This document shows, piece after piece, positions 1 through 64,000 of a stretch of 64,000 nt of DNA (positions within the stretch are counted from its first letter, which is position 1; each line of letters begins with the position of its first letter). Made by a program: the position numbers and the translations under genes. The DNA comes from Thermoplasmatales archaeon. Its GTDB lineage: Archaea; Thermoplasmatota; Thermoplasmata; Thermoplasmatales; Thermoplasmataceae. The notes below the pieces were generated by a model. That model was not told the origin of the DNA. It ran no database searches and worked only from the letters and a program-made list of their open reading frames with translations. The stretch is taken from the NCBI GenBank assembly GCA_016806715.1, contig CP060531.1, positions 1,535,966 through 1,599,965 of the forward strand, written 5' to 3'.

Positions 1-24
1 GGACCGTGGCCTGGAAACTACTAA
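1..24 (+). CDS. C-terminal end of an upstream protein, probably the Rieske subunit
   Basis: The first 24 bases read GPWPGNY followed by TAA, 12 bases before the cytochrome b start. The identity is inferred only from position: in this kind of respiratory cluster the Rieske iron-sulfur protein normally precedes cytochrome b, and a proline/glycine-rich tail fits. Too little is present to confirm it. Confidence 0.4.
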   Translation, partial: GPWPGNY

Positions 25-36
25 TGAGGAATACTG

Positions 37-1230
37 ATGGATGAAAAAAACGACTATAACCTGATAAATGCGCTGGAGGAGGATGAATCACCACCCGGCT
101 CATACAAGATTTCTCTGCGTTCGGTAACTAAAAAGGAATTCAGGATAGATTACTGGACTGGGTCGTTCCTGATGACCTGCCTGATCTATCTCGCTGTTTC
201 GGGTATCCTACTGTTCTATTATTTTCAACAGGGTAACCCATATGGATCAACACAGGAAATAATCAATGGCGTATATTTTGGGCGGCTCCTCCTGACATCG
301 CACCTGTTCATGGCTTACGCCATGGTGATTATAGTATACGTGCACATGTTCAGGAATTACTTCGTTGGAGCTTATAAGGGAAGATTCAGGTGGCTTCAGT
401 GGATGCTTGGAGTACTGCTGTTCATACTTGTATATGTAGAGGCAGTGCTGGGATACCTTCTTTCTGAAACTTACATAGGAGTTTCTGCCTTGCACGTTAT
501 GGAGCTTCTTGTGGAGGAGAGTGTTATAGGCAGGCTAATGCCGGCACTTTCCAACTGGCTCATTGCCCTGCTCATCGGGAATGCCTCCACTGCATCTACC
601 GTCGGGCATCTTCTTGCACTGCATGTTGCAATCATCGGCGGTCTGATATTGCTTATAGCTTTCCTGCATTTCTTCCTCTTCGAGAAGTCTGGTCCGTTCA
701 ACCTTTCCGATAAGAAGGAAAAGAAAGTGGAGAAGAAATACTATCCATGGTACCCGGTCAACCTCATCTATACTGTTTTCACATCACTGATATTCATTGC
801 AATAATCCTAATGTTTTCAGCATTTTTCATGCAGGTTCTTCCACCGGCATACGGTTCTCTTTTATACGGTCTTACCCCTTTTCCTGATTGGTACATAATG
901 CCGGTTTACAAGCTCATGGATCTTGCAGGATATGGCCTGACAACGGGAGGTGTTCCTCTTGTGACCTTTTTCTTCATTTCTCTTCTTTTCATACCATTTA
1001 TCGATCGCTACAAATCTAAGGGGGCATTGGAGAGGCCAATGATAACTGTATTCGGTGTTTTCTATATTATAGCTCTATTCGTAATGGGTCTATGGGGTTA
1101 TTCCCAGCCCGGTCTTACACAGACCCGCCTTCTAACCATGGCGATGTGGTGGGGCATAACAATGGTATCTGTCTTAACGGTATATGCCATGAGATTTGCT
1201 AAAAGGGATCTGGTGAAACATGAAAATTAA
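37..1230 (+). CDS. Cytochrome b subunit of a quinol-oxidising bc-type complex
   Basis: A 397-residue polytopic membrane protein with the cytochrome b fold. It should carry two b haems and oxidise quinol in the membrane, passing electrons to a Rieske protein and terminal oxidase. Likely haem ligands are H89 and H103 in one helix (14 apart) and H196 and H211 in another (15 apart); the 15 spacing resembles cytochrome b6 and Firmicutes-type proteins. About eight or more membrane segments are visible, the C-terminal half being the more divergent part. The N-terminal 40 residues are charged and cytoplasmic. It overlaps the next small membrane gene by 11 bases, indicating an operon. Family assignment is firm; the exact complex (SoxC/CbsB-like or bc1-like) is not. 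Confidence 0.85.
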   Translation: MDEKNDYNLINALEEDESPPGSYKISLRSVTKKEFRIDYWTGSFLMTCLIYLAVSGILLFYYFQQGNPYGSTQEIINGVYFGRLLLTSHLFMAYAMVIIVYVHMFRNYFVGAYKGRFRWLQWMLGVLLFILVYVEAVLGYLLSETYIGVSALHVMELLVEESVIGRLMPALSNWLIALLIGNASTASTVGHLLALHVAIIGGLILLIAFLHFFLFEKSGPFNLSDKKEKKVEKKYYPWYPVNLIYTVFTSLIFIAIILMFSAFFMQVLPPAYGSLLYGLTPFPDWYIMPVYKLMDLAGYGLTTGGVPLVTFFFISLLFIPFIDRYKSKGALERPMITVFGVFYIIALFVMGLWGYSQPGLTQTRLLTMAMWWGITMVSVLTVYAMRFAKRDLVKHEN

Positions 1231-1414
1231 TTTTATCCTTTACCTGATTGTGGCGATACAGTTCGTTATTGCCATAGCAATGTGGTACGTTTCCATTACT
1301 GCTATGAATAATTACGAAACTATATGGACGGTGCTTCTCTCACTCAATCTTATTCTCATGTCCCTGTTGTTTCTTGTTTTCCTAAGGCATGAGGGGGTGT
1401 TCTCACGAGATTAA
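1220..1414 (+). CDS. Small two-helix membrane protein of the cytochrome cluster
   Basis: Sixty-four residues with two hydrophobic stretches (about 4-24 and 36-56) and a short polar tail ending HEGVFSRD. It starts inside the last codons of cytochrome b, so it is translationally coupled to it. The context suggests a small accessory subunit of the same respiratory complex. I do not recognise a named family. Confidence 0.65.
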   Translation: MKINFILYLIVAIQFVIAIAMWYVSITAMNNYETIWTVLLSLNLILMSLLFLVFLRHEGVFSRD

Positions 1415-1416
1415 AA

Positions 1417-1752
1417 ATGAGTTCTCTGTCATCGTACTACACATCAATGATAGTATACATGGTGGCCGCAGTTCCACTTATACTGTACGGGCTTGTGGTC
1501 AAGCCAATAGCAAATCTGTATAATGAGCCGATATCAACCATGGTTTCCCCGGTTTTCGGAAATTATGCAAATTACCTTAACGGACTCTTCTTCATCTCGG
1601 TAGCACTGGTGTCGCTTTCACTGTTTTTCTTCATCGTATCATGGTATGGTGCGAGCAGGGCTGGAAAGAGTTTTTCCACTGCCACCAAGGCACTGCCGAT
1701 CATTCTGTTTGCTTTCGCATACATACTTCTGGGGGTGTCTGGACTTGCCTGA
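1417..1752 (+). CDS. Three-helix membrane protein of the cytochrome cluster
   Basis: A protein of 111 residues with hydrophobic segments at about 10-28, 52-72 and 88-108, separated by short polar loops. It begins two bases after the preceding stop and continues the operon. No recognisable motif; probably an accessory subunit or assembly factor of the quinol-oxidising complex, inferred from position only. Confidence 0.6.
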   Translation: MSSLSSYYTSMIVYMVAAVPLILYGLVVKPIANLYNEPISTMVSPVFGNYANYLNGLFFISVALVSLSLFFFIVSWYGASRAGKSFSTATKALPIILFAFAYILLGVSGLA

Positions 1753-1765
1753 GAATAAAGTCGAC

Positions 1766-1996
1766 ATGGTATCCAGGGTAAAATCGGTGTATAGGGAAAA
1801 CAGGAGAGATGTAATCATCATCATAATCGGCCTTGTATTCCTGATTGTGTCCGTCCCGACTTTCCTGTTTTACAATATTTTTCCGACAATAAGCAGCGAA
1901 ATCGGGCCGCACCAGATCAGCAGCTGGCTTTCTGTAACTTTCTCGTTCATCGGGTTCGGGATGATCCTTTTCGGTATGGGAAAATTGGATATCTGA
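1766..1996 (+). CDS. Small two-helix membrane protein
   Basis: Seventy-six residues starting MVSRVKSVYRENRRDV, with a basic N-terminus and two hydrophobic segments (about 16-36 and 52-70). The ATG at 1766 lies 13 bases after the preceding stop; an in-frame TTG at 1745 that overlaps that stop is an alternative start. It probably closes the cytochrome b operon. Function unknown. Confidence 0.55.
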   Translation: MVSRVKSVYRENRRDVIIIIIGLVFLIVSVPTFLFYNIFPTISSEIGPHQISSWLSVTFSFIGFGMILFGMGKLDI

Positions 1997-2191
1997 AACT
2001 GCAAACCCAACATCCAACATTTCTTTGAACCCAAGCCATCCAGAGGGTATTCGCCGATATTTTGTGGCATGCAAAACGAAAGTGTGTCAGAAACTGTTAA
2101 ATATCACTTATATACTTGTTTGCGATACAAGGACAGAAATAAAAGCAGGGTCATTAACGATATTCTGATTTTTATTTACAAGTGTGTTAAA

Positions 2192-3496
2192 ATGACAACT
2201 TTCGAAGAATTTAACCTAAAACAGGAACTAAACGAAGCGCTAAACAAGATTAACTTCACCACTCCCACAGAGGTACAGGAAAAGGCAATCCCGCTGGCTC
2301 TTGCCGGTAAGGATATAGTAGTGAAGTCCAAAACCGGAACGGGAAAGACGGGAGCATTTTTGGTACCGATAATTCAGATGCTCAATGCCAAGGATAAGAT
2401 GGCAGCCTCTATTGTTGTTCCGACGAGGGAACTTGCGATACAGGTTTTCAATGTAGTTCAAAAATTGACGGCAGGCTCTAAACTGAAAGGATCACTGGTT
2501 TACGGAGGTGCATCCATTAATGTTCAGATCGATTCGCTAAGGAGGCTTCCCAATATAGTGGTTGGGACCCCCGGCAGGATAATAGATCTTATGGAGAGGG
2601 GAGAACTGAGAGTGAACCAGACTAAGATACTCGTTCTCGACGAGGCAGACATGATGCTGGACCTTGGCTTCATGGAGGATGTTGAATACATAATGTCTGT
2701 AATGCCAAAGGAAAAACAGGTAATGCTGTTCTCTGCGACCATGCCTGAAAGAATAGTCAAGCTGTCCAAGAGATACATGGAAAACCCACAATACCTGAAC
2801 ATAAGCGCCGACAAGGAGCTTACCGTGAACTCAATTTCACATAAATATGCAATGTCAAAGCGTTCTGCAAAACTTGAGACTCTCTTTACATATATCAGTG
2901 AATTCAAACCAAAGAAGTCAATCATATTCTCAGACACGAAGAGAAACGCGGATTATCTTTACAATGCTCTGGTGAGACAGGGATACAAAGCTACTGTAAT
3001 GCACGGAGACCTCAGGCAGGCACAGAGGGAGAAGGCATTGCAGGAATTCAGGAGAAATGCCCAGTTTCTAGTTGCGACAAATGTTGCCGCAAGGGGACTC
3101 GACATAACCGGAATATCAGATATTATCAACTACGATACACCATCGGAGCCTTACGTTTACGTTCACCGTGTTGGCAGATCGGCAAGGATGGGTGCAGATG
3201 GATCGGCCTTTTCCATAGTTAGCCCTGATGAGATGACATTGATCCGGGATATTGAGCACTCAGTTAAGATCAGGATGAAGTGTATTGAACTGGATTCCCA
3301 GATAAGCCAGGAAGTCTCTCTCGAAATGGCAGATTATAAGCCAAGGCGTTCTGAGAACAGGGATTCCGATCACAGGAACCACTCAGACAGGGGAAGGCGT
3401 GGAGGAAATGGGGGCTACGGACATAACTCCTACCAGGGAAGAACGCACAGCGGGCATAGATCTAACAGTTATGAAAGGCCGTATCCTGGCGAGTAG
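2192..3496 (+). CDS. DEAD-box ATP-dependent RNA helicase
   Basis: A 434-residue helicase with the full motif set: KTGTGKT (Walker A), PTRELA, GTPGR, DEAD (VLDEAD), SAT (LFSATMP) and HRVGRSAR (motif VI). It should unwind RNA duplexes using ATP in the cytoplasm, for example in ribosome assembly, RNA decay or cold response. The last 60 residues are rich in Arg, Gly, Asn and Ser, an RNA-binding tail common in such helicases. The ATG at 2192 is chosen because MTTFEEF begins the family's Q-motif region; an in-frame ATG at 2069 would add 41 residues unlike the family. TATA-like sequences lie near 2107 and 2167. Confidence 0.9.
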   Translation: MTTFEEFNLKQELNEALNKINFTTPTEVQEKAIPLALAGKDIVVKSKTGTGKTGAFLVPIIQMLNAKDKMAASIVVPTRELAIQVFNVVQKLTAGSKLKGSLVYGGASINVQIDSLRRLPNIVVGTPGRIIDLMERGELRVNQTKILVLDEADMMLDLGFMEDVEYIMSVMPKEKQVMLFSATMPERIVKLSKRYMENPQYLNISADKELTVNSISHKYAMSKRSAKLETLFTYISEFKPKKSIIFSDTKRNADYLYNALVRQGYKATVMHGDLRQAQREKALQEFRRNAQFLVATNVAARGLDITGISDIINYDTPSEPYVYVHRVGRSARMGADGSAFSIVSPDEMTLIRDIEHSVKIRMKCIELDSQISQEVSLEMADYKPRRSENRDSDHRNHSDRGRRGGNGGYGHNSYQGRTHSGHRSNSYERPYPGE

Positions 3497-3611
3497 TCAG
3501 GAAACAGCTTACTCTTTTTTTTTATTTTATCAGCAAGACATCTGTAACTGGATCAAACTCGCAGTATTTCGCTAAGGAAAATTACTTTGCCGTATTTTCA
3601 CCAGTACAGAT

Positions 3612-4334
3612 TTATTTCTCTCTCCATCTGGTGAAATATTTGGCTAATGACAGGTAGACTGCAGTTTCTGCGAACAGTACAACGATCATCGCAAGGAACT
3701 CGGGTGATAAGCCGAAGGATCCCTGAAGTATAATTGCAGCGGGAGTTGCCGGTGAAATAGCAAGAATATATATCACATATTTTGGAAGAAAGGTGTATGG
3801 ATAGTAGGTTGGAGGCAGGATCGTCATTATTATGGACAGTATTCCTACTATTCCCCACACATTCCTTATGTGCTTTATGGCACCGGCTATTATGAAAGAA
3901 ATTGCCGATGTGGACAACGCCAGCATAAAAAGTACTCCAATGAGTACCAGTATGCGCTCAATGGTGAAGAGGTGATACACCAGGGAAAGGCCAGCATACA
4001 ACACAATGCCTGGTGTGGTGAACAGCAGGAAACTAAGGGTCAGGCCAATCATGTAGTCTATTGAATTTATGCTTGTGGCGATGAACAGATCCTGTATTTT
4101 TGCCTGCAACCTCAGGAATGCTGCATCAGAAGCACTTGTGAGTCCGTTTGAGGCAATAAGACTCACAAATCCGCCGATAATAGCATACTCGACAAGTTCT
4201 CCACGCGACAGGACAAAAACAAGGAATAGAAGCGTCAGGGGGGTTGCAATAGACGCTATGACATAAGAAGACCCCCTTCCTATCACTCTGAAGCCATAAT
4301 ACCAGGCAAAATACAGGGAGAATTTAGGATTCAA
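3612..4334 (-). CDS. ABC-2 type transporter permease
   Basis: A 240-residue protein with about six membrane segments and the layout of ABC-2 permeases. It overlaps the 3' end of the adjacent ATPase gene by 11 bases, so the two form one export unit, probably a drug, lipid or peptide exporter. No substrate can be inferred. The short cytoplasmic C-terminus ends LAKYFTRWREK. Confidence 0.75.
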   Translation of the reverse strand: MNPKFSLYFAWYYGFRVIGRGSSYVIASIATPLTLLFLVFVLSRGELVEYAIIGGFVSLIASNGLTSASDAAFLRLQAKIQDLFIATSINSIDYMIGLTLSFLLFTTPGIVLYAGLSLVYHLFTIERILVLIGVLFMLALSTSAISFIIAGAIKHIRNVWGIVGILSIIMTILPPTYYPYTFLPKYVIYILAISPATPAAIILQGSFGLSPEFLAMIVVLFAETAVYLSLAKYFTRWREK

Positions 4335-5163
4335 TGTCTACACCTCTGTTTATGAAAATATCATCCAGCGTTATTCTCTTTATTGTACACCCCAGGGCAG
4401 CATATTTCTGCACTTCTCCGCTCTGAATATATTTCACATATGTGTTTGAAATCTGCATGGCACCTTCAATGGGAGAATAGCTTTCAGCCCTAAGTTTTCC
4501 ATCGAAGCGTGCCAGCAAGGTCTTGACCTCTCCTTTTTCAATTATTATTCCCCGGTCGACGAGGAAAACTTCCTGCGAAAGTTCCTCGGCCTCCTCCATA
4601 TAGTGTGTGGTGACTATTATGTTCCCTTCCAGCTTTCTTATCGAAGACCAGACTTCCATTCTTGATACCGGATCAAGGCCGGTAGTTGGCTCATCAAGGA
4701 ATACTGTGTCTGCATTGGATGCAATGGCCATTGCAACAAAGATCTTCCTCTTTGTTCCACCTGACAGCGTATCTGCCGGCTTATCCTTATATTCCCTTAT
4801 CCCGAGGTTGTCAAGAGCATCAAGTGCCTCTCTCCTTGCATCATGATGGGAGAAATTTCTCGCAAGGAGGTAAAGTGTAACGTGTTCAATAGGTGTCAGA
4901 ATGCCTATGGGGGTTGCCTCCTGTGGTATGCTTGCAATTTTCCTCCTCACTTCTGCAGTCCGCTTCATAACATCCAGGCCGTCTATGGAAACAGTTCCGG
5001 AGGTCGGTGCGAGTTGAGTGGAGAGTATCCTCATCATCGTTGTCTTGCCTGCTCCGTTCCTGCCAATAACTGCAGCGATTCTACGGTCTATACTGGCATT
5101 GATTCCATCCAGAGCTATTGTTCCATCACCGTAGACTTTCCTCAATTCTGTAATTTCTATCAT
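4324..5163 (-). CDS. ABC transporter ATP-binding protein (ABC-2 exporter ATPase)
   Basis: A 279-residue nucleotide-binding subunit with Walker A GRNGAGKTT, signature LSGGTKRK and Walker B VFLDEPTTGLDP, followed by a family-typical C-terminal extension. It powers the membrane partner encoded just downstream. The intact Walker B glutamate indicates an active ATPase. The gene is divergent from the glutamine amidotransferase at 5321, and the shared spacer holds AT-rich TATA-like sequences (ATTTATAAAT, TTTAAATATT) suited to transcription toward this gene. Confidence 0.88.
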   Translation of the reverse strand: MIEITELRKVYGDGTIALDGINASIDRRIAAVIGRNGAGKTTMMRILSTQLAPTSGTVSIDGLDVMKRTAEVRRKIASIPQEATPIGILTPIEHVTLYLLARNFSHHDARREALDALDNLGIREYKDKPADTLSGGTKRKIFVAMAIASNADTVFLDEPTTGLDPVSRMEVWSSIRKLEGNIIVTTHYMEEAEELSQEVFLVDRGIIIEKGEVKTLLARFDGKLRAESYSPIEGAMQISNTYVKYIQSGEVQKYAALGCTIKRITLDDIFINRGVDIES

Positions 5164-5320
5164 TGTAACGTTCTCTCTGCCGGGAAAACATTATATTCTT
5201 GGAATATTTAAAACATTTATAAATTGGGACATTTTGTATCCCGTTTCACGCTGAAAGCAAAGTGGATTATACCTCCGCTCGTTACTTATGAAACCGGACA
5301 GCACCGGATGATGATATGAT

Positions 5321-6082
5321 ATGTGCAGGATGTTTGGAATCGTAGGTGATTTTCAGGAGGCTTTCCCGGATCTTTTCAACGCTATTCAGGATGTGGCAAG
5401 GCACGACCCCCTCCTTGAAATGTCGGGCACTGAACCACCACGACATTCGGATGGCTGGGGTTACGCAAGTTCATCGTCAGGCAGCTTGGTTCATTTCAGG
5501 ACAGCTAGTCCCATTTATAACTCTGGACCAATAAAGCCAGAAAATGGCTTCTTCATTGCTCATGCAAGGAAAGCCTCTCCTTCGGAACCTCTTGGCGCGG
5601 CAAACTCCCATCCATATCACGCATCTGACGAGACCATGGAAGTTTACCTTGCACATAATGGCGCTTTTGAGAAGAGGGGAATTGCAGATATTATCGGAGT
5701 AAAAGAAGCAGCGGATCAGACGGACAGTGAATTCTTCCTGCAACTTATGATGATGCAAAAGGGAACTCTGATGCAACGCCTTGAGGATGCTTTGGAAATT
5801 ATCAGGCGACACAGGTTGCTCACCGGGACACCGAACCTCATAGTGCTGGGAATCAGGAAAGATAATGGGATGCCTGAGTTGCTCTATTACACTGCGGCCC
5901 CAAACTCAGGGGTATATACTGAATATAACCACCTTTACCATGTGCGAGGAAATGGATGGACTGGAGTGTTTTCATCCAGCATAACAGGTTCGGAATTTTT
6001 TCCGGAAGATACAGAAAAGGAAGTGGTAAGAACCGGGGTAATACTTTCGTTAGACACCCGAATGGCAACGAAAAGCAAGTGA
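5321..6082 (+). CDS. Class II glutamine amidotransferase domain protein
   Basis: A protein of 253 residues beginning MCRMFGIVGD. Cys2 right after the initiator methionine is the N-terminal nucleophile of class II (Ntn) amidotransferases, exposed by methionine removal. Residues such as HARKASP and the GAF-like HNG motif (LAHNGAFEK) match the YafJ/EgtC-like stand-alone glutaminase group. It should hydrolyse glutamine and hand ammonia to an unknown acceptor; no synthetase partner is adjacent. It stands alone, divergent from the ABC genes. Confidence 0.8.
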   Translation: MCRMFGIVGDFQEAFPDLFNAIQDVARHDPLLEMSGTEPPRHSDGWGYASSSSGSLVHFRTASPIYNSGPIKPENGFFIAHARKASPSEPLGAANSHPYHASDETMEVYLAHNGAFEKRGIADIIGVKEAADQTDSEFFLQLMMMQKGTLMQRLEDALEIIRRHRLLTGTPNLIVLGIRKDNGMPELLYYTAAPNSGVYTEYNHLYHVRGNGWTGVFSSSITGSEFFPEDTEKEVVRTGVILSLDTRMATKSK

Positions 6083-6692
6083 AACGCCTGTAAAGAATTC
6101 CCAGATATCAGGAGGGAAATAATAGCCACACTTTAATCCCAGCATACATTTTATTCCTCGCCAGAAATAGTTTCACTACCGAATATCATTTTCATTCTTC
6201 CTCATCGTTTACCATTACCGGGTCGCCTGATTTAAAAGGCTTTTTGTCAAGACTTCTCACTCGTTACTGGTTCGTTTTTGTCACGCCAATCCCCCTCACG
6301 AATAGCTCGTAGGATCCATGTCCTTGTGTATTGCAAGAGGGACTTTGCTTTCGGGTTAGAGTGGAAAGATTGGTATACTCACGTTCTTGAAACCTTCTCT
6401 GCGTATACTTTTACACTCTGCACATGGGTGTGCTACTTCATCCAGGTCATATGTATATCAATGCAATTATACAGTGAAATGCCTGCAATTGAGTTCTGCT
6501 GAAGGCTGTCGCCCTATAATCTGCTTTTTTATGTGGCTCTTTTTGGATAGAAATTGAATGAAAGATTTGTTCATTACCAGTTTTCTTTTCAGCTGCCGGA
6601 ATAGTTTCTGTTGCTTCGTTCAAATTGCTCCTCTGGATAAATTAGGGAGTATGGGGAATTTAACATAATTTCCTCTTTTATACTTGAAAAGC
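6083..6692. other. Intergenic region without a supportable gene
   Basis: About 610 bases between a forward and a reverse gene. Open frames here are short and lack ribosome binding sites or family features. I see no tRNA, inverted repeat or insertion-sequence end. It probably contains the 3' ends of both flanking transcripts. Confidence 0.5.
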
Positions 6693-8129
6693 TTATTGAT
6701 TCCTGTTATTCATCAAAGGTTGGAGAGTTTCAAGGATTTTCTTTGCCTGGCTCAAGCCCAGGTACTTTCTTGTATATTTCCCATTTTCGCTATATTTGTA
6801 GGTTGTCATGAATTCGCTATCCGTGCTTTCACGGAGTTCATTAAGAACTCTGTTAAAGAGGGCTTGAATCTCTATTGATTGACCTGCAGATAGAGTGGGC
6901 TCGATGAATACTTGTATGGGACTTGTTCTGTAAGTGTTTCCACTAACAAAAATCCCGTCAGTATTGAAAACATCCTGAATCGAGTAGAGGCCAGCCTTCC
7001 CCTCCACTCCTCCGGTATCCACAGTCCTTATGAACAATGGATTGGACTTTATTTTCGATAGCAGCTTGTCATTAACAAAAAACTCCTTTGATACATACTT
7101 ACTCCCCGTATACTCTTTGGAGTCCAAAAGGACAACTCTATTTTTCCCTTTGTTTGCCTCTATCTCCTGCAAAGTCAAATAATAGCTGACTTTCAAAACA
7201 TTCTTCCTGTTTGCCTTGACGTACTCTTCAAATTCGTCGCCTGCCCTATAGTTATTTTTTTCAGAAAGCTTATACTTGCGTATCGTTGATCCAGAATTTA
7301 TCTTCACCGCGTGAAATTCCAACGTTTTGTTCGGTATACTGGTCCTTTGAAAGAAGCAGATTACCACGTTTGTTCCGGTGTTTTCAAATATCTTTCTTTC
7401 AAAGATTATGGCTTCTGTTATAGAGTAATACTTGAGAAATGACTGCCTGATCAGGCTGGAAACTGAATGCCCAAATAGGAAATTAGATGGGATAATGTAG
7501 ACCATTTGTCCGATCTCATTTCTCAGGTCGTTCATCATTGCTAGCTGATATAAATCCTGCAGGCCGGAATTGGTTCCGGTGAAGTACTTCAACTGACCAC
7601 TATTTTCCTTATGTTTTGCAATATATCCAACATACAAGTATGGCGGATTTGTTAAATGGTATACGTTATGGCGATTTTCTCTCACGGATGCTGGAAATTC
7701 TCTCAATGTATCCCACACTTGAACATTCTTCTCTGCCACTTGCCTGGGGATTCCATAGCTGATCGCATTTTCGATAGTATTCTCAACCATCTTCTCTTGA
7801 ATATCGAAAAGGAAAATTCTGCGCTCGAAGAAATGCTCCCTTTGGTCTGCTGGTAGGTTATTCAACAAAGGCAGGATTAGGTTTCCCTCGCCGCAATAGA
7901 GGTCGACCCAGATATAATCATGCAGCTTTCCCTCGATCTTTGGAAGAATGTAATCGTTGAATATTCTCATGGAAGTAAGGTGTACGCCAAAAGTTCTTCT
8001 ATACTTGATTTCATTCACCGTAGAGCGATCCAGAACATCACCTTTTATTAACCTGCCAATAGTCCGTTCTCCTTTAACTTTTATGCTCAATCGGCTAAGT
8101 TGAGAATATACGTTCACTTTGCAGGGCAA
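6693..8129 (-). CDS. N6-adenine DNA methyltransferase (orphan)
   Basis: A 478-residue class I methyltransferase. Residues 76-82 (DLYCGEG) form the SAM-binding loop and NPPY at 161-164 is the catalytic motif of N6-adenine methylases. The C-terminal half would hold the target-recognition domain. No restriction endonuclease gene lies beside it, so it may act as an orphan methylase marking the chromosome or as a guard against restriction. It lies between the glutamine amidotransferase and a tRNA. An RNA target is less likely but not excluded. The start at 8129 is the longest; MRIFNDY, about 53 residues further in, is a possible later start. Confidence 0.75.
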   Translation of the reverse strand: MPCKVNVYSQLSRLSIKVKGERTIGRLIKGDVLDRSTVNEIKYRRTFGVHLTSMRIFNDYILPKIEGKLHDYIWVDLYCGEGNLILPLLNNLPADQREHFFERRIFLFDIQEKMVENTIENAISYGIPRQVAEKNVQVWDTLREFPASVRENRHNVYHLTNPPYLYVGYIAKHKENSGQLKYFTGTNSGLQDLYQLAMMNDLRNEIGQMVYIIPSNFLFGHSVSSLIRQSFLKYYSITEAIIFERKIFENTGTNVVICFFQRTSIPNKTLEFHAVKINSGSTIRKYKLSEKNNYRAGDEFEEYVKANRKNVLKVSYYLTLQEIEANKGKNRVVLLDSKEYTGSKYVSKEFFVNDKLLSKIKSNPLFIRTVDTGGVEGKAGLYSIQDVFNTDGIFVSGNTYRTSPIQVFIEPTLSAGQSIEIQALFNRVLNELRESTDSEFMTTYKYSENGKYTRKYLGLSQAKKILETLQPLMNNRNQ

Positions 8130-8297
8130 GAATACTCTACGCGCTTGTAACAGTTCAGTTCTGTGAAAAATGACTTCCTCGTGGTCGTTCCTTAAAGTTA
8201 GAAAATGAGATCAAGCTAGCCTGGATAATGCCATAAAATAGGGAAGTCAATTCTTGAAGACTTTGATAATTCGCCGTTCATTTAGAACAATCAAGTA

Positions 8298-8390
8298 TGC
8301 CGGGATCGGGGGTCGAACCCGAGACCTTCGGATTTCTCAGACCTTTACAATCTTATGAGTCCGACGCTCTACCAACTGAGCCACCCCGGC
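8298..8390 (-). tRNA. tRNA-Met(CAT), elongator type, with a small intron
   Basis: The minus strand reads GCCGGGGTGGCTCAG at the 5' end and closes with CCCCGATCCCGGC plus discriminator A, giving a full cloverleaf. The anticodon loop is CTCATAA with a CGGA/TCCG stem. About 20 extra bases lie between positions 37 and 38, the usual site of archaeal introns cut by the splicing endonuclease. The acceptor and anticodon stems match elongator rather than initiator tRNA-Met. It ends eight bases from the S3Ae stop, so the two could share a transcript. Confidence 0.88.
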
Positions 8391-8398
8391 ATTCATAA

Positions 8399-9043
8399 TC
8401 AGGAAACAGTCTCTGGGGGGGCCTCAGGCGCTGGTTCCGGATGAGATTCTACTTCAGTTCCAATACCAAGAACTTCAGATTTCCTGATCTCTATCTTCTT
8501 GATCGGGTAAACGTCCTTAGCTGCTTCGACTATTTCGTTGGCAATGTCCTCGCCGATTATATATCTCGAAAGATCCTGAAAATTCATGGTGTTGGTCTTT
8601 TCATGAAGGAAATCTTCAGTGACCTTCCTGATTGTAGCCCTCTTTGAACTCGTGAGTTTTCCATCAGTTACTACTACAATCTTAACCGCCAACCTGAAGC
8701 CATCTGTTGACTGAATGTTGGTAATCATGTCGATGCGCTCTTTCCTCCTTCTCACCATTCTTCTTATGTAATCATCGCTTATGCTGTGACCGAGGAACAT
8801 GGTGTCGCATTTAGTTCCCTGGCACGATACAACCCTGAATGTTATCTTTGCGCTTGATCTTTTGAAGTTGCCGGTAAAGTCAGAAACAGGAACCTCTATG
8901 TTCCTTCCAATCATGTCTTTCTCTCCGTTTGCTGGAGTAAGCGTGAGCTCCTTGCCACCCAGATAATTTGGTGCAACAAGAGTATACCATGATTTCTCTT
9001 TCCACTTGTCCTTTCCCTTCTTTTGACCCTTTTCCGTTGCCAT
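8399..9043 (-). CDS. rps3ae: 30S ribosomal protein S3Ae
   Basis: A 214-residue protein of the archaeal/eukaryotic S3Ae (eS1) family: Lys-rich start (MATEKGQKKGKDKWKEKSWY), the core VSCQGTKCDTMFLGH, and an IRRMVRRRKER-like basic segment. It binds the small subunit platform near the 3' end of 16S rRNA. The C-terminal tail is rich in Pro, Glu and Ala. tRNA-Met follows immediately downstream. This gene is specific to Archaea and eukaryotes and is the best single taxonomic marker in the window. Confidence 0.95.
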   Translation of the reverse strand: MATEKGQKKGKDKWKEKSWYTLVAPNYLGGKELTLTPANGEKDMIGRNIEVPVSDFTGNFKRSSAKITFRVVSCQGTKCDTMFLGHSISDDYIRRMVRRRKERIDMITNIQSTDGFRLAVKIVVVTDGKLTSSKRATIRKVTEDFLHEKTNTMNFQDLSRYIIGEDIANEIVEAAKDVYPIKKIEIRKSEVLGIGTEVESHPEPAPEAPPETVS

Positions 9044-9487
9044 TAAATCCCTCTAAACTCCATCAATATGAAGCGTAACAGCCACCTAATAGTGAAACTG
9101 AATTAAACTTTTCTGTTTTTCTCGTTTTCAGTAAATGGTACGCAAAGCGGTAAAAGTATAGTGCCCGGTCTTCCATCTGAATTGACTATCCTGTTCAGTT
9201 AGATTTTTTTGCAAAAAAAGTAACATTGGAAAAAAGCAAGGTGGAACATGCCGATTGGAAATGTAAATAATGACTGCCACACGAATACCGGGAGTTACAT
9301 GATACATTAAGTGATGGTAAAGGCTTTCGGTAGGCTAAATATGTGGCTCATAACGTATTTATCGCTGGAGGCAAGAGCGTAAGACATTCCATGCAAGACC
9401 GTCCTCTATTTAACGTCATTTCTGTGTGACTCGAGGAGTCAATTCCATTGAAGCTTTGGACAGTTCTTGAAATGATGGAAACATTCG
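9044..9487. other. Intergenic region between divergent S3Ae and ABC exporter genes
   Basis: About 440 bases. It must contain the promoters for S3Ae (leftward) and the exporter pair (rightward). I see AT-rich runs but no TATA box placed clearly enough to call, and no RNA gene. Confidence 0.4.
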
Positions 9488-11311
9488 ATGGAAAAAATTT
9501 TACACATTATCAGATATACCATCGGGTTAAGCCAAGGCCAAACCAAGCCATACAATGGGAGAAATACGCTTTTGTCTTCAAGCTTTTTCAGGAAAATATT
9601 GTGGGTATTCGGTCCCCTAATATTCAGTTTCAAGTATATCTCAAGAAAGAAATGGGCACTTTATGCAGTTGTAACTGCAGCGATAGTCTCGACCATTGCA
9701 AGGCTCTACGTTCCGCTCTTGATTGGAGATTCTGTAACGTCCATTGAAAACCTCAATCTTGCCGGATTAGAGAATTTCGCTATCCTCATTGTTATTGTTA
9801 CTGCTGCGTCCTCTGTTTTCCAGTTCGTAGTTAACTATGGTTCGCAGTTCCTCGGCCAGACTTATTCTTTCAACCTGAGGAATAATGTATTTGAGCATCT
9901 CGTCAGGAAAAACTTTACCTTCTTCGAGAACCAGACAACGGGGGACCTTCTGTCAAGGACGACCATGGATATCGAGGCATCAAGGAACTTCATAACATCC
10001 ACTCTTTCGCAACTGATCCCTACAATTTTTATGATTGCCTTCGGGTTATATTTCCTTCTGACAATAAATACACTATATGCGGCAGTCTTCGCACTGTCAG
10101 TGCCGATCATGATCTATATTGGCATGGTATTCCAGAGAAAACAACGCCTGCACTGGAAGAATATCAGGAACTTTTATGGCAGAATGAATGAGGAACTGCA
10201 GGAGAACATTATCGGGCAGAGAGTAGTCAGAGGGTTTTCTGCAGAGGAAACGGAAATAACAAAATTCCAGAACACTACCGACAGCTATTACCGGGAATAT
10301 GTTCAGGTTGCTAAACTGAGGGGGTTTTATAACAATCTCCTTCCTCTTGTCCTGAGCGCGGCTGCAACAATTATACTGATTTACGGAGGATACTTCTCCA
10401 TGTTATCCGGAGTGACTGTGGGGCCACTCGTTGCAGCAATAAATATCTTCACACTAGTCAGTCCATCCGTAAGCTCAATGGGTCGACTCATAGTTTTCTC
10501 TGAAAATGCGAGAGCAGGAATACAGAGAATAAATGAGATAATTTCAGAAGAAAACATTGAAAATGTTGAAAGAGTCGAAAATTCAGGGGGACCCACAGAC
10601 CTGTCATTTGAAAACGTCACGTTTTATCGAGGGAAGAGGAAGATCCTTGATTCTGTAAGCTTTTCAATCTCTAAGGGAGAATTTGTCAGTATAACTGGGA
10701 GAACTGCATCGGGAAAGAGTACACTGGTGAACCTGATATCAAGGTTCTATGAACCTGACTCAGGATTCATAACAATTGGCGGGGTTGACATCCGGAATAT
10801 CCAGCTAAGCGAGCTGCGGCAGGTAGTGTCGGTAGTTCCTCAGGAAATAACCCTCCTATCCGGGACTATAAGGGAAAACATAGCCTATGGATCTCCAGGG
10901 GCCTCAATGGACGATATCAAATCAGCAGCGGAAAACGCCAGCATATCCGGTTTCATTGAAGGCCTCCCGGAAGGGTATGATACTGTTGTCGGTGAACGGG
11001 GAATAACGCTTTCCGGTGGACAGAAGCAGAGGGTAGCTGTAGCCCGGGCGATACTTGCAAAACCGGGGATACTTATCCTCGATGATGCAACCTCCAGTGT
11101 GGATCCCGAGACGGAACTGGAAATGTTCAGGCAAATAAAGCGACGACTTAGCGGGATGACAATCATAAACGTAACACACAGGCATTCCGCTCTGAAATAC
11201 GCTGACAGAATACTCAAGCTGGAAAGGGGGTCGGTCATCCTCCTGCATGGGGATTCGGGTCAATCGTTTCCAGAAAGCGAAACACAAGCTGCCAGGGATG
11301 GTGTCAGTTAA
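9488..11311 (+). CDS. Heterodimeric ABC exporter half, subunit with degenerate Walker B
   Basis: A 607-residue half-transporter with six membrane helices (about residues 45-330) and a C-terminal nucleotide-binding domain. Walker A is GRTASGKST, the signature is LSGGQKQRV, and Walker B is ILILDDATSSVD, where the catalytic glutamate is replaced by aspartate. In heterodimeric exporters of the TM287/288 type one site is degenerate in just this way. The next gene begins one base after its stop, so both halves are made together. Substrate unknown (multidrug or lipid export). The first 40-50 residues are poorly conserved and a TTG near 9572 could be the true start. Confidence 0.85.
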   Translation: MEKILHIIRYTIGLSQGQTKPYNGRNTLLSSSFFRKILWVFGPLIFSFKYISRKKWALYAVVTAAIVSTIARLYVPLLIGDSVTSIENLNLAGLENFAILIVIVTAASSVFQFVVNYGSQFLGQTYSFNLRNNVFEHLVRKNFTFFENQTTGDLLSRTTMDIEASRNFITSTLSQLIPTIFMIAFGLYFLLTINTLYAAVFALSVPIMIYIGMVFQRKQRLHWKNIRNFYGRMNEELQENIIGQRVVRGFSAEETEITKFQNTTDSYYREYVQVAKLRGFYNNLLPLVLSAAATIILIYGGYFSMLSGVTVGPLVAAINIFTLVSPSVSSMGRLIVFSENARAGIQRINEIISEENIENVERVENSGGPTDLSFENVTFYRGKRKILDSVSFSISKGEFVSITGRTASGKSTLVNLISRFYEPDSGFITIGGVDIRNIQLSELRQVVSVVPQEITLLSGTIRENIAYGSPGASMDDIKSAAENASISGFIEGLPEGYDTVVGERGITLSGGQKQRVAVARAILAKPGILILDDATSSVDPETELEMFRQIKRRLSGMTIINVTHRHSALKYADRILKLERGSVILLHGDSGQSFPESETQAARDGVS

Positions 11312-13087
11312 ATGCCAAAACTCCAGACATATGACGAGACGGAGGACCAGTATTTTGGAAAGATAAACACTCGTGGGAGCCTCAAACGGCTTGTACGTGA
11401 CATCTTTTCCTATAAGAAGTACAGCAGGCAGGTTGTCGCCTCCGTTCTGGTTACAGCTGTTGCCGGAACCCTTTATCCGCTTTCTCTTGGTCTCGCAATA
11501 AACAGCATATTGTCGAGAAACCTGCAAGGCCTGATTTTCTTCGGCTTAATGTTCCTGGTGCTGTATATTGTCCAGTTCTTTTCAAACCGCATCAGGACAA
11601 TAGCTTCCACGAGAGTCGCACAATCAACCATAAAGGGACTCAGGGACAGGGCACTTGCAAACCTCCAGAAAGTTCCGCTGCAATTTTTTGGCAACGTGAA
11701 GACCGGATACCTGATAAGCAGGATAACCAACGACGGTGAGGCTCTGAGTGAATTCCTTACCTTTCAGCTCCCCCAGGTTATTTCCGGCATTGCAACAGTG
11801 ATTGTGTCCATTTCGATAATGCTCTATCTTGACTGGAGACTGACCATGTATGCCCTGATTGTGATTCCGGTATTGATAGGCTTTACGTTTGCAATCCAGC
11901 CAAAGGTCAGGAGAAATTATCTCGGAACCAGGAGAACAATTGCAGCCATAACCGGAAATCTCAGTGAGAACATTAATGCAATAAGGTTGATCAAGTCATT
12001 CAACACTGAGGATCGCACAGCAAAACAGTTCAGCGAGTTGAACAGGAACAATTACCGGTCAAACATGAAGGCACAGAGGCTCTCCTCAATATACGGATCG
12101 ATTATAAGGGTGATAGAGGCTCTGGGGATAACCATAGTGCTCATTGCCGGGGGTATCCAGCTTGTGTCCGGCATGGTTACCATAGGAATAATGGTGGCAT
12201 TTGTGGTATATCTGCAGGAATTCTTTGATCCAGTCGTACAGCTATCACAGACTTACACTTCATACCAGTCTGCGATGGTGGGTGTCGGCAGGATTTATGC
12301 CATAATTGATACCAGTGGGGAAGCAAAAAGTTTCAGAGGAAGCATGGTGGCAGAATTCAACCACTCAATAGATATGCGAGAAGTGTCGTACGCATACACG
12401 GAGGAAAAAGCCCTCGATTCGGTAACTCTGTCTATACCAAAGGGCACAAAAATAGGTATAGTAGGGCACACTGGGGCGGGGAAGACAACCCTTAGCAATA
12501 TACTCTTGAAGTTTTTTGATGTGAACAGTGGCTCGCTCACAATCGACGGGACAGAACTGAGGTCAATTGAAACTTCATCTTTCAGGAAGCTCATAGCTCC
12601 GGTTCTGCAGGAACAGTTCCTGTTCAGGGGCTCAATCTATGACAACATAATATTCAACAGGCCCGAAATAAGCAAGAGCAGCATTGACAACATGTGTGTA
12701 TTATTCGGGTTCGACAGAATTTTTTCAGGGCTCGATCATGGCATGGAGACTAACATCGGGGAAATGGGAAGAAATCTTTCCGAGGGGCAACGCCAGGCAG
12801 TCTCAATATTGAGGGCATTGATCCGTGAACCGGAAATATTAATTATGGATGAGCCAACCTCACAGATTGATCCGGAATCTGAGAGTGTAATAATGAAGGC
12901 ACTTTCGAAATATCTCAGTGGCAAGACACTGATCCTGATAACGCACAGGTTCAGCATGATTTCTCTTGTGGACAATATAGTAGTTCTGGATCACGGTAAA
13001 AAGGTAGAAGAGGGGAAATTCAGCGATCTTATGAAATCCGGCGGAACCTTCTCACGCCTCTACCGTATCCAGGCAGGCCTGCAGTGA
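11312..13087 (+). CDS. Heterodimeric ABC exporter half, subunit with catalytic Walker B
   Basis: A 591-residue half-transporter, the partner of the preceding gene. It has six membrane helices and a nucleotide-binding domain with Walker A GHTGAGKTT, Walker B ILIMDEPTS with the catalytic glutamate, and the H-loop THRFSM. Its signature is LSEGQ rather than LSGGQ. Walker motifs of one half pair with the signature of the other, so this altered signature belongs to the same degenerate site as the partner's Asp-type Walker B, while the second site is complete. This asymmetry supports a true heterodimer. Confidence 0.88.
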   Translation: MPKLQTYDETEDQYFGKINTRGSLKRLVRDIFSYKKYSRQVVASVLVTAVAGTLYPLSLGLAINSILSRNLQGLIFFGLMFLVLYIVQFFSNRIRTIASTRVAQSTIKGLRDRALANLQKVPLQFFGNVKTGYLISRITNDGEALSEFLTFQLPQVISGIATVIVSISIMLYLDWRLTMYALIVIPVLIGFTFAIQPKVRRNYLGTRRTIAAITGNLSENINAIRLIKSFNTEDRTAKQFSELNRNNYRSNMKAQRLSSIYGSIIRVIEALGITIVLIAGGIQLVSGMVTIGIMVAFVVYLQEFFDPVVQLSQTYTSYQSAMVGVGRIYAIIDTSGEAKSFRGSMVAEFNHSIDMREVSYAYTEEKALDSVTLSIPKGTKIGIVGHTGAGKTTLSNILLKFFDVNSGSLTIDGTELRSIETSSFRKLIAPVLQEQFLFRGSIYDNIIFNRPEISKSSIDNMCVLFGFDRIFSGLDHGMETNIGEMGRNLSEGQRQAVSILRALIREPEILIMDEPTSQIDPESESVIMKALSKYLSGKTLILITHRFSMISLVDNIVVLDHGKKVEEGKFSDLMKSGGTFSRLYRIQAGLQ

Positions 13088-13543
13088 TTAAAGTACTCGG
13101 GCACTCTTTATGAAAATTTTGTTCTGCGGTTTATCATTTCCATCAGTTTTTGCCTTGCTGATGGCATCAACGATCTCCATCCCCTTCGTAACTTTCCCGA
13201 AAACAGGATGCTTCTTGTCAAGGTAATTGTTGTTGACGACGTTTATAAAAAACTGGCTTCCTCCAGTATTTGGTCCGGCATTTGCCATGGATATTGTGCC
13301 TCGGGCATTACTGTTTCCCTTAGTGAACTCGTCCTTTATATTGTACCCCGGTCCGCCCATACCTGTTCCAGTAGGGTCTCCACCCTGAATCATGAAGTCC
13401 GGTATGACACGGTGAAAAATAGTCCCATCATAGAACTTGTTTTCAACGAGCTTCCTGAAGTTACCCGCAGTAATTGGCATGTTTTCCTCAAAGAGTTCTA
13501 TCTCTATGTTTCCGACGTTAGTCTCAAGTAGTATAAGTGACAT
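13088..13543 (-). CDS. Cyclophilin-type peptidyl-prolyl cis-trans isomerase
   Basis: A 151-residue cyclophilin. FHRVIPDFMIQGGDPTGTG contains the catalytic arginine and the substrate-contacting Phe, Met and Gln, and the later segment NTGGSQFFI is also typical. It catalyses proline isomerisation during protein folding in the cytoplasm; there is no signal peptide. Its stop abuts the exporter stop, so the genes are convergent with no spacer. Confidence 0.93.
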   Translation of the reverse strand: MSLILLETNVGNIEIELFEENMPITAGNFRKLVENKFYDGTIFHRVIPDFMIQGGDPTGTGMGGPGYNIKDEFTKGNSNARGTISMANAGPNTGGSQFFINVVNNNYLDKKHPVFGKVTKGMEIVDAISKAKTDGNDKPQNKIFIKSARVL

Positions 13544-13615
13544 CTTACTCGTATGTGAAATACAGATTCACTTATCTAACTTTTCCTGGCTGATACTTGA
13601 AACAAAATGTCCGAC

Positions 13616-14200
13616 TTATTGCTGTTTGAAAGAGTCCAGCCTCTTGTATAGCTCATCCAGTTTTCCATTGATTTCCTTAATGTTCTCGGATATCCGTGGA
13701 ATTGCGGCTGTATAAAGCGACTCCATATGATCCACGATCCTGATAAGATATTCCAGCCTCGTCTGCAACACTTCTATGGCTATTGAGAACTCCTGGTTCG
13801 GATTTCCAAGCGGGGCTGTTCCTGTTGATGGTTTGGAAGAAGCCATACTCTTGAGGGTATCCTGCGGTATCTCAAAGTCCACAGCATGTGGATATTTTAC
13901 GGCCACGAAATCCGGGAGCTTCATTCCCTTTTGCTGTGCGGCTAGGCAGTCAGCCTTTTCAAGGTTAACCCATGATCCATTGATGAATATAATCCTCATG
14001 CTGATAGAGTCGCAATTTGGACCTTCAAAAAGCTTGATTTTCTCTGCAAGTCTTCCCTTAATATTTGCATAAACAGAGAAAGGATACTTGCTGTGCATCT
14101 TCCATATTTCATCCTGCAGAGCAAGGAGACTTCTGTACCTGTTGATGCTGTCAATTCTTGTCAGCATTTTGTGGTAGTCATCAGTCTCTCGGGTTTCCAC
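13616..14200 (-). CDS. Conserved-looking hypothetical protein with C-terminal coiled coil
   Basis: A 194-residue soluble protein I do not recognise. Residues about 50-110 look like a compact alpha/beta region (IIFINGSWVNLEKADCLA, DFVAVKYPHAVDFEIP), then a Ser/Pro-rich linker, and the last 60 residues form a heptad-like helix (ISENIKEINGKLDELYKRLDSF). It is divergent from the thiolase gene. Confidence 0.6.
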   Translation of the reverse strand: METRETDDYHKMLTRIDSINRYRSLLALQDEIWKMHSKYPFSVYANIKGRLAEKIKLFEGPNCDSISMRIIFINGSWVNLEKADCLAAQQKGMKLPDFVAVKYPHAVDFEIPQDTLKSMASSKPSTGTAPLGNPNQEFSIAIEVLQTRLEYLIRIVDHMESLYTAAIPRISENIKEINGKLDELYKRLDSFKQQ

Positions 14201-14363
14201 ACTTGAAATTACCGACTGAATATAAAGATTTATGTTGTATACTTTACAACATCAATATTCGAAAGAAGAGAATTCGTATTTCAACCTGTGTGCTAATATC
14301 TCATCGATTCAAGAAAACGGAATATTTAATGCCAAAAAATCATTAAGAGTAATTGGAAGTAAT

Positions 14364-15542
14364 ATGGTAAGAGGCAGTAAATCAAGCGAGGCATATGTTA
14401 TTGACGCCAAGAGGACACCGATAGGGAAGCGGAATGGAAAGCTGAAAAACAAGCATCCGGTTGATCTTCTGGCGGACTTAATGAAAAACGTGATAGGAAA
14501 GAATAATATCTATGATTCATTGATCGATGATATCCTGGTAGGCTGTGTTACACAAAACGGCGAGCAGTCAACCAACATAGCAAGAAACGCATGGTTATCA
14601 GCAGGATTCTCGGAGACGGTTCCAGCCACGACCATAGATCGCCAGTGCGGTTCAAGTCTTCAGGCAGTTACCTTTGCCAGCTATGGCATCATGACCGGAA
14701 ATTATGGCCTTGTTCTATCCGGTGGAGTGGAATCAATGACAAGGATTCCAATGTACAGTAATTTCAGGAATGATTTTTCACCCCTTACTCAAAGCTTGAA
14801 AGATAGATATGGTATCAACGGGGGCTGGTTTAGCCAGGCTGCAGGTGCAGAGTCAATAGCCACGAAGTGGGGCATTACCAGGGAAGAAATGGACAGGCTC
14901 GGAGAGAGGAGCCACAGGCTAGCATACAAAGCGAGGCCACGAACTACAAAGGAGATCATACCTGTAAAGACCAGAGATGATGATGGAAAAGAGGTAACTG
15001 TAAGCGAGGATGAGGGGATCAGAGAAACGGTCGATCTGGAGAAAATGGGAAGGTTACCTCCCGCTTTCGAGGGCTTGAAGATGATAACAGCCGGGAACTC
15101 AAGCCAGATATCTGACGGAGCAAGTCTCGCCATACTGGCATCCGATTCATCAGTAGATGAATTTGGCCTAAAACCACGGGCAAGAATTATATCAACCGCT
15201 GCCGTCGGTGTTGATCCTATTACAATGCTAACCGGCCCTATACCTGTAACAAAGAAAGTACTTGAAAAAGCAAAAATGAAGATAGACGACATAGATCTCT
15301 TTGAGGTCAATGAAGCATTCGCATCAGTGGTGCTAGCCTGGCAGAAGGAGTTTCAGGTTCCAGCCGAAAAGCTCAATATACATGGTGGAGCAATTGCCAT
15401 AGGACATCCTCTTGGTGCCACGGGAACAAGGATCCTGGCAACAATGATCAATGCTCTGGAACATGAAAACCTCAGCAGGGGACTGATAGCAATTTGTGAG
15501 GGTGGCGGGATGGCAAATGGGATGATAGTGGAAAGATTATGA
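14364..15542 (+). CDS. Acetyl-CoA acyltransferase / acetyl-CoA C-acetyltransferase (thiolase)
   Basis: A 392-residue thiolase. Cys95 in DRQCGSSLQA is the acylated nucleophile; GHPLGATG carries the catalytic histidine and CEGGGMANG near the C-terminus carries the second cysteine. It cleaves 3-ketoacyl-CoA in beta-oxidation or condenses two acetyl-CoA. The dehydrogenase gene that follows after 21 bases would supply the preceding beta-oxidation step, so the pair is a fatty or branched acid degradation unit. The ATG at 14364 is used because the family starts close to AYVIDAKRTP; 44 extra in-frame residues upstream do not fit. Confidence 0.92.
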   Translation: MVRGSKSSEAYVIDAKRTPIGKRNGKLKNKHPVDLLADLMKNVIGKNNIYDSLIDDILVGCVTQNGEQSTNIARNAWLSAGFSETVPATTIDRQCGSSLQAVTFASYGIMTGNYGLVLSGGVESMTRIPMYSNFRNDFSPLTQSLKDRYGINGGWFSQAAGAESIATKWGITREEMDRLGERSHRLAYKARPRTTKEIIPVKTRDDDGKEVTVSEDEGIRETVDLEKMGRLPPAFEGLKMITAGNSSQISDGASLAILASDSSVDEFGLKPRARIISTAAVGVDPITMLTGPIPVTKKVLEKAKMKIDDIDLFEVNEAFASVVLAWQKEFQVPAEKLNIHGGAIAIGHPLGATGTRILATMINALEHENLSRGLIAICEGGGMANGMIVERL

Positions 15543-15563
15543 CCGTTTGTCACATTCCAATCC

Positions 15564-16325
15564 ATGGAGATAAGTGAAAGACTGTTTGTAATCACAGGTG
15601 GATCCTCAGGTTTAGGTGCGGCGGTTGCACGCAACATCCATAAAAATGGAGGCAAGGTAATAATAGCTGACCTCGACCAGGCGAATGGTGATGTCGTTGC
15701 TAAGGAAACGAGCGGGCAATTCATCAAGACAGATGTAACAAGTGAAGAGAGCGTTAGAAACCTCTTTTCACAGTCTACGCGAGAAAAAGGGGCTGTGTAT
15801 GGGTTAGTGAACTGCGCTGGCATTGCAATCGCCGAAAAGGTCGTGGGGAAGAATGGAGTCCACTCATTACAGAGTTTTTCAAGGGTTATAGGGATCAACT
15901 TAATAGGGACTTTCAATGCTATTCGTATATTCGCGGAATATGCTGTAAAAAACCAGCCCAATGCAGATGGCGAGAGAGGAGTAATAATCAATACTTCATC
16001 AATTGCTGCGTTTGAAGGACAGATAGGACAGGCTGCGTACTCTGCATCAAAAGGAGGGATTGTCGGGATGACTCTTCCCATTGCACGGGATCTTGCGGGA
16101 TTCGGGATAAGAGTAGTGACTATCGCTCCCGGGATATTCGACACCCCACTATTGGGAAAATTGCCTCCTGAAGTGAGAGAGACACTGGGAAAACAGGTAC
16201 CATTTCCTTCACGCCTGGGCAGGCCGGAAGAATTTGCAGCCCTTGCTGTTCATATAATCGAAAATGCAATGATCAATGGGGAAACTATAAGGCTCGACGG
16301 CGCAATAAGAATGCCGCCGCGCTGA
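15564..16325 (+). CDS. Short-chain dehydrogenase, type II 3-hydroxyacyl-CoA dehydrogenase-like
   Basis: A 253-residue Rossmann-fold SDR: nucleotide loop TGGSSGLG (residues 11-18), VNCAG, catalytic Ser145/146, Tyr159 and Lys163 (YSASK). The acidic residue ending the second strand (IADLD) predicts NAD(H). The sequence around the active site ([20 protein letters not shown]) is like HSD10-type 3-hydroxyacyl-CoA dehydrogenases. With the thiolase upstream it would catalyse consecutive steps of beta-oxidation. Confidence 0.88.
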
Positions 16326-16365
16326 CTGAAATATTATTAAGGCAGCAACCTTTTCCTGAATATCT

Positions 16366-16438
16366 GGGTCTGTGGGGTAGCCTGGTATCCTTCCAGCTTC
16401 GGGAGTTGGAAACTCCGGTCCAAATCCGGACAGACCCA
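16366..16438 (+). tRNA. tRNA-Pro(CGG), probable integration site
   Basis: GGGTCTG pairs with CAGACCC as acceptor stem, the D arm is GGGGTAGCCTGGTATCC, the anticodon stem-loop is CCAGC-TTCGGGA-GTTGG (anticodon CGG), and the T arm is TCCGG-TCCAAAT-CCGGA with discriminator A. The T loop has C where nearly all tRNAs have U/pseudouridine at position 55. No intron. A tyrosine recombinase gene starts 61 bases downstream, so this tRNA is the likely attachment site, and its 3' part may have been supplied by the element. Confidence 0.87.
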
Positions 16439-16439
16439 C

Positions 16440-16499
16440 TTATATATATGTGCCGTAAAATAGACCCACATTTAAATAGTTCTTATACATGATCTACTC
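16440..16499 (+). promoter_or_regulatory. Integrase promoter with repeated AGACCCAC box
   Basis: ATTTAAATAG at about 16470-16479 lies 25-30 bases before the integrase ATG, right for a leaderless archaeal transcript. A second TATA-like run (TTATATATAT) begins at 16440. The box AGACCCAC occurs at the tRNA 3' end (16432-16439) and again at 16462-16469, touching the TATA box; an inverted copy follows the integrase gene at 17873-17880. These could be recombinase-binding arm sites or an autoregulatory operator. Confidence 0.5.
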
Positions 16500-17855
16500 A
16501 TGGTATTCAAAAAAGGGCATAGTGATTTTAGGAAAAATGCAGTAGAAGGTGGATATGCAAGGGACTTGATGAAGGATGAGACCATTAAGCTGTGGTATGA
16601 GAACCTGAAGCGGAAATCGGATCTCACTGCCGGTGTCTATCTCAGGGGCCTTAACTACTATTGCAAGAGGATGGATACGGATCCCGGCCGGATACTCATG
16701 GATGCCGGTGCGGATAATGGAGACAAGCTGCAGAGGGACTTCATGAAGTTCGTTTCAATCATGGAGAAGGAGGGCAAGAAGGGGGCTTATATATCCCGAT
16801 ACAAGAAGGTTATACATTCCTGGACCAGGTTCAATGCCGTGAAATTCCACCTGATTGCGAATATCGAGAATGAGAACATTAACGAGAACGTCCAGGACGA
16901 AAGAGTGCCAACCAATGAGGAATTAGGAAAGATGCTGAGGAAAGCCGGACTGAGGGAAAGAGTGTCAATATCCCTGATGGCATTTTCAGGGTTAAGACCT
17001 CAGGTATTAGGCAACAATGAGGGCAGGGATGGCCTGAGGTTGAAAGATATTCCTGAAATCGAAATATCGACCAACAGTGAGGGTATGCAAACGGTAAGAG
17101 CGACTAAGGATATTCTTCTTATAAACGTCAGGTTCAACCTTTCAAAAAAGAGGTTCAGGTATCACACTTTCGTTTGCGAAGAAGGCGTGCGGTATCTCGT
17201 GGAATACCTTGAAGACAGGATAAGGTCTAAAGAGGCCCTGACGGATGAATCCCCCATATTACAGTATGACCAGGAATCCAAGAGGGAGCATGAAGTTCTG
17301 GGCACGCACTACCTGACGAAGGCCATAAGGGAAGTTGTGAGGAGCACCGGTTTTGAATGGAGGCCTTATGTCTTCAGGGCATACTTCGCAACAGGCATGG
17401 ATATTGCAGAATCAAAGGGAGTGGTATCACATTCATGGAGGCAACACTGGATGGGGCACATTGGGGATATTGAATCTAAATACAGCACCAACAAGAAGCT
17501 CCCCGACGATATACTGGAAAGAATGAGGGAATCATATTCCAAGGCCTCTAGGTTCCTTGAAACTGAAGAAAAAGGAATATCTGAAAAACAACACAATGAA
17601 GAGATCAACGCCGTGAAGATCATGATGTTGAAATTAGCCGGATATACTGAGGATGAGATCAGCAATCAACATATGCTTGAAATGGACGTGTCAGAGGTAG
17701 TAAAGAAATTCGATGACAAGAGGGCAAGGGCACTCAATAACGGCAATTCTCAAAAGGTAGTGTCATTCAAGGAAGTGGAAAAATACATAGAACAGGGATG
17801 GGAATACGTGAGGGACTTTCCGGGAAACAAGGCAATAGTGAAACTGCCATCCTGA
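16500..17855 (+). CDS. Archaeal tyrosine recombinase (integrase)
   Basis: A 451-residue site-specific recombinase. The catalytic domain has Arg166 in FSGLRPQ, the second arginine in FRAYFATGM (about residue 297), His in HWMGHIGD (about 320) and a Tyr in ESKYST (about 328) as the likely nucleophile. The N-terminal 140 residues form a core-binding domain. The last 100 residues are an extension (ending KVVSFKEVEKYIEQGWEYV) seen in many archaeal integrases. Placed directly after tRNA-Pro, it should integrate and excise the mobile element at that tRNA. Confidence 0.88.
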   Translation: MVFKKGHSDFRKNAVEGGYARDLMKDETIKLWYENLKRKSDLTAGVYLRGLNYYCKRMDTDPGRILMDAGADNGDKLQRDFMKFVSIMEKEGKKGAYISRYKKVIHSWTRFNAVKFHLIANIENENINENVQDERVPTNEELGKMLRKAGLRERVSISLMAFSGLRPQVLGNNEGRDGLRLKDIPEIEISTNSEGMQTVRATKDILLINVRFNLSKKRFRYHTFVCEEGVRYLVEYLEDRIRSKEALTDESPILQYDQESKREHEVLGTHYLTKAIREVVRSTGFEWRPYVFRAYFATGMDIAESKGVVSHSWRQHWMGHIGDIESKYSTNKKLPDDILERMRESYSKASRFLETEEKGISEKQHNEEINAVKIMMLKLAGYTEDEISNQHMLEMDVSEVVKKFDDKRARALNNGNSQKVVSFKEVEKYIEQGWEYVRDFPGNKAIVKLPS

Positions 17856-18316
17856 TCTTTCAAGGATGCATAGTGGGTCTTTCATGCCACATTCTGACAC
17901 TGCAAGGCTTCAGCCATAGTCCAACGAGAAGGAATAATGTAGTATTCCTTATTTAGTCAGAAAATGACGCTTTCGCCGTTACAAAGCCATTTTGAATAAA
18001 AATAACGGTTTGGAGTATGGAAGGAAAGGTGTAAGTGAACGATGTGTTGCTGGAACTCCCCATGATTTATATCGTCATGGGATCCTGGAAAACGCTCTAA
18101 GGTCACGAAAAAAAGAGAGGATATTGAAAACATGCAGGGAATGAACTTATTCCCCAAAATCATGCTGAGTTAAAGCATCATGTTTGACCCAGAAGGGAGA
18201 TAATTAAAATTGTCACTTGCTAAAACATGAGTCACCCTATATATATAAAAGTTAAGAAAATTAGTTAATGCCCACTTCTGATTTTAGAAAATAACAAAGC
18301 GTGATATTGTTATAAT
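17856..18316. other. Intergenic region after integrase, with a small inverted repeat
   Basis: About 460 bases without a convincing gene. It holds the inverted AGTGGGTCT box at 17872-17880, a 7-bp inverted repeat (CCCATGA...TCATGGG, about 18059-18081) flanking a TTTATATC sequence, and a strong TATA-like run CTATATATATAAAAG near 18237 with no convincing gene behind it. Confidence 0.5.
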
Positions 18317-18916
18317 TCAGGCATCCACGAATCTTTCATCATATTCACCCAAACCAATGTGAATCTCAAATCTTGGGAAAAAGACATTTACCACCGGTCC
18401 CCGCTCATAGAATAGTCCTTCAAAACTACTTATGGAACTAACGTTTATCACTTTCTGACGAACCTTTGGAATATGATCATCGATGCAATTTTGTATGGAT
18501 CGCTGTATGGAAGGTCCCGTGCCAGCATAACCTGATGCTGCCGGCTCAATAAAAGCATAAGCGTAGTACCCGGGTCCACTGCTGCTACTGGTACCTTTGA
18601 AGTTTAATGGCGTTATTATGTAGCTGTGGCTTTTTCCATTTCCTTTGTCAACCACTAACTCAATTATGCTAACAACCACATTCTTATTTGAACCTTGATC
18701 TCGCAGCGCACACGCTCCTTCAAGGATCAGGTTAAAGTTGTTTATTACCTCAAAGCTTCCAGACGATGGAAAGAAAGCAGGAACCAAGTGGACTTCAAAG
18801 GAATAATCCCTCTCTCTGTTTTTGTCTAATTCCATTATGGAAAAATACTGCTCTTTCATAGCTCTAAGAATTTCAGTTACTTCGGCGGGATCGTCCACTT
18901 CTGGAACTTCATCCAT
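18317..18916 (-). CDS. Hypothetical protein, accessory island
   Basis: A 199-residue soluble protein without recognisable motifs. It is acidic at the N-terminus, has a Gly/Ser-rich centre (TSSSSGPGYYAYAF) and no membrane segment. It is the first gene after the integrase and lies among probable defence genes, but nothing in it points to a specific activity. Confidence 0.5.
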   Translation of the reverse strand: MDEVPEVDDPAEVTEILRAMKEQYFSIMELDKNRERDYSFEVHLVPAFFPSSGSFEVINNFNLILEGACALRDQGSNKNVVVSIIELVVDKGNGKSHSYIITPLNFKGTSSSSGPGYYAYAFIEPAASGYAGTGPSIQRSIQNCIDDHIPKVRQKVINVSSISSFEGLFYERGPVVNVFFPRFEIHIGLGEYDERFVDA

Positions 18917-19091
18917 TATTCTGTAATAGAATTACATGGCTTATTCCTTTTGATTCTTGGCGACTATCTATGGAGATTTGACGGACTCTATCTTTTATAA
19001 AGCTTAGAGAAGCATGCAAAGCTCGTAATCACTCTCTGTAATACTTTGTTATCCCAACATAGAAGATGAGAACTCTAAACATTATCCACGC

Positions 19092-19379
19092 TTATTGTTT
19101 AACGAGTAGTTCTTTTAAATGTGAGCCAAGCACAAGGAAACTGAAAATTGCCTCAAGATTGGCAACTCTCACGATAGAAATACATTTTGCAAAAAGTTCC
19201 TTTGTTTTACCCATTAATTCCTCTGGTGTTATTATTAGAGGTTCCTTCTTGTGATCATTGTCATCAAATATGCATCTTCTTCTTGTCCCGTCATATAAGG
19301 CAGTCTCATGAGCTATTGCGTTTCTAATTTGAGTATCGTCCAAACAGAACATGGTATAACCATCTTCATGACTTATCAA
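19092..19379 (-). CDS. Small protein with HEPN-like RNAIAH motif; likely second half of a split gene
   Basis: Ninety-five residues, starting with TTG that overlaps the stop of the preceding gene (TTGA). Near its N-terminus is TQIRNAIAHE: R-x4-H as in HEPN ribonuclease domains, followed by a helix-rich segment. HEPN proteins are toxins or defence RNases. The motif normally lies inside a domain whose first helices precede it, so this may be the C-terminal part of a protein whose front is encoded by the upstream gene. Alternatively the two are separate coupled genes. Confidence 0.45.
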   Translation of the reverse strand: MISHEDGYTMFCLDDTQIRNAIAHETALYDGTRRRCIFDDNDHKKEPLIITPEELMGKTKELFAKCISIVRVANLEAIFSFLVLGSHLKELLVKQ

Positions 19380-20197
19380 ACTGGAGATTCCCCAACGGAC
19401 TTTTTCTTGAGTTCATCTATTTCAGGAATACTTCTGCCTTTAGATATTCTTATTATAGAGTACAACAGTTTTGCGTGTTTGCCATAATATTCTACCAGAT
19501 ATTTGTATGATGCACATAGGTGATCGAATTTCTTCTGTGTAAATATAGAATATCCTTCGCTTATGAGTTTTGCAGTATTTACCAGTTTACTGAAATTGAA
19601 TACTACTATCTGAGAGTGCACTAAGGGCATATAGGCAGAGTTGTATAGCTTAAGAAATCCTTTGATTTTAAACAATGTTGCAGTCAATTCAGAAATCGCC
19701 TTGTCGTACTCTTTTATCTTTGTGTCAAAAAGGAAAGGAATGTTGGAATTGTCCCTTAACATCATATCCAGAATGTTCTTGTAAATCACTCCAAATGCAG
19801 ATTCATTTTTTCCGACTTTAAGTGTTGTGTTTTTCGCAAGAAATAAGGCAATTTCCTCGTCGATATCTCTAAACTGTCTCAGTATTGATTCATCATTCCT
19901 GTTCCTGGCATAAACCAGAAAGTTAAGTTTCAAAAGTTTTGATAAGAGTTTAACAAACCCTTCATCCACGTTAAGAAGCTTTGTTTTTGATATTTTAAAT
20001 GGGCTTAAACCAAGGGTAGAGTAGATCCTTTGAATAGATTGTCTAAAGAGTTTACTTGTGATGTAATCACATATTTCATCTATGTTCAAATCACTTGTAA
20101 GGGCATTTCGTATTACCGCCTCTACATTGTCAGTATTAAACAGGAACTCCTTTAGAGTGTCCGCTGATTGTGGTAGCTTAATTTTTGTTTTATCCAA
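19376..20197 (-). CDS. Hypothetical helical protein, upstream partner of the HEPN-motif gene
   Basis: A 273-residue protein, mostly alpha-helical, rich in Lys, Leu and Ile, without known motifs. Its stop overlaps the start of the 95-residue gene. The arrangement fits either a two-gene toxin-like unit or one HEPN protein broken by a frameshift near 19378. An AT-rich TATA-like stretch (TTTAAAATATT) lies just upstream near 20208. Confidence 0.5.
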   Translation of the reverse strand: MDKTKIKLPQSADTLKEFLFNTDNVEAVIRNALTSDLNIDEICDYITSKLFRQSIQRIYSTLGLSPFKISKTKLLNVDEGFVKLLSKLLKLNFLVYARNRNDESILRQFRDIDEEIALFLAKNTTLKVGKNESAFGVIYKNILDMMLRDNSNIPFLFDTKIKEYDKAISELTATLFKIKGFLKLYNSAYMPLVHSQIVVFNFSKLVNTAKLISEGYSIFTQKKFDHLCASYKYLVEYYGKHAKLLYSIIRISKGRSIPEIDELKKKSVGESPV

Positions 20198-20324
20198 TTT
20201 AATAAATATTTTAAAACCTTATTTAGATTTATTCCTTGGTTGAAAATTTTTATGGGCTTCTTCCAACGGCAAGCCAATTATTAATCTGAATGACCAGAAT
20301 AACATTACATCGACTCAAATCTGA

Positions 20325-20735
20325 TCAGGAGGGCGCCACTTCAGGCATTGAATTATCATCGCCAGGATAATCGCCATAGTCCTCTATACCTTCTGAATAT
20401 CCCCTTCCACCTTCTTCATCATTGTATTCAACTCCCATATCACCCAATTCATTGTACAAGAGGGTCTCGTCGCTGAAGAAGTATTTGCAGCTGTTGCACC
20501 AGTATTGAAATTGGCCGCCCATAGAAGGTTGAAAGTAAGGAACCCGGCCACTATGGTTCGTTATTACATCATCATTCTTCCTGCACTTTGGGCAATTGGG
20601 AAGTGTAATAGGTTCGAAAATTGTATCACAATGCTTACAGTAAAAAGTTCCATACTTGCCTGTTCTGTACACCTCATCCGCTTTTCCGCAGAAAATGCAT
20701 TTAGGTATATCGGTGTTCAACTCTCCTTCGGACAT
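20325..20735 (-). CDS. Zinc-ribbon protein with several CxxC motifs
   Basis: About 136 residues beginning MSEGELNTDIPKCIFCGK. It has CIFCG and CKHC in the first ribbon, CPKC and CNSC in the second, then an acidic tail (YNDEEGGRGYSEGIEDYGD). Such proteins bind nucleic acid or protein through zinc. The ATG at 20735 is favoured over 20783 because the preceding residues look like untranslated leader. No partner is evident. Confidence 0.6.
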   Translation of the reverse strand: MSEGELNTDIPKCIFCGKADEVYRTGKYGTFYCKHCDTIFEPITLPNCPKCRKNDDVITNHSGRVPYFQPSMGGQFQYWCNSCKYFFSDETLLYNELGDMGVEYNDEEGGRGYSEGIEDYGDYPGDDNSMPEVAPS

Positions 20736-21078
20736 GAATATTGATACACTGTTATGGATTATTAGTTTATCGGGAAGAAACAATATAGATTCCAGAAGTT
20801 CTTAAATAGCATATAATCAGCCCAGAATGGCATAATAAGTAACAGTGCTTCTCTCAGCACAACTGAATAATTGGAAAATATGGTTCATCTGACTTTCATG
20901 TGGGTTCTCGTGAGTTGGATGGTATGAAAAGCTCGTTTTTCATGGGTTGTCCGAGCTCCATGACATTCAAAATGGATAACATCTTACTAATTCGGGTATC
21001 TCACATTTCATGTAATGCGACACCCTATGTCGTATAATAAGTTTAAATGGTAGAAATAATCTTCGATTGAAGAAATTC

Positions 21079-21549
21079 TTACATCTCCCCCCTTCTGGAC
21101 TTGATAAATTCTATAAAATCCCTGGAGTACTTTTTGTTCAGCATCAAATGGTACCCTTCAGCACCAATATCAATATGAACGCGTCCACCAGTTTTTATTT
21201 GCCAAGTATTGTGCAAACTGGGCCCAAAGAAATCATTCCCCTCCGTGAATGTAACGACACCGTGAATGCCCTCCATTTTTTCGGCGTAAGCAACCACTTC
21301 CTCGATAGTGGGGTTCAGGCTTAGAATTTCACTGAGAGCCTTTTTGACAGATTCCAGAGCTTTTGTTGGTTCTCTTACTGCTCCGGAGGAATACCTTACT
21401 TCATCCCAGTAATCTTGTAATGACCTCCCTTCCCTAAAGAGTCTCAGTGCAGTTTCCGCCTTCCATTTCCGTGGAAACTTTCGGTTGAATACCCACCCAT
21501 CGCCTTCACCTTTTATAATCCACTTTTTGTCAAGTTTTTCGACTCTCAT
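21079..21549 (-). CDS. Hypothetical protein, 156 residues
   Basis: A soluble protein with a basic N-terminal region (WVFNRKFPRKWKAETALRLFREGRSLQDYWDEV) followed by an alpha/beta part (VVTFTEGNDFFGPSLHNTWQI). I do not recognise a family. A possible TATA box (TTTATAAATACAA, minus strand, near 21585) lies about 35 bases before the ATG. Confidence 0.5.
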   Translation of the reverse strand: MRVEKLDKKWIIKGEGDGWVFNRKFPRKWKAETALRLFREGRSLQDYWDEVRYSSGAVREPTKALESVKKALSEILSLNPTIEEVVAYAEKMEGIHGVVTFTEGNDFFGPSLHNTWQIKTGGRVHIDIGAEGYHLMLNKKYSRDFIEFIKSRRGEM

Positions 21550-21641
21550 CAGGGTTCAACCATAAACAGACTAATTTTATTGTATTTATAAAGGCTTTGC
21601 TAAATGGTATCCATCCAAATAACAGTTGGTAACAACAGAAT

Positions 21642-22928
21642 TTATGAATCAGTCAAGGTAGTTTCAAGGCCTCTTAGACTTTCAGTATATAAATTGAATA
21701 TTTTTGTCCAGAACTTCTCTCGATCTTCAACTGGATAAGACCCGTTCACTTGCTTTATTAAATTAATCCCATCTGGGGAATTCTTGTGAATCGGCCATTG
21801 ATTTCTTATTTTGACAATGTTCCTTAGATTTGTTATAATTTCTTTTTCATAGCCATTAATATATACTTTTAGAAACTCTTCCAGGACATTTATGGAACCA
21901 TCACGAGGCTTCGTTGTAATTCTTTTTTTAAGGTCTGCAACATTAATTCCATCAATCAGTGTTCCTAGCGCTGCAAGGTTAGCCACTAAACAATCGTCAT
22001 CATAGCAGTCTTTACTAATTTGTTTCAATGACTTTTCGTCCTGTTTTAACAGTTCAAATTTGTACTTCGACATAGATAATTCATTTATTCGGCTCCTCAA
22101 GTCGATCAATATACTTATTTTGCTGCGAGAATCATAGGAGATATCCATACCATAGGCATAATATCTAACTTTCTTTAGCTGAAGAAACAACTCGTCATCT
22201 AAAGCATCAAATTTCGATCGCAACTCTATAAGGGCAGAATTTTCATACAATTTAACTTGAATTAGATTATAAAGTTCGATATAGAGAGAATCCCCTCTTT
22301 TACAGATGTCCATCAAAGAGGCGAATATGTCTGGCTTAAACTTGGATCTTGCTATTTTTTCCTCGGAATTTTTAATTCTCTTGACTGAAGATCGGAATCT
22401 ATCCATATTTTCCATTAATTGTTTCAGCCAATATTCGGCGTATGAATCTGGCTCAAATTCATTTCTGTTTTCTTTAATGATTACATTAATAAAATTTGTC
22501 ATCGTCCATTGAATCTCGTCCCTGATCGATGCTATCTTTTCCGCGTAACTTGCTACTTCACTTCCCTTTATGCCATTATCAATAACTATATCCCGTAAAT
22601 TCTTGTCTCTCGCAATGAAGTTTTCTAAATCTAACAACTCGATTTTTTCACTAGCATACTTTCTGTAGTCATCCAAAGATTTCCTTTGTTTTGTTACTTC
22701 GCCAGTCTCATTATCTATCTGTTCTTCAGGATCTGGAAGGTTGAATTCTTCTAGGAGTTTTCTAATATCACTCATGAACATATGTTTCAATATGGCATCT
22801 TTAGCGTACTTTTCGATTGCTTGTCTCTCAGATACAGCCTCCCCTTGTACCCCACTCCAGAATCGGTCCCAGCTTTTACTCATACCATACAAGATCCCAG
22901 CTTTCTTCGGTGGTTTAGGATTACTCAT
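21642..22928 (-). CDS. Hypothetical long helical protein
   Basis: A 428-residue protein starting MSNPKPPKKAGILYGMSKSW; an in-frame start at 22955 is possible. Nearly all of it is predicted helical with many charged residues, an elongated or helical-bundle architecture, and no catalytic motif that I can see. It sits upstream of an hsdR fragment in the accessory island. A defence role is only a guess from context. Confidence 0.5.
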   Translation of the reverse strand: MSNPKPPKKAGILYGMSKSWDRFWSGVQGEAVSERQAIEKYAKDAILKHMFMSDIRKLLEEFNLPDPEEQIDNETGEVTKQRKSLDDYRKYASEKIELLDLENFIARDKNLRDIVIDNGIKGSEVASYAEKIASIRDEIQWTMTNFINVIIKENRNEFEPDSYAEYWLKQLMENMDRFRSSVKRIKNSEEKIARSKFKPDIFASLMDICKRGDSLYIELYNLIQVKLYENSALIELRSKFDALDDELFLQLKKVRYYAYGMDISYDSRSKISILIDLRSRINELSMSKYKFELLKQDEKSLKQISKDCYDDDCLVANLAALGTLIDGINVADLKKRITTKPRDGSINVLEEFLKVYINGYEKEIITNLRNIVKIRNQWPIHKNSPDGINLIKQVNGSYPVEDREKFWTKIFNLYTESLRGLETTLTDS

Positions 22929-23013
22929 TCGAGGTCCCTTATAAAATAAGAACACTCAATATAATTTAAAAATATCTTTCTAGAACCGATACAAGAAATG
23001 CAGAATCACTATA

Positions 23014-23570
23014 GTGGAAATCTGCTCTCTGGATGGATTTATGTTTGGCCTATTCAAGGATTCCCATATTTCATTCACGCAAGGGCTCCCGGCATGGATC
23101 TTGGAGGTTCGGAGCAATAGGTTGAAAGAGGGTGTTGTGCAGGGCAGATCATTCTCGGAACTATTGGACGAGGCTGTGAAGAGATACATCAACCGGAGCA
23201 TTGGCTCTGCACAGGCCATTGAAGAACTCATTGAACTGGCAAAGAAAATGCATGAATACCAGAAGCGGGAAGAAAAGTTACATCTCACTGAGGACGAAGT
23301 TGCCTTCTATGATGCCCTGGCAAACCATAAGACAGCAAAGGCTGTACTTGGAGACGACACGTTGAAGGATATCGCAAGAGAATAGATTATAGCATTGAAA
23401 AAGAACGTGAAAATAGACTGGACTATCCTGGGGAGTATACAGGCTCAGATGAGACTGGTTGTAAAAAAATTCTGAGGAAATACCATTATCTCCTAGACAG
23501 ACAGAAAAAGGCCGCAGACACCGTGCTGGAACAGGTTAAATTATTTGCCCAGGGGTGGGCAGTTGCATGA
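23014..23570 (+). pseudogene. hsdR: 3' remnant of type I restriction subunit HsdR
   Basis: The first frame (to 23385) reads NRSIGSAQAIEELIELAKKM and LTEDEVAFYDALANHKTAKAVLGDDTL, which is the C-terminal helical domain of HsdR. After a stop, another frame continues KNVKIDWTILGSIQAQMRLV through VLEQVKLFAQGWAVA and ends at 23570, matching the end of HsdR. The helicase and nuclease parts are missing and a frameshift lies near 23380. It is a decayed fragment of a type I restriction locus. Confidence 0.8.
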
Positions 23571-23638
23571 CTTCTTTCTCATTATTTGCCTATTTCCAAT
23601 GCTAGTAAGTTTTTAATTTATTCCAAATATTACCGTTA

Positions 23639-23797
23639 ATGCCACAATTGCTAGAAGTAACCCATATATCGAAAAGAGGAGCATCAATGAGGATTACACT
23701 TCCCAAGAAAGCAGCTGAATGCATCAATGCGGTGGCCGGGGACATCATAGGATTCTATGAAGAGGATGGGAAGGTCTTCCTGAAGAAAATGAAGTGA
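23639..23797 (+). CDS. AbrB/SpoVT-type DNA-binding protein, copy 1
   Basis: Fifty-two residues with the swapped-hairpin AbrB core: THISKRGASMRITLPKKAAECIN, then AGDIIGFYEEDGKVFLKK. Proteins of this fold are transcription factors or antitoxins acting as dimers. No toxin gene is adjacent. A second copy at 33174-33332 differs at about 19 of 159 bases by my count, is in the same orientation, and the restriction-modification genes lie between the two. Confidence 0.8.
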   Translation: MPQLLEVTHISKRGASMRITLPKKAAECINAVAGDIIGFYEEDGKVFLKKMK

Positions 23798-23849
23798 GGG
23801 ATAGCTGATATCAGACTTGAAAACATAGTTCAGTTAAACTTGCCATAAT

Positions 23850-23975
23850 TCATAGTTACCTGAATCTTGTGCATTTATAAAAGGTACTTCATATGGGACA
23901 TTTCTCTCATGATCCAGGTATCGGCTACCAGTATTACACAAAATTTGGGATAATATCAATTTTGACTAGTCCATC
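23850..23975 (+). repeat. Diverged direct repeat, left copy
   Basis: This stretch, centred on a TATA box (GCATTTATAAAAGG), resembles 25378-25500 over roughly 120 bases: TGxATTTATAAA, CAGGTA.CG.CT and ACAAAATT.GGGATA.TATC are shared in the same order. The reverse-oriented gene 24044-25282 lies between the copies. The right copy is placed as a promoter for the zinc-ribbon/methyltransferase operon; the left copy has no gene to drive. Confidence 0.6.
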
Positions 23976-24043
23976 ACTGCACTTCTATCTTTATTTCTCT
24001 GTGAATCTTTCCATCTACTCAAATCATATAGCCTGTATACGCA

Positions 24044-25282
24044 CTAATTCTTATTACCTATCCATAATGGTCTGCCAAGTATGCATTGTAAAACAATAGC
24101 TGTAGGCTCAAAGAACTCATGAAACCAATCAGAAGTGGTAGGCTCTTCAACAATATTCGAATGAACATAGTCATTAAGCTTGGAATATATCTCCGAGTAA
24201 ATTATACGTCCGAAATAACCCTTTACTGGCTTTTGTATCTCTTTAAATGACTCTTTAATGCACGAATTAATGTTTCTTAGCTCTTCTTTATTTAATTGAA
24301 GTTTTACCAATTTAGACATCGATCTAGTGTCAGGTCTCGAAATAATACCGTAAATGGTTGCTTTATTCTCGCAATTCTTATAACCGCACCGGTTAGTCTC
24401 TGTTTCGTCATCAAATTCCGGCCCGATGAAGGTTAATTGCAATAGATCCTGCTTTAATTCATCTGATAGATCGCCTTTAATACCAAATCTGTCTTTCAAA
24501 TCATTTAACATATCGCTTTCATGCTCTCTGCATGCTCTCAAACAATGTTCATCGTTGCTCATCAACATCCCATAAAAGTATTCGCTATTGCCAACAGTCT
24601 CATTTGCAATATCTGACCACTGATCAGTATCCTTTAAAAAGTTCATAAAAAATTCATTGAGTGACCTTTCTAATAAGCTTTTCAATTTCTGCTCAATTTT
24701 TCTTGGTATTTTATGCTTGTCAAAAGCAAATTTTGAAATGATATCTGGATAAAATTTATCTGACAGTTCCCGCAAAGAGTTTTTTGCGGGCTTTCTTTCT
24801 TCGCCAATCTCTAATGTTGGAAGAATTAAACTCTCCAAGCTCAGAGGAGTCAATTTGCCCCAATATCTGGAAAAAAAAGCGCTGGCAAATGGATTTATGC
24901 CATCTTCGCTTTTTATACTATCCGGCACCCATGATGAAACAGTAAATAGACCTGCGAAAAGAATATCTAAGGCCGATCTAATTTCCCTTAGTGAATACTT
25001 GATATATCCCTCCCCAGCCAACTTGACTGAAATTGCTAATTCCCCAAAAATATCTGCAAATAGAAGTCCAAAGTCTCTTTCAATTTTACTCCTTGTATTG
25101 TCTTCAGAAATAGAACCAAGATACCAGGAATAATTGTCAAGAAGTTCTGATAAATATGAAACAGCTTTTGAAATTTCTTCACTGTTAGGATAAGGGACAT
25201 TGAAAATTTCATAAAAGTCTTTAGGAAGTTGTCCTTTTTGCGCCCATTGTGTAAGGTTAATTATATCCGGATTTTTTGTCAT
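24044..25282 (-). CDS. Hypothetical protein flanked by direct repeats
   Basis: A 412-residue soluble protein, largely helical. A small cysteine cluster (NRCGYKNCENKATIYG, around residue 300) may bind metal. The C-terminus has YSKLNDYVHSNIVEE, loosely like the R/N-x-x-H region of HEPN-related proteins, but this is weak. It is encoded opposite to the methyltransferase operon and is bounded by two diverged copies of that operon's promoter region, suggesting that it arrived as a module. Confidence 0.5.
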   Translation of the reverse strand: MTKNPDIINLTQWAQKGQLPKDFYEIFNVPYPNSEEISKAVSYLSELLDNYSWYLGSISEDNTRSKIERDFGLLFADIFGELAISVKLAGEGYIKYSLREIRSALDILFAGLFTVSSWVPDSIKSEDGINPFASAFFSRYWGKLTPLSLESLILPTLEIGEERKPAKNSLRELSDKFYPDIISKFAFDKHKIPRKIEQKLKSLLERSLNEFFMNFLKDTDQWSDIANETVGNSEYFYGMLMSNDEHCLRACREHESDMLNDLKDRFGIKGDLSDELKQDLLQLTFIGPEFDDETETNRCGYKNCENKATIYGIISRPDTRSMSKLVKLQLNKEELRNINSCIKESFKEIQKPVKGYFGRIIYSEIYSKLNDYVHSNIVEEPTTSDWFHEFFEPTAIVLQCILGRPLWIGNKN

Positions 25283-25377
25283 TCTATTTTCGCCTTAGAT
25301 TTAGAAATGAGGCAACATACTTTAAACTTATATCGCTCACGTCTCTCTAAATGTCCTTCATATCTAAATAACTCTCA

Positions 25378-25500
25378 AAGGTATCATAGCGTCCCAAATC
25401 TCGTGTATTTATAAAGGATACCGCATCTAAAACATTGCCTCTTAATAAACAGGTACCGTCTTCTAGAGTTAAACAAAATTCGGGATATTATCGACATACC
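25378..25500 (+). repeat. Diverged direct repeat, right copy, with probable operon promoter
   Basis: The partner of 23850-23975. It contains GTATTTATAAAGG near 25404-25416, a good archaeal TATA box directed rightward. Between here and 25605 there is a frame with CKECG and no start codon, possibly a fragment of another small zinc protein, before the zinc-ribbon gene and the methyltransferase. Confidence 0.55.
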
Positions 25501-25604
25501 CGATTTATGTAAAGAATGTGGCAAAGTGGGTATTAGTAAGCTAAAATCTTTCTCTACACTCAATGCATTGAAAGATTATTATACACTGACTACTTAAACA
25601 ACCC

Positions 25605-25787
25605 ATGAAGTGTCCGATATGCGGCGGGGAGAATTCTAACAGTTTTTTTAAATCATGGCAATATGGACTCTATACTGTTCAAAGAACACAATGCTCTGAA
25701 TGCGGAGAGAAGTTTAATATATACAGAGGAGAAAATAAAACATTCACTGTTCCAAAAGCTACAGATGGTGATCTCTCTGGAAAATGA
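25605..25787 (+). CDS. Small zinc-ribbon protein at the head of the restriction-modification operon
   Basis: Sixty residues, MKCPICGGEN at the start and TQCSECGEKF in the centre, so two CxxC pairs forming one zinc ribbon, similar in layout to the N-terminal ribbon of NrdR-type regulators. It overlaps the methyltransferase start (25765) by 23 bases in another frame, which implies coupled translation. It may be a controller protein for the operon, by position only. Confidence 0.6.
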   Translation: MKCPICGGENSNSFFKSWQYGLYTVQRTQCSECGEKFNIYRGENKTFTVPKATDGDLSGK

Positions 25788-28700
25788 AAATTTCGGAAAA
25801 GCGTTCTGGTATGAGCGTCTTACAGAACTAGGCTATCCCGTTAAAGAAACTGAGATTCCTGTAAATTTCCTAAGGGAAAGAAAGGCGATACCTCCAGGTA
25901 CTAATCTCAAGAGGGGCCTTCTTTATTATTCGGACCCTTTGACGTTTGACTTAATACTTTTGGAATTTGATAAGTTACCACCCAGAACAGCAGCTTCAAG
26001 AATCTCGCGTTACTGGAAATCCCACCAGCAAGGGAGACAACTGATAATTTTTGAAGACGGGCACGATAGTTACGCAATAGTTATTCCGGGGGCATATGAA
26101 GAAGGTACCTCAAAAGCCAGAATACTTGGACTTTCTGATACAATATACCACACGGATGCTGAAGCTCTGAACTCTCTCAGATTTGTTTCTGATAAGAAAG
26201 CGATGAGGGAAGCCTATGACAATCATTTCCTGCCGTATGAAAAAGTAAGAGAAGAGTTTTTCCTGGAATACAGGAACATGTATCAGGAAATTTATGGAAT
26301 AACCAAGGATATCCTTGGACCAAATGCCAGCTCATATTCCCAAAGATTTCTGGGCAGACTCATGTTTCTTTACTTCCTTCAAAAGAAAGGATGGTTGAAG
26401 GGAGACAAGAAATTTGTAAACACTATCAAAGACTATGGAGAGCTGAACTGGACTTTTTACGAAGCACTCAGTAAAGAAGGTAATAACGGTTTTCCATACC
26501 TGGATGGAACCCTATTCGAGAGAGAGGAATATTTTTCACAAAGCATCGAAAAAAGTTTGCTAGACTCCATGAATAACGCTTTCTATAAGGCCAGAGAGTT
26601 TCTGAATAAATACAACTTCACTGTGGACGAACTATCTCCTAATGATCTGGAGGTAAGTGTTGATCCTGCAATGATCGGGACAATATTTGAAAATATGCTG
26701 CCAGAGAATGAAAGAGGTTCGAAGGGTACTTTCTATACACCGCTTGAGGAGATATCTTTCATCTGCAGGAGGGCACTGTCGAATTATCTTGGAATACCTG
26801 AGCGAGTTATAATAGTGGACGGAAAACAAAAGCTGGAGGATGGTGTTGAAAATCTCATCAGATCATTTGAGGAAAAGAAAAATGAAAAAGAGGTGCTGGA
26901 GCTCAGAAGAAAACTATTGGATATCAGAATATTAGATCCAGCAGTAGGCTCAGGAGGATTCTTACTCGGAATGATGCATGAGATTGTTGGAATACTTAAG
27001 AGAATTGATGAATCCGCTGGATGGGAACCTCGCGTAGACCACTATAAAGACAAGATACTTCAGAATCTCTTTGGGTTTGATATAGAAGGGGAGGCGATAG
27101 AGATCGCAAGGCTTCGTCTATGGCTTTCCATGATCGTCGACAAGAAGGACCCAGAAGTTCTCAGAAGTTTAGACATGAATCTGGTGACAATCGGCGATTC
27201 GTTGGTAAAACCACAAGGAGTTCAGGCAAAGTTGGGCGATGAGTCGCTTGACATTTTCGATAGAATGAGCTTTATCAGGGGGAATTTTATCAACGCTACA
27301 AGTTTTAGTGAAAGGGCAAAATTAAGGAAAGAATTGGCCAATATACAGGATGAGCTCGAGAAGAAGACCGGGATTAAGGGAGGCATGATAGAGTCATGGC
27401 TTCCTGAGAAGGCAGACATCATTATCATGAATCCACCATATGTTAGGCAAGAGTCCATCCCGGCAGAGAAGAAGAAATACTACACTTCAACATACAAAAT
27501 TGACCGGAAATCCGACCTGTATGCTTATTTCATCCTGAGGGCTGTTCAACTCATCAGGAGTGATGGTATCGTGTCCACCATATGCTCGGATAAGTGGCTT
27601 GAGACCGATTATGGCTTAGATATTCAGAAATGGATCTCCACAAGGTTGATAGCAGTATACGGCCAGAGAGAACGAACTTTCGGGGCTGATATTAACAGTA
27701 TAATCTTTGTATATGGCAACAAGACGGACAGTTTCGCCAGCACAGACTTCACATACCTTGAAACATACCCGTCCAGATTGATCAGAAATCACACACAGTT
27801 CAAGAGGGTGGAAATGAAGCCAGGAAAGTGGTTCTACCTCCGTGCCCCTAGATTATTCATGGAGAAGATATATCCAAAACTCACGCACAAGTTAGGGGAC
27901 TTTGCCGATATCAAATTTGGTATAAAAACTGGAGCGAACGAATTCTTCTACATGAGAGATGTGTCTTTGCAGTATGGGACTGATTACCTTGCGAATCCGA
28001 AAAAGTTTGAGGATTGGGGTGTCAGTGCCAGGAATGAGAAGGAATTGAAGGAACAGAGCCTGATTTATATTGAGAATGAAGGGGGCGAGAGGTTTGTAAT
28101 AGATATCTCAGATGCAAAACCACTGGTTAGAACGACAAAAGACTTAAGGGGATACAAAATTGACAAGGTGGAAAGATTGTGTTTGTACACCAAAACTCCT
28201 GGAGTTATGACACAAAAATATATTGAATGGGGTAGAAATCAATCAGCAAGCATCAGGGGACAAAAAGATCCTGTCATAGGGTATAACAATAGGCCATCGG
28301 TATCCGGAAGGAAAAAATGGTATTCTCTTAACGACCTTGAACCTGCAAACATTATCTTGCCAATGTACGTAATGGATAGATTTTTCATCCCATCATCAGA
28401 TGAACCTGTTATATGCGATCATACATTATATACAATAAAATCGAACACAAAAGGAATAGTGGCGTATCTGAACTCAACGATATTTTACATAACAATGGAA
28501 CTCTACCTGAGAAGGCTAGGTGGAGGTGTAGGTGAGATCATGGTAGACGATTATGAACAGATGCCCGTTCCAGATCTGAGAAAGTTAAATTTAACCAGCA
28601 TTAACGTTTCATTGAATAGGGATGTGAAGAGGTATTTTGAGGAAGTTAGGGCCGATGACAGGAAAGATCTGGATTCAGAATTGATGAATTTGTTAGGCAT

Positions 28701-28818
28701 CGACGATTTGCCACTGGATCAATTCTACAACGAATTTGTTGGTCTGGTTGGTGACAGGATACTGAAAGCTGGTCGGTCGCTTAAACCCAAGGAAGATGTA
28801 GATGAGCAGAATAATTGA
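25765..28818 (+). CDS. Large N6-adenine DNA methyltransferase of a restriction-modification/defence operon
   Basis: About 1017 residues. DPAVGSGGFLLG near residue 390 is the SAM-binding motif I and MNPPYVRQE near 556 the catalytic motif IV of N6-adenine methylases; between them lies LFGFDIEGEAIEIARLRLWL, typical of the large Eco57I/PglX-like class. The N-terminal 300 residues form an accessory domain and the C-terminal 350 residues would read the target sequence. It overlaps the following nuclease-helicase gene by 17 bases. Together they should protect self DNA and attack unmodified DNA. Start: ATG 25765 (MVISLEN); upstream codons lie in the zinc-ribbon gene. Confidence 0.85.
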   Translation: MVISLENENFGKAFWYERLTELGYPVKETEIPVNFLRERKAIPPGTNLKRGLLYYSDPLTFDLILLEFDKLPPRTAASRISRYWKSHQQGRQLIIFEDGHDSYAIVIPGAYEEGTSKARILGLSDTIYHTDAEALNSLRFVSDKKAMREAYDNHFLPYEKVREEFFLEYRNMYQEIYGITKDILGPNASSYSQRFLGRLMFLYFLQKKGWLKGDKKFVNTIKDYGELNWTFYEALSKEGNNGFPYLDGTLFEREEYFSQSIEKSLLDSMNNAFYKAREFLNKYNFTVDELSPNDLEVSVDPAMIGTIFENMLPENERGSKGTFYTPLEEISFICRRALSNYLGIPERVIIVDGKQKLEDGVENLIRSFEEKKNEKEVLELRRKLLDIRILDPAVGSGGFLLGMMHEIVGILKRIDESAGWEPRVDHYKDKILQNLFGFDIEGEAIEIARLRLWLSMIVDKKDPEVLRSLDMNLVTIGDSLVKPQGVQAKLGDESLDIFDRMSFIRGNFINATSFSERAKLRKELANIQDELEKKTGIKGGMIESWLPEKADIIIMNPPYVRQESIPAEKKKYYTSTYKIDRKSDLYAYFILRAVQLIRSDGIVSTICSDKWLETDYGLDIQKWISTRLIAVYGQRERTFGADINSIIFVYGNKTDSFASTDFTYLETYPSRLIRNHTQFKRVEMKPGKWFYLRAPRLFMEKIYPKLTHKLGDFADIKFGIKTGANEFFYMRDVSLQYGTDYLANPKKFEDWGVSARNEKELKEQSLIYIENEGGERFVIDISDAKPLVRTTKDLRGYKIDKVERLCLYTKTPGVMTQKYIEWGRNQSASIRGQKDPVIGYNNRPSVSGRKKWYSLNDLEPANIILPMYVMDRFFIPSSDEPVICDHTLYTIKSNTKGIVAYLNSTIFYITMELYLRRLGGGVGEIMVDDYEQMPVPDLRKLNLTSINVSLNRDVKRYFEEVRADDRKDLDSELMNLLGIDDLPLDQFYNEFVGLVGDRILKAGRSLKPKEDVDEQNN

Positions 28819-31800
28819 CAACGGGAAAGACAAGCTTTCGGAGTCACTCAATCTAGAACTCAAAGACGTCAGTGAACTGGCATTTGCATCTGCCTATTTC
28901 AACATCAAGGGTTTTGGACTCATAAAGGATACAATTAGGGATAAGCCCCTAAAATTCCTCCTGGGAAGGCCTCAGGACGAAAGCGTCACATTCGAGGAGG
29001 AAATTGTTCGGGAACTGGAGGAACAGGAGGATAACCCGGAATATTACACATTAATGAATGATACAGTCACATATTTTTCCGATGATAAACGGGAAATAAG
29101 AAAGAAGAATGGTCCATTCTTCCATGGGAAAGCATACATTGGAGTATCCCCCAATCTCAGCAACCCAAAGACTGGGATCGGCATAGTCGGATCGAGCAAC
29201 TTAACCTATGCCGGCCTGAAGACAAACAGTGAGTTGAACGTTGAAAATACAGATAGGGAGCTCCTTAAAGAGATAACAATCTGGTTCAACGAGAAGTGGC
29301 AATCGGCAGAAGAATACAAGAGTACATTCATCGGTTTTCTCAAGAACTATACAATTACCCATACCCCATATGAAGTTGCTTCAAAGGCTTTATTCGAATA
29401 TTATAACAAGGACCTTCAAGAGGCAGAAAAAATTAAAATGATGGGACTGAAGCGATTTCAGGTTGTATCAGTCCTCGAGGCAAGAAAGATACTTTCAGAG
29501 TACAAGGGCGTAGTTATAGCAGACTCCACAGGTTTGGGAAAAACCAGAACCATGATCGCACTGGCACATGAAGCAAGGAAAGAGAGAAAGAAAGTATTGC
29601 TCATTGCACCAAAAAGTGTACTCAGAACCACATGGGAAAAGGAGACAGATGCACTCGACACGAAAATTGAAGGCATCAATTCCGAATATATATCGGCAAA
29701 TCCTGACGAATTTGTGGAGAAGTATGAGAACAAAGGAAACAACTTCATCATGGTTGACGAAGCTCATTACTTCAAGTCGTCTTCATCCAACAGGTATAAG
29801 GCTCTGAGGGACTTAATATTGCACAACTCAGCCGAAGTGGTTCTGGCAACAGCAACTCCAGTTAACAACAGCTTAATGGACCTGTACAACCTCATTGCCC
29901 TTTTTGCGCCAGAGGAGTCCATAATGGATATAGCTGGGGTAACCCTAAAAGGTTATTTTGGAAGCAATCAAAAATTGTTGCTTGAGGGGAAGTCTTTCGA
30001 AATGTCTCAGGTGCTTGAAAGATTTGTAGTTAGACATTCCAGAAAATTCGCCAAGATGCTTGAAAAGGACATGAAAGGATTTCCCGAAAGGGTGATCGAC
30101 ATGAACCCGAAAAACAGGTATAAGTCAAATATGGATTACCAGACCCTTGACGATAAATTGGAAAGACTGTATTTCGCCCCATATGAGCTATCGGTTGAAA
30201 AACTTACAGAACTTAAATTACCCAGCGGACAAGCCATCTCTCAATTCAAGGAAAGAGAAAAGAAGGAGAAACTCAAAGAACTCGTGAAAACAATTGTCCG
30301 GCTAAACTTATTTAAGAGGCTGGAGAGTTCCCAGGAAGCATTCAGAGAAACAATGGGGGCAATTTCCTCCTATATGAAAAGAGCCATGGAATTTGCCAGA
30401 ACGAGTGGATACTTCCTCCCTCGAAGCGCAGCCGATGATCCGCTGTTTGATTTTGATGAGGAAATACCTCCAAACATATTCGAAAGTGATAAGTATAGAG
30501 AGCTTCAGGACAAATGTCTGCTTACGAAAGAAGAGAAGGAATACTTTCTGAAAGCATGCAGTGAGGATCTTAAAAGCATTAAGGAGATTTTGAACTCTAT
30601 ACCTTCAACAGATGCAAAGCTGATTGGATTCCAGGAAAGGGTCAGGGAGCTGATACCACAAATTAAAGAGCCCAACGGTGTAGTGTTTTTCACACAATAC
30701 ACGGCAACCGCAAAGTTGCTCTACAATTCATTGAATGGACTATATCCGCTGACATATCTTACATCAGGGAGCATATGCAAGGATCATAAGGGGCGAATTT
30801 CGGACACTACAAAAATAGTTGAGCAGTTCCAGGAACATGGAGGTCTACTCATAAGTACGGATGTGCTAAGCGAGGGACAGAACCTTCAAAATGCCCAATT
30901 CGTGGTTAATTATGACTTTCCATGGAATCCAGTTGTTTTGATACAGAGAGTCGGGAGAATTGACAGAATGGGGTCAAATTATGATTATGTATATCTTATA
31001 AATATCATGCAGGAGAATGATAACCCGGAAGATCCCAATTCCCTGCAGCATTTCATAAATCTTATGAGGAAGCTTTACAGCAAGATCTCAGGAATCAAAA
31101 ATACCGTTGGAATTGATGCGCCAATTCTCGGGGAAGATGCAGAGCCTAAAGATTTTGGAACTATGCAAAAACTAATAGCTGAGGGAAAGAGCACAGTTCT
31201 AACAGAGCTTGAAAAGGAAATTGAGCAATTCACGAATGATCCAAAGGATCAACTGATGGAGATAATCGATGACCTTGGAGAGGAGAGGATAAAGGCAATT
31301 CCCAGGGGAATCGGGGCTTATAAAAAATACGAAAAGAATGGATTGTTCTGTCTCTTCACAGATGGAGAAAATTATTACTGGAGGCTTAAATTTGAAGGAG
31401 AGAGTAACGTTATAACCGATCCAGGCCAGATAGTCGGAATATTATTGAAGGACAAGGAAAAGGACTCATCGGGTGAAAAGATAGAGTACAAAGTCCTCGT
31501 CGATAAATTAAGAAAACTGAAGGAAGAAACAACTCATTCAGTAGAGAGCGACAGAGTGAGAAGATCATCCTCTTCGACTTTACCAAACCTATCAAAGAAT
31601 GGCAAGGAAATTTACGCAAAGATAAGCGAGGAGGACGAGGAACTGGCATTGAAGTTTAGGGCAGTAGCTTCCAAGGAAGCTTTGGTAAAGTCTCTATATG
31701 AAGCAATGAAGGATCCAAATTTCATAGAAAAGGCAAGAAAACTTATCCTATCGCAATCCGAAAAATCAGAACCAGAAACTCGCAAGGAATTATCACTTAA

Positions 31801-31831
31801 GCGTGTTTGCTGGTGTCTGCTAACAAGTTGA
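28802..31831 (+). CDS. PLD-nuclease/SNF2-helicase fusion, probable restriction subunit
   Basis: A 1009-residue protein. Residues 1-160 form a phospholipase-D-type nuclease domain with H108-x-K110 (FHGKAYIG) and GSSNLT at 130-135. From about 215 an SNF2-family helicase follows: ADSTGLGKT (240-248), VDEAH (about 318), ATATPVNN, and in the second lobe STDVLSEGQNLQNA and QRVGRIDRMG. A single PLD motif set implies dimerisation for cleavage. With the adjacent methylase this is a two-component ATP-dependent restriction system; helicase plus PLD plus methylase also recalls parts of DISARM, but DrmA/DrmB are not seen here. Confidence 0.85.
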   Translation: MSRIIDNGKDKLSESLNLELKDVSELAFASAYFNIKGFGLIKDTIRDKPLKFLLGRPQDESVTFEEEIVRELEEQEDNPEYYTLMNDTVTYFSDDKREIRKKNGPFFHGKAYIGVSPNLSNPKTGIGIVGSSNLTYAGLKTNSELNVENTDRELLKEITIWFNEKWQSAEEYKSTFIGFLKNYTITHTPYEVASKALFEYYNKDLQEAEKIKMMGLKRFQVVSVLEARKILSEYKGVVIADSTGLGKTRTMIALAHEARKERKKVLLIAPKSVLRTTWEKETDALDTKIEGINSEYISANPDEFVEKYENKGNNFIMVDEAHYFKSSSSNRYKALRDLILHNSAEVVLATATPVNNSLMDLYNLIALFAPEESIMDIAGVTLKGYFGSNQKLLLEGKSFEMSQVLERFVVRHSRKFAKMLEKDMKGFPERVIDMNPKNRYKSNMDYQTLDDKLERLYFAPYELSVEKLTELKLPSGQAISQFKEREKKEKLKELVKTIVRLNLFKRLESSQEAFRETMGAISSYMKRAMEFARTSGYFLPRSAADDPLFDFDEEIPPNIFESDKYRELQDKCLLTKEEKEYFLKACSEDLKSIKEILNSIPSTDAKLIGFQERVRELIPQIKEPNGVVFFTQYTATAKLLYNSLNGLYPLTYLTSGSICKDHKGRISDTTKIVEQFQEHGGLLISTDVLSEGQNLQNAQFVVNYDFPWNPVVLIQRVGRIDRMGSNYDYVYLINIMQENDNPEDPNSLQHFINLMRKLYSKISGIKNTVGIDAPILGEDAEPKDFGTMQKLIAEGKSTVLTELEKEIEQFTNDPKDQLMEIIDDLGEERIKAIPRGIGAYKKYEKNGLFCLFTDGENYYWRLKFEGESNVITDPGQIVGILLKDKEKDSSGEKIEYKVLVDKLRKLKEETTHSVESDRVRRSSSSTLPNLSKNGKEIYAKISEEDEELALKFRAVASKEALVKSLYEAMKDPNFIEKARKLILSQSEKSEPETRKELSLKRVCWCLLTS

Positions 31832-32258
31832 GAAAGATGTTATGAAGCTAAGTAAAACCTAATATCCAAGTTCACTGCTAACCCTCTGTCGGTTTAGATG
31901 ATTGTTGCGGTGCCACTCCTTTCCTCAGAGTCGATGAAAATTATCCTTTGCCTTATCGTGCTGTAACAGTTTCTAGATGTACTGAGTTCAGGAATCTTGA
32001 AGTTAAGGGATTTTGTTTTGCCTAGTGTGAATTTCTAGAATTCCCTGACCATAATTTTTAATTTTTGTAAATCCCGACAATGTCAGATTTTCGTTAATAT
32101 TGATGTTTCCAACGGCTTGGCGTATGCGCATTAATTAAATGAAACCTAGAGGCAATCCCTTTTTTCAGGAGTTTAGTTTTCCGTGACATGATGCTCTTTG
32201 AGATGCTATCAACGATTTTTGACAATGTCTATTTTTCAATATGTTGACGCTCAGATTA
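31832..32258. other. Intergenic region without a supportable gene
   Basis: About 430 bases between the convergent nuclease-helicase and HNH genes. No RNA gene, inverted repeat or promoter that I can defend; only short T-rich runs that may end both transcripts. Confidence 0.4.
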
Positions 32259-33071
32259 TTAGCGGAAGAAAGTCCTACATTTAGGGCATGAGGTCCTATT
32301 ATAACCATTGAATGCAAAACCACAGGATTTACACACCTCGGGAAGGAAATCAGGATCAGCTGCCCGTATCAAGTTCTGTTTGTGCGGCTCAAGGTAATTT
32401 TTATTGTACCATAATCCCGAATCTTTGCGCATAACGTTGAGTCTAAAGTATGTTAGTTCGTGAAAAAATTGTACTGGATCATACGGATAACCGTCATTCA
32501 ATAGGCAAAACTTAACTTTGTTCACTTTGCGAGGCCGTCCTGACCGACTTACCTCAGGCCTCAATTCAGGATGAATTCTACCTGTTTCTACATTTACGTG
32601 ACACTCATAGCATAAGTCTATTGTTTTTTCTGGGTCCCTGCTAATGTGGTGTTCCTCAATTGTTACATTTCCTGTTTTTATCACCTCAACATTGAAGTCC
32701 CATCGTCGTTTCCTGAATTCCTCATACGATGGATACGAAGCGCTCAGTACCAGTGTCTCCTGTTTATGGCACAGGTAACATCCCCTTCCTTTTACTGAGG
32801 TTTTTCCGTTGTCGTAATCAAACCCATATTTCTCTTCCGTCTCAGCAATTTTAACTGCTCTGTTGCGCATGATTTTGGAATATTCTTTTTTTAGTGCTGT
32901 TTCGGATAGTGGAGTAAAGATGCCACGACCTGAATACTTATAATGATGCGATTCCATTTCCGTTAGAAGATATTCAAACTCCCATTCTTCCAGGTGCTCC
33001 TTTAGCTTGAGGCGATCTCCTGATAGTTTGTCGAAGTGATATCCATACATCAGAGCATCCTTCGGTACCAT
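32259..33071 (-). CDS. HNH-type nuclease with C-terminal zinc ribbon
   Basis: About 270 residues from MVPKDALMYG. The core is CYLCHKQE, then IEEHHISRDPEKTIDLCYECHVNV: paired CxxC motifs around a His-His pair, the layout of HNH (beta-beta-alpha-metal) endonucleases. A second zinc ribbon, CKSCGFAF...CPKC, ends the protein. It could be an extra nuclease of the defence cassette or a homing-type enzyme. The start at 33071 is preferred; the longer frame to 33143 adds a hydrophobic stretch unlike a nuclease. Confidence 0.65.
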   Translation of the reverse strand: MVPKDALMYGYHFDKLSGDRLKLKEHLEEWEFEYLLTEMESHHYKYSGRGIFTPLSETALKKEYSKIMRNRAVKIAETEEKYGFDYDNGKTSVKGRGCYLCHKQETLVLSASYPSYEEFRKRRWDFNVEVIKTGNVTIEEHHISRDPEKTIDLCYECHVNVETGRIHPELRPEVSRSGRPRKVNKVKFCLLNDGYPYDPVQFFHELTYFRLNVMRKDSGLWYNKNYLEPHKQNLIRAADPDFLPEVCKSCGFAFNGYNRTSCPKCRTFFR

Positions 33072-33173
33072 TGAACTCGCCCTAAAAGCAATTACTACCA
33101 CCCAGCTTAAAATTACACTAGATACCCAACGGTATAAAGTCATTTAATTTATCATACGAATCAATACCATTTC

Positions 33174-33332
33174 ATGCCACAATTGCCAGAAGTAACACAC
33201 ATATCGAAAAGAGGAGCATCAATGAGGATTACACCTCCCAAGAAAGCGGCTGAATGCATCAATGCAGTTGCTGGTGACATCATAGGATTCTACGAGGATG
33301 ACGGGAAGTTAGTTTTGAAGAAGATGAAGTGA
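33174..33332 (+). CDS. AbrB/SpoVT-type DNA-binding protein, copy 2
   Basis: Fifty-two residues, nearly identical to the protein encoded at 23639-23797 (for example LPEVTHISKRGASMRITPPKK). L-to-P and EVF-to-LVL type changes are among the few differences. The two copies bracket the 9.5-kb block with the restriction-modification genes. Flanking bases outside the genes are not alike, so the repeat is confined to the coding unit. Confidence 0.8.
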   Translation: MPQLPEVTHISKRGASMRITPPKKAAECINAVAGDIIGFYEDDGKLVLKKMK

Positions 33333-33635
33333 AAATGGAAGAAATTCCTGAAATAAAAACAGGTTTGCAAATTAGAAGAAGAACCTGAAATGTCAAGTCC
33401 TTATTGAAGCATAATAGGACGTTTTAAGCTGCTGGTAATCACCTGTTTTCCTAGAAGTGTTTGAAACCGAACTACCCACACGAAAGTATGATGAGCCCAA
33501 ATTTAACTAATTTCTGTCAAAATAAATTTCCCGAATCTGTCTCTACTCATTTTCTCTTTTTTTAGTATTACTCAGAGGTCTTAAATAGTTTAAATTTGTG
33601 TATGACATAAAGATTCGGTAAAAAAGGGCAGATAA
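33333..33635. promoter_or_regulatory. Intergenic region with promoter for the radical-SAM gene
   Basis: About 300 bases. CTTAAATAGTTTAAATTTG around 33580-33598 is TATA-like and would start a transcript some 25-30 bases before the ATG at 33636. The rest shows no gene. Confidence 0.4.
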
Positions 33636-34652
33636 ATGACAGAAAGTTCATATGAGCAAGAAGAACATGATAAATACCGTCAGGCTGCAATTAAAGCCTG
33701 GAGTACCATACGTAAGAATAAGATCGAGAATATCAAGAAGGAAAATGAAACGTTTGACGATTATATTTTCGATGTGGACTCAAGGAAAATATCTTATGGA
33801 ACGTATAAAATCAATCCGCCACTCATAAAGAAATCCAGGCTCACCTGGGTAGAGAAAGGAGGCGTCGGTAAGGAATTATCTGATGGGTGGTCGCTTAACT
33901 ATGCTGTTGGCTGCACACATGCCTGCAGGTTCTGTTACGTCGATTCCATACACAAACGTTACGGTGAAAAGAGAACAGGACCATTTGTCAACAGATCATG
34001 GGGAAATTACATGTACCTCCCGGCGAACATGGACGATGCCATTGCCGAAACCAGATGGGAAAAATGGAAGGGCATCGAGGTCATGATGAGTTCCACTCAT
34101 GATCCATATTTACCGTCATTGGTGGGCATAACGAAGAGAATACTTGAAGCGGCTCTTCCTGCAGGGGTGAAATTGTGTATACAGACCAGATCTCCACTTG
34201 TGGAGAAAGACTTGAAATATCTATCAGAGTTCCAAGATCAGGTAAGGGTCCAGGTATCTGTTGCCACCATGAACAGAGAACTGAGCAGGATTATTGAACC
34301 TAGGGTTGCATCTCCAGAGTCACGGCTCAGGATCCTAGAACACGCCAAGGATCATGGACTTAACACTGGGATAATAATTGCACCCATAATGCCTTCCCTG
34401 AAAATACGGGAGTCACCGAGATCAGATCTTATGGAGATTGCTAAGAGATTGTCAATACTGAGGCCTGACAACATCTATGGGGAGTGTCTCCACGTGAGGG
34501 GATCCAATATGAGTGAACTCGAGGCAGCACTGGGGGAGAAGATAGAGATTGGAGACTTTGATACCGGTATGGAAAAACAGTTCCACAGGATCCTTGGAAC
34601 ATTTGGGTTAAAAGGAAGATGGTGGAAAGAACATAAGACCTATTCAAAATAA
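33636..34652 (+). CDS. Radical SAM protein, probable partner of TcmP
   Basis: A 338-residue protein with GCTHACRFCYVD (Cys-x3-Cys-x2-Cys), which binds the 4Fe-4S cluster that splits SAM. The barrel order resembles SplB-like and 'three-Cys-motif' proteins. The gene converges on, and overlaps by 13 bases, a TcmP-family gene. TcmP proteins are named for co-occurring with a three-Cys-motif protein, so the two probably form one system, whose substrate is unknown. A promoter lies upstream at about 33580. Confidence 0.8.
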   Translation: MTESSYEQEEHDKYRQAAIKAWSTIRKNKIENIKKENETFDDYIFDVDSRKISYGTYKINPPLIKKSRLTWVEKGGVGKELSDGWSLNYAVGCTHACRFCYVDSIHKRYGEKRTGPFVNRSWGNYMYLPANMDDAIAETRWEKWKGIEVMMSSTHDPYLPSLVGITKRILEAALPAGVKLCIQTRSPLVEKDLKYLSEFQDQVRVQVSVATMNRELSRIIEPRVASPESRLRILEHAKDHGLNTGIIIAPIMPSLKIRESPRSDLMEIAKRLSILRPDNIYGECLHVRGSNMSELEAALGEKIEIGDFDTGMEKQFHRILGTFGLKGRWWKEHKTYSK

Positions 34653-35611
34653 TCCATAACGCTTTTGCCACTGCCTTCAATGTAATGCTGAATAAGAGTA
34701 AAAACCTCGTCGCCGCTCAAATTATTAATCTTTTCATTGAAAGTTTTCAGTATTCTAAAGAATCTGGGTTCTTCCCACTTACCACCGGTAGATGTAAACA
34801 AAATGAAGTAATGGTGCCCATTTATTGTCTTTTGTATCTTAGTTCCAATTGGTTTCTTTTTGTAAGCTTGATTAGTTATTAGATCTGCGTAATAATTGTA
34901 TATATCCTCATCTTTTTCAACATTTGCTAGCTTTTGTTTCCATTCTGAAGATCCAAAGAATCGGTCAAGCGTGGGCTCGTTCCAACTTGGATTAGCCCGC
35001 CACTGCTTTATAGGCCTTAAAATTTCCTCTGTTGCAACATTTACAATGAGATCACATCCAATCTGTCCCAAGAGGCGAATTGTATCGAAATCTATTTCCA
35101 TAGAAAATGGATCGATAAAAACCAGAGAGTGAGTACCAAAATCACTCAACTTTCGGAGAATGTTCGGTATAATTTTATTACAATCTCCTTGGTGAAATTC
35201 AGTCCCTACCGGCTTACCAACAACATTGAACACTTTTTCCAGTTGATCTATTTTTGCTTTTTCACTTTCTATGAAGTGATACTCATCAAAGTACTTGTCG
35301 CCAATACATTTTGTTATTACCAAGGGGGACCCCAGATAGTTCCTTTTCAACCCCTCTATTCCTATAATTCCCGATCCGGAAAAGAGGTCTAAGAATACCA
35401 GTCTTTTTATCCAGCTCTGCTTTCTCAAAATTGTGAGATAGCTTGGTGCATAGTATGCAAGAAGCATTTCTTTCAATATGGTCCATGCCCCTGGTCTGGA
35501 AGTCAGTACTGGCGCATAACCAAGGTCATTCACTTTTTTGAAGACATCGTTCTCAGTTAAAAACCCTAAACGTTTCCTAAACCAGTCATACGGATATTTT
35601 TTTCTGCCCAT
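34640..35611 (-). CDS. tcmP: Three-Cys-motif partner protein TcmP
   Basis: A 323-residue protein that fits the TcmP family: LVFLDLFSGSGIIGIEG resembles a methyltransferase motif I, later HSLVFIDPFSMEIDFDTIRLL and a C-terminal wing (GKWEEPRFFRILKTFNEKI). Family members look like methyltransferase-fold proteins of unproven activity found beside three-Cys-motif (radical-SAM-like) proteins, often in mobile or defence islands. Here the partner is convergent and overlapping rather than in the same operon, which is unusual. Confidence 0.75.
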   Translation of the reverse strand: MGRKKYPYDWFRKRLGFLTENDVFKKVNDLGYAPVLTSRPGAWTILKEMLLAYYAPSYLTILRKQSWIKRLVFLDLFSGSGIIGIEGLKRNYLGSPLVITKCIGDKYFDEYHFIESEKAKIDQLEKVFNVVGKPVGTEFHQGDCNKIIPNILRKLSDFGTHSLVFIDPFSMEIDFDTIRLLGQIGCDLIVNVATEEILRPIKQWRANPSWNEPTLDRFFGSSEWKQKLANVEKDEDIYNYYADLITNQAYKKKPIGTKIQKTINGHHYFILFTSTGGKWEEPRFFRILKTFNEKINNLSGDEVFTLIQHYIEGSGKSVMDYFE

Positions 35612-35891
35612 TTTTTAACACCACTTGTGAACATTACCGATGATGCTTCTGTTCCTACCATAAACTTTCTTTAAATTCATTTTCCTGCAGTAAAGGGACT
35701 GAATGATATTTGTTTGCAATAACTTTCATCCTGCTCTACCGACTTCCTTTACCTTTCCTTCCTTGAAATATTCCTAAATCAACGCCATAACATGAGGAAA
35801 TGACCAGACTTACTTTGCTTGTATCTAAACATCAAATTCCATCACTATTTCTATATCTTACTTTATTATTATCAGTAAGTTGTACACTTAA

Positions 35892-36113
35892 ATGATTAAT
35901 AAATATTTCCGCAGTAAAAACAGATATCCTGCGACTGCACCATTTGAAAGTGGAGTCACCCATTTGTTTCATACTTCCGAAAAAGATATAGGAAAAGTTA
36001 GGTATCAAGGAAGAAGATATACTGTGGTTTTATGGGAAGACGGGAATGTGGTTACCGGTGGCAAATTTAATCTTAAAAAGAGAAACAGTACAAAATGTTA
36101 CGCCTCCACTTAA
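35892..36113 (+). CDS. Small hypothetical protein with SH3-like strand pattern
   Basis: Seventy-three residues: basic start (MINKYFRSKNRYPATAPF), then a beta-rich stretch VRYQGRRYTVVLWEDGNVVTGGKFNLKKR. A TATA-like run (CTTTATTATTA) about 30 bases before the ATG supports a leaderless gene. Function unknown. Confidence 0.5.
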   Translation: MINKYFRSKNRYPATAPFESGVTHLFHTSEKDIGKVRYQGRRYTVVLWEDGNVVTGGKFNLKKRNSTKCYAST

Positions 36114-36252
36114 GAATGACAAACGTATTAATCGTAGAGCACATAGTCATTAGTAAGGAGTGTGAGGACGTTTCACTTCGCATAGGCATGGGAGAGTTAA
36201 AAGTTACGTTAAGTCCCATTCGGATATTCTGCTTACTATTCTGGTTCCGGTA

Positions 36253-36657
36253 GTGATTCTAAGCCTGATCCTATCTTTTGTAAATCCCCTCATAATTTAT
36301 CAGAGACTATCATTAAATACTGTATTCCTAACGGTTTTTGGAATTCTGCTCGGACTCTTGATGACAGCTTATGCCATAATACTAAGCACTATTTCATCGA
36401 TGCCGAAGGCATTGCTCGAGACAGATGCTTACGAGAGAATTAACTCGGTTTTCTTCTACTCTATCCTTATCAATATTTGTTTTGTATTGATATCTATATT
36501 GGCCCTGTTTCTCTCTGGGCGTCTTGAAATAATGTACTGGATAGTTATAACGCAGATAATAGTATCAACATTACTTATTTCAATTACGTTTTTGATCGTG
36601 ATCTATTTACGAGGGTTGTTTAAGGACCTTAAGGTCTATAACATGAGTAAGAAATAG
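36253..36657 (+). CDS. Small membrane protein with four helices
   Basis: A 134-residue protein starting at GTG 36253, with hydrophobic segments at about 1-18, 22-46, 66-88 and 94-118. The open frame extends upstream (HGRVKSYVKSHSDILLTI) without an ATG, so the true N-terminus is uncertain. It converges on the 36666 gene. Small membrane proteins of this size occur as effectors in phage defence, but there is no direct evidence. Confidence 0.45.
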   Translation: MILSLILSFVNPLIIYQRLSLNTVFLTVFGILLGLLMTAYAIILSTISSMPKALLETDAYERINSVFFYSILINICFVLISILALFLSGRLEIMYWIVITQIIVSTLLISITFLIVIYLRGLFKDLKVYNMSKK

Positions 36658-36665
36658 AGCAGAGT

Positions 36666-37553
36666 CTATTCTTCTTGACCGCTGTTCCTTAGGATAGCAT
36701 CTCGATTCGTATTGTATATTTTCCTCGCTTTTTGGTAAAAATCCCAAGATGTAACGAATCTCGCTTTATCGTCCAGTACTACATGGGCCTTGAAGAACAT
36801 CAGCGAAGGTTTGATGAGATCATATATTGCGTCATTAGTTTCGACCTTTAGTGCTTCAAGTACCTCCTTATCGCCAGAAAGCTCTTCTATATTACTGATA
36901 GCTTCACTTTTCTCGAGATTTTTCCGCGGTTTGTGCCTGACAGTAATCTCGAGATCATAATCCGATTTCGCATACAACTTTTGCACCTGAACTGGGTTTA
37001 GATGTAGTAATTTTTCCATATGATGCAAATTTGGTTTCGCAATCTTTGCAGTAACGGCCAATAAGGAATCTGAGTCTTTTATTCTCTCTAGGACATTGTC
37101 TATCGCAATGGCTTTGATTTCAACTTGGTCCTCATCGAGGTCCAGGGTTTTTCTTAGATAAAAGTCTAAAGGAGTTACAAAGTTACGAACTGCAGATTGG
37201 TTGTATTCCCCTAAAATTCTTCTATCCTTCACGCTGAGAATGAAATGGGAAATCTCTTCAATAAAATCCCCTGCTTCAAGGGGGATGTCTTTCTCCTCTG
37301 CATCATCTTTTTCGCTTTTTTGGCTAAGAATTTTTGGGGCATCTTCCCTTAGTTTTAAAAATCTGCCCTCGACAAAGCCATTTTCTTCCTTCTCGCATAG
37401 CAAAAGAAGACTGTTATTCCCGTATTGGTGTATGTTTTCGCGAACGACTTCCTTCTTTCTCGAATATTTATTCATCAGATAATTCGGCTTCAAATATTCT
37501 TCAGGGAGTTTAATGGAATACGGGTACATTTTTACTCTCTTGGTGTCTCCCAA
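36666..37553 (-). CDS. Hypothetical protein, last gene of a five-gene operon
   Basis: A 295-residue soluble protein. The N-terminal part (NSLLLLCEKEENGFVEGRFLKLRED) has the alternating pattern of a beta-barrel-like domain, and the middle (ISHFILSVKDRRILGEYNQS) a mixed fold; this order loosely recalls DUF4747-type proteins, but I cannot confirm that. It ends the minus-strand series 38851 to 36666, whose members are separated by only a few bases. Confidence 0.55.
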   Translation of the reverse strand: MGDTKRVKMYPYSIKLPEEYLKPNYLMNKYSRKKEVVRENIHQYGNNSLLLLCEKEENGFVEGRFLKLREDAPKILSQKSEKDDAEEKDIPLEAGDFIEEISHFILSVKDRRILGEYNQSAVRNFVTPLDFYLRKTLDLDEDQVEIKAIAIDNVLERIKDSDSLLAVTAKIAKPNLHHMEKLLHLNPVQVQKLYAKSDYDLEITVRHKPRKNLEKSEAISNIEELSGDKEVLEALKVETNDAIYDLIKPSLMFFKAHVVLDDKARFVTSWDFYQKARKIYNTNRDAILRNSGQEE

Positions 37554-37559
37554 AGAGCC

Positions 37560-37727
37560 TCACTCCCACTCCACTGTTACCTTGACCTTCTTAGGTTCCT
37601 TGGATCCGAATACCGATTTCTGCACGTACAATGTCCCTATGGAAGGCTCACCGGAAGCCTTCTCCTGGAACCTGTATGTATTCTTCGTAGCACGCTCGAA
37701 CTCAAATTCTATTTCCTTTTTGCCCAT
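37560..37727 (-). CDS. Small acidic/basic beta-strand protein (55 residues)
   Basis: Reads MGKKEIEFEFERATKNTYRF, then GTLYVQKSVFG and ends VKVTVEWE. The alternating hydrophobic and charged residues suggest a small beta-barrel. It lies four bases downstream of the 37732 gene and six bases before the 295-residue gene, so it is clearly part of the operon. Small conserved proteins of this look accompany archaeal mobile genes. Confidence 0.6.
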   Translation of the reverse strand: MGKKEIEFEFERATKNTYRFQEKASGEPSIGTLYVQKSVFGSKEPKKVKVTVEWE

Positions 37728-37731
37728 GTTT

Positions 37732-37920
37732 TCACCCCTTCAAGATCTCCTCTTCGTCGCTCCATTCCAGCCGGAACTTTATGATCCCTGGCGCGCTGGA
37801 TGCCATTATGCTCGGGACCTGGATGCTGATCGAGCCCTCCGGAGTCCTGTAAACGTAACTGTACTCTTCCGTGATGCCAAATGCCGTGGTTCTCCTGGCT
37901 TCACCCTCGATGACGGTCAT
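37732..37920 (-). CDS. Small hypothetical protein (62 residues)
   Basis: Begins MTVIEGEARRTTAFGITEEY and ends FRLEWSDEEEILKG; beta-rich and acidic at the end. It is separated by four bases from the next small gene. No known family. Confidence 0.5.
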   Translation of the reverse strand: MTVIEGEARRTTAFGITEEYSYVYRTPEGSISIQVPSIMASSAPGIIKFRLEWSDEEEILKG

Positions 37921-37968
37921 TCATGATCACATAAAGTTACGCACATCTCCCTCATTATTCTATCTGAT

Positions 37969-38325
37969 TCAAATCCACTTCCACACCTCACTGCTGTATG
38001 ACCTTATGGCGAGGAGGCTAAAACCAGAGTCCGGGAATTTATCTGCGGCCCGGTAGAGCATGGACACCTGATCGTCTATCATGGAGTATGGCAGGAACGT
38101 GAATGACCTGTATCTCCCGTTCACGGGCCTGGCGATGATCGCGGCTTTCGGTATCCTCCTCTCCACAGAGAGTCCCTGCACCTCCCGCAGGAATGGCGAA
38201 TCCAGGTACGCGACGTCTTGTCCTTTACCGTTATATATTATGGCCCTGAAACCCTTATCCTCCATGTGGGTGAAGTTGTATTCTATCAGGCAGTCGTTTT
38301 GCATTGGGACGCTAAAATCCTTCAT
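37969..38325 (-). CDS. Hypothetical protein (118 residues) of the unknown operon
   Basis: A soluble protein starting MKDFSVPMQNDCLIEYNF. It overlaps the preceding reading frame's stop by four bases (38322-38325), so translation is coupled. No motif recognised. Confidence 0.5.
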   Translation of the reverse strand: MKDFSVPMQNDCLIEYNFTHMEDKGFRAIIYNGKGQDVAYLDSPFLREVQGLSVERRIPKAAIIARPVNGRYRSFTFLPYSMIDDQVSMLYRAADKFPDSGFSLLAIRSYSSEVWKWI

Positions 38326-38851
38326 GATATCCGCCCCTCGTACGACACAATGCCCAGGTGGATGCGGGAATCCACTTCGTCTATCATGTTAATGCCTCCC
38401 CTGCCCGGCCCAAGGTCAGCGATCCTGATCCGGTTGTTCATTTCCAGTATGCGCCTCTCCACCTCCGTCACCGTTGGCAGGCCGGAGGATAACATCCTGT
38501 AGTCGGCGTAGATCTTCCTCTCCTTCAGGTACAGGCTCCCGAGCACCGATGGCTGTGCCCGGGGTCGATCTCGTTCATGATGTCGGAAACCTGCCCCATC
38601 TCCGTGGCCCTGATGCTGACAATGATGCAATCGCCCATGGCTGCAGGCTTGAACTGTACCAGGGTGCCCTTCAGCTTCTCGGCGGAATCACCGCACACAA
38701 AGAGGTTGACGAATGACTCCTCTCCCTGCCTGTGAAGATCAAGTGGTATGGTATCCAGTTCTCTTTCCACTAGTGGGAGGATGGGATGCTGCTGCTCCAT
38801 GGAGATTGCCAGGTGGGTGTCCAGCCTCTTCTCTATGTCACGGTAAAGCAT
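38322..38851 (-). pseudogene. Hypothetical gene with an apparent frameshift
   Basis: Two frames together look like one protein. The first, from 38851, reads MLYRDIEKRLDTHLAISMEQ through MGQVSDIMNEIDPGHS and then hits a stop near 38527. The second frame continues PSVLGSLYLKERKIYADYRM and ends YEGRIS at 38322. The switch lies near 38540-38560. The joined product would be about 175 residues. It may be a real mutation, a sequencing error or programmed frameshifting. Confidence 0.5.
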
Positions 38852-39105
38852 TTTCGCTGGTACCCCTAGACATTGTCATTCAACCTCCTATCGCTGCTGC
38901 CAGTCATCAATGATGGGTAAGAACCTTGATTCAACATGTACGGATTGTTTTTACCCAAGGTTTCCTAATAAAAGTTGTTACATATGCATGCCAATATGTG
39001 GCAGTGTATGCGTCAGGGCGATAATTGGGAGGTATAAATATGCTCTTTTTCTCATTTTTAATTTCTTCGAGAATATATACGTAATGGGCCATCTTGATTG
39101 GAATT

Positions 39106-39312
39106 ATGAACTACAGAGGCGAATCCCTTTACCTGCCCGATGACCTTGCAGTCCAGAAGGCCCGGAAGATGGGATACAACAAAGGCTGGAACGACAGGAA
39201 GTTCCAGGACTTAAACATAATAGAGGAAGCGCTAAGGAAGAGCAGTAACTACACCGAATTCTCGCAGTTGCTCAGGGAGAAGATCGCTGAACTGGAGAGG
39301 AATGTGGAATAA
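39106..39312 (+). CDS. Small hypothetical protein (68 residues)
   Basis: MNYRGESLYLPDDLAVQKARKM continues as a charged helical protein ending ELERNVE. GAATATATAC at 39071-39080 lies about 30 bases before the ATG at 39106, the spacing of a leaderless promoter, which supports this start over TTG 39094. The stop overlaps the next tiny gene (TAATG). Confidence 0.6.
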   Translation: MNYRGESLYLPDDLAVQKARKMGYNKGWNDRKFQDLNIIEEALRKSSNYTEFSQLLREKIAELERNVE

Positions 39313-39407
39313 TGACCAAACGCAACCCGTTCACCTGGGAATACGTGTCAGGCAGAAAGGATCGGTTCGACGTTGACTATGCGGTGTTCAGGAAGTGCGT
39401 TGATTAA
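39312..39407 (+). CDS. Very small protein (31 residues)
   Basis: Reads MTKRNPFTWEYVSGRKDRFD and ends FRKCVD. Its ATG overlaps the previous stop, a common coupled arrangement, and it is cotranscribed with that gene. Function unknown; it could also be the truncated front of a longer gene. Confidence 0.45.
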   Translation: MTKRNPFTWEYVSGRKDRFDVDYAVFRKCVD

Positions 39408-39622
39408 ACAAGTACCAGGGAAGATCCTGTCAACATGCCCGAGGAGAAACTGAAATACATTATCTGTTTTTGAATGCTTCATTCTGACGTAGGAGTTCAG
39501 TCTACTTAAGCAATCTCGGATCAAAACAGGATGATCCCATGAGACTGGAACTATGGGTGTTTTTCAAAATAAATTCGGTAGGTGTACTGTTTATCTCAAT
39601 TCTGGACAGATCGCAAAAAGAA

Positions 39623-40585
39623 TTATGATACAGTTCCTGCTGTTTCACCTCCTTTCCTTCTTGTCATATTCTCTTCTCTCCTTAATATCCTTGCCTTCTC
39701 GATCTTTGCTTCCCTTATGGCCAGTAGAACATCAGGCTCTCCCCTGTAATACTGTATCGGCGTGAGATACTGCAGGGAGGAATGTCTTCTTTCGTTATTG
39801 TAGTGCTGGATGATCCTGGATATCTCAGATTTAGCCTGCTCGTAATCCATCAGGATCACCGGTACCAGGGATTCCCGCATGGTCTTGTTGGCTCTTTCCA
39901 CAATGCCATTCTGTTCAGGTGTATGTGGCCTTATTAATTTTTGAGTGAGGTGGTTCTCCCTCAGGACAAGCTTGAACTCCATGGCGATGAATGATGAACC
40001 GTTATCCGACTGAATAACCGGTTCCGCAAGTGATGATTTTCTCAGTATGTCTATTGCAGCCTGCGCTTCCAGAGACACGGAATCGGCATCCATTGATGTC
40101 AGCAGTGAATGGTGCACTATGTACCTGGAATACTCGTCTATGAAGATCAGGAGATAGAAGAATCGTCCATTTATTTTGACGTACATAATGTCTGTCTGCC
40201 ATCTTTCGTCAGGCCTATTTGCATGTTCCGGGCGGGTGGATTCCCACGACGGCCTTTTCCATTCAACAATGAGGTTGTTCCTCTTCAGAATGCTGTATAC
40301 GGTGCTTGGAGACAGGTACGCAATGTCCTCGTCCATCATTGCGTATGCAAGCTCCCTGAATGACATTTCCGGGTGTTTATGCTTGTATCCTATCACGATC
40401 CACCCCTCATCATCCCTGACAGCCAGCGGATTGAACCTTCCGTCCAGGAGCGGCGAGAATTCTATCTGTGCATAGTACCATGACCTTGGTATGCCAAGGA
40501 TTGAAAGCACCCTTACCAGAGGATATCCTGCCCTTTCAACCGCGTTCATGACTGTCCGGTGGATGTCATAGAACAGGGATCTCAT
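39623..40585 (-). CDS. IS3-like transposase, OrfB (DDE integrase)
   Basis: A 320-residue transposase with the retroviral integrase fold: RWQTDIMYVKI (first Asp), VIQSDNGSSF (second Asp) and NGIVERANKT (Glu). The N-terminus carries an HTH-21-like region (LAYAMMDEDIAYLSPSTVYSIL). Its start overlaps the stop of orfA by four bases; in IS3 elements OrfAB is often made by frameshifting. Confidence 0.92.
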   Translation of the reverse strand: MRSLFYDIHRTVMNAVERAGYPLVRVLSILGIPRSWYYAQIEFSPLLDGRFNPLAVRDDEGWIVIGYKHKHPEMSFRELAYAMMDEDIAYLSPSTVYSILKRNNLIVEWKRPSWESTRPEHANRPDERWQTDIMYVKINGRFFYLLIFIDEYSRYIVHHSLLTSMDADSVSLEAQAAIDILRKSSLAEPVIQSDNGSSFIAMEFKLVLRENHLTQKLIRPHTPEQNGIVERANKTMRESLVPVILMDYEQAKSEISRIIQHYNNERRHSSLQYLTPIQYYRGEPDVLLAIREAKIEKARILRREENMTRRKGGETAGTVS

Positions 40586-40902
40586 GTTCGTCCCCTCCTC
40601 TGAAAGATGCTTCCATACTTTTTTTTGATCTCCAGGTTCTCCTGCGTAATCTCAGCAATGACATCCTTGAGCCTCATGATCTCCTGATCCTTTTCGGACC
40701 TTATGCGATCTTCATCGACTTTCCTGCCCCTGTTCTCAAATATCTCAGGGGCGCTGTTAATGAGCTGATCCTTCCAGTAGTAGAACCTTGCAGGCTTGAC
40801 ATCGTACTTCCTGCAGAGATCCGCCACTGAGATGGTTCCGCTCATTCCTTCAAGGACTATCCTCAACTTTTCTTCAGCTTTGTATGCTCTCTTCTCTCCC
40901 AT
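40582..40902 (-). CDS. IS3-like transposase, OrfA (helix-turn-helix)
   Basis: A 106-residue DNA-binding subunit: YKAEEKLRIVLEGMSGTISV then ADLCRKYDVKPARFYYWKDQL, the HTH of IS3/IS911 OrfA, followed by a coiled coil (EKDQEIMRLKDVIAEITQENLEI-type leucine zipper). It binds the element's ends and multimerises. Confidence 0.9.
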   Translation of the reverse strand: MGEKRAYKAEEKLRIVLEGMSGTISVADLCRKYDVKPARFYYWKDQLINSAPEIFENRGRKVDEDRIRSEKDQEIMRLKDVIAEITQENLEIKKKYGSIFQRRGRT

Positions 40903-40983
40903 TTATATAGCATGGAACACGAATGGATCATAATTAATTTTGTAATTTGTCCGGAGATGCGATAAACATTTCAGTAGGGTGGT

Positions 40984-43900
40984 TCAATGCCTCCTTCTCA
41001 TGTAACCAATTACTCCTGCAACCGCAGCAATTGCAGCAACAACACCGATAATTGCGTATATCTCTGTGCTCGATATGGACGATGGTTTTGACACTGTTTT
41101 AAGGTCTATTGTGAGGTTCTGGACGTTGCCTGCATTAAGGGTGAAGTTGTTGTAATACGTAGTGTACCCATTTTCAGAAGCAACCACATGATATGATCCG
41201 TCTGTGATTGATACATTGAAGTGCCCTGATGAGGATACGGAGACAGGGTTCCCATTAATTGTGAGTGTTGCGTTGCCTGGCGATATTGAACCGGCTATGT
41301 ATGCCCAGTGGTAGTACTGAACTGTTTCCGTCACGTTTTTTCCGTTAATGGTTACGGTGAAATGTGAAGTTGTGGTGTAATAGCTGCTGAGATTTGTTAC
41401 GGTGAATGTATACGTTCCATTGGTGAGCATGAAAGTGATGTTTGTGGGTGAAACCTCATGGCCGGACATACCCGATCCGTTGACGTACCATGCTGTGCCT
41501 GATGGAATGCCGGATTCCGTGAAAGTAACCGTGTATGAGACTTCTACGAATGTTATTTGTTTAGATACATATGCACCGTTAACCGTGAACGATCCTGATG
41601 ACACAGAAGGTTCATAGGTCTTGTTTGCAGTCTGTATGGTGTATGGATATGTTCCATTTATTAAGTCGAAAGAGTATGAACTTCCTGTTATTGGTCCTGA
41701 GGAAGGCTGACCGGTAATATTGACGTACCATGTTGTTCCTGAAGATAATCCTGATTCGAAGAGTGTTACAGAATACTCCATTGAGAATATTACCGATTGG
41801 GATACTGAAGCACCATTAACTGTGAATGAACCTGAAGATGGCGAAGGAGAATATTCCTTGTCAGAGGTTGCCATTGTGAACGAATAGGTGCTATTTGGCA
41901 GGTTTACAGAATATGTGGACCCTGTTATTGGTCCTGAATTCGTGCTGGTTCCGTTGAAACTTGTCAGATTAACATACCATGTTATTCCTGAGGGGGGATC
42001 GGATTCTGTGAATGTGACCTTATATATTACCTCTGTGAATGTAACAGTATGAAGTGACAGTGATCCTCCGTCCACCGTGAATGAACCTGATGAAGATAAT
42101 GGTCTGTATATCTTGCTGGAAGTTTCATTTGTAAACGTATAAGTTCCATTTACAAGATTAAAGGAAATCGTCGCTGATGTTGAATTCTCATGGAATACAC
42201 CAGTACTGCTTGTTACATTCACATACCACAGAGTGCCTGACGGGAGACCTGATTCTGTGAATGTGACTGAATAAGTGACTTTTAAGAATTTAACGGATTT
42301 TGAAACAGGTGCACCATTAACTGTGAATGAACTTCCCGGTGCTGAGTATTCTTTGTTAATTGTTGCTATTGTGTATGGATACGTTCCGTTGGTCTCGTTG
42401 AATGATATTGTTGATGTTGCGGATGAGAACGACTGACCGTTGCTCAGGTTCAGATACCACTCAGTTCCTGAGGGGAGATCGGATTCTGTGAATGTGACTG
42501 TGTTGATAGGAGAAACTATAATTTTAGGACCATAAACTTTTTCTACAATATTTCCAGAAGATGTTAATTCTATAAATGGTGAATAAATGCCCTCATCACT
42601 ATACGAGGTATTCAGGACAAAAGAACTTGCAACAACGTGATTTGTTGTGTTGTTGTCACCATAATTAATCAGCATGTTGTAGCTTTGAGGGAAAACACCA
42701 TTGGTTACATTTACTGTAAATGTGACTGGTTCATGCGGAATAACATCAGTTATAGAAGCAGAAAATGAAATAGGTACAGCTTTCACATCTATTCTACTTA
42801 ATGGTGTTGACGAGATAGAAAGCGAGGTGTTATAAGGATCATTTGGAAAATTAACAACTGAAACGGTAGGAGTATAATTCCCAGACGTAAGATAGGTGTG
42901 AGAGAACGAGAAGGTATCTGCAGATGAAATTATAGACATATTTTGAGATCCATCCCCCCATTGTAAATTAACCTGAGACTGCTCTCCAGAGATATTCTCT
43001 GAAGTGTTAACGATAACTGTTAAGGGTTGGGTAATAAAAACTGTTGTATTGGATTCGTAGCTGGAAACCAATATGGGATAATAATTAACTAAATTACTCG
43101 CAACATCAGTATAAGATATCTTGGCAAGGTTAGTTGAATCTACTAAAGAAGAGGAAAAATTATTGTATAGATTGGGATAAGATAAAAAGTTTCCATTAAT
43201 ATAGAAATTATTTAAGGGGATACTAGAATTGAAATTATAGTCTTTAATATGAGAGATATTAACATGCCAACTCGTATTCCACTGCTTTCCATCAATGATC
43301 TTGCCATTTAACGCTCCATTAGGAGTATCTGTAGTGAAAACATATGTTGAATTGAACCAATTTTGGTTCGGATATAACAGAGAAGATGATGTGAGGGTTG
43401 GCAAGATACTAGAATTGGCGACAACAATGTTGGTTTCTCGGAAGGTCACAGATATGTTTGGTACGTTTGGATCTCCTAAAACATCTTGAAATTGTCCAGA
43501 TTTATATGAGTTTGAATAAAATGTAATGGTATCTTGTTTAGTTTGGCTCGAAGTTATTCCTCCGATATCAACCTGGATTGGTTCTGTAGAGTTATATGAA
43601 AACTGAAAAGCAGATGTATTATTTGGAACATTAATTGGAAAGCTATTGGTGATGCCAGAATACGTCCAACCATACATTGAATAATCCTCATCAATTCCTG
43701 CAATCCCATAAATATCATAAGTAAAAAGGTCAATAGGAGGTTCATCTACATAATTTGTATTTGGAGTAACTTCCACATAAAGACTGATCTTGTAGTAATT
43801 TGTTGGAACTGTCGGATCCCAATATGGATAGATAAAAATCTCTTTTAAATTGCCATTAATTGGATAGGTTGTGTCAATTGAATCCGTCCAAACATAGCTT

Positions 43901-44415
43901 GCAATCTCTTTACCAGTATTCGGGTTAGAAAAATATATTGTTGCATAAACAGTTCCAGCATTAGGATTTCCATTATTATCCACTCCCGCAAAGAAAGCAA
44001 GTGCGAAACCTAATAATGTTCCTTTGTAAGATTGATATCCAACTGGTGAACCAGCCCAATACTGGTAATCACCAACATTAAACATTGTTCCAATTGGTTC
44101 TCCACTAAAAGACCAACTCTCCCAATTGTTTGCATTTAACCTTGGCTCTATGATCGAACTTTGCAAAGAAGTATTGTTCATTTTCGTGTAATAATTCAAA
44201 GTAGAATTCAAATAGGCAGTATTTAGCGAATACGAAGTCCCTCCGCTGTTCGATACCTGGAAATTATTTACAGAATTACTTTGGCTGATGTTTGGACTAT
44301 GTATTATTATGAGAGCAGAACTAAGGAATAGAAATACAATCACTATTGAGACCAGACGACTAATCTTCATTCTCCGTTTTGTCCCAGGTTTTACTTTCAC
44401 CATTTTTACTTCCAT
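40984..44415 (-). CDS. Large repeat-containing surface protein with C-terminal anchor
   Basis: A 1143-residue exported protein. Residues about 15-38 (ISRLVSIVIVFLFLSSALII) form the signal/membrane segment. An Asn/Ser/Thr-rich ectodomain follows with many N-glycosylation sequons, a thermopsin-like N-terminal region, PKD-like domains (VNLQWGDGSQ, FSFSHTY), then five repeats built on FTESGLPSGTxWYVN and SGSFTVNGA, a PEGA-like domain and a C-terminal helix ending GYMRRRH as membrane anchor. Such repeats are abundant in Thermoplasmata. Likely roles: cell-surface adhesion or a stalk. Internal repeats make it prone to recombination. Confidence 0.85.
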   Translation of the reverse strand: MEVKMVKVKPGTKRRMKISRLVSIVIVFLFLSSALIIIHSPNISQSNSVNNFQVSNSGGTSYSLNTAYLNSTLNYYTKMNNTSLQSSIIEPRLNANNWESWSFSGEPIGTMFNVGDYQYWAGSPVGYQSYKGTLLGFALAFFAGVDNNGNPNAGTVYATIYFSNPNTGKEIASYVWTDSIDTTYPINGNLKEIFIYPYWDPTVPTNYYKISLYVEVTPNTNYVDEPPIDLFTYDIYGIAGIDEDYSMYGWTYSGITNSFPINVPNNTSAFQFSYNSTEPIQVDIGGITSSQTKQDTITFYSNSYKSGQFQDVLGDPNVPNISVTFRETNIVVANSSILPTLTSSSLLYPNQNWFNSTYVFTTDTPNGALNGKIIDGKQWNTSWHVNISHIKDYNFNSSIPLNNFYINGNFLSYPNLYNNFSSSLVDSTNLAKISYTDVASNLVNYYPILVSSYESNTTVFITQPLTVIVNTSENISGEQSQVNLQWGDGSQNMSIISSADTFSFSHTYLTSGNYTPTVSVVNFPNDPYNTSLSISSTPLSRIDVKAVPISFSASITDVIPHEPVTFTVNVTNGVFPQSYNMLINYGDNNTTNHVVASSFVLNTSYSDEGIYSPFIELTSSGNIVEKVYGPKIIVSPINTVTFTESDLPSGTEWYLNLSNGQSFSSATSTISFNETNGTYPYTIATINKEYSAPGSSFTVNGAPVSKSVKFLKVTYSVTFTESGLPSGTLWYVNVTSSTGVFHENSTSATISFNLVNGTYTFTNETSSKIYRPLSSSGSFTVDGGSLSLHTVTFTEVIYKVTFTESDPPSGITWYVNLTSFNGTSTNSGPITGSTYSVNLPNSTYSFTMATSDKEYSPSPSSGSFTVNGASVSQSVIFSMEYSVTLFESGLSSGTTWYVNITGQPSSGPITGSSYSFDLINGTYPYTIQTANKTYEPSVSSGSFTVNGAYVSKQITFVEVSYTVTFTESGIPSGTAWYVNGSGMSGHEVSPTNITFMLTNGTYTFTVTNLSSYYTTTSHFTVTINGKNVTETVQYYHWAYIAGSISPGNATLTINGNPVSVSSSGHFNVSITDGSYHVVASENGYTTYYNNFTLNAGNVQNLTIDLKTVSKPSSISSTEIYAIIGVVAAIAAVAGVIGYMRRRH

Positions 44416-44551
44416 TCTGTTATGAATTAGAGACTCTAAATGTAATTAAAGATTTTCAATTACTCAGCACTTTATGACCATCCGGTCTCAATTTACGTTC
44501 CTGAATCTTTAATTCAATCCCTTCCTGGCTAATAAATTGTTTATCTTCTTC

Positions 44552-45589
44552 TCATTGTTCCACCCTCTGTATTTGCTGATAGAGGTCACCTACTGTTTTC
44601 TGTGCTTCCTGAAGGTTTTCACGTATTCCGTTGAACCCGATCCATTCTATCCTGACACTTTGCTGGCCACTATTTACACGACTTATTCTGTACACGGTGT
44701 TCAACATATCCTGCATTCCTTCGTTTACCTTCACTAATTTCTTTGACGGTTTCAGATACAGGATTGCTTTCAGTTCTGTTTCAACCTGTGCCTTTTCGGT
44801 TTCGATCTGTTCTTTCAGTTTGATCAGCTCGGACTTAGAGGTTTCAATGCTTTCCTGTTTGAACCTGTCAGTTTCCATATAGAGACCGAGCTTCTCAGCA
44901 TCAACCAGGAGTGCATGGAATTTCTCCTTATCCAGGGAGAACATTCCCTTCATGCCTGACAGTCTTGTTGGATCCTGGTTATCTTTATCCTCATAGACTC
45001 TCCTAATGAATGTTTGAACCTGTGTTAAGTATGCATTGACCTTCTGAATGCCCTCTGAGGAATGCAGGTTCAGTAGTTGGTTTTCCAGTATGCCGGATTC
45101 CTGTTTCATTGTCTTGTTCTTAGCTTCCAGGTCATCATTTTCCTTCTGCAGGTCCGTGATCGTTTCAATCAGTGAGTTCCTCTCATTCTGTTTGCCCTGA
45201 ATACTCATGGACAGTTCCTTAACCTGATCTTCCATGTTACCGATTTCAACTGAAATTTTCAATTCCTCCTGGACTTTAGGTAAAAATAGAGGATTGTCAG
45301 GATCACAGATTTCCTGAATGAATTGCCTGTTCTGTGTGTATTTCCGGAAAATGAATTTACTTGCCTTTGGATTCACCTTGAGATACTTGTACAGCTCAGA
45401 GTTTGAGACTTCACCCCTCATTAAGAACTCTGGAACCTTAACAGAACCTTCCATGTCCTCTCTGATCTTCTCACAGGTGCTGACATATCCCTCTAACGCT
45501 TCCGCAAAACTTCCCCTGTTCCTGGAACTGTTCTTTATTGTGTCCATGCTATCTTCATATATTTTCTGTGTTGTTATTGTCCTATCCAT
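44552..45589 (-). CDS. Coiled-coil protein, unknown function
   Basis: A 345-residue protein starting MDRTITTQKIYEDSMDTI. Residues about 110-185 (heptads such as LIETITDLQKENDDLEAKNK) and 230-280 form long coiled coils. ACTATATATA about 27 bases before the ATG at 45589 is a leaderless promoter and decides the start over 45610. Possibly a structural or partition-type protein; no motif is decisive. Confidence 0.6.
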   Translation of the reverse strand: MDRTITTQKIYEDSMDTIKNSSRNRGSFAEALEGYVSTCEKIREDMEGSVKVPEFLMRGEVSNSELYKYLKVNPKASKFIFRKYTQNRQFIQEICDPDNPLFLPKVQEELKISVEIGNMEDQVKELSMSIQGKQNERNSLIETITDLQKENDDLEAKNKTMKQESGILENQLLNLHSSEGIQKVNAYLTQVQTFIRRVYEDKDNQDPTRLSGMKGMFSLDKEKFHALLVDAEKLGLYMETDRFKQESIETSKSELIKLKEQIETEKAQVETELKAILYLKPSKKLVKVNEGMQDMLNTVYRISRVNSGQQSVRIEWIGFNGIRENLQEAQKTVGDLYQQIQRVEQ

Positions 45590-45933
45590 GTATATATGAT
45601 CTAACCTCAATATATATAGTTTACATATTTACGTGCCATATCTAAATATGTTTACCTCTCTTTACCTTTGCTTTTCTACATCTCTGTGTAATTCGACCTC
45701 TGTTTACAACAATGAATATCCCTCAAAATTCGTATAATATATCTATACTATGGAAACGTTCTGTGTCATAGAAAATTCGTGCAAAAAGTATATGATTGGG
45801 GTTTAGCCCACAAAACATTGCCTTTCCTGATGGTCAAAACTTCGGAAAAAAGTCAATCATATACTCTTACCTTAGAGTATATGAAAAATATCCCCGAAAT
45901 CATTATTCATGAATATAATTTGAAATTTGATTT
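45590..45933. repeat. Intergenic region with 12-bp inverted repeat AGTATATGATTG
   Basis: AGTATATGATTG occurs at 45787-45798 and its exact reverse complement at 45854-45865; AGTATATGA follows at 45876-45884, and a further full copy lies at 47867-47878 in another spacer. The region is AT-rich and gene-free. Options are a replication-origin or iteron-like site, a regulator-binding site shared by the flanking genes, or the trace of a small element. Confidence 0.55.
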
Positions 45934-46329
45934 TTAAAGTTTGAAAACAAATTCCACATGGCCATAACCTTTCGTATAGGGTTTGATTTCTTCCTTGTCA
46001 GATTCTGTGAAACCGAAATTAAGGTAATGTTCCCCTGCCGTTATGAGTTCATGCCCCTGAGACTGTGCAACCATTCCCATCTTTATGGGATCATAACCCT
46101 CAGTCATCATTACCCAACTCTCCCATGTCTTACGGAAAGAACGGACACAGACACCATTGGTCTTTGGATATATGTATTTTTCATGATATACCTTTACTGT
46201 TTTACCGTTCTTTACTTCTGTCAGTTGGGTTCCATTCTCATCCTTCACAGGGTGTTTTACTACCTTCTGTAATCCAGGATTGAGAGCAAGTCCGATCATC
46301 TCCCCTGCGACGTGAAGTATCTGGCTCAA
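45934..46329 (-). pseudogene. C-terminal fragment of an archaeal tyrosine recombinase
   Basis: 131 residues. CVRSFRKTWESWVMMTEGYD supplies the second catalytic arginine, QSQGHELITAGEHYLNFGFT the His and the Tyr, and the tail KEEIKPYTKGY is family-like. The N-terminal binding domain and first arginine are missing and no upstream sequence supplies them. It is a relic of an earlier integration event, unrelated in sequence to the full integrase at 16500. Confidence 0.7.
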
Positions 46330-46470
46330 TTAAGTAAGGGTTTGCCTCATTTCATCCAGGGTGTTTGATTTTATATTTCCGGCCTTGAAAAAGTCTTTAA
46401 GGGATTTGATTTATGTTTTAAGAGAATACACAAGCAAAATAAATATATAATAAAAATCTAGTATTGAGTT

Positions 46471-47010
46471 ATGATGGGAAGGACCTCAATAGACGATTTA
46501 ACAAACCATTGTGTTGAAAAGTACATTCAGGATCATGATTATAGATATTCTATAGGCAAGCCTCCTTTGGATCAGGCATTTTTTAACGAAGTATATGAGA
46601 TAATTAGGGATACTTATCCATACATAATAGGCTTTGCATTAGAAAGGATATACCAGACTGTGAAGAAGAAGTTATCTGAAAAGAAGGAAAAAGAAGCTAT
46701 GAGATTAATTTCACAGCAAAAGGTTCTAAACGTTTTTGGAAATGGCGCCGTTTTATTGTTTGGCGAGGTGCGGCCTTTCTTCGAAATTCCAATGAATTCT
46801 AAACTCTATTTCTATAACGTTAACTTTCAAAACGGGATGCCAACTAATGCAACCCCATTTCGTTTACAGACTAATTTAGTCGTCCCAGAGGGAGTTAGTC
46901 TTGTTCTGCGTGATGCTACAATAGTATATGAAGGAAAACTAGGTCAATTTATAAGGGAATATAAGGCTCCAAGCCTATTTTTCATTAAAAGCTCTGGGAT
47001 CGCCGCATAG
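46471..47010 (+). CDS. Hypothetical protein (179 residues)
   Basis: MMGRTSIDDLTNHCVEKYIQ starts a helical N-terminal half with a Lys/Glu-rich stretch (QTVKKKLSEKKEKEAMRLI), followed by a beta-rich C-terminal half. AAATATATAATAAAA about 25-30 bases upstream is a promoter for a leaderless transcript. No family recognised. Confidence 0.55.
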   Translation: MMGRTSIDDLTNHCVEKYIQDHDYRYSIGKPPLDQAFFNEVYEIIRDTYPYIIGFALERIYQTVKKKLSEKKEKEAMRLISQQKVLNVFGNGAVLLFGEVRPFFEIPMNSKLYFYNVNFQNGMPTNATPFRLQTNLVVPEGVSLVLRDATIVYEGKLGQFIREYKAPSLFFIKSSGIAA

Positions 47011-47188
47011 AAGTCTGATGAATCCAAATCATTTTCTCCGTTATATTGTTCCGCACCGAGTGAAGCGGGATTGTGCGGTCAAAAATTCCCATCCCCTGAT
47101 CCTATTAGTTTGATCTTCGCTGGAGAGATTTAGCATAACTTAGAGGCCTGCAACAAAGATTTATAAATTTCAGCTACTGTACATTATT

Positions 47189-47725
47189 ATGGAACCAGCG
47201 GAAATCATTGTTAAAGAGTGGCTTCAGAAAGTTATGAAACAGTTTACAATGGAAAATATTCTGTACCCAGTAAATTCTGGAAAAAGCGGCAGTAATTACA
47301 GCGATATAGACATATTTGCTTTTGACGCCAAAGACAGGAAATTTTATGACTACGAGGTAAAATGGTCCTCTGGACATGCTATTGGTGCTACACCGAGCCA
47401 GACTGTGGGGAATATTGTTAATAGATTTTACGACGATGCAAGAGGAGAGATTATCAGCGAAATTGGGATCTCCGATTCAAGAAATATTCAGAAAGTGTTA
47501 GTCGCACCACGACTTTATTTCGGGACCAAAGAAGAGACAAAGAAGAAATATGAACAGATGTTCAAAGAGAATAAGATAGAGGTGAAATACTTTGAGGATA
47601 TAATTAAAGAACTCATGGAATATTCCGAGAAGTCAAAGAAGGATGATTCCATAGTAGTGAGGTTACTCAGGAGCATAAATTATTCTTATCCAGACAAGTC
47701 TGATCGTTATGGTAAAATACAATGA
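47189..47725 (+). CDS. Predicted PD-(D/E)XK-type nuclease (178 residues)
   Basis: The segment SDIDIFAFDAKDRKFYDYEVKWSSGH has an Asp followed about 15 residues later by E-V-K, the D...ExK pattern of restriction-endonuclease-fold proteins. The total size is that of a single domain. ATTTATAAATTTC about 25 bases upstream supports the ATG at 47189. It could be a Holliday-junction or restriction-like nuclease of the mobile element; no partner is adjacent. Confidence 0.55.
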   Translation: MEPAEIIVKEWLQKVMKQFTMENILYPVNSGKSGSNYSDIDIFAFDAKDRKFYDYEVKWSSGHAIGATPSQTVGNIVNRFYDDARGEIISEIGISDSRNIQKVLVAPRLYFGTKEETKKKYEQMFKENKIEVKYFEDIIKELMEYSEKSKKDDSIVVRLLRSINYSYPDKSDRYGKIQ

Positions 47726-48060
47726 GTTCAGTAAAGAGTGAAAGATTGAAACAACTTCAATATACCTTTGTTAGGTTCCTTTAGGGGGAACCCACCGGTA
47801 ACTTTATATCTTGGCAAAAAAGGAGGTACCTTTACATTCCCGACATAACACATATTTCTTATGAATAGTATATGATTGAAAACATGGTATTTTAAACGGT
47901 TTCACACTGTTTATTTTCAATAACGATCTATAATTCTTGGTCATGGTTCCTGGATGTTATCCCAGAGTGCAATGAGGCACATCATTTGGATCCCGTTTTG
48001 GCCATGGTATTGGAGGTTTAACTGAAGGTTCGGAATCCCAAGGTTTCATGGGCTTATCTC
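47726..48060. other. Gene-free spacer left of the IS21-like element
   Basis: About 335 bases with one AGTATATGATTG copy (47867-47878). Its last bases, read on the minus strand just beyond the insertion, would continue the 50178-50387 gene as EEISP and a stop, so this is the displaced end of that gene's neighbourhood. Confidence 0.45.
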
Positions 48061-48164
48061 TGTAAATGGCAAGTGAATTCTGTCCAATTATGGCAAACGA
48101 AAAGTATCCAGTTCTGGCAATCGAAAAATAGCCAGTATATCATGCTGAACATAGGTGCAGCGGA

Positions 48165-49358
48165 TTGCTTGAACAGGAGGGATGGTACATGATAAGGAGC
48201 TTGAAGGATCAGGGACTTTCGATCAGCGAGATCGCCAGGAGGCTGGGGATAAGCAGGACAACAGTGAGGAAGTATCTCAAATCGGGTAAGGTACTGCAAT
48301 ATCACAGGGATCCTGCAGGCTCCATGATCAAGTCATTCCTGCCGCTGGTGAGGGAGATGATAGATCGGCACAACCTCTCAGCCGTCAGGATATATGAGGA
48401 ACTTAAGAAGAAAGGCTTCAAAGGATCATATTCCCTCGTGAAACAGTACAGCAGGCCTATGCGTAATGACAGGAAGATCCTTGCAGTCTACCGTTACGAG
48501 ACGGATCCAGGAAAACAATCACAGGTGGATTTCGGAGAATTCGGATACATCGAAATTGATGGGAAAAGAAGGAAGCTGTATGCATTCAGCATGATCCTTG
48601 GATTTTCCAGGATGAGATATGCCGAATTCACTACAGATATCTCAACCCACAATGTGATCAGGCTGCATCTCAATGCCTTCCGCTACTTCGGAGGATACAC
48701 TGATGCAATCCTTTATGACAATATGAAACAGGTTGTCCTTGACAGGAAGCTGAAGACCTCAGATTCTACGTTCAACGGCGAATTCATGAGCTTCTCCGAG
48801 TACTATGGCATCATTGTAAGGCTCTGTTATCCCTATCGTCCCCAGACAAAGGGCAAGATCGAGAACACCATCAAGTATCTCAGATACAACTTCTGGGCAG
48901 GCAGGACATTTGAGTCTCTCCCGGATATTAATGCCCGGTGCGATGAATGGCTTCAGAAGGTCAATTCCCAGACCCATGGCACCACGCATGAAATCCCGCA
49001 GGAAAGGCTGAGGAAGGAGCAGCTCAATCCACTGGATTCAGTGCAGGCCTACCCCATAAGGATAGAGGAGATAAGGAAGATATCAAGGGACTGCTACATC
49101 TCGTACAAGGGTAACAGATATTCAGTTCCCTGGATACATGCAGGCAGGGTGGCCAGGGTCATAGAATCATCGACCCTGAAGATACGGGTTGATTCCCGGA
49201 CCGTGGCGGAACATGATATTCTCCCCGGAACTGGTAGGATATCAAGGAAGAAGGAGCATTTTGAGGGCCTTCTCAAAGCGATCAGGGAACAGAACATCGA
49301 GAACTTCCAGACAAGGGTTGAGAAGCGTGATCTCTCAGAATATGAGGGCGTGATGTGA
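48165..49358 (+). CDS. istA: IS21 transposase IstA
   Basis: A 397-residue transposase: HTH (LSISEIARRLGISRTTVRKY) at about 15-35, DDE core with QVDFGE (Asp), ILYDNM (Asp) and KIENTIK (Glu). The C-terminal beta-barrel (YISYKGNRYSVPW) is the family's usual end. It joins the element's ends to the target with IstB as helper. Confidence 0.95.
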   Translation: MLEQEGWYMIRSLKDQGLSISEIARRLGISRTTVRKYLKSGKVLQYHRDPAGSMIKSFLPLVREMIDRHNLSAVRIYEELKKKGFKGSYSLVKQYSRPMRNDRKILAVYRYETDPGKQSQVDFGEFGYIEIDGKRRKLYAFSMILGFSRMRYAEFTTDISTHNVIRLHLNAFRYFGGYTDAILYDNMKQVVLDRKLKTSDSTFNGEFMSFSEYYGIIVRLCYPYRPQTKGKIENTIKYLRYNFWAGRTFESLPDINARCDEWLQKVNSQTHGTTHEIPQERLRKEQLNPLDSVQAYPIRIEEIRKISRDCYISYKGNRYSVPWIHAGRVARVIESSTLKIRVDSRTVAEHDILPGTGRISRKKEHFEGLLKAIREQNIENFQTRVEKRDLSEYEGVM

Positions 49359-50116
49359 TGGATCCATACGAAAGAGTGCATGAGAGCCTAATCACCCTAG
49401 GACTGGACACCATTGAGCATACCATTGACAATTATCTGGAAAACGCGAGGGACAGGAGTGTCATCGATGTCCTGGACCACCTCCTTTCTGAGGAGGTGAA
49501 GAGCAAGCGATCAAAGAGATATGAGACGAAGCTGAAGTATGCAGGTTTTCCCTTCAGGAAAACAATGGAAGAGTTCGATTTCTCCTTCCAGAAATCCATT
49601 GACATGTCAGTGATTGATGATCTCATGACCCTCAGGTTTGTGCACAACAGGGAGAACCTCGTATTTCTGGGTCCACCGGGTGTCGGCAAGACACACCTGT
49701 CGGTTGCACTGGGAATGAGGGCACTCCAGTCCGATGTTTCCACATATTATATCTCTGCTGTAAAGCTGGTGCAGTCCCTCAGGAAGGAATACCTGAGAGA
49801 CAGGCTGAACATTCTTCTCCGCAGTTATTCGAGATACGCGCTCATGATAGTGGATGAGATCGGCTATCTCCCGCTGAATCGTGAGGAGAGCAATCTCATG
49901 TTCCAGCTTGTCTCACACAGGTATGAGAAATCGTCCACTATCTTCACCTCGAACAAGTCTTTCTCTGAATGGGGTGAAGTCATGGGAGATCAGGTGATGG
50001 CTTCGGCCATCCTTGACAGGATACTGCATCACTGCACGGTGTTGAACATCAAAGGTGAGTCTTACAGGCTAAAGGACAGGCGGAAGGGCAATCCTCCGCC
50101 GTATAAGGAGAAGTGA
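49355..50116 (+). CDS. istB: IS21 helper ATPase IstB
   Basis: A 253-residue AAA+ protein related to DnaC: Walker A LGPPGVGKTH, Walker B LMIVDEIGYL, sensor TSNKSFSEWGE. It remodels target DNA for IstA. Its ATG overlaps the istA stop (GTGATG). Confidence 0.95.
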   Translation: MMDPYERVHESLITLGLDTIEHTIDNYLENARDRSVIDVLDHLLSEEVKSKRSKRYETKLKYAGFPFRKTMEEFDFSFQKSIDMSVIDDLMTLRFVHNRENLVFLGPPGVGKTHLSVALGMRALQSDVSTYYISAVKLVQSLRKEYLRDRLNILLRSYSRYALMIVDEIGYLPLNREESNLMFQLVSHRYEKSSTIFTSNKSFSEWGEVMGDQVMASAILDRILHHCTVLNIKGESYRLKDRRKGNPPPYKEK

Positions 50117-50177
50117 AAAGAAAATGGAAAACATAAATATGGGTGGACAGATTTCATCTGCCGATTTTGGACAATTT

Positions 50178-50387
50178 TCATTTGGCGGTTACAATCTCCT
50201 CAATCCCCAATATTGTTTCAGTCCTCAGATTGTAAATATTCCCACTTTCCTTTACAATACTAACATGCCTGAAACCAACTCTTCTCAGAGTTCCGTAATG
50301 GGTTTTTTTGCATTTACCTGTTTCGCAGAGAACCTTTACATTACTGCCCAACAATTCCTTGTAATTCTCCAGATCCTTTGTGTTCAC
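50178..50387 (-). CDS. Small Sm-like/SH3-like protein whose end was replaced by IS21
   Basis: Sixty-nine residues: MNTKDLENYKELLGSNVKVL continues as a strand-rich fold (THYGTLRRVGFRHVSIVKES) like small Sm or SH3 barrels. The last five codons (VTAK and stop) lie in the right inverted repeat of the IS21 element. Without the insertion, the bases left of the element would give EEISP and a stop. The insertion therefore swapped the C-terminus rather than destroying the gene. It lies downstream of the D5-like helicase, probably in one transcript. Confidence 0.6.
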   Translation of the reverse strand: MNTKDLENYKELLGSNVKVLCETGKCKKTHYGTLRRVGFRHVSIVKESGNIYNLRTETILGIEEIVTAK

Positions 50388-50392
50388 TCAGA

Positions 50393-51709
50393 TCACCCCC
50401 GGTCGTCCCGGATATCGGAATTATCGGGCTTGGGTTGTGAACCTTTTTTTTCTAGTCGCGGATCTGTCGCGGGTCTCTCAGAATCACCCGAGACAACTTT
50501 TTTATTAGCATTTCCTAGAGTTGAACTCTCATCTGTCGTGGAGACCCTCTTCCCTTCCTCATGTTCATGTTTTCCGTAAAAATTTTTGTCTGCGAAAGAA
50601 GATCCGCGACTGATTGTGTCTGGGTTAATCTCTGACTGGCCTTTTTGCTGTCGTGGGCCATTTTCGAGATCCGAGACAGTTTCCGCGACAGGCATCCATG
50701 TGACATTGAGCAGATCGCACCAGGCCTTGGTTCTTGAACCGCTTGTACCTATTCTTTTGTCAACTGTCGGGTTCGAGTATCCCAGAGTGTTAAGTGCCTT
50801 TCCTATGCTTGCCGCATTAATGTTCTTTATAGGGAACCCCTTTTCAGTTGCCCATTTTACGGCAGCAGTAATAACTTCCTGTTTGGGTGTTGTCAGGTAT
50901 TCATCAAAACTACCCTTGTAGCTGCCGGTAATGTACCTCTCTGGATCTCTGCCCGTGATTTCGATAATAACCCTGGCGTCTTCGATATCTGTAATTATTA
51001 TTTCATTATCATTAAGCAACCTTAGGTAAGCCAGGGCAGGGTTTGATCTCTTCTCCCATTCTTTCTTTGCCTCGTTCAAGTTCAACTGGCCGGTGAACTT
51101 CATGCGTGTTGTTAAAGGCCCGTAGTAGTTGTCTATTACATAAGAAAATATCCTGTCAAGTTCCTCCTTGTCCTCTAATTTTTCTACTACTTTCTTTATC
51201 TGTTCTGGGATCATTACATCCTCCAGGACATTCGGGAAATCTATAATGTCAATAACCCTCCTGTAAAACGCCCGCAGTTCGTTTTCCTTATCCGGCAGTT
51301 CATTCGTATCAATTATCTGCTTGGCATGGCTTGCAAATTTGAAGGGATGTCCGTTTTTCCTGTCAACCGTGATCGTAGTACCATCCGTTACACGTTTAAA
51401 CCATTCAGAGCTTAGAATTTGAAAACTACTTTCAGATATGAGGTTTGCCCAGGAACCGTACAGTTCAGCACGCTTGAATTTATCTTCCTCAAGTTCCTCA
51501 AGTGTGATAGAGGAAGTACGAACCAGGAGGTTTTCCACTACCTTGTGAATGATACTTTTGCCTTCTCCTCCCCGTCCGTACATCACAACCGTACCTTGAA
51601 TGCTATAATTCTTCATGAGTGTCCAGGCTATGGTTTCGAATATCTGGGTTTTTTTAAGATCTGCTTTCGGATCACCCTGAAGCATGGTATCCAGGAACCC
51701 AATAAGCAC
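50393..51709 (-). CDS. D5-like (P4/SF3-type) helicase, primase domain missing
   Basis: A 438-residue protein. VVMYGRGGEGKSIIHKV is the Walker A of D5/P4-type replicative helicases; LISESSFQ, DRKNGHPFKF and IIDTNELPD follow as in that family, and a C-terminal winged-helix-like region and low-complexity tail close it. Viral and plasmid homologues usually carry an N-terminal primase (AEP) domain, absent here. The start is GTG 51709; a palindromic TATA box GGGTATATACCC (51726-51737) is about 22 bases upstream, so the short form looks like a real transcription unit. It should unwind the element's DNA for replication. Confidence 0.72.
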   Translation of the reverse strand: MLIGFLDTMLQGDPKADLKKTQIFETIAWTLMKNYSIQGTVVMYGRGGEGKSIIHKVVENLLVRTSSITLEELEEDKFKRAELYGSWANLISESSFQILSSEWFKRVTDGTTITVDRKNGHPFKFASHAKQIIDTNELPDKENELRAFYRRVIDIIDFPNVLEDVMIPEQIKKVVEKLEDKEELDRIFSYVIDNYYGPLTTRMKFTGQLNLNEAKKEWEKRSNPALAYLRLLNDNEIIITDIEDARVIIEITGRDPERYITGSYKGSFDEYLTTPKQEVITAAVKWATEKGFPIKNINAASIGKALNTLGYSNPTVDKRIGTSGSRTKAWCDLLNVTWMPVAETVSDLENGPRQQKGQSEINPDTISRGSSFADKNFYGKHEHEEGKRVSTTDESSTLGNANKKVVSGDSERPATDPRLEKKGSQPKPDNSDIRDDRG

Positions 51710-51725
51710 AGTGGGGACAGAATTA

Positions 51726-51737
51726 GGGTATATACCC
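51726..51737 (-). promoter_or_regulatory. Palindromic TATA promoter of the D5-like helicase
   Basis: GGGTATATACCC is a perfect palindrome centred about 22-25 bases before the GTG start. It shares TATATACCC with the three promoters of the small-gene train at 61.26, 62.60 and 62.86 kb, suggesting common control. Confidence 0.5.
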
Positions 51738-51882
51738 TTGGGAGGTACCTAGGGTCAGTAGATTCCTTGAGGCGTACAGAAGAAGATAATGAATTCCCTT
51801 CAGGCCAGTTCCTGGATAAATTAAGGCAGATACGCTGTCATAAAGATCAAAACGTTTAACATTGCGTGGTGAATGGTTATGC

Positions 51883-52458
51883 ATGGTGGCACAGGCATAT
51901 ATAACACAAATACCAAGCGACTTTATAACAGAGGATGGCGTAACTCATAAACTCAAGGCCTCCGACATTCAAAATATTTCAAGAGAACCTTTGTTCGAGA
52001 ACTGGATACCCCCAGAAAAACTATCCGAGGTAAAGGATTATCTGCTTAGCACCGGATTTAAAATTCCAGGAATGGCATTGCCGCAGGGAGAAGTTTTTGG
52101 GCTTACCAGATCGCTGGATCCAATATTGGAACTTCACATTAGAGCCTTTCCGGATGGAAGGATTCAATCTCATGTTGAAGTTAAGAGAGAATTCTTTGAG
52201 CATCTTGGTGGACAGAGCAGAATTTACGTGGTCTATGAGGCCTATCAATTCTACAGGCCGGTGGTTAACGAATTTTATCTCCGGTATATTTCAAGCAATA
52301 GTTACGTAACCTCAATAATACAGAACTTCAATGTTTCAATCCCGGCCCCATCGAAAGTCACGCCATGGAAACCCATCGTCATGGGGATTGGCATGGCAGC
52401 CATAATAGGTCTGGCACTTTACTATCTGTCAAAGCCACCGAAGAGGGAATCCAGATGA
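51883..52458 (+). CDS. Membrane-anchored hypothetical protein
   Basis: About 191 residues from MVAQAYITQIPSDF (a TTG at 51862 is a longer alternative). The bulk is soluble, mixed alpha/beta; residues about 165-185 (WKPIVMGIGMAAIIGLALYY) form one membrane helix near the end, followed by a basic tail. Its stop overlaps the start of the PaREP1 gene (ATGA), so the two are coupled. Confidence 0.6.
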   Translation: MVAQAYITQIPSDFITEDGVTHKLKASDIQNISREPLFENWIPPEKLSEVKDYLLSTGFKIPGMALPQGEVFGLTRSLDPILELHIRAFPDGRIQSHVEVKREFFEHLGGQSRIYVVYEAYQFYRPVVNEFYLRYISSNSYVTSIIQNFNVSIPAPSKVTPWKPIVMGIGMAAIIGLALYYLSKPPKRESR

Positions 52459-52792
52459 GAATGACAAAAAGTGAGATTCTGGATATTATTGAGAAAGCAT
52501 CACAACTGTTAGCTGATAACGACCTGCTGGATGCCTCAGAAAAGCTCTACAAGGCAGCAGAGGAATCCATTAAGGTCCTGGCAATAAAGGAAAACTCTAA
52601 TTTGGACAGCTCTGACTACTGGACAACAAGAACCTTGTGGGATCAGGTCAGAACACTTGCAGGCATATATGGAGATGAAGTCAGGAATTCCTGGGATGCT
52701 GCCTGGAGGGTTTCCACGAACACATGCTTTCTAAGGCTCAAATCGAAGAACGTGTTCAGAAGATTTTGGATTTAGCAGAAATTATAGATTAA
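52455..52792 (+). pseudogene. PaREP1-family protein with a frameshift
   Basis: MRMTKSEILDIIEKASQLLA and SEKLYKAAEESIKVLAIKEN match the PaREP1/PaREP8 family found in thermoacidophilic archaea. After SWDAAW near 52705 the frame is lost, but another frame continues LEGFHEHMLSKAQIEERVQK and ends LAEIID at 52792, which is the expected end of the family. One or a few bases are therefore missing. The intact product would be about 115 residues; function unknown. Confidence 0.65.
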
Positions 52793-53022
52793 CCATTATC
52801 TTCCAGGTTTCCGCAGGATAGTTCGCCTGGTCAGCTATATGGTGTCTTCGAAAACAGTCGTTTCAGGGAATTGGCGCTGGAAAAATGTCCTGAATTGACA
52901 GTATTAAACAGGAGAATTGATTTTTTTTAATGGCTGATCCGAGAAAAATTACAGGCACTGTGCTCGGCGCAATTGTCCACGAAATTCTCACCTTCAATGA
53001 AAGATGTATATAGATCCTCCTT

Positions 53023-53145
53023 AAAACGCAAAAAGGGCGACCCCGCACAAAGCGAAGCCGCCCTTAAAAAATCCCAAAATCCGTATCTCCATACATGCAA
53101 AAAGGGGAACCCCAAACCAGTATGGTTCAGAGTTCCCCTTTAAAT
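53023..53145 (-). terminator. Tandem hairpin-plus-T terminators closing the small-gene train
   Basis: Read on the minus strand: first stem AAAGGGGAAC/GTTCCCCTTT (53101-53110 with 53132-53141) followed by TTTTTGCATG, then stem AAGGGCG/CGCCCTT (53033-53039 with 53059-53065) followed by TTTTTGCGTTTT. A third similar hairpin lies at 60384-60415. Strong hairpins with T tracts at the end of a 10-kb transcript look like terminators or 3' end stabilisers, unusual for archaea, which mostly use T tracts alone. Confidence 0.7.
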
Positions 53146-53163
53146 TACTCACGACAAAAATAT

Positions 53164-53658
53164 TCAGGGTTTTCCCCTGTATTCTGCTTTTATGATCCCG
53201 GCTGTGGTCTCACAGTAACTTCCAAGCAAGGCCACTTCGTTATCTATGCCCTTTTCCCATGCTTCATAGCTTGCAGCCCAGTAACTCCCGATATTTTTTA
53301 GTATACTGGTATCCTTGGAGACAGCGTATATGGAAGTGTTTCTCCCGTCATTGAGATTCAGGACCAGGCAGTACATCTGCCGGCTTATTTCTCCGATGAC
53401 CTTTGTGCATTCTATCCTGTAAAAGACACGCTCATCAACCTCGTCGTCTTCTACCACACAGCTGTCCGCATCCGGCTCCTTTCCCGTAATCTCCTTGAGA
53501 TACGCCGCTGCCTCATCTGACGAGATAAACAATCCAGGGCATGACCATCTGGATGGGCCACATTCCTGCCTGAATATCGCATAGATGTCATGGTTTGCCG
53601 GTATGTGTCCTGTATTCTGTGTTTCAGCCGGTTCTTCTCCGCTTACAAAATATTCCAT
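53164..53658 (-). CDS. Hypothetical protein, last gene of the small-gene train
   Basis: A 164-residue acidic protein, MEYFVSGEEPAETQNTGHIP at the start. The middle (CVVEDDEVDERVFYRIECTK) is alpha/beta and the total looks soluble. The leader has the GCTC-GAAA-GAGC hairpin (53674-53685) and a purine-rich ribosome binding site. No family recognised. Confidence 0.6.
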   Translation of the reverse strand: MEYFVSGEEPAETQNTGHIPANHDIYAIFRQECGPSRWSCPGLFISSDEAAAYLKEITGKEPDADSCVVEDDEVDERVFYRIECTKVIGEISRQMYCLVLNLNDGRNTSIYAVSKDTSILKNIGSYWAASYEAWEKGIDNEVALLGSYCETTAGIIKAEYRGKP

Positions 53659-53698
53659 TCTCTCATTTTCCTGGCTCTTTCGAGCACGACATAAAAAA

Positions 53699-54172
53699 TT
53701 ATTTTTTAGATTTAAACAGTTTATGTTTTTTAGCAGGCGAGGTCTGAGTGCCTAGAACCTCTTCTCTCATGAGTTTTTCAGCCATATTTGAAGCTGCTCC
53801 TATTACAGTGTCCATCCTGTGGTAGAGTTCCCCTGCTTTGCTCAGTTCCTCCCGTGAATTGAAATCTGCCGTCAGCATAAATTCCAACTGCTCATTCGCA
53901 GTCTCCTTCATTTCCAGCAGGTAGGATTTCATCTTTGGTATCGGGCTCCAATCGATAAGGCTCGTGAACTCACCGTCTATGGCTTTCGATAGTTTTTCAT
54001 ATTTATATCGAATCCCATCCTCCAATTCCTCTCTCCTGTCCGGGTCTGTTACAGACCAGTCCTGTTTTATATCCTCATAAAGTTCAATGAGGTACCGTAC
54101 ATCCCAGTAAAGCCACTCATAGGTCTTTAGAGGTCTCCATCGAAGATTTCTAAAATTTCCTCTCAGTGCCAT
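53699..54172 (-). CDS. Hypothetical helical protein (157 residues)
   Basis: Starts MALRGNFRNLRWRPLKTYEW at 54172, after GAGGTGAAACGG; a GTG at 54181 is less likely because it would lie in the binding site. Mostly helical, with a basic C-terminus (AKKHKLFKSKK). The stop TAA runs straight into the TTTTTTATGTCG box. The junction upstream (to the 54192 gene) lacks the box, so these two genes are directly coupled. Confidence 0.6.
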   Translation of the reverse strand: MALRGNFRNLRWRPLKTYEWLYWDVRYLIELYEDIKQDWSVTDPDRREELEDGIRYKYEKLSKAIDGEFTSLIDWSPIPKMKSYLLEMKETANEQLEFMLTADFNSREELSKAGELYHRMDTVIGAASNMAEKLMREEVLGTQTSPAKKHKLFKSKK

Positions 54173-54191
54173 CCGTTTCACCTCTGCAAGA

Positions 54192-54581
54192 TCAGGCCAG
54201 AGATCTGTATCTCTCCTCGCTGATATCTCTCAGTTGCGGCATCTGGTCTCCGGGCGTTGCTTCATCTCTTTCGAAATATCTCTGTTCTCCGAAGATTCTT
54301 TTCCTGACGTACACCATTCCATTAGTTCCCAGGCTCTCGATCCCGAAGTCCTCGAAATCTTCATCAGTTCTTCCAAGAGAAGATGCAGGTGCATAATACC
54401 TGCCGTTCTCCCTGAACCTCAGTCTAAGCCTCGCATCCGCAGGAAGCCAGGCTGTCTGAATGGTTATCAGCAGCATCTCCATGGCATCCTTCACGGCGTA
54501 CTCCGGTGCGTTGTCATTGTTTGTTCCTCTCAGGATATCGTCCGACCCGAGCGTTGTTTCTACAATTTGGTACTTTCTCAT
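54192..54581 (-). CDS. Hypothetical protein (129 residues)
   Basis: A soluble protein MRKYQIVETTLGSDDILRGT with an Arg/Asp-rich C-terminal half (RYFERDEATPGDQMPQLRDI). Ribosome binding site GGAGAAAGGAG lies 8-17 bases before the ATG. Its leader has a duplicated box (TTTATGTCGTGCG and GCGTGCACAAAAAT). Unknown family. Confidence 0.58.
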   Translation of the reverse strand: MRKYQIVETTLGSDDILRGTNNDNAPEYAVKDAMEMLLITIQTAWLPADARLRLRFRENGRYYAPASSLGRTDEDFEDFGIESLGTNGMVYVRKRIFGEQRYFERDEATPGDQMPQLRDISEERYRSLA

Positions 54582-54649
54582 TGTCCACTCCTTTCTCCTC
54601 TATTTTTGTGCACGCAGGGTTTCATTGGTTCCCGTACGCACGACATAAA

Positions 54650-54832
54650 TTAACGGTTGGAACGGTAGACGTTCACGCCCATCATTACGCCTGGTTTGCC
54701 GGCAATTGGTTTGTTCCCCTCACTGGACGCAATTATTATGCTCTTCCCAGATGAGCTTGACCCAAACTCCTTGCTCAGGTCTACCGTTATGACCAGCCTG
54801 TCTCCTTTCACTTCTGTCTCTATGTTTTTCAT
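54650..54832 (-). CDS. Small virus/plasmid-type protein (60 residues)
   Basis: MKNIETEVKGDRLVITVDLS continues GKSIIIASSEGNKPIAGKPG and ends GVNVYRSNR. The strand pattern VxGDxLxIxVDLS...GKSxxIASxxG...GVxxGxNVYR recurs in small phage proteins of unknown function, so this is a mark of viral origin. The ATG at 54832 follows a GGAG site; the hairpin TGCC-GAAA-GGCA (54847-54858) lies just upstream. Confidence 0.65.
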   Translation of the reverse strand: MKNIETEVKGDRLVITVDLSKEFGSSSSGKSIIIASSEGNKPIAGKPGVMMGVNVYRSNR

Positions 54833-54867
54833 AGCTCCTTTTCTCCTGCCTTTCGGCAACATAAAAA

Positions 54868-55575
54868 TTAGTATTCGCAGGGCTCTAGGAGACCGGTGAG
54901 GTGTTTGTACGCCTCAGGGAGCATCCTCTCGATGTCAGCCTTGAGGTCCTTAATTGAATCCCCCATGAATCCTCCACAGGAGTCTATGTCCTCATCAGTA
55001 TCTGCATTGTATAACCTGAACTCGTAGACTTCTCCCCTGAGGTACAGATCGTAGGCATGGGCCTCTTCCCTCAGCTGATCCTTTGCTTTCTCCCTCACTT
55101 CTTCCGTGATCTCTGCCACTCCGAACTCTTTTTTTATACTATTTTCGGTAGCGTATATTATCCCCGTAATGTTCCAGTCCCAGCCGGCACCGTCCATCAT
55201 CCTGAACAGTCTGCTGCCGGTCGACATTGATATGCCGCTGTGGTCGTACAGATACAGCGGCAGCAAGGCTGTCTTCGTATGCATCAGAACTGCACGGAGC
55301 AGCACGCTGGAGTCAGCATAGTAGCTGATGTTTTCCCTCTGGGTCTCACTGAAATCAAATTTCTCGTCCAGTATATCCAGCAGGATTTCATCAACCTCAT
55401 GCTGTGTTCCAATCTGCCTGTCGCCAAGCAGGTACCTCGGATGCCAGCACACCATTTCTCCCATGTTATCCCACTCTCTGGGATCAACTGGGTCTATCTC
55501 CTGTGTAACCTCCAGCACCATGCCGTTCTCCTGGGCTTTATAGTCGGGCACTACCACCTGTTTTGTTATTATCAC
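54868..55575 (-). CDS. Virus-type protein of the 'DPREWDNMGEMVCWHPRYLLGD' family
   Basis: About 235 residues. The motif DPREWDNMGEMVCWHPRYLL and the later PLYLYDHSGISMSTGSRLF, GIIYATENSIKKEFGV are shared by a common phage protein family of unknown function. I place the start at GTG 55575, after GGAGAGAAAAAA; the longer frame to 55608 begins inside the TTTTTATGTCGTG box and its hairpin (55590-55601), which are repeated noncoding leader elements. Ends EPCEY with TAA in the next box. Confidence 0.75.
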   Translation of the reverse strand: MIITKQVVVPDYKAQENGMVLEVTQEIDPVDPREWDNMGEMVCWHPRYLLGDRQIGTQHEVDEILLDILDEKFDFSETQRENISYYADSSVLLRAVLMHTKTALLPLYLYDHSGISMSTGSRLFRMMDGAGWDWNITGIIYATENSIKKEFGVAEITEEVREKAKDQLREEAHAYDLYLRGEVYEFRLYNADTDEDIDSCGGFMGDSIKDLKADIERMLPEAYKHLTGLLEPCEY

Positions 55576-55613
55576 TTTTTTCTCTCCTCGCTCTTTCGAG
55601 CACGACATAAAAA

Positions 55614-55826
55614 TTAGAAAATTACCGTGCCATTAAATTTGACCAGTTTTGCCTCAATTCTATGGCTCGTTAAGAAGCTCAGGAAATCCTCAACGGTGAA
55701 ATCATCATCAGTATACTCTCTCCGTCCCATCCTGTACATTTCAAGCCATTCATTTACTGTTTCAACGTCTGGCAGGTCTATCTCTACCAGGAACACAGAC
55801 TCCGGGTTACTTTCCCGATAGTCCAC
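55614..55826 (-). CDS. Hypothetical protein (70 residues)
   Basis: Begins GTG (MDYRESNPESVFLVEIDLPD) and contains TDDDFTVEDFLSFLTSHRIE; acidic, alpha/beta. The leader carries the T box and a TCCCGG/CCGGGA hairpin (about 55849-55867), and a GGAG site about 14 bases before the GTG, rather far, so the start is uncertain. Confidence 0.5.
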   Translation of the reverse strand: MDYRESNPESVFLVEIDLPDVETVNEWLEMYRMGRREYTDDDFTVEDFLSFLTSHRIEAKLVKFNGTVIF

Positions 55827-55882
55827 TTTATAGTATGGCGTTCTCCTATCCCGGAATTCCCCCGGGAAGTCACGACAAAAAA

Positions 55883-56842
55883 TTATTGCTCCATTCTTGG
55901 AGCCAAGAGATATTTTACTTCCGTGCGGTGGTCTCTGCTCATCCTGTTTAAGGATTCCACAGAGAAATCTATGACCGCAGGATAGTCGCTCCTGAACTGG
56001 AATTTTATCTCATCCACTGTCTTCATTGCCATTGCGAGCTTCAGCAGGTAATCAAGAGGGTATGCTGCCCTGGTCTGCTCATTGCAGACAATCTCTTTCA
56101 GCATGTCCTTCGTAAATCTTGATTCACTTTCCTCACCGTCACTGAATGCAAGCATCTTGAGACCGTCTTTATTCAGCGTGAACCGTATCGCATCGGATAC
56201 GTGCTCGGCCGCTTTCAGTACATTCCTGAAAGTAGAGGCGTTCATTACAAAGCTGCTGTCGGTCATAATGACGGGTAAGTGCGGTACTGTTACGCTCTGT
56301 GAGTCAAGCAGTTCGTAATAGGTCTTGCTTGGTCCAACGGTCATAACCAGTCTGCTTTCCCCTCCCTCAAGCTCTATGATATCATCTTTAGAGCCCTGTG
56401 GAATGATCTTCTTCAACCGGTCAATATCGAGTGTCCATGTCGCCAGGTTTCCCTGAAGATAGTATTCAGAAAATGCCTCTCTCGGTATCCTGATTTCTAT
56501 CATACCCACATGGGCCGGGTCGATTGCCTTGGCCTCCATTCCTTCCGGCCCGAAGTTGAGCTTTACCTCATTCTTTACGGCATTCAGAAGACCAATTATC
56601 TCCTTGAACTCACCATACCTCAGTGCAATTCTCAACGGGGCGTCTCCGTTCTCCGGCTTCTTCTCCTCAGCTTTCGGAGCCCTTAGAGGTTCTCTGACCG
56701 GTTCGCTCTTCTTTTCCTCCTCTTTTGCGTGCGTCTCAACCTGTACTTCCATAACAGGCGTGTTCTTCTTTCCTACCAGCTCTCTCTTCTCTGGCTTAAG
56801 GTCAGTCAGAGATACAGTTTCCCAGTTTTCTTCGCTTTCCAT
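55883..56842 (-). CDS. PCNA-like sliding clamp 1, with N-terminal extension
   Basis: A 319-residue protein. From about residue 68 it is a clear PCNA: LRIALRYGEFKEIIGLLNAV, FGPEGMEAKAIDPAHVGMIE, a central linker and the C-terminal TEVKYLLAPRMEQ. PCNA trimers encircle DNA and tether polymerase, ligase and nucleases. The first 65 residues are an acidic/basic linker-like extension (EEEKKSEPVREPLRAPKAEE) unusual in cellular PCNAs. A second clamp is encoded 2.3 kb upstream at 59171. No DNA polymerase is present, so the clamps may redirect host enzymes. Leader has the GTCCC/GGGAC hairpin, shared with the end of the tiny zinc protein. Confidence 0.88.
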   Translation of the reverse strand: MESEENWETVSLTDLKPEKRELVGKKNTPVMEVQVETHAKEEEKKSEPVREPLRAPKAEEKKPENGDAPLRIALRYGEFKEIIGLLNAVKNEVKLNFGPEGMEAKAIDPAHVGMIEIRIPREAFSEYYLQGNLATWTLDIDRLKKIIPQGSKDDIIELEGGESRLVMTVGPSKTYYELLDSQSVTVPHLPVIMTDSSFVMNASTFRNVLKAAEHVSDAIRFTLNKDGLKMLAFSDGEESESRFTKDMLKEIVCNEQTRAAYPLDYLLKLAMAMKTVDEIKFQFRSDYPAVIDFSVESLNRMSRDHRTEVKYLLAPRMEQ

Positions 56843-56864
56843 TTTCTCTCACTCTCAGTCCCTT

Positions 56865-56972
56865 TCACAGGGACGCAACATAAAAATGACCACACTCAAG
56901 GCATGTGCTGCCCATTATGTTTCCATAAATCGTCGTTACGGAAACTTCGCATCCGCATTTCTCACATTTCAT
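56865..56972 (-). CDS. Tiny zinc-ribbon protein (35 residues)
   Basis: MKCEKCGCEVSVTTIYGNIM then TCLECGHF and a stop inside the leader hairpin of the clamp gene. Two CxxC pairs form one zinc site. It begins directly after a T box without a hairpin and ends 22 bases before the PCNA ATG, so the two are probably translated together. Confidence 0.6.
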   Translation of the reverse strand: MKCEKCGCEVSVTTIYGNIMGSTCLECGHFYVASL

Positions 56973-56984
56973 GGCGACAGAAAA

Positions 56985-57110
56985 TTAAGGCTCTACGCTA
57001 AGATATTCTCCATCTGGTTTAATTAAGGTTTTGTCCGAGAGTTCAAACGCCATGGTGTGGTGGTCATAAGTCACAGTCTGTGTGACCATATCAGTGTGTG
57101 TCCCTCCCAT
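56985..57110 (-). CDS. Small hypothetical protein (41 residues)
   Basis: MGGTHTDMVTQTVTYDHHTM continues AFELSDKTLIKPDG and ends YLSVEP. Its TAA runs into TTTTCTGTCGCC, a variant of the junction box, then the next ATG. No family. Confidence 0.45.
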   Translation of the reverse strand: MGGTHTDMVTQTVTYDHHTMAFELSDKTLIKPDGEYLSVEP

Positions 57111-57155
57111 ATACCTACTTTAACCACGGTATCAGGTTTAGCCTTTGCACGGCAT

Positions 57156-57278
57156 TCAGTTCTGTTTTTGCCGAACGCCACTTCTCGTTTTCGCTTCTCT
57201 CTCAAGAATTACCCCTATGCAGGGACCATCCGGTATATCCTCTGTATTTGCTCTCTCCTCCTTCTCCTTATAGGGCAC
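57156..57278 (-). CDS. Small hypothetical protein (40 residues), start uncertain
   Basis: Reading from GTG 57278, VPYKEKEERANTEDIPDGPC continues to SGVRQKQN and TGA. The GTG lies in the T box, before the GGAGGAGAGAG binding site, which is odd; a start after that site would be non-canonical. I list it because the frame fills the interval between two good genes. Confidence 0.35.
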   Translation of the reverse strand: MPYKEKEERANTEDIPDGPCIGVILEREAKTRSGVRQKQN

Positions 57279-57288
57279 GACATAAATA

Positions 57289-57507
57289 TTAAGATTTTTT
57301 AGGGTCCCTCGCACAGTATTCCCCCACATAAACGCCATCCAATTCCAAGACCATTGAACGGTCTCCTTTCCTGTTCCTGAAGTGATCAAGAACAAGGTGG
57401 TACCCAGATGGGCATCTCTCTTCCGGGAACCTGATATGAGGGTACGGACGTTTTCTCATCTCGTCCGTGATCTCATTTTCCTCTCTAAAAAGGCTGTATG
57501 GTTTCAT
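57289..57507 (-). CDS. Hypothetical protein (72 residues)
   Basis: MKPYSLFREENEITDEMRKR, then FPEERCPSGYHLVLDHFRNR and ends YCARDPKKS. GGAGAAATGGA precedes the ATG; the hairpin GCTC-GAGA-GAGC (57520-57531) and T box lie upstream. TAA then TATTTATGTCG follow at its end. Unknown function. Confidence 0.6.
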   Translation of the reverse strand: MKPYSLFREENEITDEMRKRPYPHIRFPEERCPSGYHLVLDHFRNRKGDRSMVLELDGVYVGEYCARDPKKS

Positions 57508-57545
57508 TCCATTTCTCCAGCTCTCTCGAGCGACATAAAAATTGA

Positions 57546-58036
57546 TTAAAAGAACTGTTCCGAGTAGGTCAGTAGATGCTGGCGCTTCTCTGAGCTCATG
57601 TCGAGATACTCAGTCCAGGGCGTTCCCCAGTCCTGGTATTCCATCCATGCCCTTTTAGGTCGGCCATCTGAGTCAAACTCACCTACTATTCTCACAGCAG
57701 GTCCGCCGGTGCATAGGAGGATCTCAAATTCCTCAGGTTCGAGTTTTTCGCCCGGGTTTGTCCATCCAGACCTAACCTGAACCTCAAGGGGATCCTCTTC
57801 TATTGCTGTTCTTACTGCATCTTCGTCGTGGTATTCTTCTCTCTCTTCATCGGTAACTTTGTCACCGGGAGTGTATGAATACCCAAGACCCTCACGGATC
57901 TCTTCGTCAGTGAGTTCGCAATCCTCTCCATCGCATTTCTGAGCATGTTCCAGTTTATCCACCATACTCACTATGTTCGCCAGCTGCGCAGCAGCCTGCG
58001 ACCTCGCTTGTTCGTCCTTTTCGGTTTTCATTTCCA
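57546..58036 (-). CDS. Hypothetical acidic protein (163 residues)
   Basis: Starts MEMKTEKDEQARSQAAAQLA at 58036 after GGTGAGAAA; the longer frame to 58094 would run through the leader hairpin GCCCC-GGAGA-GGGGC (58046-58060) and is rejected. Strongly acidic centre (DEEREEYHDEDAVRTAIEED). Soluble, no known motif. Confidence 0.6.
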
Positions 58037-58090
58037 TTTTCTCACCGCCCCTCTCCGGGGCGCAACAAAAATGTGTTGGGGTCAATTCCC

Positions 58091-58360
58091 TCAAAAATTA
58101 TTTCTTACCTCTTCGGCTACCCATTCTGTGACCGCTTCGTCAATGCAGTCATATGCGTCATCCATATGACGTGCATTGATCTCCAGTTTCCCAAGACTGG
58201 ATTTGAATATTGCGAACGAACCAAAACGGTAAACCGTAAGCTCATCGTTATGGTCAAGTGCGGCCAGCAGCTTCTTGTCTGCATAATACCGTGACTTAAC
58301 GATGTTCGGTACAGCCGATACAAATTCTTCGAATGGTATGTCCTCTCTTCCTGTTTCCAT
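58091..58360 (-). CDS. Hypothetical protein (89 residues)
   Basis: METGREDIPFEEFVSAVPNI starts at ATG 58360 (GTG 58369 is an alternative). Helical C-terminus (DDAYDCIDEAVTEWVAEEVR). Its leader has TCCC-GGAA-GGGA (58377-58388) after a TTTTTTGTAGCG box. Unknown function. Confidence 0.55.
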   Translation of the reverse strand: METGREDIPFEEFVSAVPNIVKSRYYADKKLLAALDHNDELTVYRFGSFAIFKSSLGKLEINARHMDDAYDCIDEAVTEWVAEEVRNNF

Positions 58361-58400
58361 TTTTTTCACTCTTCTATCCCTTCCGGGACGCTACAAAAAA

Positions 58401-58799
58401 TTAAAAAAATCCATTTCCGGGATCCATTATACGACCTTTCTCCACGTTTTTTATAGAACACGACAGGTTTCCGTTCAATTCCCAATCCTCTATAATCTCT
58501 CTCAGGCTAAACCAGCCCCTGTATTCTGGTAAGAACACAAATTCTTCTGGCTCGTCTGCAGAGATAATTTGAGACATCTCAGGATATTCATTGAATCTTG
58601 CCACCCTGTCTTTCATTCCAAGCCTGTTCGACCAGTAATCACTGTCGGCTATATGGTCATAATTTGGACCTGGCTTTACTGACAACCGATCATCAAAGAA
58701 GAAGTCAGGGTCTGTCTCCGGATGCATCGCTGGTATCTGGAATCTCCTCTGCACTTTCTTTATTTCGGTCTCCTCAAACCTATTTTCTTCCACGGTCAT
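58401..58799 (-). CDS. Hypothetical protein (132 residues)
   Basis: MTVEENRFEETEIKKVQRRF starts after GGTGATAAA. A Tyr/Trp/Pro-rich middle (DHIADSDYWSNRLGMKDRVA) and acidic stretch (ISADEPEEFVFLPEYRGWFS). The junction upstream (58800-58820) has the T box and ACGGTGATAAA but no hairpin, the same short leader as the 58821 gene. Confidence 0.58.
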   Translation of the reverse strand: MTVEENRFEETEIKKVQRRFQIPAMHPETDPDFFFDDRLSVKPGPNYDHIADSDYWSNRLGMKDRVARFNEYPEMSQIISADEPEEFVFLPEYRGWFSLREIIEDWELNGNLSCSIKNVEKGRIMDPGNGFF

Positions 58800-58820
58800 T
58801 TTATCACCGTAACATAAAAA

Positions 58821-59129
58821 TTAAAATTCAAATTTTGGGGTATTCGTGCTCATCATATAGCTACTGGCTGCCACATGCTCATTTGCGAGATGTTCTGCCC
58901 AATCATCCACAGGAATAATGATCCCACATTCGTCATCTTGCATATAGAGTCCATCAGGGACTCCCGTAAGTTCTACTCCTGTGTGTTCATTGTCGTCTCC
59001 CATGGTATCGTAGTTGTCCGGAATAAACGTCCGGATTTCCATCTCTTCTGCATCTTTTCGCTGTCCATCGCTATATGCCACTTTCCTTACATTTACCCCT
59101 GTGTCAAAATCAAACTCGGTGTCATCCAT
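58821..59129 (-). CDS. Hypothetical acidic protein (102 residues)
   Basis: MDDTEFDFDTGVNVRKVAYS; nearly a quarter Asp/Glu, no membrane segment. Leader GTTGCGGTGATAAAGAA without a hairpin. Ends PKFEF with TAA merged into the next T box. Such acidic small proteins in viruses can mimic DNA, but there is no evidence here. Confidence 0.55.
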   Translation of the reverse strand: MDDTEFDFDTGVNVRKVAYSDGQRKDAEEMEIRTFIPDNYDTMGDDNEHTGVELTGVPDGLYMQDDECGIIIPVDDWAEHLANEHVAASSYMMSTNTPKFEF

Positions 59130-59170
59130 TTCTTTATCACCGCAACAAAAAATTAAGAGATCAAAAATTT

Positions 59171-59977
59171 TTAATCCTTGACCAGAGGTGCTACTATATA
59201 GTAACCTTTTACCGGATATTCGTGCTGCTTGTTCTTTATTTGCAGCCTGATTCCCATCTTCAATGGGATATCCGTTTTGTATCTCAGTAGCAATTGGTCG
59301 TCCCTTACGAGCCTCAGCGTCTTCAGAAGCAGATCAGTGACATATCTGGCAGTCTGCCCTTCCGGGAATGAGTTTTTCTCTCCCAGCATGGTAATTACCT
59401 CTGTCTTCTGATCTCTCTTCCCTGATAGCTTCAGGATTATCTTCCCATTCTCGCTTACTGTTTGGAAGGTTATATCTTCTGCCCCCATGTCCTCAAGGTT
59501 CTGGATCGCCGTATAAAGCCACTTTCCGTTAAGTGTCATACCATACGGCATATCTAAGTCCGGGATGTAAACAGGCGTAGTGGAGCTGATCGTGCCTACA
59601 GTCTTCTTATGGGCATCACCAGTCTCGATCTCTATCTTCTCACCATTCTTGTTGAACTTCATCATCGCCCCAGATCCAAGCTCGTTTGTTACGCTCTTGA
59701 AATCCGCAGGGTCGACTGCAAAGGTCTGTTCCCCGTCATACTTGAATGAAGCCATGTCAGTCTTGTTTATGTAGAATATTCCTATCCTTGATCGTCTCTC
59801 GTCCATGCCGTAAAACCTTACGCCACTTCCGTTCACGTTTATCAAGACCTCATGTGTGTCCATAGCATACGGGAAGAACCTCATTATCTTCCTCATTGCC
59901 ATCTGTTCAACCTCAAAGGTTGCTTTTACTCCAGTCGCCATCTTCTCCATCTTCGGAACCATTTCCGTTTCCACCAT
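59171..59977 (-). CDS. PCNA-like sliding clamp 2, divergent
   Basis: A 268-residue protein with PCNA layout: two similar halves, central AVDPADFKSVTNELGSGAMM, and the last third LLLKTLRLVRDDQLLLRYKT, DIPLKMGIRL and GYYIVAPLVKD, corresponding to the final strands of PCNA. It is much more divergent than clamp 1 and lacks its long N-terminal extension. Two different clamps in one transcript suggest a heteromeric ring or separate roles. The start at ATG 59977 follows GGGAGAGAAAAGGAA; the longer frame to 60019 enters the leader. Confidence 0.78.
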   Translation of the reverse strand: MVETEMVPKMEKMATGVKATFEVEQMAMRKIMRFFPYAMDTHEVLINVNGSGVRFYGMDERRSRIGIFYINKTDMASFKYDGEQTFAVDPADFKSVTNELGSGAMMKFNKNGEKIEIETGDAHKKTVGTISSTTPVYIPDLDMPYGMTLNGKWLYTAIQNLEDMGAEDITFQTVSENGKIILKLSGKRDQKTEVITMLGEKNSFPEGQTARYVTDLLLKTLRLVRDDQLLLRYKTDIPLKMGIRLQIKNKQHEYPVKGYYIVAPLVKD

Positions 59978-60024
59978 TTCCTTTTCTCTCCCGACTTCTT
60001 CATTCAGAAGCCACAACATAAAAA

Positions 60025-60324
60025 TTAGAGAAAGACCCAGACGAGCTTATGCTTCTTTTCTGGCTTATCTCCATCCAGTGTATCAGGATAGGCCACGGTG
60101 GTTACCAGAACGGCACAGCCCTCATCATCCCTGTACACCAGCTTAGCGGAATCCACTACGCTGGCTTGTGTCACGAGTGCACGTGCGTGCCATTCTGTAC
60201 CCATCTTAGCTGTCCTAAGCTGGTTATAATAAATATCGTAGTTACCATCTGCGACGCAATACTTCGAATGCCCCTGCAAACGAATAGCTACTTTCTTTAT
60301 TTCAGTTATTTCTGTATTTACCAT
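60025..60324 (-). CDS. Hypothetical protein (99 residues)
   Basis: MVNTEITEIKKVAIRLQGHS, beta-rich (YRDDEGCAVLVTTVAYPDTL). Preceded by GGCAGGAGAAAAAGG, the GCTCT-GAGAA-AGGGC hairpin and a T box. The N-terminus (TEITEIKK) resembles that of the 58401 product (ETEIKKVQ), hinting at a shared N-terminal segment. Unknown function. Confidence 0.58.
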   Translation of the reverse strand: MVNTEITEIKKVAIRLQGHSKYCVADGNYDIYYNQLRTAKMGTEWHARALVTQASVVDSAKLVYRDDEGCAVLVTTVAYPDTLDGDKPEKKHKLVWVFL

Positions 60325-60383
60325 TCCTTTTTCTCCTGCCCTTTCTCAGAGCACAACATATTTTGGTATTTCCATAACGCAAA

Positions 60384-60415
60384 AAGGGCAGTCTCCCTTT
60401 CGGAAGGCTGCCCTT
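60384..60415 (-). terminator. Hairpin-plus-T element inside the train
   Basis: On the minus strand AAGGGCAG/CTGCCCTT (60408-60415 with 60384-60391) closes a branched loop containing CCGAAAGGG, followed by TTTTTGCG. Same design as the two terminators near 53.1 kb. It separates the structured, gene-poor region (60.4-61.2 kb) from the genes below and may be an attenuator or processing site. Confidence 0.6.
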
Positions 60416-60528
60416 CATGTATTGGAAAGACCATTCCTCACAGGGCTCCAGTTCGGTTTCCCTCTCTGGTCATACTCTGCAATTCCTGATCTCGATGGAA
60501 GATCAGTTATGCATCCATTGTGCATACA

Positions 60529-60684
60529 TCATACCCGTTCCGGTTCGGCGTTGAAACTCCATTGGTTCAACAGAGCCATCGCAGGTTCCCCAGTTGACCG
60601 AAGTCTTCTGGAGCCAATAAGACTGAGCTTTTTACGGCTCTGCCTCTTCTCCTCTGCCTCTTCTCCTCTGCCTCTTGGCGACAC
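60529..60684 (-). CDS. Possible small basic protein (51 residues)
   Basis: From GTG 60684: VSPRGRGEEAEEKRQSRKKL, then GEPAMALLNQWSFNAEPERV and TGA. The frame covers a 14-base tandem repeat and one CRATGGA hairpin. No clear ribosome binding site except in an upstream hairpin (GAGGGG/CCCCTC). May be fortuitous. Confidence 0.3.
   Translation of the reverse strand: MSPRGRGEEAEEKRQSRKKLSLIGSRRLRSTGEPAMALLNQWSFNAEPERV
60638..60677. repeat. 14-base tandem repeat, nearly three copies
   Basis: CTCTGCCTCTTCTC occurs at 60638-60651 and 60652-60665, and a partial copy (CTCTGCCTCTT) at 60666. A period of 14 is not a multiple of three, so it is not a simple codon repeat. Pyrimidine-rich on the plus strand. 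Confidence 0.75.
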
Positions 60685-60770
60685 GAGGGGCAGCTACTCC
60701 CCTCTTGCTGTTTATTTCAGCCTGTGGTCGCATGCACGTCCCTCGTGGTTACACACGATACGCTCACATC

Positions 60771-60899
60771 TCAGTAAGCCCACAGCGCAACATAATCAGG
60801 CATCAGGGAAAACTGCATCCATTGTGCAATCCTGCAAACCGATAGAACTCCCTGTATGTTTTCTGGCTGTCCATTGCAGCCATAAGCCATCCAGTTCAT
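60771..60899 (-). CDS. Possible small protein (42 residues)
   Basis: MNWMAYGCNGQPENIQGVLS continues VCRIAQWMQFSLMPDYVALWAY. A UUCG-capped hairpin (60910-60921) and a GGGGG purine run lie just upstream of the ATG, matching the general leader design. The frame overlaps two CRATGGA hairpins, so RNA structure is the competing explanation. Confidence 0.35.
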   Translation of the reverse strand: MNWMAYGCNGQPENIQGVLSVCRIAQWMQFSLMPDYVALWAY

Positions 60900-60981
60900 T
60901 CGTTTCCCCCTGCCGAAGCAGAGAGCATGCTAACCTATCCGAAGACAGGCTCCCTTGCGATCCATCAAGTTAATGGAACCT

Positions 60982-61113
60982 CTAGGCATTCGGGACATTC
61001 CGGTTGCCCCATCCGGTTCCGTAGTCATTGCCTTTTGGGCTGCGATACAATATCCGGAAAAAATATCGCCCTTCTACGGTTGCGTCGCTGTCAAAGTGGA
61101 GCTTTATACCCAT
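60982..61113 (-). CDS. Small hypothetical protein (43 residues)
   Basis: MGIKLHFDSDATVEGRYFFR continues ILYRSPKGNDYGTGWGNRNV and PNA. The composition is that of a real protein. The hairpin AACACT-GAAG-AGTGTT lies directly before the ATG. Likely a genuine small gene of the train. Confidence 0.5.
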   Translation of the reverse strand: MGIKLHFDSDATVEGRYFFRILYRSPKGNDYGTGWGNRNVPNA

Positions 61114-61198
61114 CGTAACACTCTTCAGTGTTTCCTCTCTCGTGTCTCACCTCACGGTTTCCCGTAAGTCCGTTGAGGGTTTTGCTCCTCGCTGCATT

Positions 61199-61271
61199 CC
61201 ATCCTCCCCTCATTTCTGAGGCGCTACACTTTTCCCTTAGTTATTACTTCTCCATCTGGGTATATAATATC
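61199..61271 (-). promoter_or_regulatory. Promoter P3 with tetraloop leader hairpin
   Basis: TATTATATACCCAGATGGAG (minus strand, from 61269 downward) gives a TATA box at about 61259-61270 followed by the conserved CCCAGATGGAGAAGTA. Initiation is expected near 61237. The leader then holds CCTCA-GAAA-TGAGG (61208-61221), GGGAGG and an ATG that opens a 16-codon frame (MECSEEQNPQRTYGKP). Confidence 0.65.
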
Positions 61272-61314
61272 TTTCTTTATCCCAGAGCCCATTTTTGGGG
61301 CTCCGCTACATAAA

Positions 61315-61647
61315 TTAATCAAAGAGGTGTTTTTCTATCCCTTCGGTATTTCTCCATTCATCGGAGACTACCTTTATCTTGATAGTTGATCCCCTTTTGG
61401 TTGTAATTAAAAGATTAGACGCTATAACGATTCTCTGCTCAAATGGATTTTTCAATCCACTGATCATGTAAAACGGACTCTTTTTTAATTCTTTCACCAT
61501 TTCTCTTGAGATGTTGAACATTACGTAATGTTTTTGCTTCAGTTGTAGCTCTTCCTCTTCGTCAAGAAAAGCCTCCACCTGCCATCCATTCACGGTTGCG
61601 TCTCTTTTCTCCATTTTTTTCTTGAAAATTACTCCTATTTTAATCAT
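61315..61647 (-). CDS. Hypothetical protein (110 residues)
   Basis: Starts MIKIGVIFKKKMEKRDATVN at 61647, after TAGGAGATATTAAA. The frame stays open upstream to an ATG lying in the CRATGGA loop at about 61785 (MDTGNFQGIF...), so a longer form with 46 more residues is possible; the T box/hairpin and binding site at 61650-61680 favour the short form. Strand-rich, unknown family. Confidence 0.6.
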   Translation of the reverse strand: MIKIGVIFKKKMEKRDATVNGWQVEAFLDEEEELQLKQKHYVMFNISREMVKELKKSPFYMISGLKNPFEQRIVIASNLLITTKRGSTIKIKVVSDEWRNTEGIEKHLFD

Positions 61648-62038
61648 TTTAATATCTCCTACCCTATTTCTTTGGGCGTAACATTCTGTTCGTATCAGTT
61701 TCTTATCCTTCCTTGCGGTCATCGTATAAGTTACCAATACAGGGCACTCTCTTGCGAAAATACCCTGAAAGTTGCCTGTATCCATCGTGCAGTCAGGTCT
61801 CCTTCGCACAGATTAGTAGTTCTCAGTCATCCATTGTGACCTTGATAGTCTCACCTGTGTTCCAGAGATTGTCATTAAAGACACCACACTCCCTTGCGGA
61901 AGTGACTTCCACTCTTTCGAGCTACTGCGGACTTAATGAATAACGGTATTCAAAAAACTTCCAACGTCCCTGCCGGAACACTGGGGATCATACCAACTCC
62001 TGCGTCTATACTGTTTTCTTCCGTCCACTACATAAAAA
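61648..62038 (-). ncRNA. Structured spacer with tetraloop hairpins and tiny frames
   Basis: Holds strong hairpins with GCAA loops: GGGTATTTTC-GCAA-GAGAGTGCCC (61742-61765, ten pairs with wobbles) and CACTTCC-GCAA-GGGAGTG (61888-61905), plus two CRATGGA hairpins. Small frames with binding sites include MIPSVPAGTLEVF and MTISGTQVRLSRSQWMTENY. It could be a regulatory leader RNA or a run of very small genes; I cannot decide. Confidence 0.4.
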
Positions 62039-62218
62039 TTAGAAATCATAAGGACCCTCTTCTACACGAATTGACGTTGGTTCGCTCCCTTCAGAACAAG
62101 AGTTTTCAACAGATTCGACATCGAAGTCGATTATCTTTACCCTTATTCCTTCCGGTATCTTTGTTACCGTAGCTACTCCACCACTCAACTCGATTACCAC
62201 TTCATCCTCTTTTCCCAT
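62039..62218 (-). CDS. Small virus-type protein (59 residues)
   Basis: MGKEDEVVIELSGGVATVTK then IPEGIRVKIIDFDVESVENS. The pattern VVIEVSGGVAxVxxxPxGVxVxIxDxD is that of small phage proteins of unknown function, again pointing to viral origin. ATG 62218 follows GGAGAGATAAAA; the longer frame to 62254 is in the leader. TAA merges into TTTTTATGTAG. Confidence 0.68.
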   Translation of the reverse strand: MGKEDEVVIELSGGVATVTKIPEGIRVKIIDFDVESVENSCSEGSEPTSIRVEEGPYDF

Positions 62219-62588
62219 TTTTATCTCTCCTTTTAGGGTTTTACAGTTCCCCAACTGGCTTTATCGCATCATTTTATGTTTCGACCCCCAAGAACCCATC
62301 CGCCTTTCGGCGTTATTAGAAGGTCGGTCTACCTATAAGGGTTGGATTGTTTTAGTCTTGATCTGGTAGTCCCTTTCGGGCACTGGTAGCCAAGCTCCCC
62401 CTATAAGCACTACTCTGTAGAGATCACAGGTAGATCATCAGGCGCATTCTTTTTACAAGGAGGTAAGGGAATCTTCCACCTCTATTGAGGTATCTCTGGT
62501 CATCCGTTACCCAGCGTAACTTAATCGCTACATATGGGGAGGGTTAATCCCCAAAACCCGTTTATTTCACTCTTCTACAAATATATCT
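62219..62588 (-). ncRNA. Long structured leader downstream of promoter P2
   Basis: About 350 bases between P2 and the first clear gene. It contains GTTAC-GCTGG-GTAAC, ACCTC/GAGGT, CCC-GAAA-GGG, CGCC-GAAA-GGCG (62301-62312) and CAGTT-GGGG-AACTG, and only tiny frames such as MTRDTSIEVEDSLTSL. A structured RNA (leader or stable ncRNA) is the simplest reading; very small genes are the alternative. Confidence 0.4.
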
Positions 62589-62612
62589 TTTCCATCTGGG
62601 TATATAAAGGTT
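62589..62612 (-). promoter_or_regulatory. Promoter P2
   Basis: On the minus strand AACCTTTATATACCCAGATG (from 62612 downward) then GAAAAG: a canonical TTTATATA box with AAACC as BRE-like element and the conserved CCCAGATGGA downstream. Initiation is expected near 62577. Confidence 0.7.
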
Positions 62613-62664
62613 TTGCTTATATGCTCCTCCCAGAGCCCTTCCTCGGGGGCTCCAGCGACAAAAA

Positions 62665-62808
62665 TTAACAGTAATCGATGGGATGGCCCTTGTGCCGGGC
62701 CTCAAAATCCATCAGTTCGCTAACCCTATATGTTCTTTTCTTCCTTCGCAGGTATTGCAGAAGGCAAATCTAAGGCGGGGTTTTACGACCCCTCTTGACT
62801 CAAGCATC
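62665..62808 (-). pseudogene. Small zinc-binding protein gene, apparently frameshifted
   Basis: From ATG 62808 a 31-codon frame reads MLESRGVVKPRLRFAFCNTC and stops. Another frame through the same interval gives RTYRVSELMDFEARHKGHPI and DYC, stop at 62665 (TAA into a TTTTTGTCGC box). Together CxxC...HKGH...C looks like a zinc finger interrupted by a frameshift near 62735. The second part may also start by itself at an ATG overlapping the first stop. Confidence 0.4.
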
Positions 62809-62850
62809 TGTAGCTTGAGCGGCTATTCTGATACCATATGTACTACTTCT

Positions 62851-62870
62851 CCCACTGGGTATATAAAGGC
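62851..62870 (-). promoter_or_regulatory. Promoter P1, first promoter of the train
   Basis: Minus strand GCCTTTATATACCCAGTGGG followed by AGAAGTAGTA: TATA box and the downstream element shared with P2 and P3. Initiation near 62838. A 7-pair hairpin CTCAAGC-TACAGAT-GCTTGAG follows in the leader. Confidence 0.7.
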
Positions 62871-62986
62871 TCTGCTAAATATTCAACAGAACTTGGAAAT
62901 CGACAAAGGAAGAATGGGGAGACTTTGCCAGGTATCCCGTTGATACCGGACGATCTACTATCTGCTCATTATCAGGATTCTAAATC

Positions 62987-63000
62987 AAGCGCTTATATCA
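62987..63000 (+). promoter_or_regulatory. Leaderless promoter for the 63020 small gene
   Basis: GCGCTTATATCATT places a TATA box about 25 bases before the ATG at 63020. It points away from P1, so this spacer is a divergent promoter region at the head of the train. Confidence 0.5.
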
Positions 63001-63019
63001 TTAAAACACAGAGCGGACC

Positions 63020-63157
63020 ATGGGGAAAATTAAAGGCGTTGTCAAGAATAATACCGACAGAAATGACCAGTATGACACGGACTATAGAATATCCAGAGGG
63101 AGAACCTGTGAAACAAATTCGGGTAGATCCCCACAAAAACCTCAAGAAAAAATTTGA
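63020..63157 (+). CDS. Small hydrophilic protein (45 residues)
   Basis: MGKIKGVVKNNTDRNDQYDT continues DYRISRGRTCETNSGRSPQK and PQEKI. Lys/Asn/Arg-rich, probably disordered or DNA-binding. Supported by the well-placed TATA box. It would be divergent from the train and could encode its regulator, which is only a guess. Confidence 0.45.
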   Translation: MGKIKGVVKNNTDRNDQYDTDYRISRGRTCETNSGRSPQKPQEKI

Positions 63158-63239
63158 GTACAGCAAAACGAGAACAGCGGACTATACGGCCAAAGGCTAG
63201 TCAGGGGACTTTGAATCACTCAAATCAGAATGATATCCA

Positions 63240-64000
63240 TCAATTTTCATCTTCATTTTGCGGTTCTCTTGTCTGGGTATCGATCTCCTCAGATGATTGG
63301 ATCTCGTTTGCAGTGCCTACTCCCAATTCATTGAATTTTCTTGCAGATACCAGAACCCGACCTTCAAAAGTTCCAACGAGTTTGTTGTATGATTTCACTG
63401 AATTATCTATTTTCTTGCCGAGATCGCCGATTGATTCGTTCATTTTGCTGAGTCTCTCAAACAAGTCTTTGCCCAGGTCGCTAATCCTCCGTGCATTCTC
63501 CTCCATCTTTTTCTCGCTCCAACCTCGTGCCACTGCCTTCAGAAGTGAAATGAGCGTTGTCGGGGTTGAAATTACGATATTGTCCTTCATGCCGTCTTCT
63601 ATCAGATCCCTGTCGACCTGCAGTGCTGCGTAAAGAAATGCTTCACCTGGAATGAACATGATTACAAATTCAGGAGAACTTGGGAACTGCTGCCAGTATG
63701 CCTTAGAGGACAATGATCTCAGGTGGTCTCTAATGGCTCTTGCATGTTTGTTCATCAGGTCATTCCTCTGTACATCGTTTTCGGCTTCAAGAGATTCCAG
63801 ATACGAGTTGAGCGGTATCTTGGAATCCACAATAAGCTGCCTGTTTGAAGGAAGGTTCACAATCATGTCCGGTCTTATTGTGCTGTCTTGGTCGGAGGAC
63901 GTTACCTGAGTATGAAAGTCACAATACTCAACCATCCCTGCAAGCTCAACGAGCCTCTGTAACGTTATCTCTCCCCATCTGCCTCTCACCTGAGGGTTCC
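63240..64000 (-). CDS. rmuC: RmuC-family DNA recombination protein, partial
   Basis: The C-terminal 253 residues of RmuC; the frame is open to the window edge (NPQVRGRWGEITLQRLVELA). Family hallmarks: RPDMIVNLPSNRQLIVDSKI, a helical middle, EFVIMFIPGEAFLYAALQVD, ISTPTTLISLLKAVARGW and a coiled coil at the end. RmuC proteins have a PD-(D/E)XK-like core and limit rearrangements at inverted repeats. The missing N-terminal part would be a coiled coil. It probably marks the return to chromosomal genes. Confidence 0.9.
   Translation of the reverse strand, partial: NPQVRGRWGEITLQRLVELAGMVEYCDFHTQVTSSDQDSTIRPDMIVNLPSNRQLIVDSKIPLNSYLESLEAENDVQRNDLMNKHARAIRDHLRSLSSKAYWQQFPSSPEFVIMFIPGEAFLYAALQVDRDLIEDGMKDNIVISTPTTLISLLKAVARGWSEKKMEENARRISDLGKDLFERLSKMNESIGDLGKKIDNSVKSYNKLVGTFEGRVLVSARKFNELGVGTANEIQSSEEIDTQTREPQNEDEN

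Follow-up and report, generated by a model that had tools for sequence, protein, structure and literature searches.

Little is known of how archaea and their viruses split polycistronic RNA into messages that are controlled one by one. The window (the whole stretch of 64,000 nucleotides that was analysed) raises this question, as the genes of a virus- or plasmid-like train are joined by a repeated sequence module. The train lies on the minus strand, from 62664 to 53160, and a T-rich box followed by a stem was found at 18 of its junctions. The original prediction had placed about seventeen stop-box-hairpin-ribosome binding site junctions at 53674-62660; the repeat proved real, on the minus strand, with boxes extending slightly further, to 62664 and 53160. 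One gene boundary of the window (54192/54181) has no box. The carrier is an integrated virus/plasmid-like element, and the module is confined to one small family of such elements.

At nearly all junctions the stop codon is merged with T3-6[A]TGT[Y/A]G, placing a run of 3-7 T directly at the end of the gene. Across 46 boxes the letters T, T, G and T were invariant and a G was near-invariant. A strict form of the box (TAAT3+A?TGT[TCA]G) was found 11 times in sense and never in antisense orientation within the window train (0.01 in dinucleotide shuffles), and was absent from the window's other 52 kb. The exact sequence TAATTTTTATGTYG occurs three times in the 1.96-Mb genome, each time within the train. 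Some boxes end genes that are followed by a promoter alone or by nothing, and noncoding RNAs have box-like sequence upstream. The junctions were assessed by a regular expression for the box and a fold test; stems and loops of such variable length offer a covariance model little information.

The first junction consists of TAA plus the TTTTTGTCG box and a 9-bp stem, CTGGAGCCC/GGGCTCTGG (62630..62664); no gene follows, the next feature being a canonical archaeal promoter with the TATA element CCTTTATATACCCAG (62590..62610; similar ones at ~62870 and ~61270). At 61282..61314, TAA plus TTTATGTAG and the stem CGGAGCCC/GGGCTCTG again precede a promoter. The gene for PCNA-like 2 has TTTTTATGTTG and the stem GGCTTC/GAAGTC upstream (59990..60024), and the PCNA gene has TTTTTATGTTG and GTCCC/GGGAC (56855..56886). 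In the junction TTTTTTGTTG plus CGGTG/CACCG (59117..59152) both Shine-Dalgarno (SD) sequence and start codon lie within the hairpin, and in TTTTTATGTTA plus ACGGT/ACCGT (58793..58820) the stem encloses the start codon. These are followed by TTTTTTGTAG with GTCCC-GGAA-GGGAT (58374..58400), TTTTTGTTG with CGCCCC/GGGGCG upstream of a gene for a 182-aa protein (58043..58071), TTTTTATGTCG with GCTC-GAGA-GAGC (57517..57541) and TTTATGTCG with a weak hairpin (57260..57286). A variant, TTTTCTGTCG-CC-ATG, precedes a zinc-ribbon gene, whose ATG lies 2 nt past the box with no SD (56970..56984). Further along are TTTTTTGTCG with a 7-9 bp stem (55850..55882), TTTTTATGTCG with GCTC-GAAA-GAGC and GAGGAG (55585..55613), TTTTTATGTTG with GCC-GAAA-GGC and AGGAG (54845..54867), TTTATGTCG with the long-loop stem GTGCGTACGGG/CCCTGCGTGCAC (54610..54649) and TTTTTTATGTCG with GCTC-GAAA-GAGC and CAGGA (53670..53698). 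The train ends with the last stop codon, the box TTTTTGTCG and a terminator-like hairpin, AAAGGGGAAC..GTTCCCCTTTTTGCA (53100..53160).

Comparison with shuffled spacers, put forward as a check with the original prediction, favoured real stems. Summed over 43 junctions (18 from the window and 25 from the relative described below), folding gave -355.7 kcal/mol, where shuffles gave -217.9 +/- 12.4 and at best -255.8; the real sum lies ~11 SD beyond them. The stem begins 0-1 nt past the box in 32 of the 38 stems detected. A hairpin and ribosome binding site had been claimed for each junction, and most do carry an SD directly 3' of the stem, with the start codon outside it. The exceptions are stems that enclose the SD, the start codon or both (59152, 58818 and relatives), junctions where a separate hairpin or binding site is absent, and those where the stem is weak or missing (62038, folded over a short span, 57286, G23019, G13056 and G12364). 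That most loops are of the GNRA type was an overstatement: an exact GNRA tetraloop caps about 5 of the 18 window hairpins (58400, 57541, 55613, 54867 and 53698), the other loops being either long or pentaloops (GGAGA, GTGAA and the like). Under symmetric scoring the stems contained 20 G-U pairs and 5 A-C mismatches; from this preference the hairpins appear to work as sense-strand RNA. The U-tract is also predicted to pair with the purine-rich SD region, which may be a matter of composition only.

A diverged relative of the train was found in another genome (G078). It has the same gene train with ~25 boxes, most genes are collinear between the two, and most orthologues are ~30-66% identical; one small gene is placed differently, and the ends of the two trains resemble each other. 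Here the strict box was found 18 times in sense and never in antisense orientation (~0 in shuffles). The hairpin is kept at orthologous junctions despite changed stem letters, and 12 of 40 aligned stem pairs, in stems matched by hand, had changed on both sides, which bears out the claim that pairing is preserved while the letters differ. The relative contains a HicBA pair twice, and the homology of the copies spans exactly from box to box; separate hairpins are absent at the start of both units.

Eight genes that lack both an SD and a leader hairpin of their own begin 1-2 nt past GTYG, seven of them exactly 2 nt. Leaders of up to 5 nt count as leaderless, and leaderless mRNAs are widespread in Thermoplasma (PMC7531240). 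Such fixed spacing suggests that the box sets RNA 5' ends. An archaeal promoter would have TATA/BRE ~25 nt before the start of the RNA. The boxes showed no excess of TATA-like sequence 13-50 nt upstream (3 of 43 matched at least 6 of 8 positions vs ~10% of the control), while canonical TTTATATACCCAG promoters sit elsewhere in the same elements. The stems abutting the box, the starts 1-2 nt past GTYG, the boxes without TATA and the structured noncoding RNAs in the same train are new here.

What the sequence shows directly is a box with an abutting stem, their conservation and covariation, start codons at a fixed position and no TATA. Cutting or termination, the enzyme behind it (a protein of the element, or FttA/aCPSF1 of the host) and protection of the new end are what we infer. 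Judging from sequence, the module may be an element-specific 3'-end/processing signal joined to a hairpin that protects 5' ends, in effect a gene separator at the RNA level, a reading on which our judgement is evenly balanced. A few canonical promoters would give long transcripts, and the RNA would be ended or cut at each box, at U3-7 plus [A]UGUYG right past the stop codon. The upstream message would then end at the box and the downstream RNA would begin in or just past GUYG. Its extreme 5' end would be the abutting stem, which could shield it from 5'-3' decay or, alternatively, keep an exonuclease from catching up with the polymerase and halting it. An SD would follow the protecting stem, and a start codon 1-2 nt past GTYG would give a practically leaderless message. 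The original prediction already had the transcript ended or cut at each junction and the next cistron protected; this fits the abutting stems, the fixed starts without SD, the lack of TATA, the G-U preference and the conservation, and fits less well with GNRA loops being a minority and with the restriction to one element family.

Archaeal FttA/aCPSF1, which binds U-rich RNA and cuts on the 3' side of U-tracts, has 5'-3' exonuclease activity as well (PMC7515710, PMC8716108, PMC11616081). The host encodes it by profile match (TIGR03675, 930.8 bits, cut-off 580.2), making it a candidate enzyme. Thermococcus FttA uses a U-rich site 9-14 nt upstream of the cut and leaves U at the new 3' end (PMC11616081); such a cut would fall inside the stem, so FttA acting at GUYG is an imperfect fit. 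Several points count against the separator: the invariant GT.G letters exceed the needs of a plain U-tract terminator, with terminators in series the last genes would receive little transcription unless read-through were high, hairpins also stand 3' of boxes that precede promoters and not genes (62664, 61314), some stems are weak or absent and one boundary is boxless. A bolder version, which we hold only tentatively, is that the element family has its own RNA punctuation code, in which a dedicated activity would cut a 9-11 nt box with abutting stem at ~20 sites, yielding single-gene, partly leaderless messages and structured noncoding RNAs with repeated CNAUGGA-loop hairpins. The ~43 natural variants of one junction, orthologous pairs included, make box, stem and start-codon distance separable, so that a coupled cut-and-protect mechanism is directly testable.

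Parts of this arrangement have precedents. Phage T7 RNase III sites between early genes and the intercistronic hairpins of T4-like phages likewise put an RNA structure between successive genes of one long viral transcript; here, by contrast, a linear T-rich box precedes the hairpin, stems vary, there is no long duplex of the RNase III type and the host is an archaeon. The yeast mitochondrial dodecamer, a short conserved sequence just past stop codons, shows where mRNAs end on polycistronic transcripts; sequence and organism differ, and here the box is joined to a downstream stem and SD. In the internal operon termination sites of Methanococcus maripaludis, which depend on aCPSF1 and a U-tract (PMC10450193, PMC8716108), a U-tract directly follows a gene within an archaeal operon, as here. 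The present, putative sites differ in having a fixed box of 9-11 nt that includes GT[Y/A]G and is abutted by a stem, in occupying nearly every junction of one element and in lying at a fixed distance from the start codon. It is somewhat unlikely that the junctions are nothing else than leaky, methanogen-like U-tract terminators, with downstream messages arising by read-through without a 5' end at the box and hairpins that do no more than insulate the ribosome binding site or leave it accessible. Archaea are known to have U-tracts at stop codons and terminators inside operons (PMC10450193), and the SD lies directly past the stem at most junctions, but the invariant GT[Y/A]G, the box-abutting stems and the SD-less start codons fixed just past GTYG are left unexplained. 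The order of a bacterial intrinsic terminator, a GC stem and then a T-run, is reversed at the junctions; stem followed by T-run was found only at separate hairpins, e.g. 60405-60363 and 53140-53105.

The likeness to integron attC, where every same-strand gene likewise has a site near a hairpin at its 3' end, raises the possibility that gene plus box is a mobile cassette whose box or hairpin is read as single-stranded DNA by a recombinase. Tyrosine recombinases are present, one small gene is placed differently in the two trains and the HicBA duplicate is delimited exactly box to box. The original prediction had ranked this option as the less likely one, and its recombination-site role is weakened here. 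We consider it unlikely: most genes are collinear, the tolerance of G-U over A-C and the GNRA-type loops point towards sense-strand RNA, unlike attC, and no separate hairpin is present at the HicBA starts and other junctions, whereas an attC-type hairpin would be expected at every cassette end. No integron integrase was recognised, one recombinase of the relative scoring 69.8 bits against TIGR02249 (cut-off 265) and the window integrase giving no such match. That each gene is transcribed alone from a box acting as a TATA- or initiator-like signal is quite improbable; the box is T-rich and close to the 5' end implied by the start codons, but it lacks the TATA-like excess upstream, coexists with canonical promoters and also follows terminal genes, and a scan of part of the train's proteins revealed no RNA polymerase. 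Very improbable, too, is a translation device, bridging stop to start for re-initiation or sequestering some start codons. Several stems hold an SD and/or start codon and the U-tract is able to pair with the A-rich SD region, but the same box lies upstream of noncoding RNAs and promoters, and most start codons are outside the stem.

The search of related genomes recovered the module in the diverged relative; spread among Thermoplasmatales genomes was not seen. In 117 genomes of the order, matches to the box pattern outside the element family were at about the level of a reversed control pattern and look like chance. Viral contigs yielded no relative by way of PCNA-like 2, a 129-aa protein or two 18-20-mers of the noncoding RNAs, and at least 120 of them with TAATTTTTTGTTGCG had at most two strict boxes each, and no train, in the stretches read. 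Relatives of the 182-aa protein occur in bacterial phages and in one viral contig; no box train appears in the sequence read from that contig, which was set aside as sharing a gene only.

The train also contains conserved, apparently structured noncoding RNAs outside known Rfam families, all on the minus strand: no Rfam match above gathering score was obtained in 49-64 kb (one chance match, E 1.6), leaving identity as rRNA, RNase P or riboswitch without Rfam support. No DNA match to the noncoding stretch was found in phage and plasmid records. GOLLD, ROOL and OLE (PMC12286853) are likewise large and highly structured, GOLLD being carried by phages and prophages; unlike them, segments a-c match no Rfam family, belong to an archaeal mobile element and are interleaved with genes; they would represent a large RNA that is new and as yet unclassified. 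Segment a (62271..62534) is 81-82% conserved in G078 and G079 and has a closing stem UAUGU/ACAUA; its covariance model matched only three of 400 genomes in the class. The box TTTTTATGTAG and segment b, with many covarying pairs, occupy 61683..62038. Segment c1 (60800..61240) has a fold z of -5.06. Segment c2 (60360..60800; z -5.36) starts near UAUGUUGCG and has a GC-rich hairpin with TTTTTGCG at its far end, and both c1 and c2 carry hairpins with the heptaloop CAAUGGA.

The junction module, a stop-codon box with an abutting stem, is real, RNA-like and confined to one small element family. Eighteen boxes (stop codon, T-run and [A]TGT[Y/A]G) were read directly at junctions of the minus-strand train of small genes, from 62664 to 53160, and every one lies on the train's coding strand. 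A strict form (TAA followed by three or more T, an A that may be absent, and TGT[TCA]G) was found 11 times in sense and 0 times in antisense within the train, against a shuffle mean of 0.01, confirming the repeated stop-box junction of the original prediction; the remainder of the window contained none. Among 46 box sites, taken from three genomes and including three from G079 of which one is possibly a false pattern match, T-T-[T/A]-T-G-T-[C/T/A]-G-[C/T] was nearly invariant.

The 36 nt 3' of 43 boxes gave a summed folding energy of -355.7 kcal/mol, while 300 dinucleotide shuffles of these stretches gave -217.9 +/- 12.4 kcal/mol (best -255.8), so the stems are better paired than shuffled spacers. 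Controls taken 150 nt downstream also folded less strongly. Of 38 stems detected in a search of offsets 0-4 that favoured small ones, 32 start 0 or 1 nt past the box. At junctions that lack a separate leader hairpin, the stem frequently encloses the start codon. Pairing persists while stem letters differ between the window and G078, a genome with a diverged relative of the train: among 40 hand-aligned stem pairs from seven orthologous junctions, 12 had changed in both arms and 4 in a single arm. Loops were not mostly GNRA as had been claimed, exact GNRA loops being the smaller share, about 5 of the window's 18.

G-U exceeded A-C in the stems (20 versus 5, both scored alike), suggesting that sense-strand RNA is the strand kept paired. 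Both this and the tie of boxes to start codons speak against the idea of a recombination hairpin formed on the other strand, although homology of two HicBA pairs of G078 runs exactly from T-run to T-run, so that boxes do delimit units of gene gain. These HicBA-like toxin-antitoxin pairs are diverged box-to-box inserts (L031/L032; G078 joined coordinates 19163-18664 and 16306-15806). In eight genes the start codon lies 1-2 nt past the box G without a Shine-Dalgarno sequence, at exactly 2 nt in seven (GTYG-CN-ATG). Archaeal leaders of up to 5 nt are classed as leaderless, and Thermoplasma has many such mRNAs (PMC7531240). RNA beginning in the box would account for both the abutting stem and the fixed start-codon distance. 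TATA-like sites showed no excess upstream of the boxes, whereas TATATACCCAG promoters do exist (three in the window, two in G078), so the box is unlikely to be a host promoter. Boxes also occur 3' of genes that no gene follows and so belong to gene 3' ends too.

Inferring function from sequence, we prefer a model in which the box would direct ending or cutting of the RNA 3' of each stop codon and the stem would protect the newly made 5' end. The host encodes a candidate enzyme, FttA/aCPSF1, a U-rich-RNA-binding nuclease that cuts downstream of U-tracts and has 5'-3' exonuclease activity (PMC7515710, PMC8716108, PMC11616081); its published geometry would not locate the cut precisely at GTYG. 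A stem immediately past the cut could halt its exonuclease and thereby uncouple cutting from termination. U-tract terminators inside operons are already known (PMC10450193). Compared with the known archaeal U-tract 3' ends that it resembles, the module has in addition a fixed box, an abutting stem and a start-codon register.

A search with the second PCNA-like protein identified contig C41 of G078 (60% identity, E 3e-114), which carries the same train, mostly collinear in gene order, with about 25 boxes, most commonly TAATTTTTTGTYGC. G079 contributed a contig-end fragment bearing the first junctions and noncoding segments a and b. Elsewhere in 117 genomes of the order and 400 drawn from the class, the tested element parts gave no further match except a single 27-base match to segment c in G109 (E 5e-4).

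Three conserved, structured noncoding RNA segments are interleaved with the train genes on the minus strand: a (62534-62271) and b (62038-61683), alignable to G078 and G079, and c (61240-60360), alignable to G078; counterparts lie at L032 6560-4180 and L055 258-1113. Segment a is 81-82% identical, above the train proteins. Consensus-fold pairs with changes on both sides numbered 11/79 (a), 27/100 (b) and 32/197 (c), from predicted structures of 2-3 sequences without phylogenetic control. Single-sequence fold z-scores were -2.0 (a), -2.3 (b), -5.1 (c1) and -5.4 (c2), and Rfam gave no family match for segments a-c. Five hairpins with a CAAUGGA heptaloop (minus strand; 61836, 60876, 60824, 60564, 60520) all fall in this stretch, and none in the rest of the 64-kb window. 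At aligned places G078 has CAAUGGA, CUAUGGA or UAAUGGA loops on different stems (CNAUGGA-type at joined coordinates 23858, 22651, 22380, 22331); a C[A/U/G]AUGGA loop on differing stems is possibly a protein-binding or docking motif. Compared with G078, segment c1 carries about 106 inserted bases (61113-60985), within a 43-aa open reading frame. Terminator-like hairpins occur at 60405-60363, 53140-53105 and 53067-53022, with TTTTTGC[G/A] following at least two of them; the last has sequence in common with the end of segment c.

The train (62.8-53.1 kb), with its PCNA and second PCNA-like genes, and a primase/helicase related to the phage/plasmid P4 type (50393-51709) indicate a virus- or plasmid-like element in this 1.96-Mb archaeal genome, of which the window covers positions 1535966-1599965. 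An integrase-like gene (16500-17855) adjoins tRNA-Pro (16366-16439), and its product is 38% identical to an integrase-like protein of the related element, which was found in a Thermoplasmata MAG. A 182-aa train protein (57546-58094) has relatives in bacterial phages of Prochlorococcus, Brevundimonas and Erythrobacter, and one on an IMG/VR contig (60% identity). Between the train and the integrase end lie insertion-sequence genes (48165-50116 and 39623-40585), named by eye from their translations as an IstA/IstB-like pair and an integrase-type transposase.

Follow-up and report, generated by a model that had tools for sequence, protein, structure and literature searches.

The euryarchaeon Thermococcus kodakarensis has, besides PCNA1 (TK0535), an additional PCNA, PCNA2 (TK0582), which forms a ring, stimulates PolB but not PolD, and has been proposed to be laterally transferred (PMC3984812). 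A virus with two PCNAs has also been described, the chlorovirus PBCV-1 (PMC7019647). PCNA genes are similarly found in mobile elements of archaea, namely, the haloarchaeal tailed viruses phiCh1, phiH, and HHTV-1 and haloarchaeal plasmids. Mobile elements with a PCNA, and a two-clamp virus bringing its own polymerase and clamp loader, are thus already known.

We analyzed a stretch of 64,000 nucleotides of a Thermoplasmatales archaeon (contig CP060531.1), hereafter the window. It encodes two clamps, clamp 1 (E1) and clamp 2 (E2), both on the minus strand; read in the forward direction, these regions are dense with stop codons. The host's own PCNA gene lies approximately 145 kb off, at C1:1737864-1738610, and the window clamps are two beyond the host PCNA. 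No DNA polymerase gene was found in or beside the window, and the genome carries PolB at two places, C1:642085 and C1:662180, neither of them nearby. The initial annotation was borne out in that the two clamps differ from each other, both have a clamp-like fold, and they reside in a mobile or foreign module devoid of polymerase. The relevant features are as follows.

53164..62254, minus strand: conserved module of mostly small genes that holds both clamps, with a gene order partly common to G078, another genome of the Thermoplasmata
55883..56842, minus strand: clamp 1, an intact ORF for a 319-residue PCNA with an N-terminal extension (Pfam, PDB, G078 homologue, tree)
56648..56842, minus strand: N-terminal extension of clamp 1, codons 1 to 65 (alignments, codon test)
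59171..59977, minus strand: clamp 2, a 268-residue divergent clamp (PCNA homology, fold, comparison with G078 and G098)
54868..55608, minus strand: 246-residue module gene (likely start at 55575), related to PHROG 6186 from large tailed phages
57546..58094, minus strand: 182-residue module gene of unassigned function (66% to G078; also in G098)
50393..51709, minus strand: truncated DUF5906/D5-like primase-helicase remnant outside the conserved module (PHROG match)
G078:C41 231309-232232: homologue of clamp 1 (51% identity)

Clamp 1 passed the cut-offs of both Pfam PCNA domains (PCNA_N, 1.1e-8, 35.3 bits for a cut-off of 20.3; PCNA_C, 5e-5, 23.9 bits for a cut-off of 23), and it matched archaeal PCNA structures among PDB sequences from residue 77 onward (8e-22), confirming its first description as a PCNA with an N-terminal extension of approximately 65 residues. 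Alignment with the host and Thermococcus PCNAs indicated that the PIP-box pocket is kept, i.e., the DPxHV loop (DPAHV), the linker LLD, and the C-terminal LAP within LLAPRMEQ, an end that clamp 1 shares with the host PCNA. The positions scored for the pocket do not include residues 1 to 11 of the Thermococcus row. A phylogeny with viral and cellular PCNAs, as the initial annotation had suggested, yielded a tree with long branches in which clamp 1 groups with the E1 proteins of G078, G098, and G051 (94/94). The sister group of these consists of host PCNAs from the same archaeal family, and clamp 2 forms a separate deep branch.

The N-terminal extension of clamp 1 had been suspected of carrying a recruitment motif. 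Its residues 1 to 39 hold a conserved block, W.T..LT......E..GKK.TP.MEV.VE, and the remainder is a charged, variable linker in the alignment. The block shows 50% identity across 34 codons between genomes, a conservation equal to that of the clamp core, and the codon test of the extension gave a dN of 0.43 and a dS of 1.19, with identities of 0.62/0.71/0.53 by codon position. The codon-position patterns of clamp 1, its extension, and clamp 2 fit purifying selection. Conservation of the block between genomes thus fits a recruitment function, but the motif is not a PIP box, and none was found in any module protein of the window.

The intact ORF of clamp 2 spans 59171 to 60019 (282 residues); we chose 59977 as the likely start, giving 268 residues, because this start aligns with that of the G078 homologue. 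Clamp 2 remained below the cut-offs of the Pfam PCNA domains, with only a subthreshold match to Rad1 (0.014), and its weak Pfam matches (Rad1 and a phage late-transcription coactivator) were set aside as functional evidence. Its matches to cellular PCNAs reached 3.5e-10, and a PCNA profile from which it had been left out detected it at 2e-15; the nearest PDB sequence was TK0582, at a nonsignificant E value of 0.096. An AlphaFold run with two sequences gave a model too poor to use (pLDDT, 43.5), for which Foldseek still listed clamps, the top-ranked chains being those of 9-1-1 and of the crenarchaeal heterotrimer. With an input of only four sequences, of which two were clamp-1 rows, the model reached a pLDDT of 81.6 and a pTM of 0.80. 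Its best PDB matches in Foldseek were all PCNAs (6e-16), and comparison with Archaeoglobus fulgidus PCNA gave a Z score of 25.5 and an rmsd of 2.6 Å over 235 residues. As the clamp-1 cores in the input could bias the model toward a PCNA fold, we kept sequence homology as an independent line. By homology and predicted structure, the 59171-59977 product is a divergent clamp with the two-domain fold, and the possibility that it lacks this fold, which was checked, did not hold. In the alignment, it is without the canonical PIP-box pocket: DPAHV is replaced by DERRS/DQYKT and the linker LLD by TIS/TVY, and near the C terminus AP is retained in the window protein, with SP in G078. Its first helix is basic (RKIM[RK]FF).

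The same pair occurs in G078 at a spacing of 4 to 5 kb, with 60% identity (59 to 61%) for clamp 2, and one scan of genome contigs returned only this genome (JAJZJR010000001.1). G098 has a probable divergent pair within one element; its clamp 2 candidate is 29% identical to the G078 protein (4.9e-4), a weak match that the PCNA profile did not detect. Every genome in which we found a clear E2 homologue also carries E1. These comparisons argue that the pair is more than a peculiarity of a single genome, with a second occurrence in G078 and a probable one in G098. The viral contigs scanned gave no match to either clamp, and the phages and plasmids scanned contained no relative of clamp 2. PolB was absent from the family matches of the sister elements in the G078 and G098 loci.

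The D5-like helicase, initially regarded as part of the system, does not belong to it. This ORF corresponds to the C-terminal portion of a primase-helicase of the DUF5906 type (PHROG positions 335 to 600 of 1064), plus-strand genes lie between it and the module, it is devoid of the gene-start signal described below, and the sister loci have no match to it. No capsid, portal, or terminase was found among the PHROGs and Pfam matches of 68 genes in the G078 and G098 loci; as the ends of the element are not fixed, such genes may still be present. In G098, an integrase overlaps tRNA-Asp, with no second att copy found, and a 22-bp repeat in G078 delimits a neighboring element. The window has only an integrase fragment (45934-46329), with no convincing att pair around the module. 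The MoxR-vWA genes of the relatives are missing beside the clamps here, the only MoxR-like ORF being distant (C1:185854), and IS genes flank the module in this genome; the module may therefore be decaying.

Most module genes are preceded by a gene-start signal, TTTTT(A)TGTYG followed by a hairpin and a Shine-Dalgarno sequence, of which we counted 42 copies in three modules, as against one elsewhere in the same loci. Its hairpins have GNRA-like loops ahead of the Shine-Dalgarno sequence, and it thus looks like an RNA-level signal. The expression features of the module are as follows.

60012..60024, minus strand: gene-start signal of clamp 2, TTTTTATGTTGT, with hairpin and GGGAGAG
56874..56886, minus strand: gene-start signal of clamp 1, TTTTTATGTTGC, with a GTCCCT-GTGAA-AGGGAC hairpin
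62038, 59152, 58820, 58400, 57541, 55882, 55613, 54867, and 53697, minus strand: other gene-start signal sites
62591..62614, minus strand: TATA-type promoter-like sequence, AAAACCTTTATATACCCAGATGGA, with near-identical counterparts in G078 and G079
57009..57032, minus strand: promoter-like sequence, AAAACCTTAATTAAACCAGATGGA, approximately 190 nucleotides upstream of clamp 1, with 4 mismatches to the 62614 copy
62270..62580 (start inferred), minus strand: candidate structured RNA, conserved, at the upstream end of the module, downstream of the 62614 promoter-like sequence

The candidate RNA has covarying helices at about 62282-62512, and no Rfam family matched it over threshold (E ≤ 1). The initial annotation placed both clamps in a single transcript. 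The genes are co-oriented, yet the module has four promoter-like copies (62873, 62614, 61274, and 57032) and a gene-start signal before most genes, and a single transcript is not supported. Together, the gene-start signal and the putative structured RNA suggest that the module runs its own expression programme.

The reading we favor, at roughly even odds, is that the locus represents a portion of a Thermoplasmata mobile element, integrated in the chromosome, which codes for two proteins of the clamp family and depends on its host for polymerase and clamp loader. As the stretch examined has no copying enzyme, the element probably borrows that of the host. Clamp 1 would be a cellular PCNA captured early in this archaeal family. 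Because its PIP-box pocket is kept, host RFC could probably load it, and it could probably bind host polymerases, FEN1, and ligase; as had been proposed, host polymerase or repair enzymes could plausibly be recruited, through clamp 1, since this pocket is that of the host PCNA. The conserved N-terminal block would probably tether an element protein or clamp 2. Clamp 2 would most likely work with clamp 1, either within a mixed ring or by forming a second ring that serves other clients, and the element DNA would thereby gain its own set of partners. Homology, the predicted fold, conservation of the pair, and the lack of a polymerase in the stretches examined are observed; for both clamps, we infer ring formation, loading, partners, and use in replication.

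A sharper form of this explanation is an obligate hetero-oligomer, in which one mixed ring is made of both clamps, perhaps together with host PCNA, and clamp 2 is the subunit that does not bind PIP boxes. The clamps co-occur in every relative with enough sequence, the pocket loop is lost in clamp 2 and kept in clamp 1, and hetero-assembling chains ranked highest for the low-confidence clamp 2 model. However, the well-studied euryarchaeal PCNAs are homotrimers, and the two clamp genes are not adjacent; we regard such a ring as a tentative possibility, with chances clearly below even. By analogy with T. kodakarensis, where PCNA2 is a dispensable second homotrimer (PMC3984812), the clamps may instead form two independent rings, clamp 1 for replication and clamp 2 for a different task, e.g., repair or replication restart. 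The conserved codon patterns of both genes agree with this, but clamp 2, unlike PCNA2, is very divergent and has a changed PIP pocket loop, and we consider two rings rather unlikely.

The altered pocket, the basic first helix, and the presence of clamp 2 only alongside clamp 1 would also suit a decoy, with clamp 2, or else the N-terminal tail of clamp 1, hindering host PCNA and slowing host replication to the element's favor. A simple decoy would not need a full two-domain fold and a constrained gene, which makes this improbable. Slightly more improbable still, clamp 2 might be a transcription or DNA-tracking cofactor of the element's expression programme, as phage T4 gp45 is at late promoters. 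The module does have a promoter-like sequence of its own, and the gene-start signal runs through the whole element, but this signal appears to act at the RNA level, no coactivator gene was recognized, and neither clamp is directly linked to the expression signals.

To return to the reading with two clamps and a host polymerase, a more specific version is a heteromeric ring of clamp 1, host derived, PIP binding, and with a recruiting tail, and the pocket-altered clamp 2, which host RFC would load and which would mark the element DNA and provide host polymerase and repair enzymes with a different set of partners. Considered as a whole, this version is rather unlikely. If it is true, we know of no earlier heteromeric PCNA from a mobile element of euryarchaea. 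A conserved two-clamp module with neither polymerase nor clamp loader would show that the host replisome can be redirected via the clamp alone. The pair, one copy with the cellular pocket and the other altered, would also be a natural system for how clamps change partners.

The locus thus differs from each of the described systems. T. kodakarensis has one extra clamp, close to its cellular PCNA in kind and without a long extension, whereas here there are two, one of them very divergent, in a conserved module. The PCNAs of haloviruses and haloarchaeal plasmids form a separate tree branch, with one clamp per stretch examined; for OP630575 and Haloplanus GX21, the place of a second PCNA falls outside those stretches. 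The Haloplanus plasmid PCNA (307 residues as annotated) also seems N-terminally extended, like clamp 1. PBCV-1, a eukaryotic virus, additionally brings a PolB, an RFC, a ligase, and a primase of its own. Finally, crenarchaeal PCNA1-PCNA2-PCNA3 and eukaryotic 9-1-1 are likewise divergent clamp paralogues of the same fold, but they are cellular and their hetero-assembly has been demonstrated, whereas the two clamps described here are linked by co-occurrence of their genes.

Both clamp genes are intact, and the initial annotation of their products, a PCNA with a 65-residue N-terminal extension and a divergent PCNA-like protein, was upheld.

55883-56842, minus strand: clamp 1, intact ORF with both Pfam PCNA domains
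59171-59977, minus strand: clamp 2, intact ORF with PCNA homology and a predicted clamp fold

The PDB alignment of clamp 1 begins only at residue 77, in agreement with an extension of about 65 residues. In a codon-position comparison, identity dropped chiefly at third positions in clamp 1, clamp 2 and the extension block, a pattern that makes it very probable that the extension is a translated sequence under constraint. Alignment showed that clamp 1 retains the elements of the pocket that binds PIP-box partner proteins, its C-terminal LLAPRMEQ being identical to that of the host PCNA. The latter is encoded elsewhere in the genome, a single contig of 1.96 Mb (1737864-1738610; 39% identity to clamp 1), which makes three clamp-family genes per cell. 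No family-B polymerase was found near the clamps. Together with the preserved pocket, this points to the host's polymerase, RFC and ligase as the likely clamp-1 partners, judging from established PCNA biology.

A Pfam search of clamp 2 yielded nothing over the cut-off. Three lines of evidence establish that it belongs to the clamps. It matched cellular PCNAs in genomes of the order (best, 3.5e-10), and a PCNA profile devoid of the clamp-2 family detected it with an E-value of 2e-15 for a search space of 100,000 sequences. Its structure model (pLDDT 81.6, pTM 0.80) is not fully independent, because two of the four aligned input sequences were clamp-1 cores. With this model, PCNAs and other clamps filled the first 50 rows of a Foldseek search (best, 6e-16), and VIA-align against Archaeoglobus fulgidus PCNA gave Z 25.5 and 2.6 Å over 235 residues. 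An earlier model made with no clamp-1 rows was poor, yet it retrieved clamps too. In the alignment, DERRS/DQYKT replaces DPAHV in clamp 2 and the LLD of the linker is lost, but the proline of the linker is retained, as is an AP or SP at the C-terminus. By the same alignment, both clamps carry basic residues in the helices that in PCNA face the central hole.

In a search of 117 genomes of the order, the two clamps had their closest relatives in a single genome, Thermoplasmata archaeon LSA5.bin55 (G078), with the same clamp order and strand as in the window and further module genes in common.

G078 contig C41, 231309-232232: clamp 1, 51% identity including the extension
G078 contig C41, 236109-236921: clamp 2, 60% identity

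An element in genome G098 encodes an extended clamp 1 (349 residues, 28% identity) and, about 6 kb away, a 265-residue protein that is probably clamp 2, judging from its match to G078 clamp 2 (29% over 128 residues, 4.9e-4); its other PCNA matches were weak. On a short contig of G051, a clamp 1 lies beside the same 246-residue module gene, a relative of PHROG 6186 from large tailed phages. A search of 400 genomes of the class gave full-length matches to clamp 2 in the window's genome and G078 only, and the weaker matches that were checked were cellular PCNAs.

In a 36-row tree, the clamp-1 proteins formed one group (support 94/94). Its sister group was made up of host PCNAs from the same archaeal family (84/83), and the clamps of haloviruses and haloplasmids branched elsewhere. 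The clamp-2 proteins formed their own deep branch (91/86), whose position is unsure because of long branches. A lone extra PCNA in G025 (contig C4; L069:9913-10671), adjoining HU-like and integrase-like ORFs, falls on a different branch and was apparently acquired by a mobile element in an independent event.

The G078 and G098 loci contain integrases, a MoxR ATPase, a vWA-like protein, DUF1643, restriction-modification genes, a DnaQ-like exonuclease and numerous genes of unassigned function; their gene-family matches included no capsid, portal or terminase. The element may be virus-derived or plasmid-like. G079 has the G078-type DUF1643 and exonuclease (87 and 89%), on a contig that stops before any clamp. 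IS genes border the window's element on one side, and no ends of this copy were found. A tRNA-Pro followed by an integrase lies at 16366-17849. Some 70 kb further along (contig positions 1621737-1622873), another, homologous integrase sits beside a 12-bp tRNA-end copy, CGGACAGACCCA; the two sites may delimit a larger composite island. G078 C41 also harbors a separate integrated element of 11.5 kb (206371-217866; integrase 216480-217796), with a 22-bp repeat of the 3' end of tRNA-Pro marking its limits. Two genes at 25786-31825, each about 1000 codons long, share 67% and 66% identity with paired genes of the G098 element (216745-222799). As matches of the G098 gene set include Eco57I-type methylase and helicase/PLD domains, the two probably make up a system for restriction or defence.

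Upstream of most module genes lies TTTTT(A/T)TGT[TCA][GA][CT], usually followed by a short hairpin whose loop is GNRA-like, and then a Shine-Dalgarno sequence.

53697-62038, minus strand: gene-start signal, 42 sites in the modules of three genomes
62270-62614, minus strand (G078 C41, 239228-239568; G079 C17, 35187-35526): candidate structured RNA, from pairing and covariation, with the promoter-like sequence before it

The coding strand of the modules holds 11 sites in the window, 14 in G078 and 17 in G098, that outside the modules none in the three loci, and the opposite strand one in all three combined. A hairpin follows 33 of the 42 sites, versus about 7 expected from shuffles. Five of the seven genomic copies of the 12-base form ATTTTTWTGTYG lie in the window (by chance in the window, 0.09), and TTTTTTGTYGC counts were highest in G098 and G078 among the 117 genomes. 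The stems vary while pairing is kept, which suggests a signal acting in RNA; it may serve RNA processing or translation. Promoter-like copies are few (62873, 62614, 61274 and 57032), consistent with long transcripts carrying an RNA signal per gene, and the clamps may thus share one transcript or lie on two.

The candidate structured RNA sits behind a near-identical TATA-type promoter-like sequence. Across its three sequences, 97.5% of cells are paired over 67 pairs, 11 of which show compensatory changes on both sides (as many in 0 of 500 shuffles; 0 to 1 in slid controls); Rfam gave no match there at E ≤ 1. A small frame of about 58 codons at 62665-62841 (minus strand), with a CxxC and two His, has counterparts in G078 (YCNTCKGTKKSYSITDLMDFEAKHQGHSIDYRV) and G079; the window's version may be broken or out of frame. 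A 48-bp stretch at 53097-53144, 90% identical to G078, overlaps weak sub-threshold Rfam matches (L20 leader, E 0.1).

Element-encoded PCNAs are already known in haloviruses and haloplasmids, and an extra euryarchaeal PCNA in Thermococcus kodakarensis (PMC3984812). In the literature searched, an incomplete set, we found no description of a host-like extended clamp combined with a very divergent second one, without polymerase or loader, and conserved across genomes. A chlorovirus also encodes two PCNAs, alongside its own replisome (PMC7019647).
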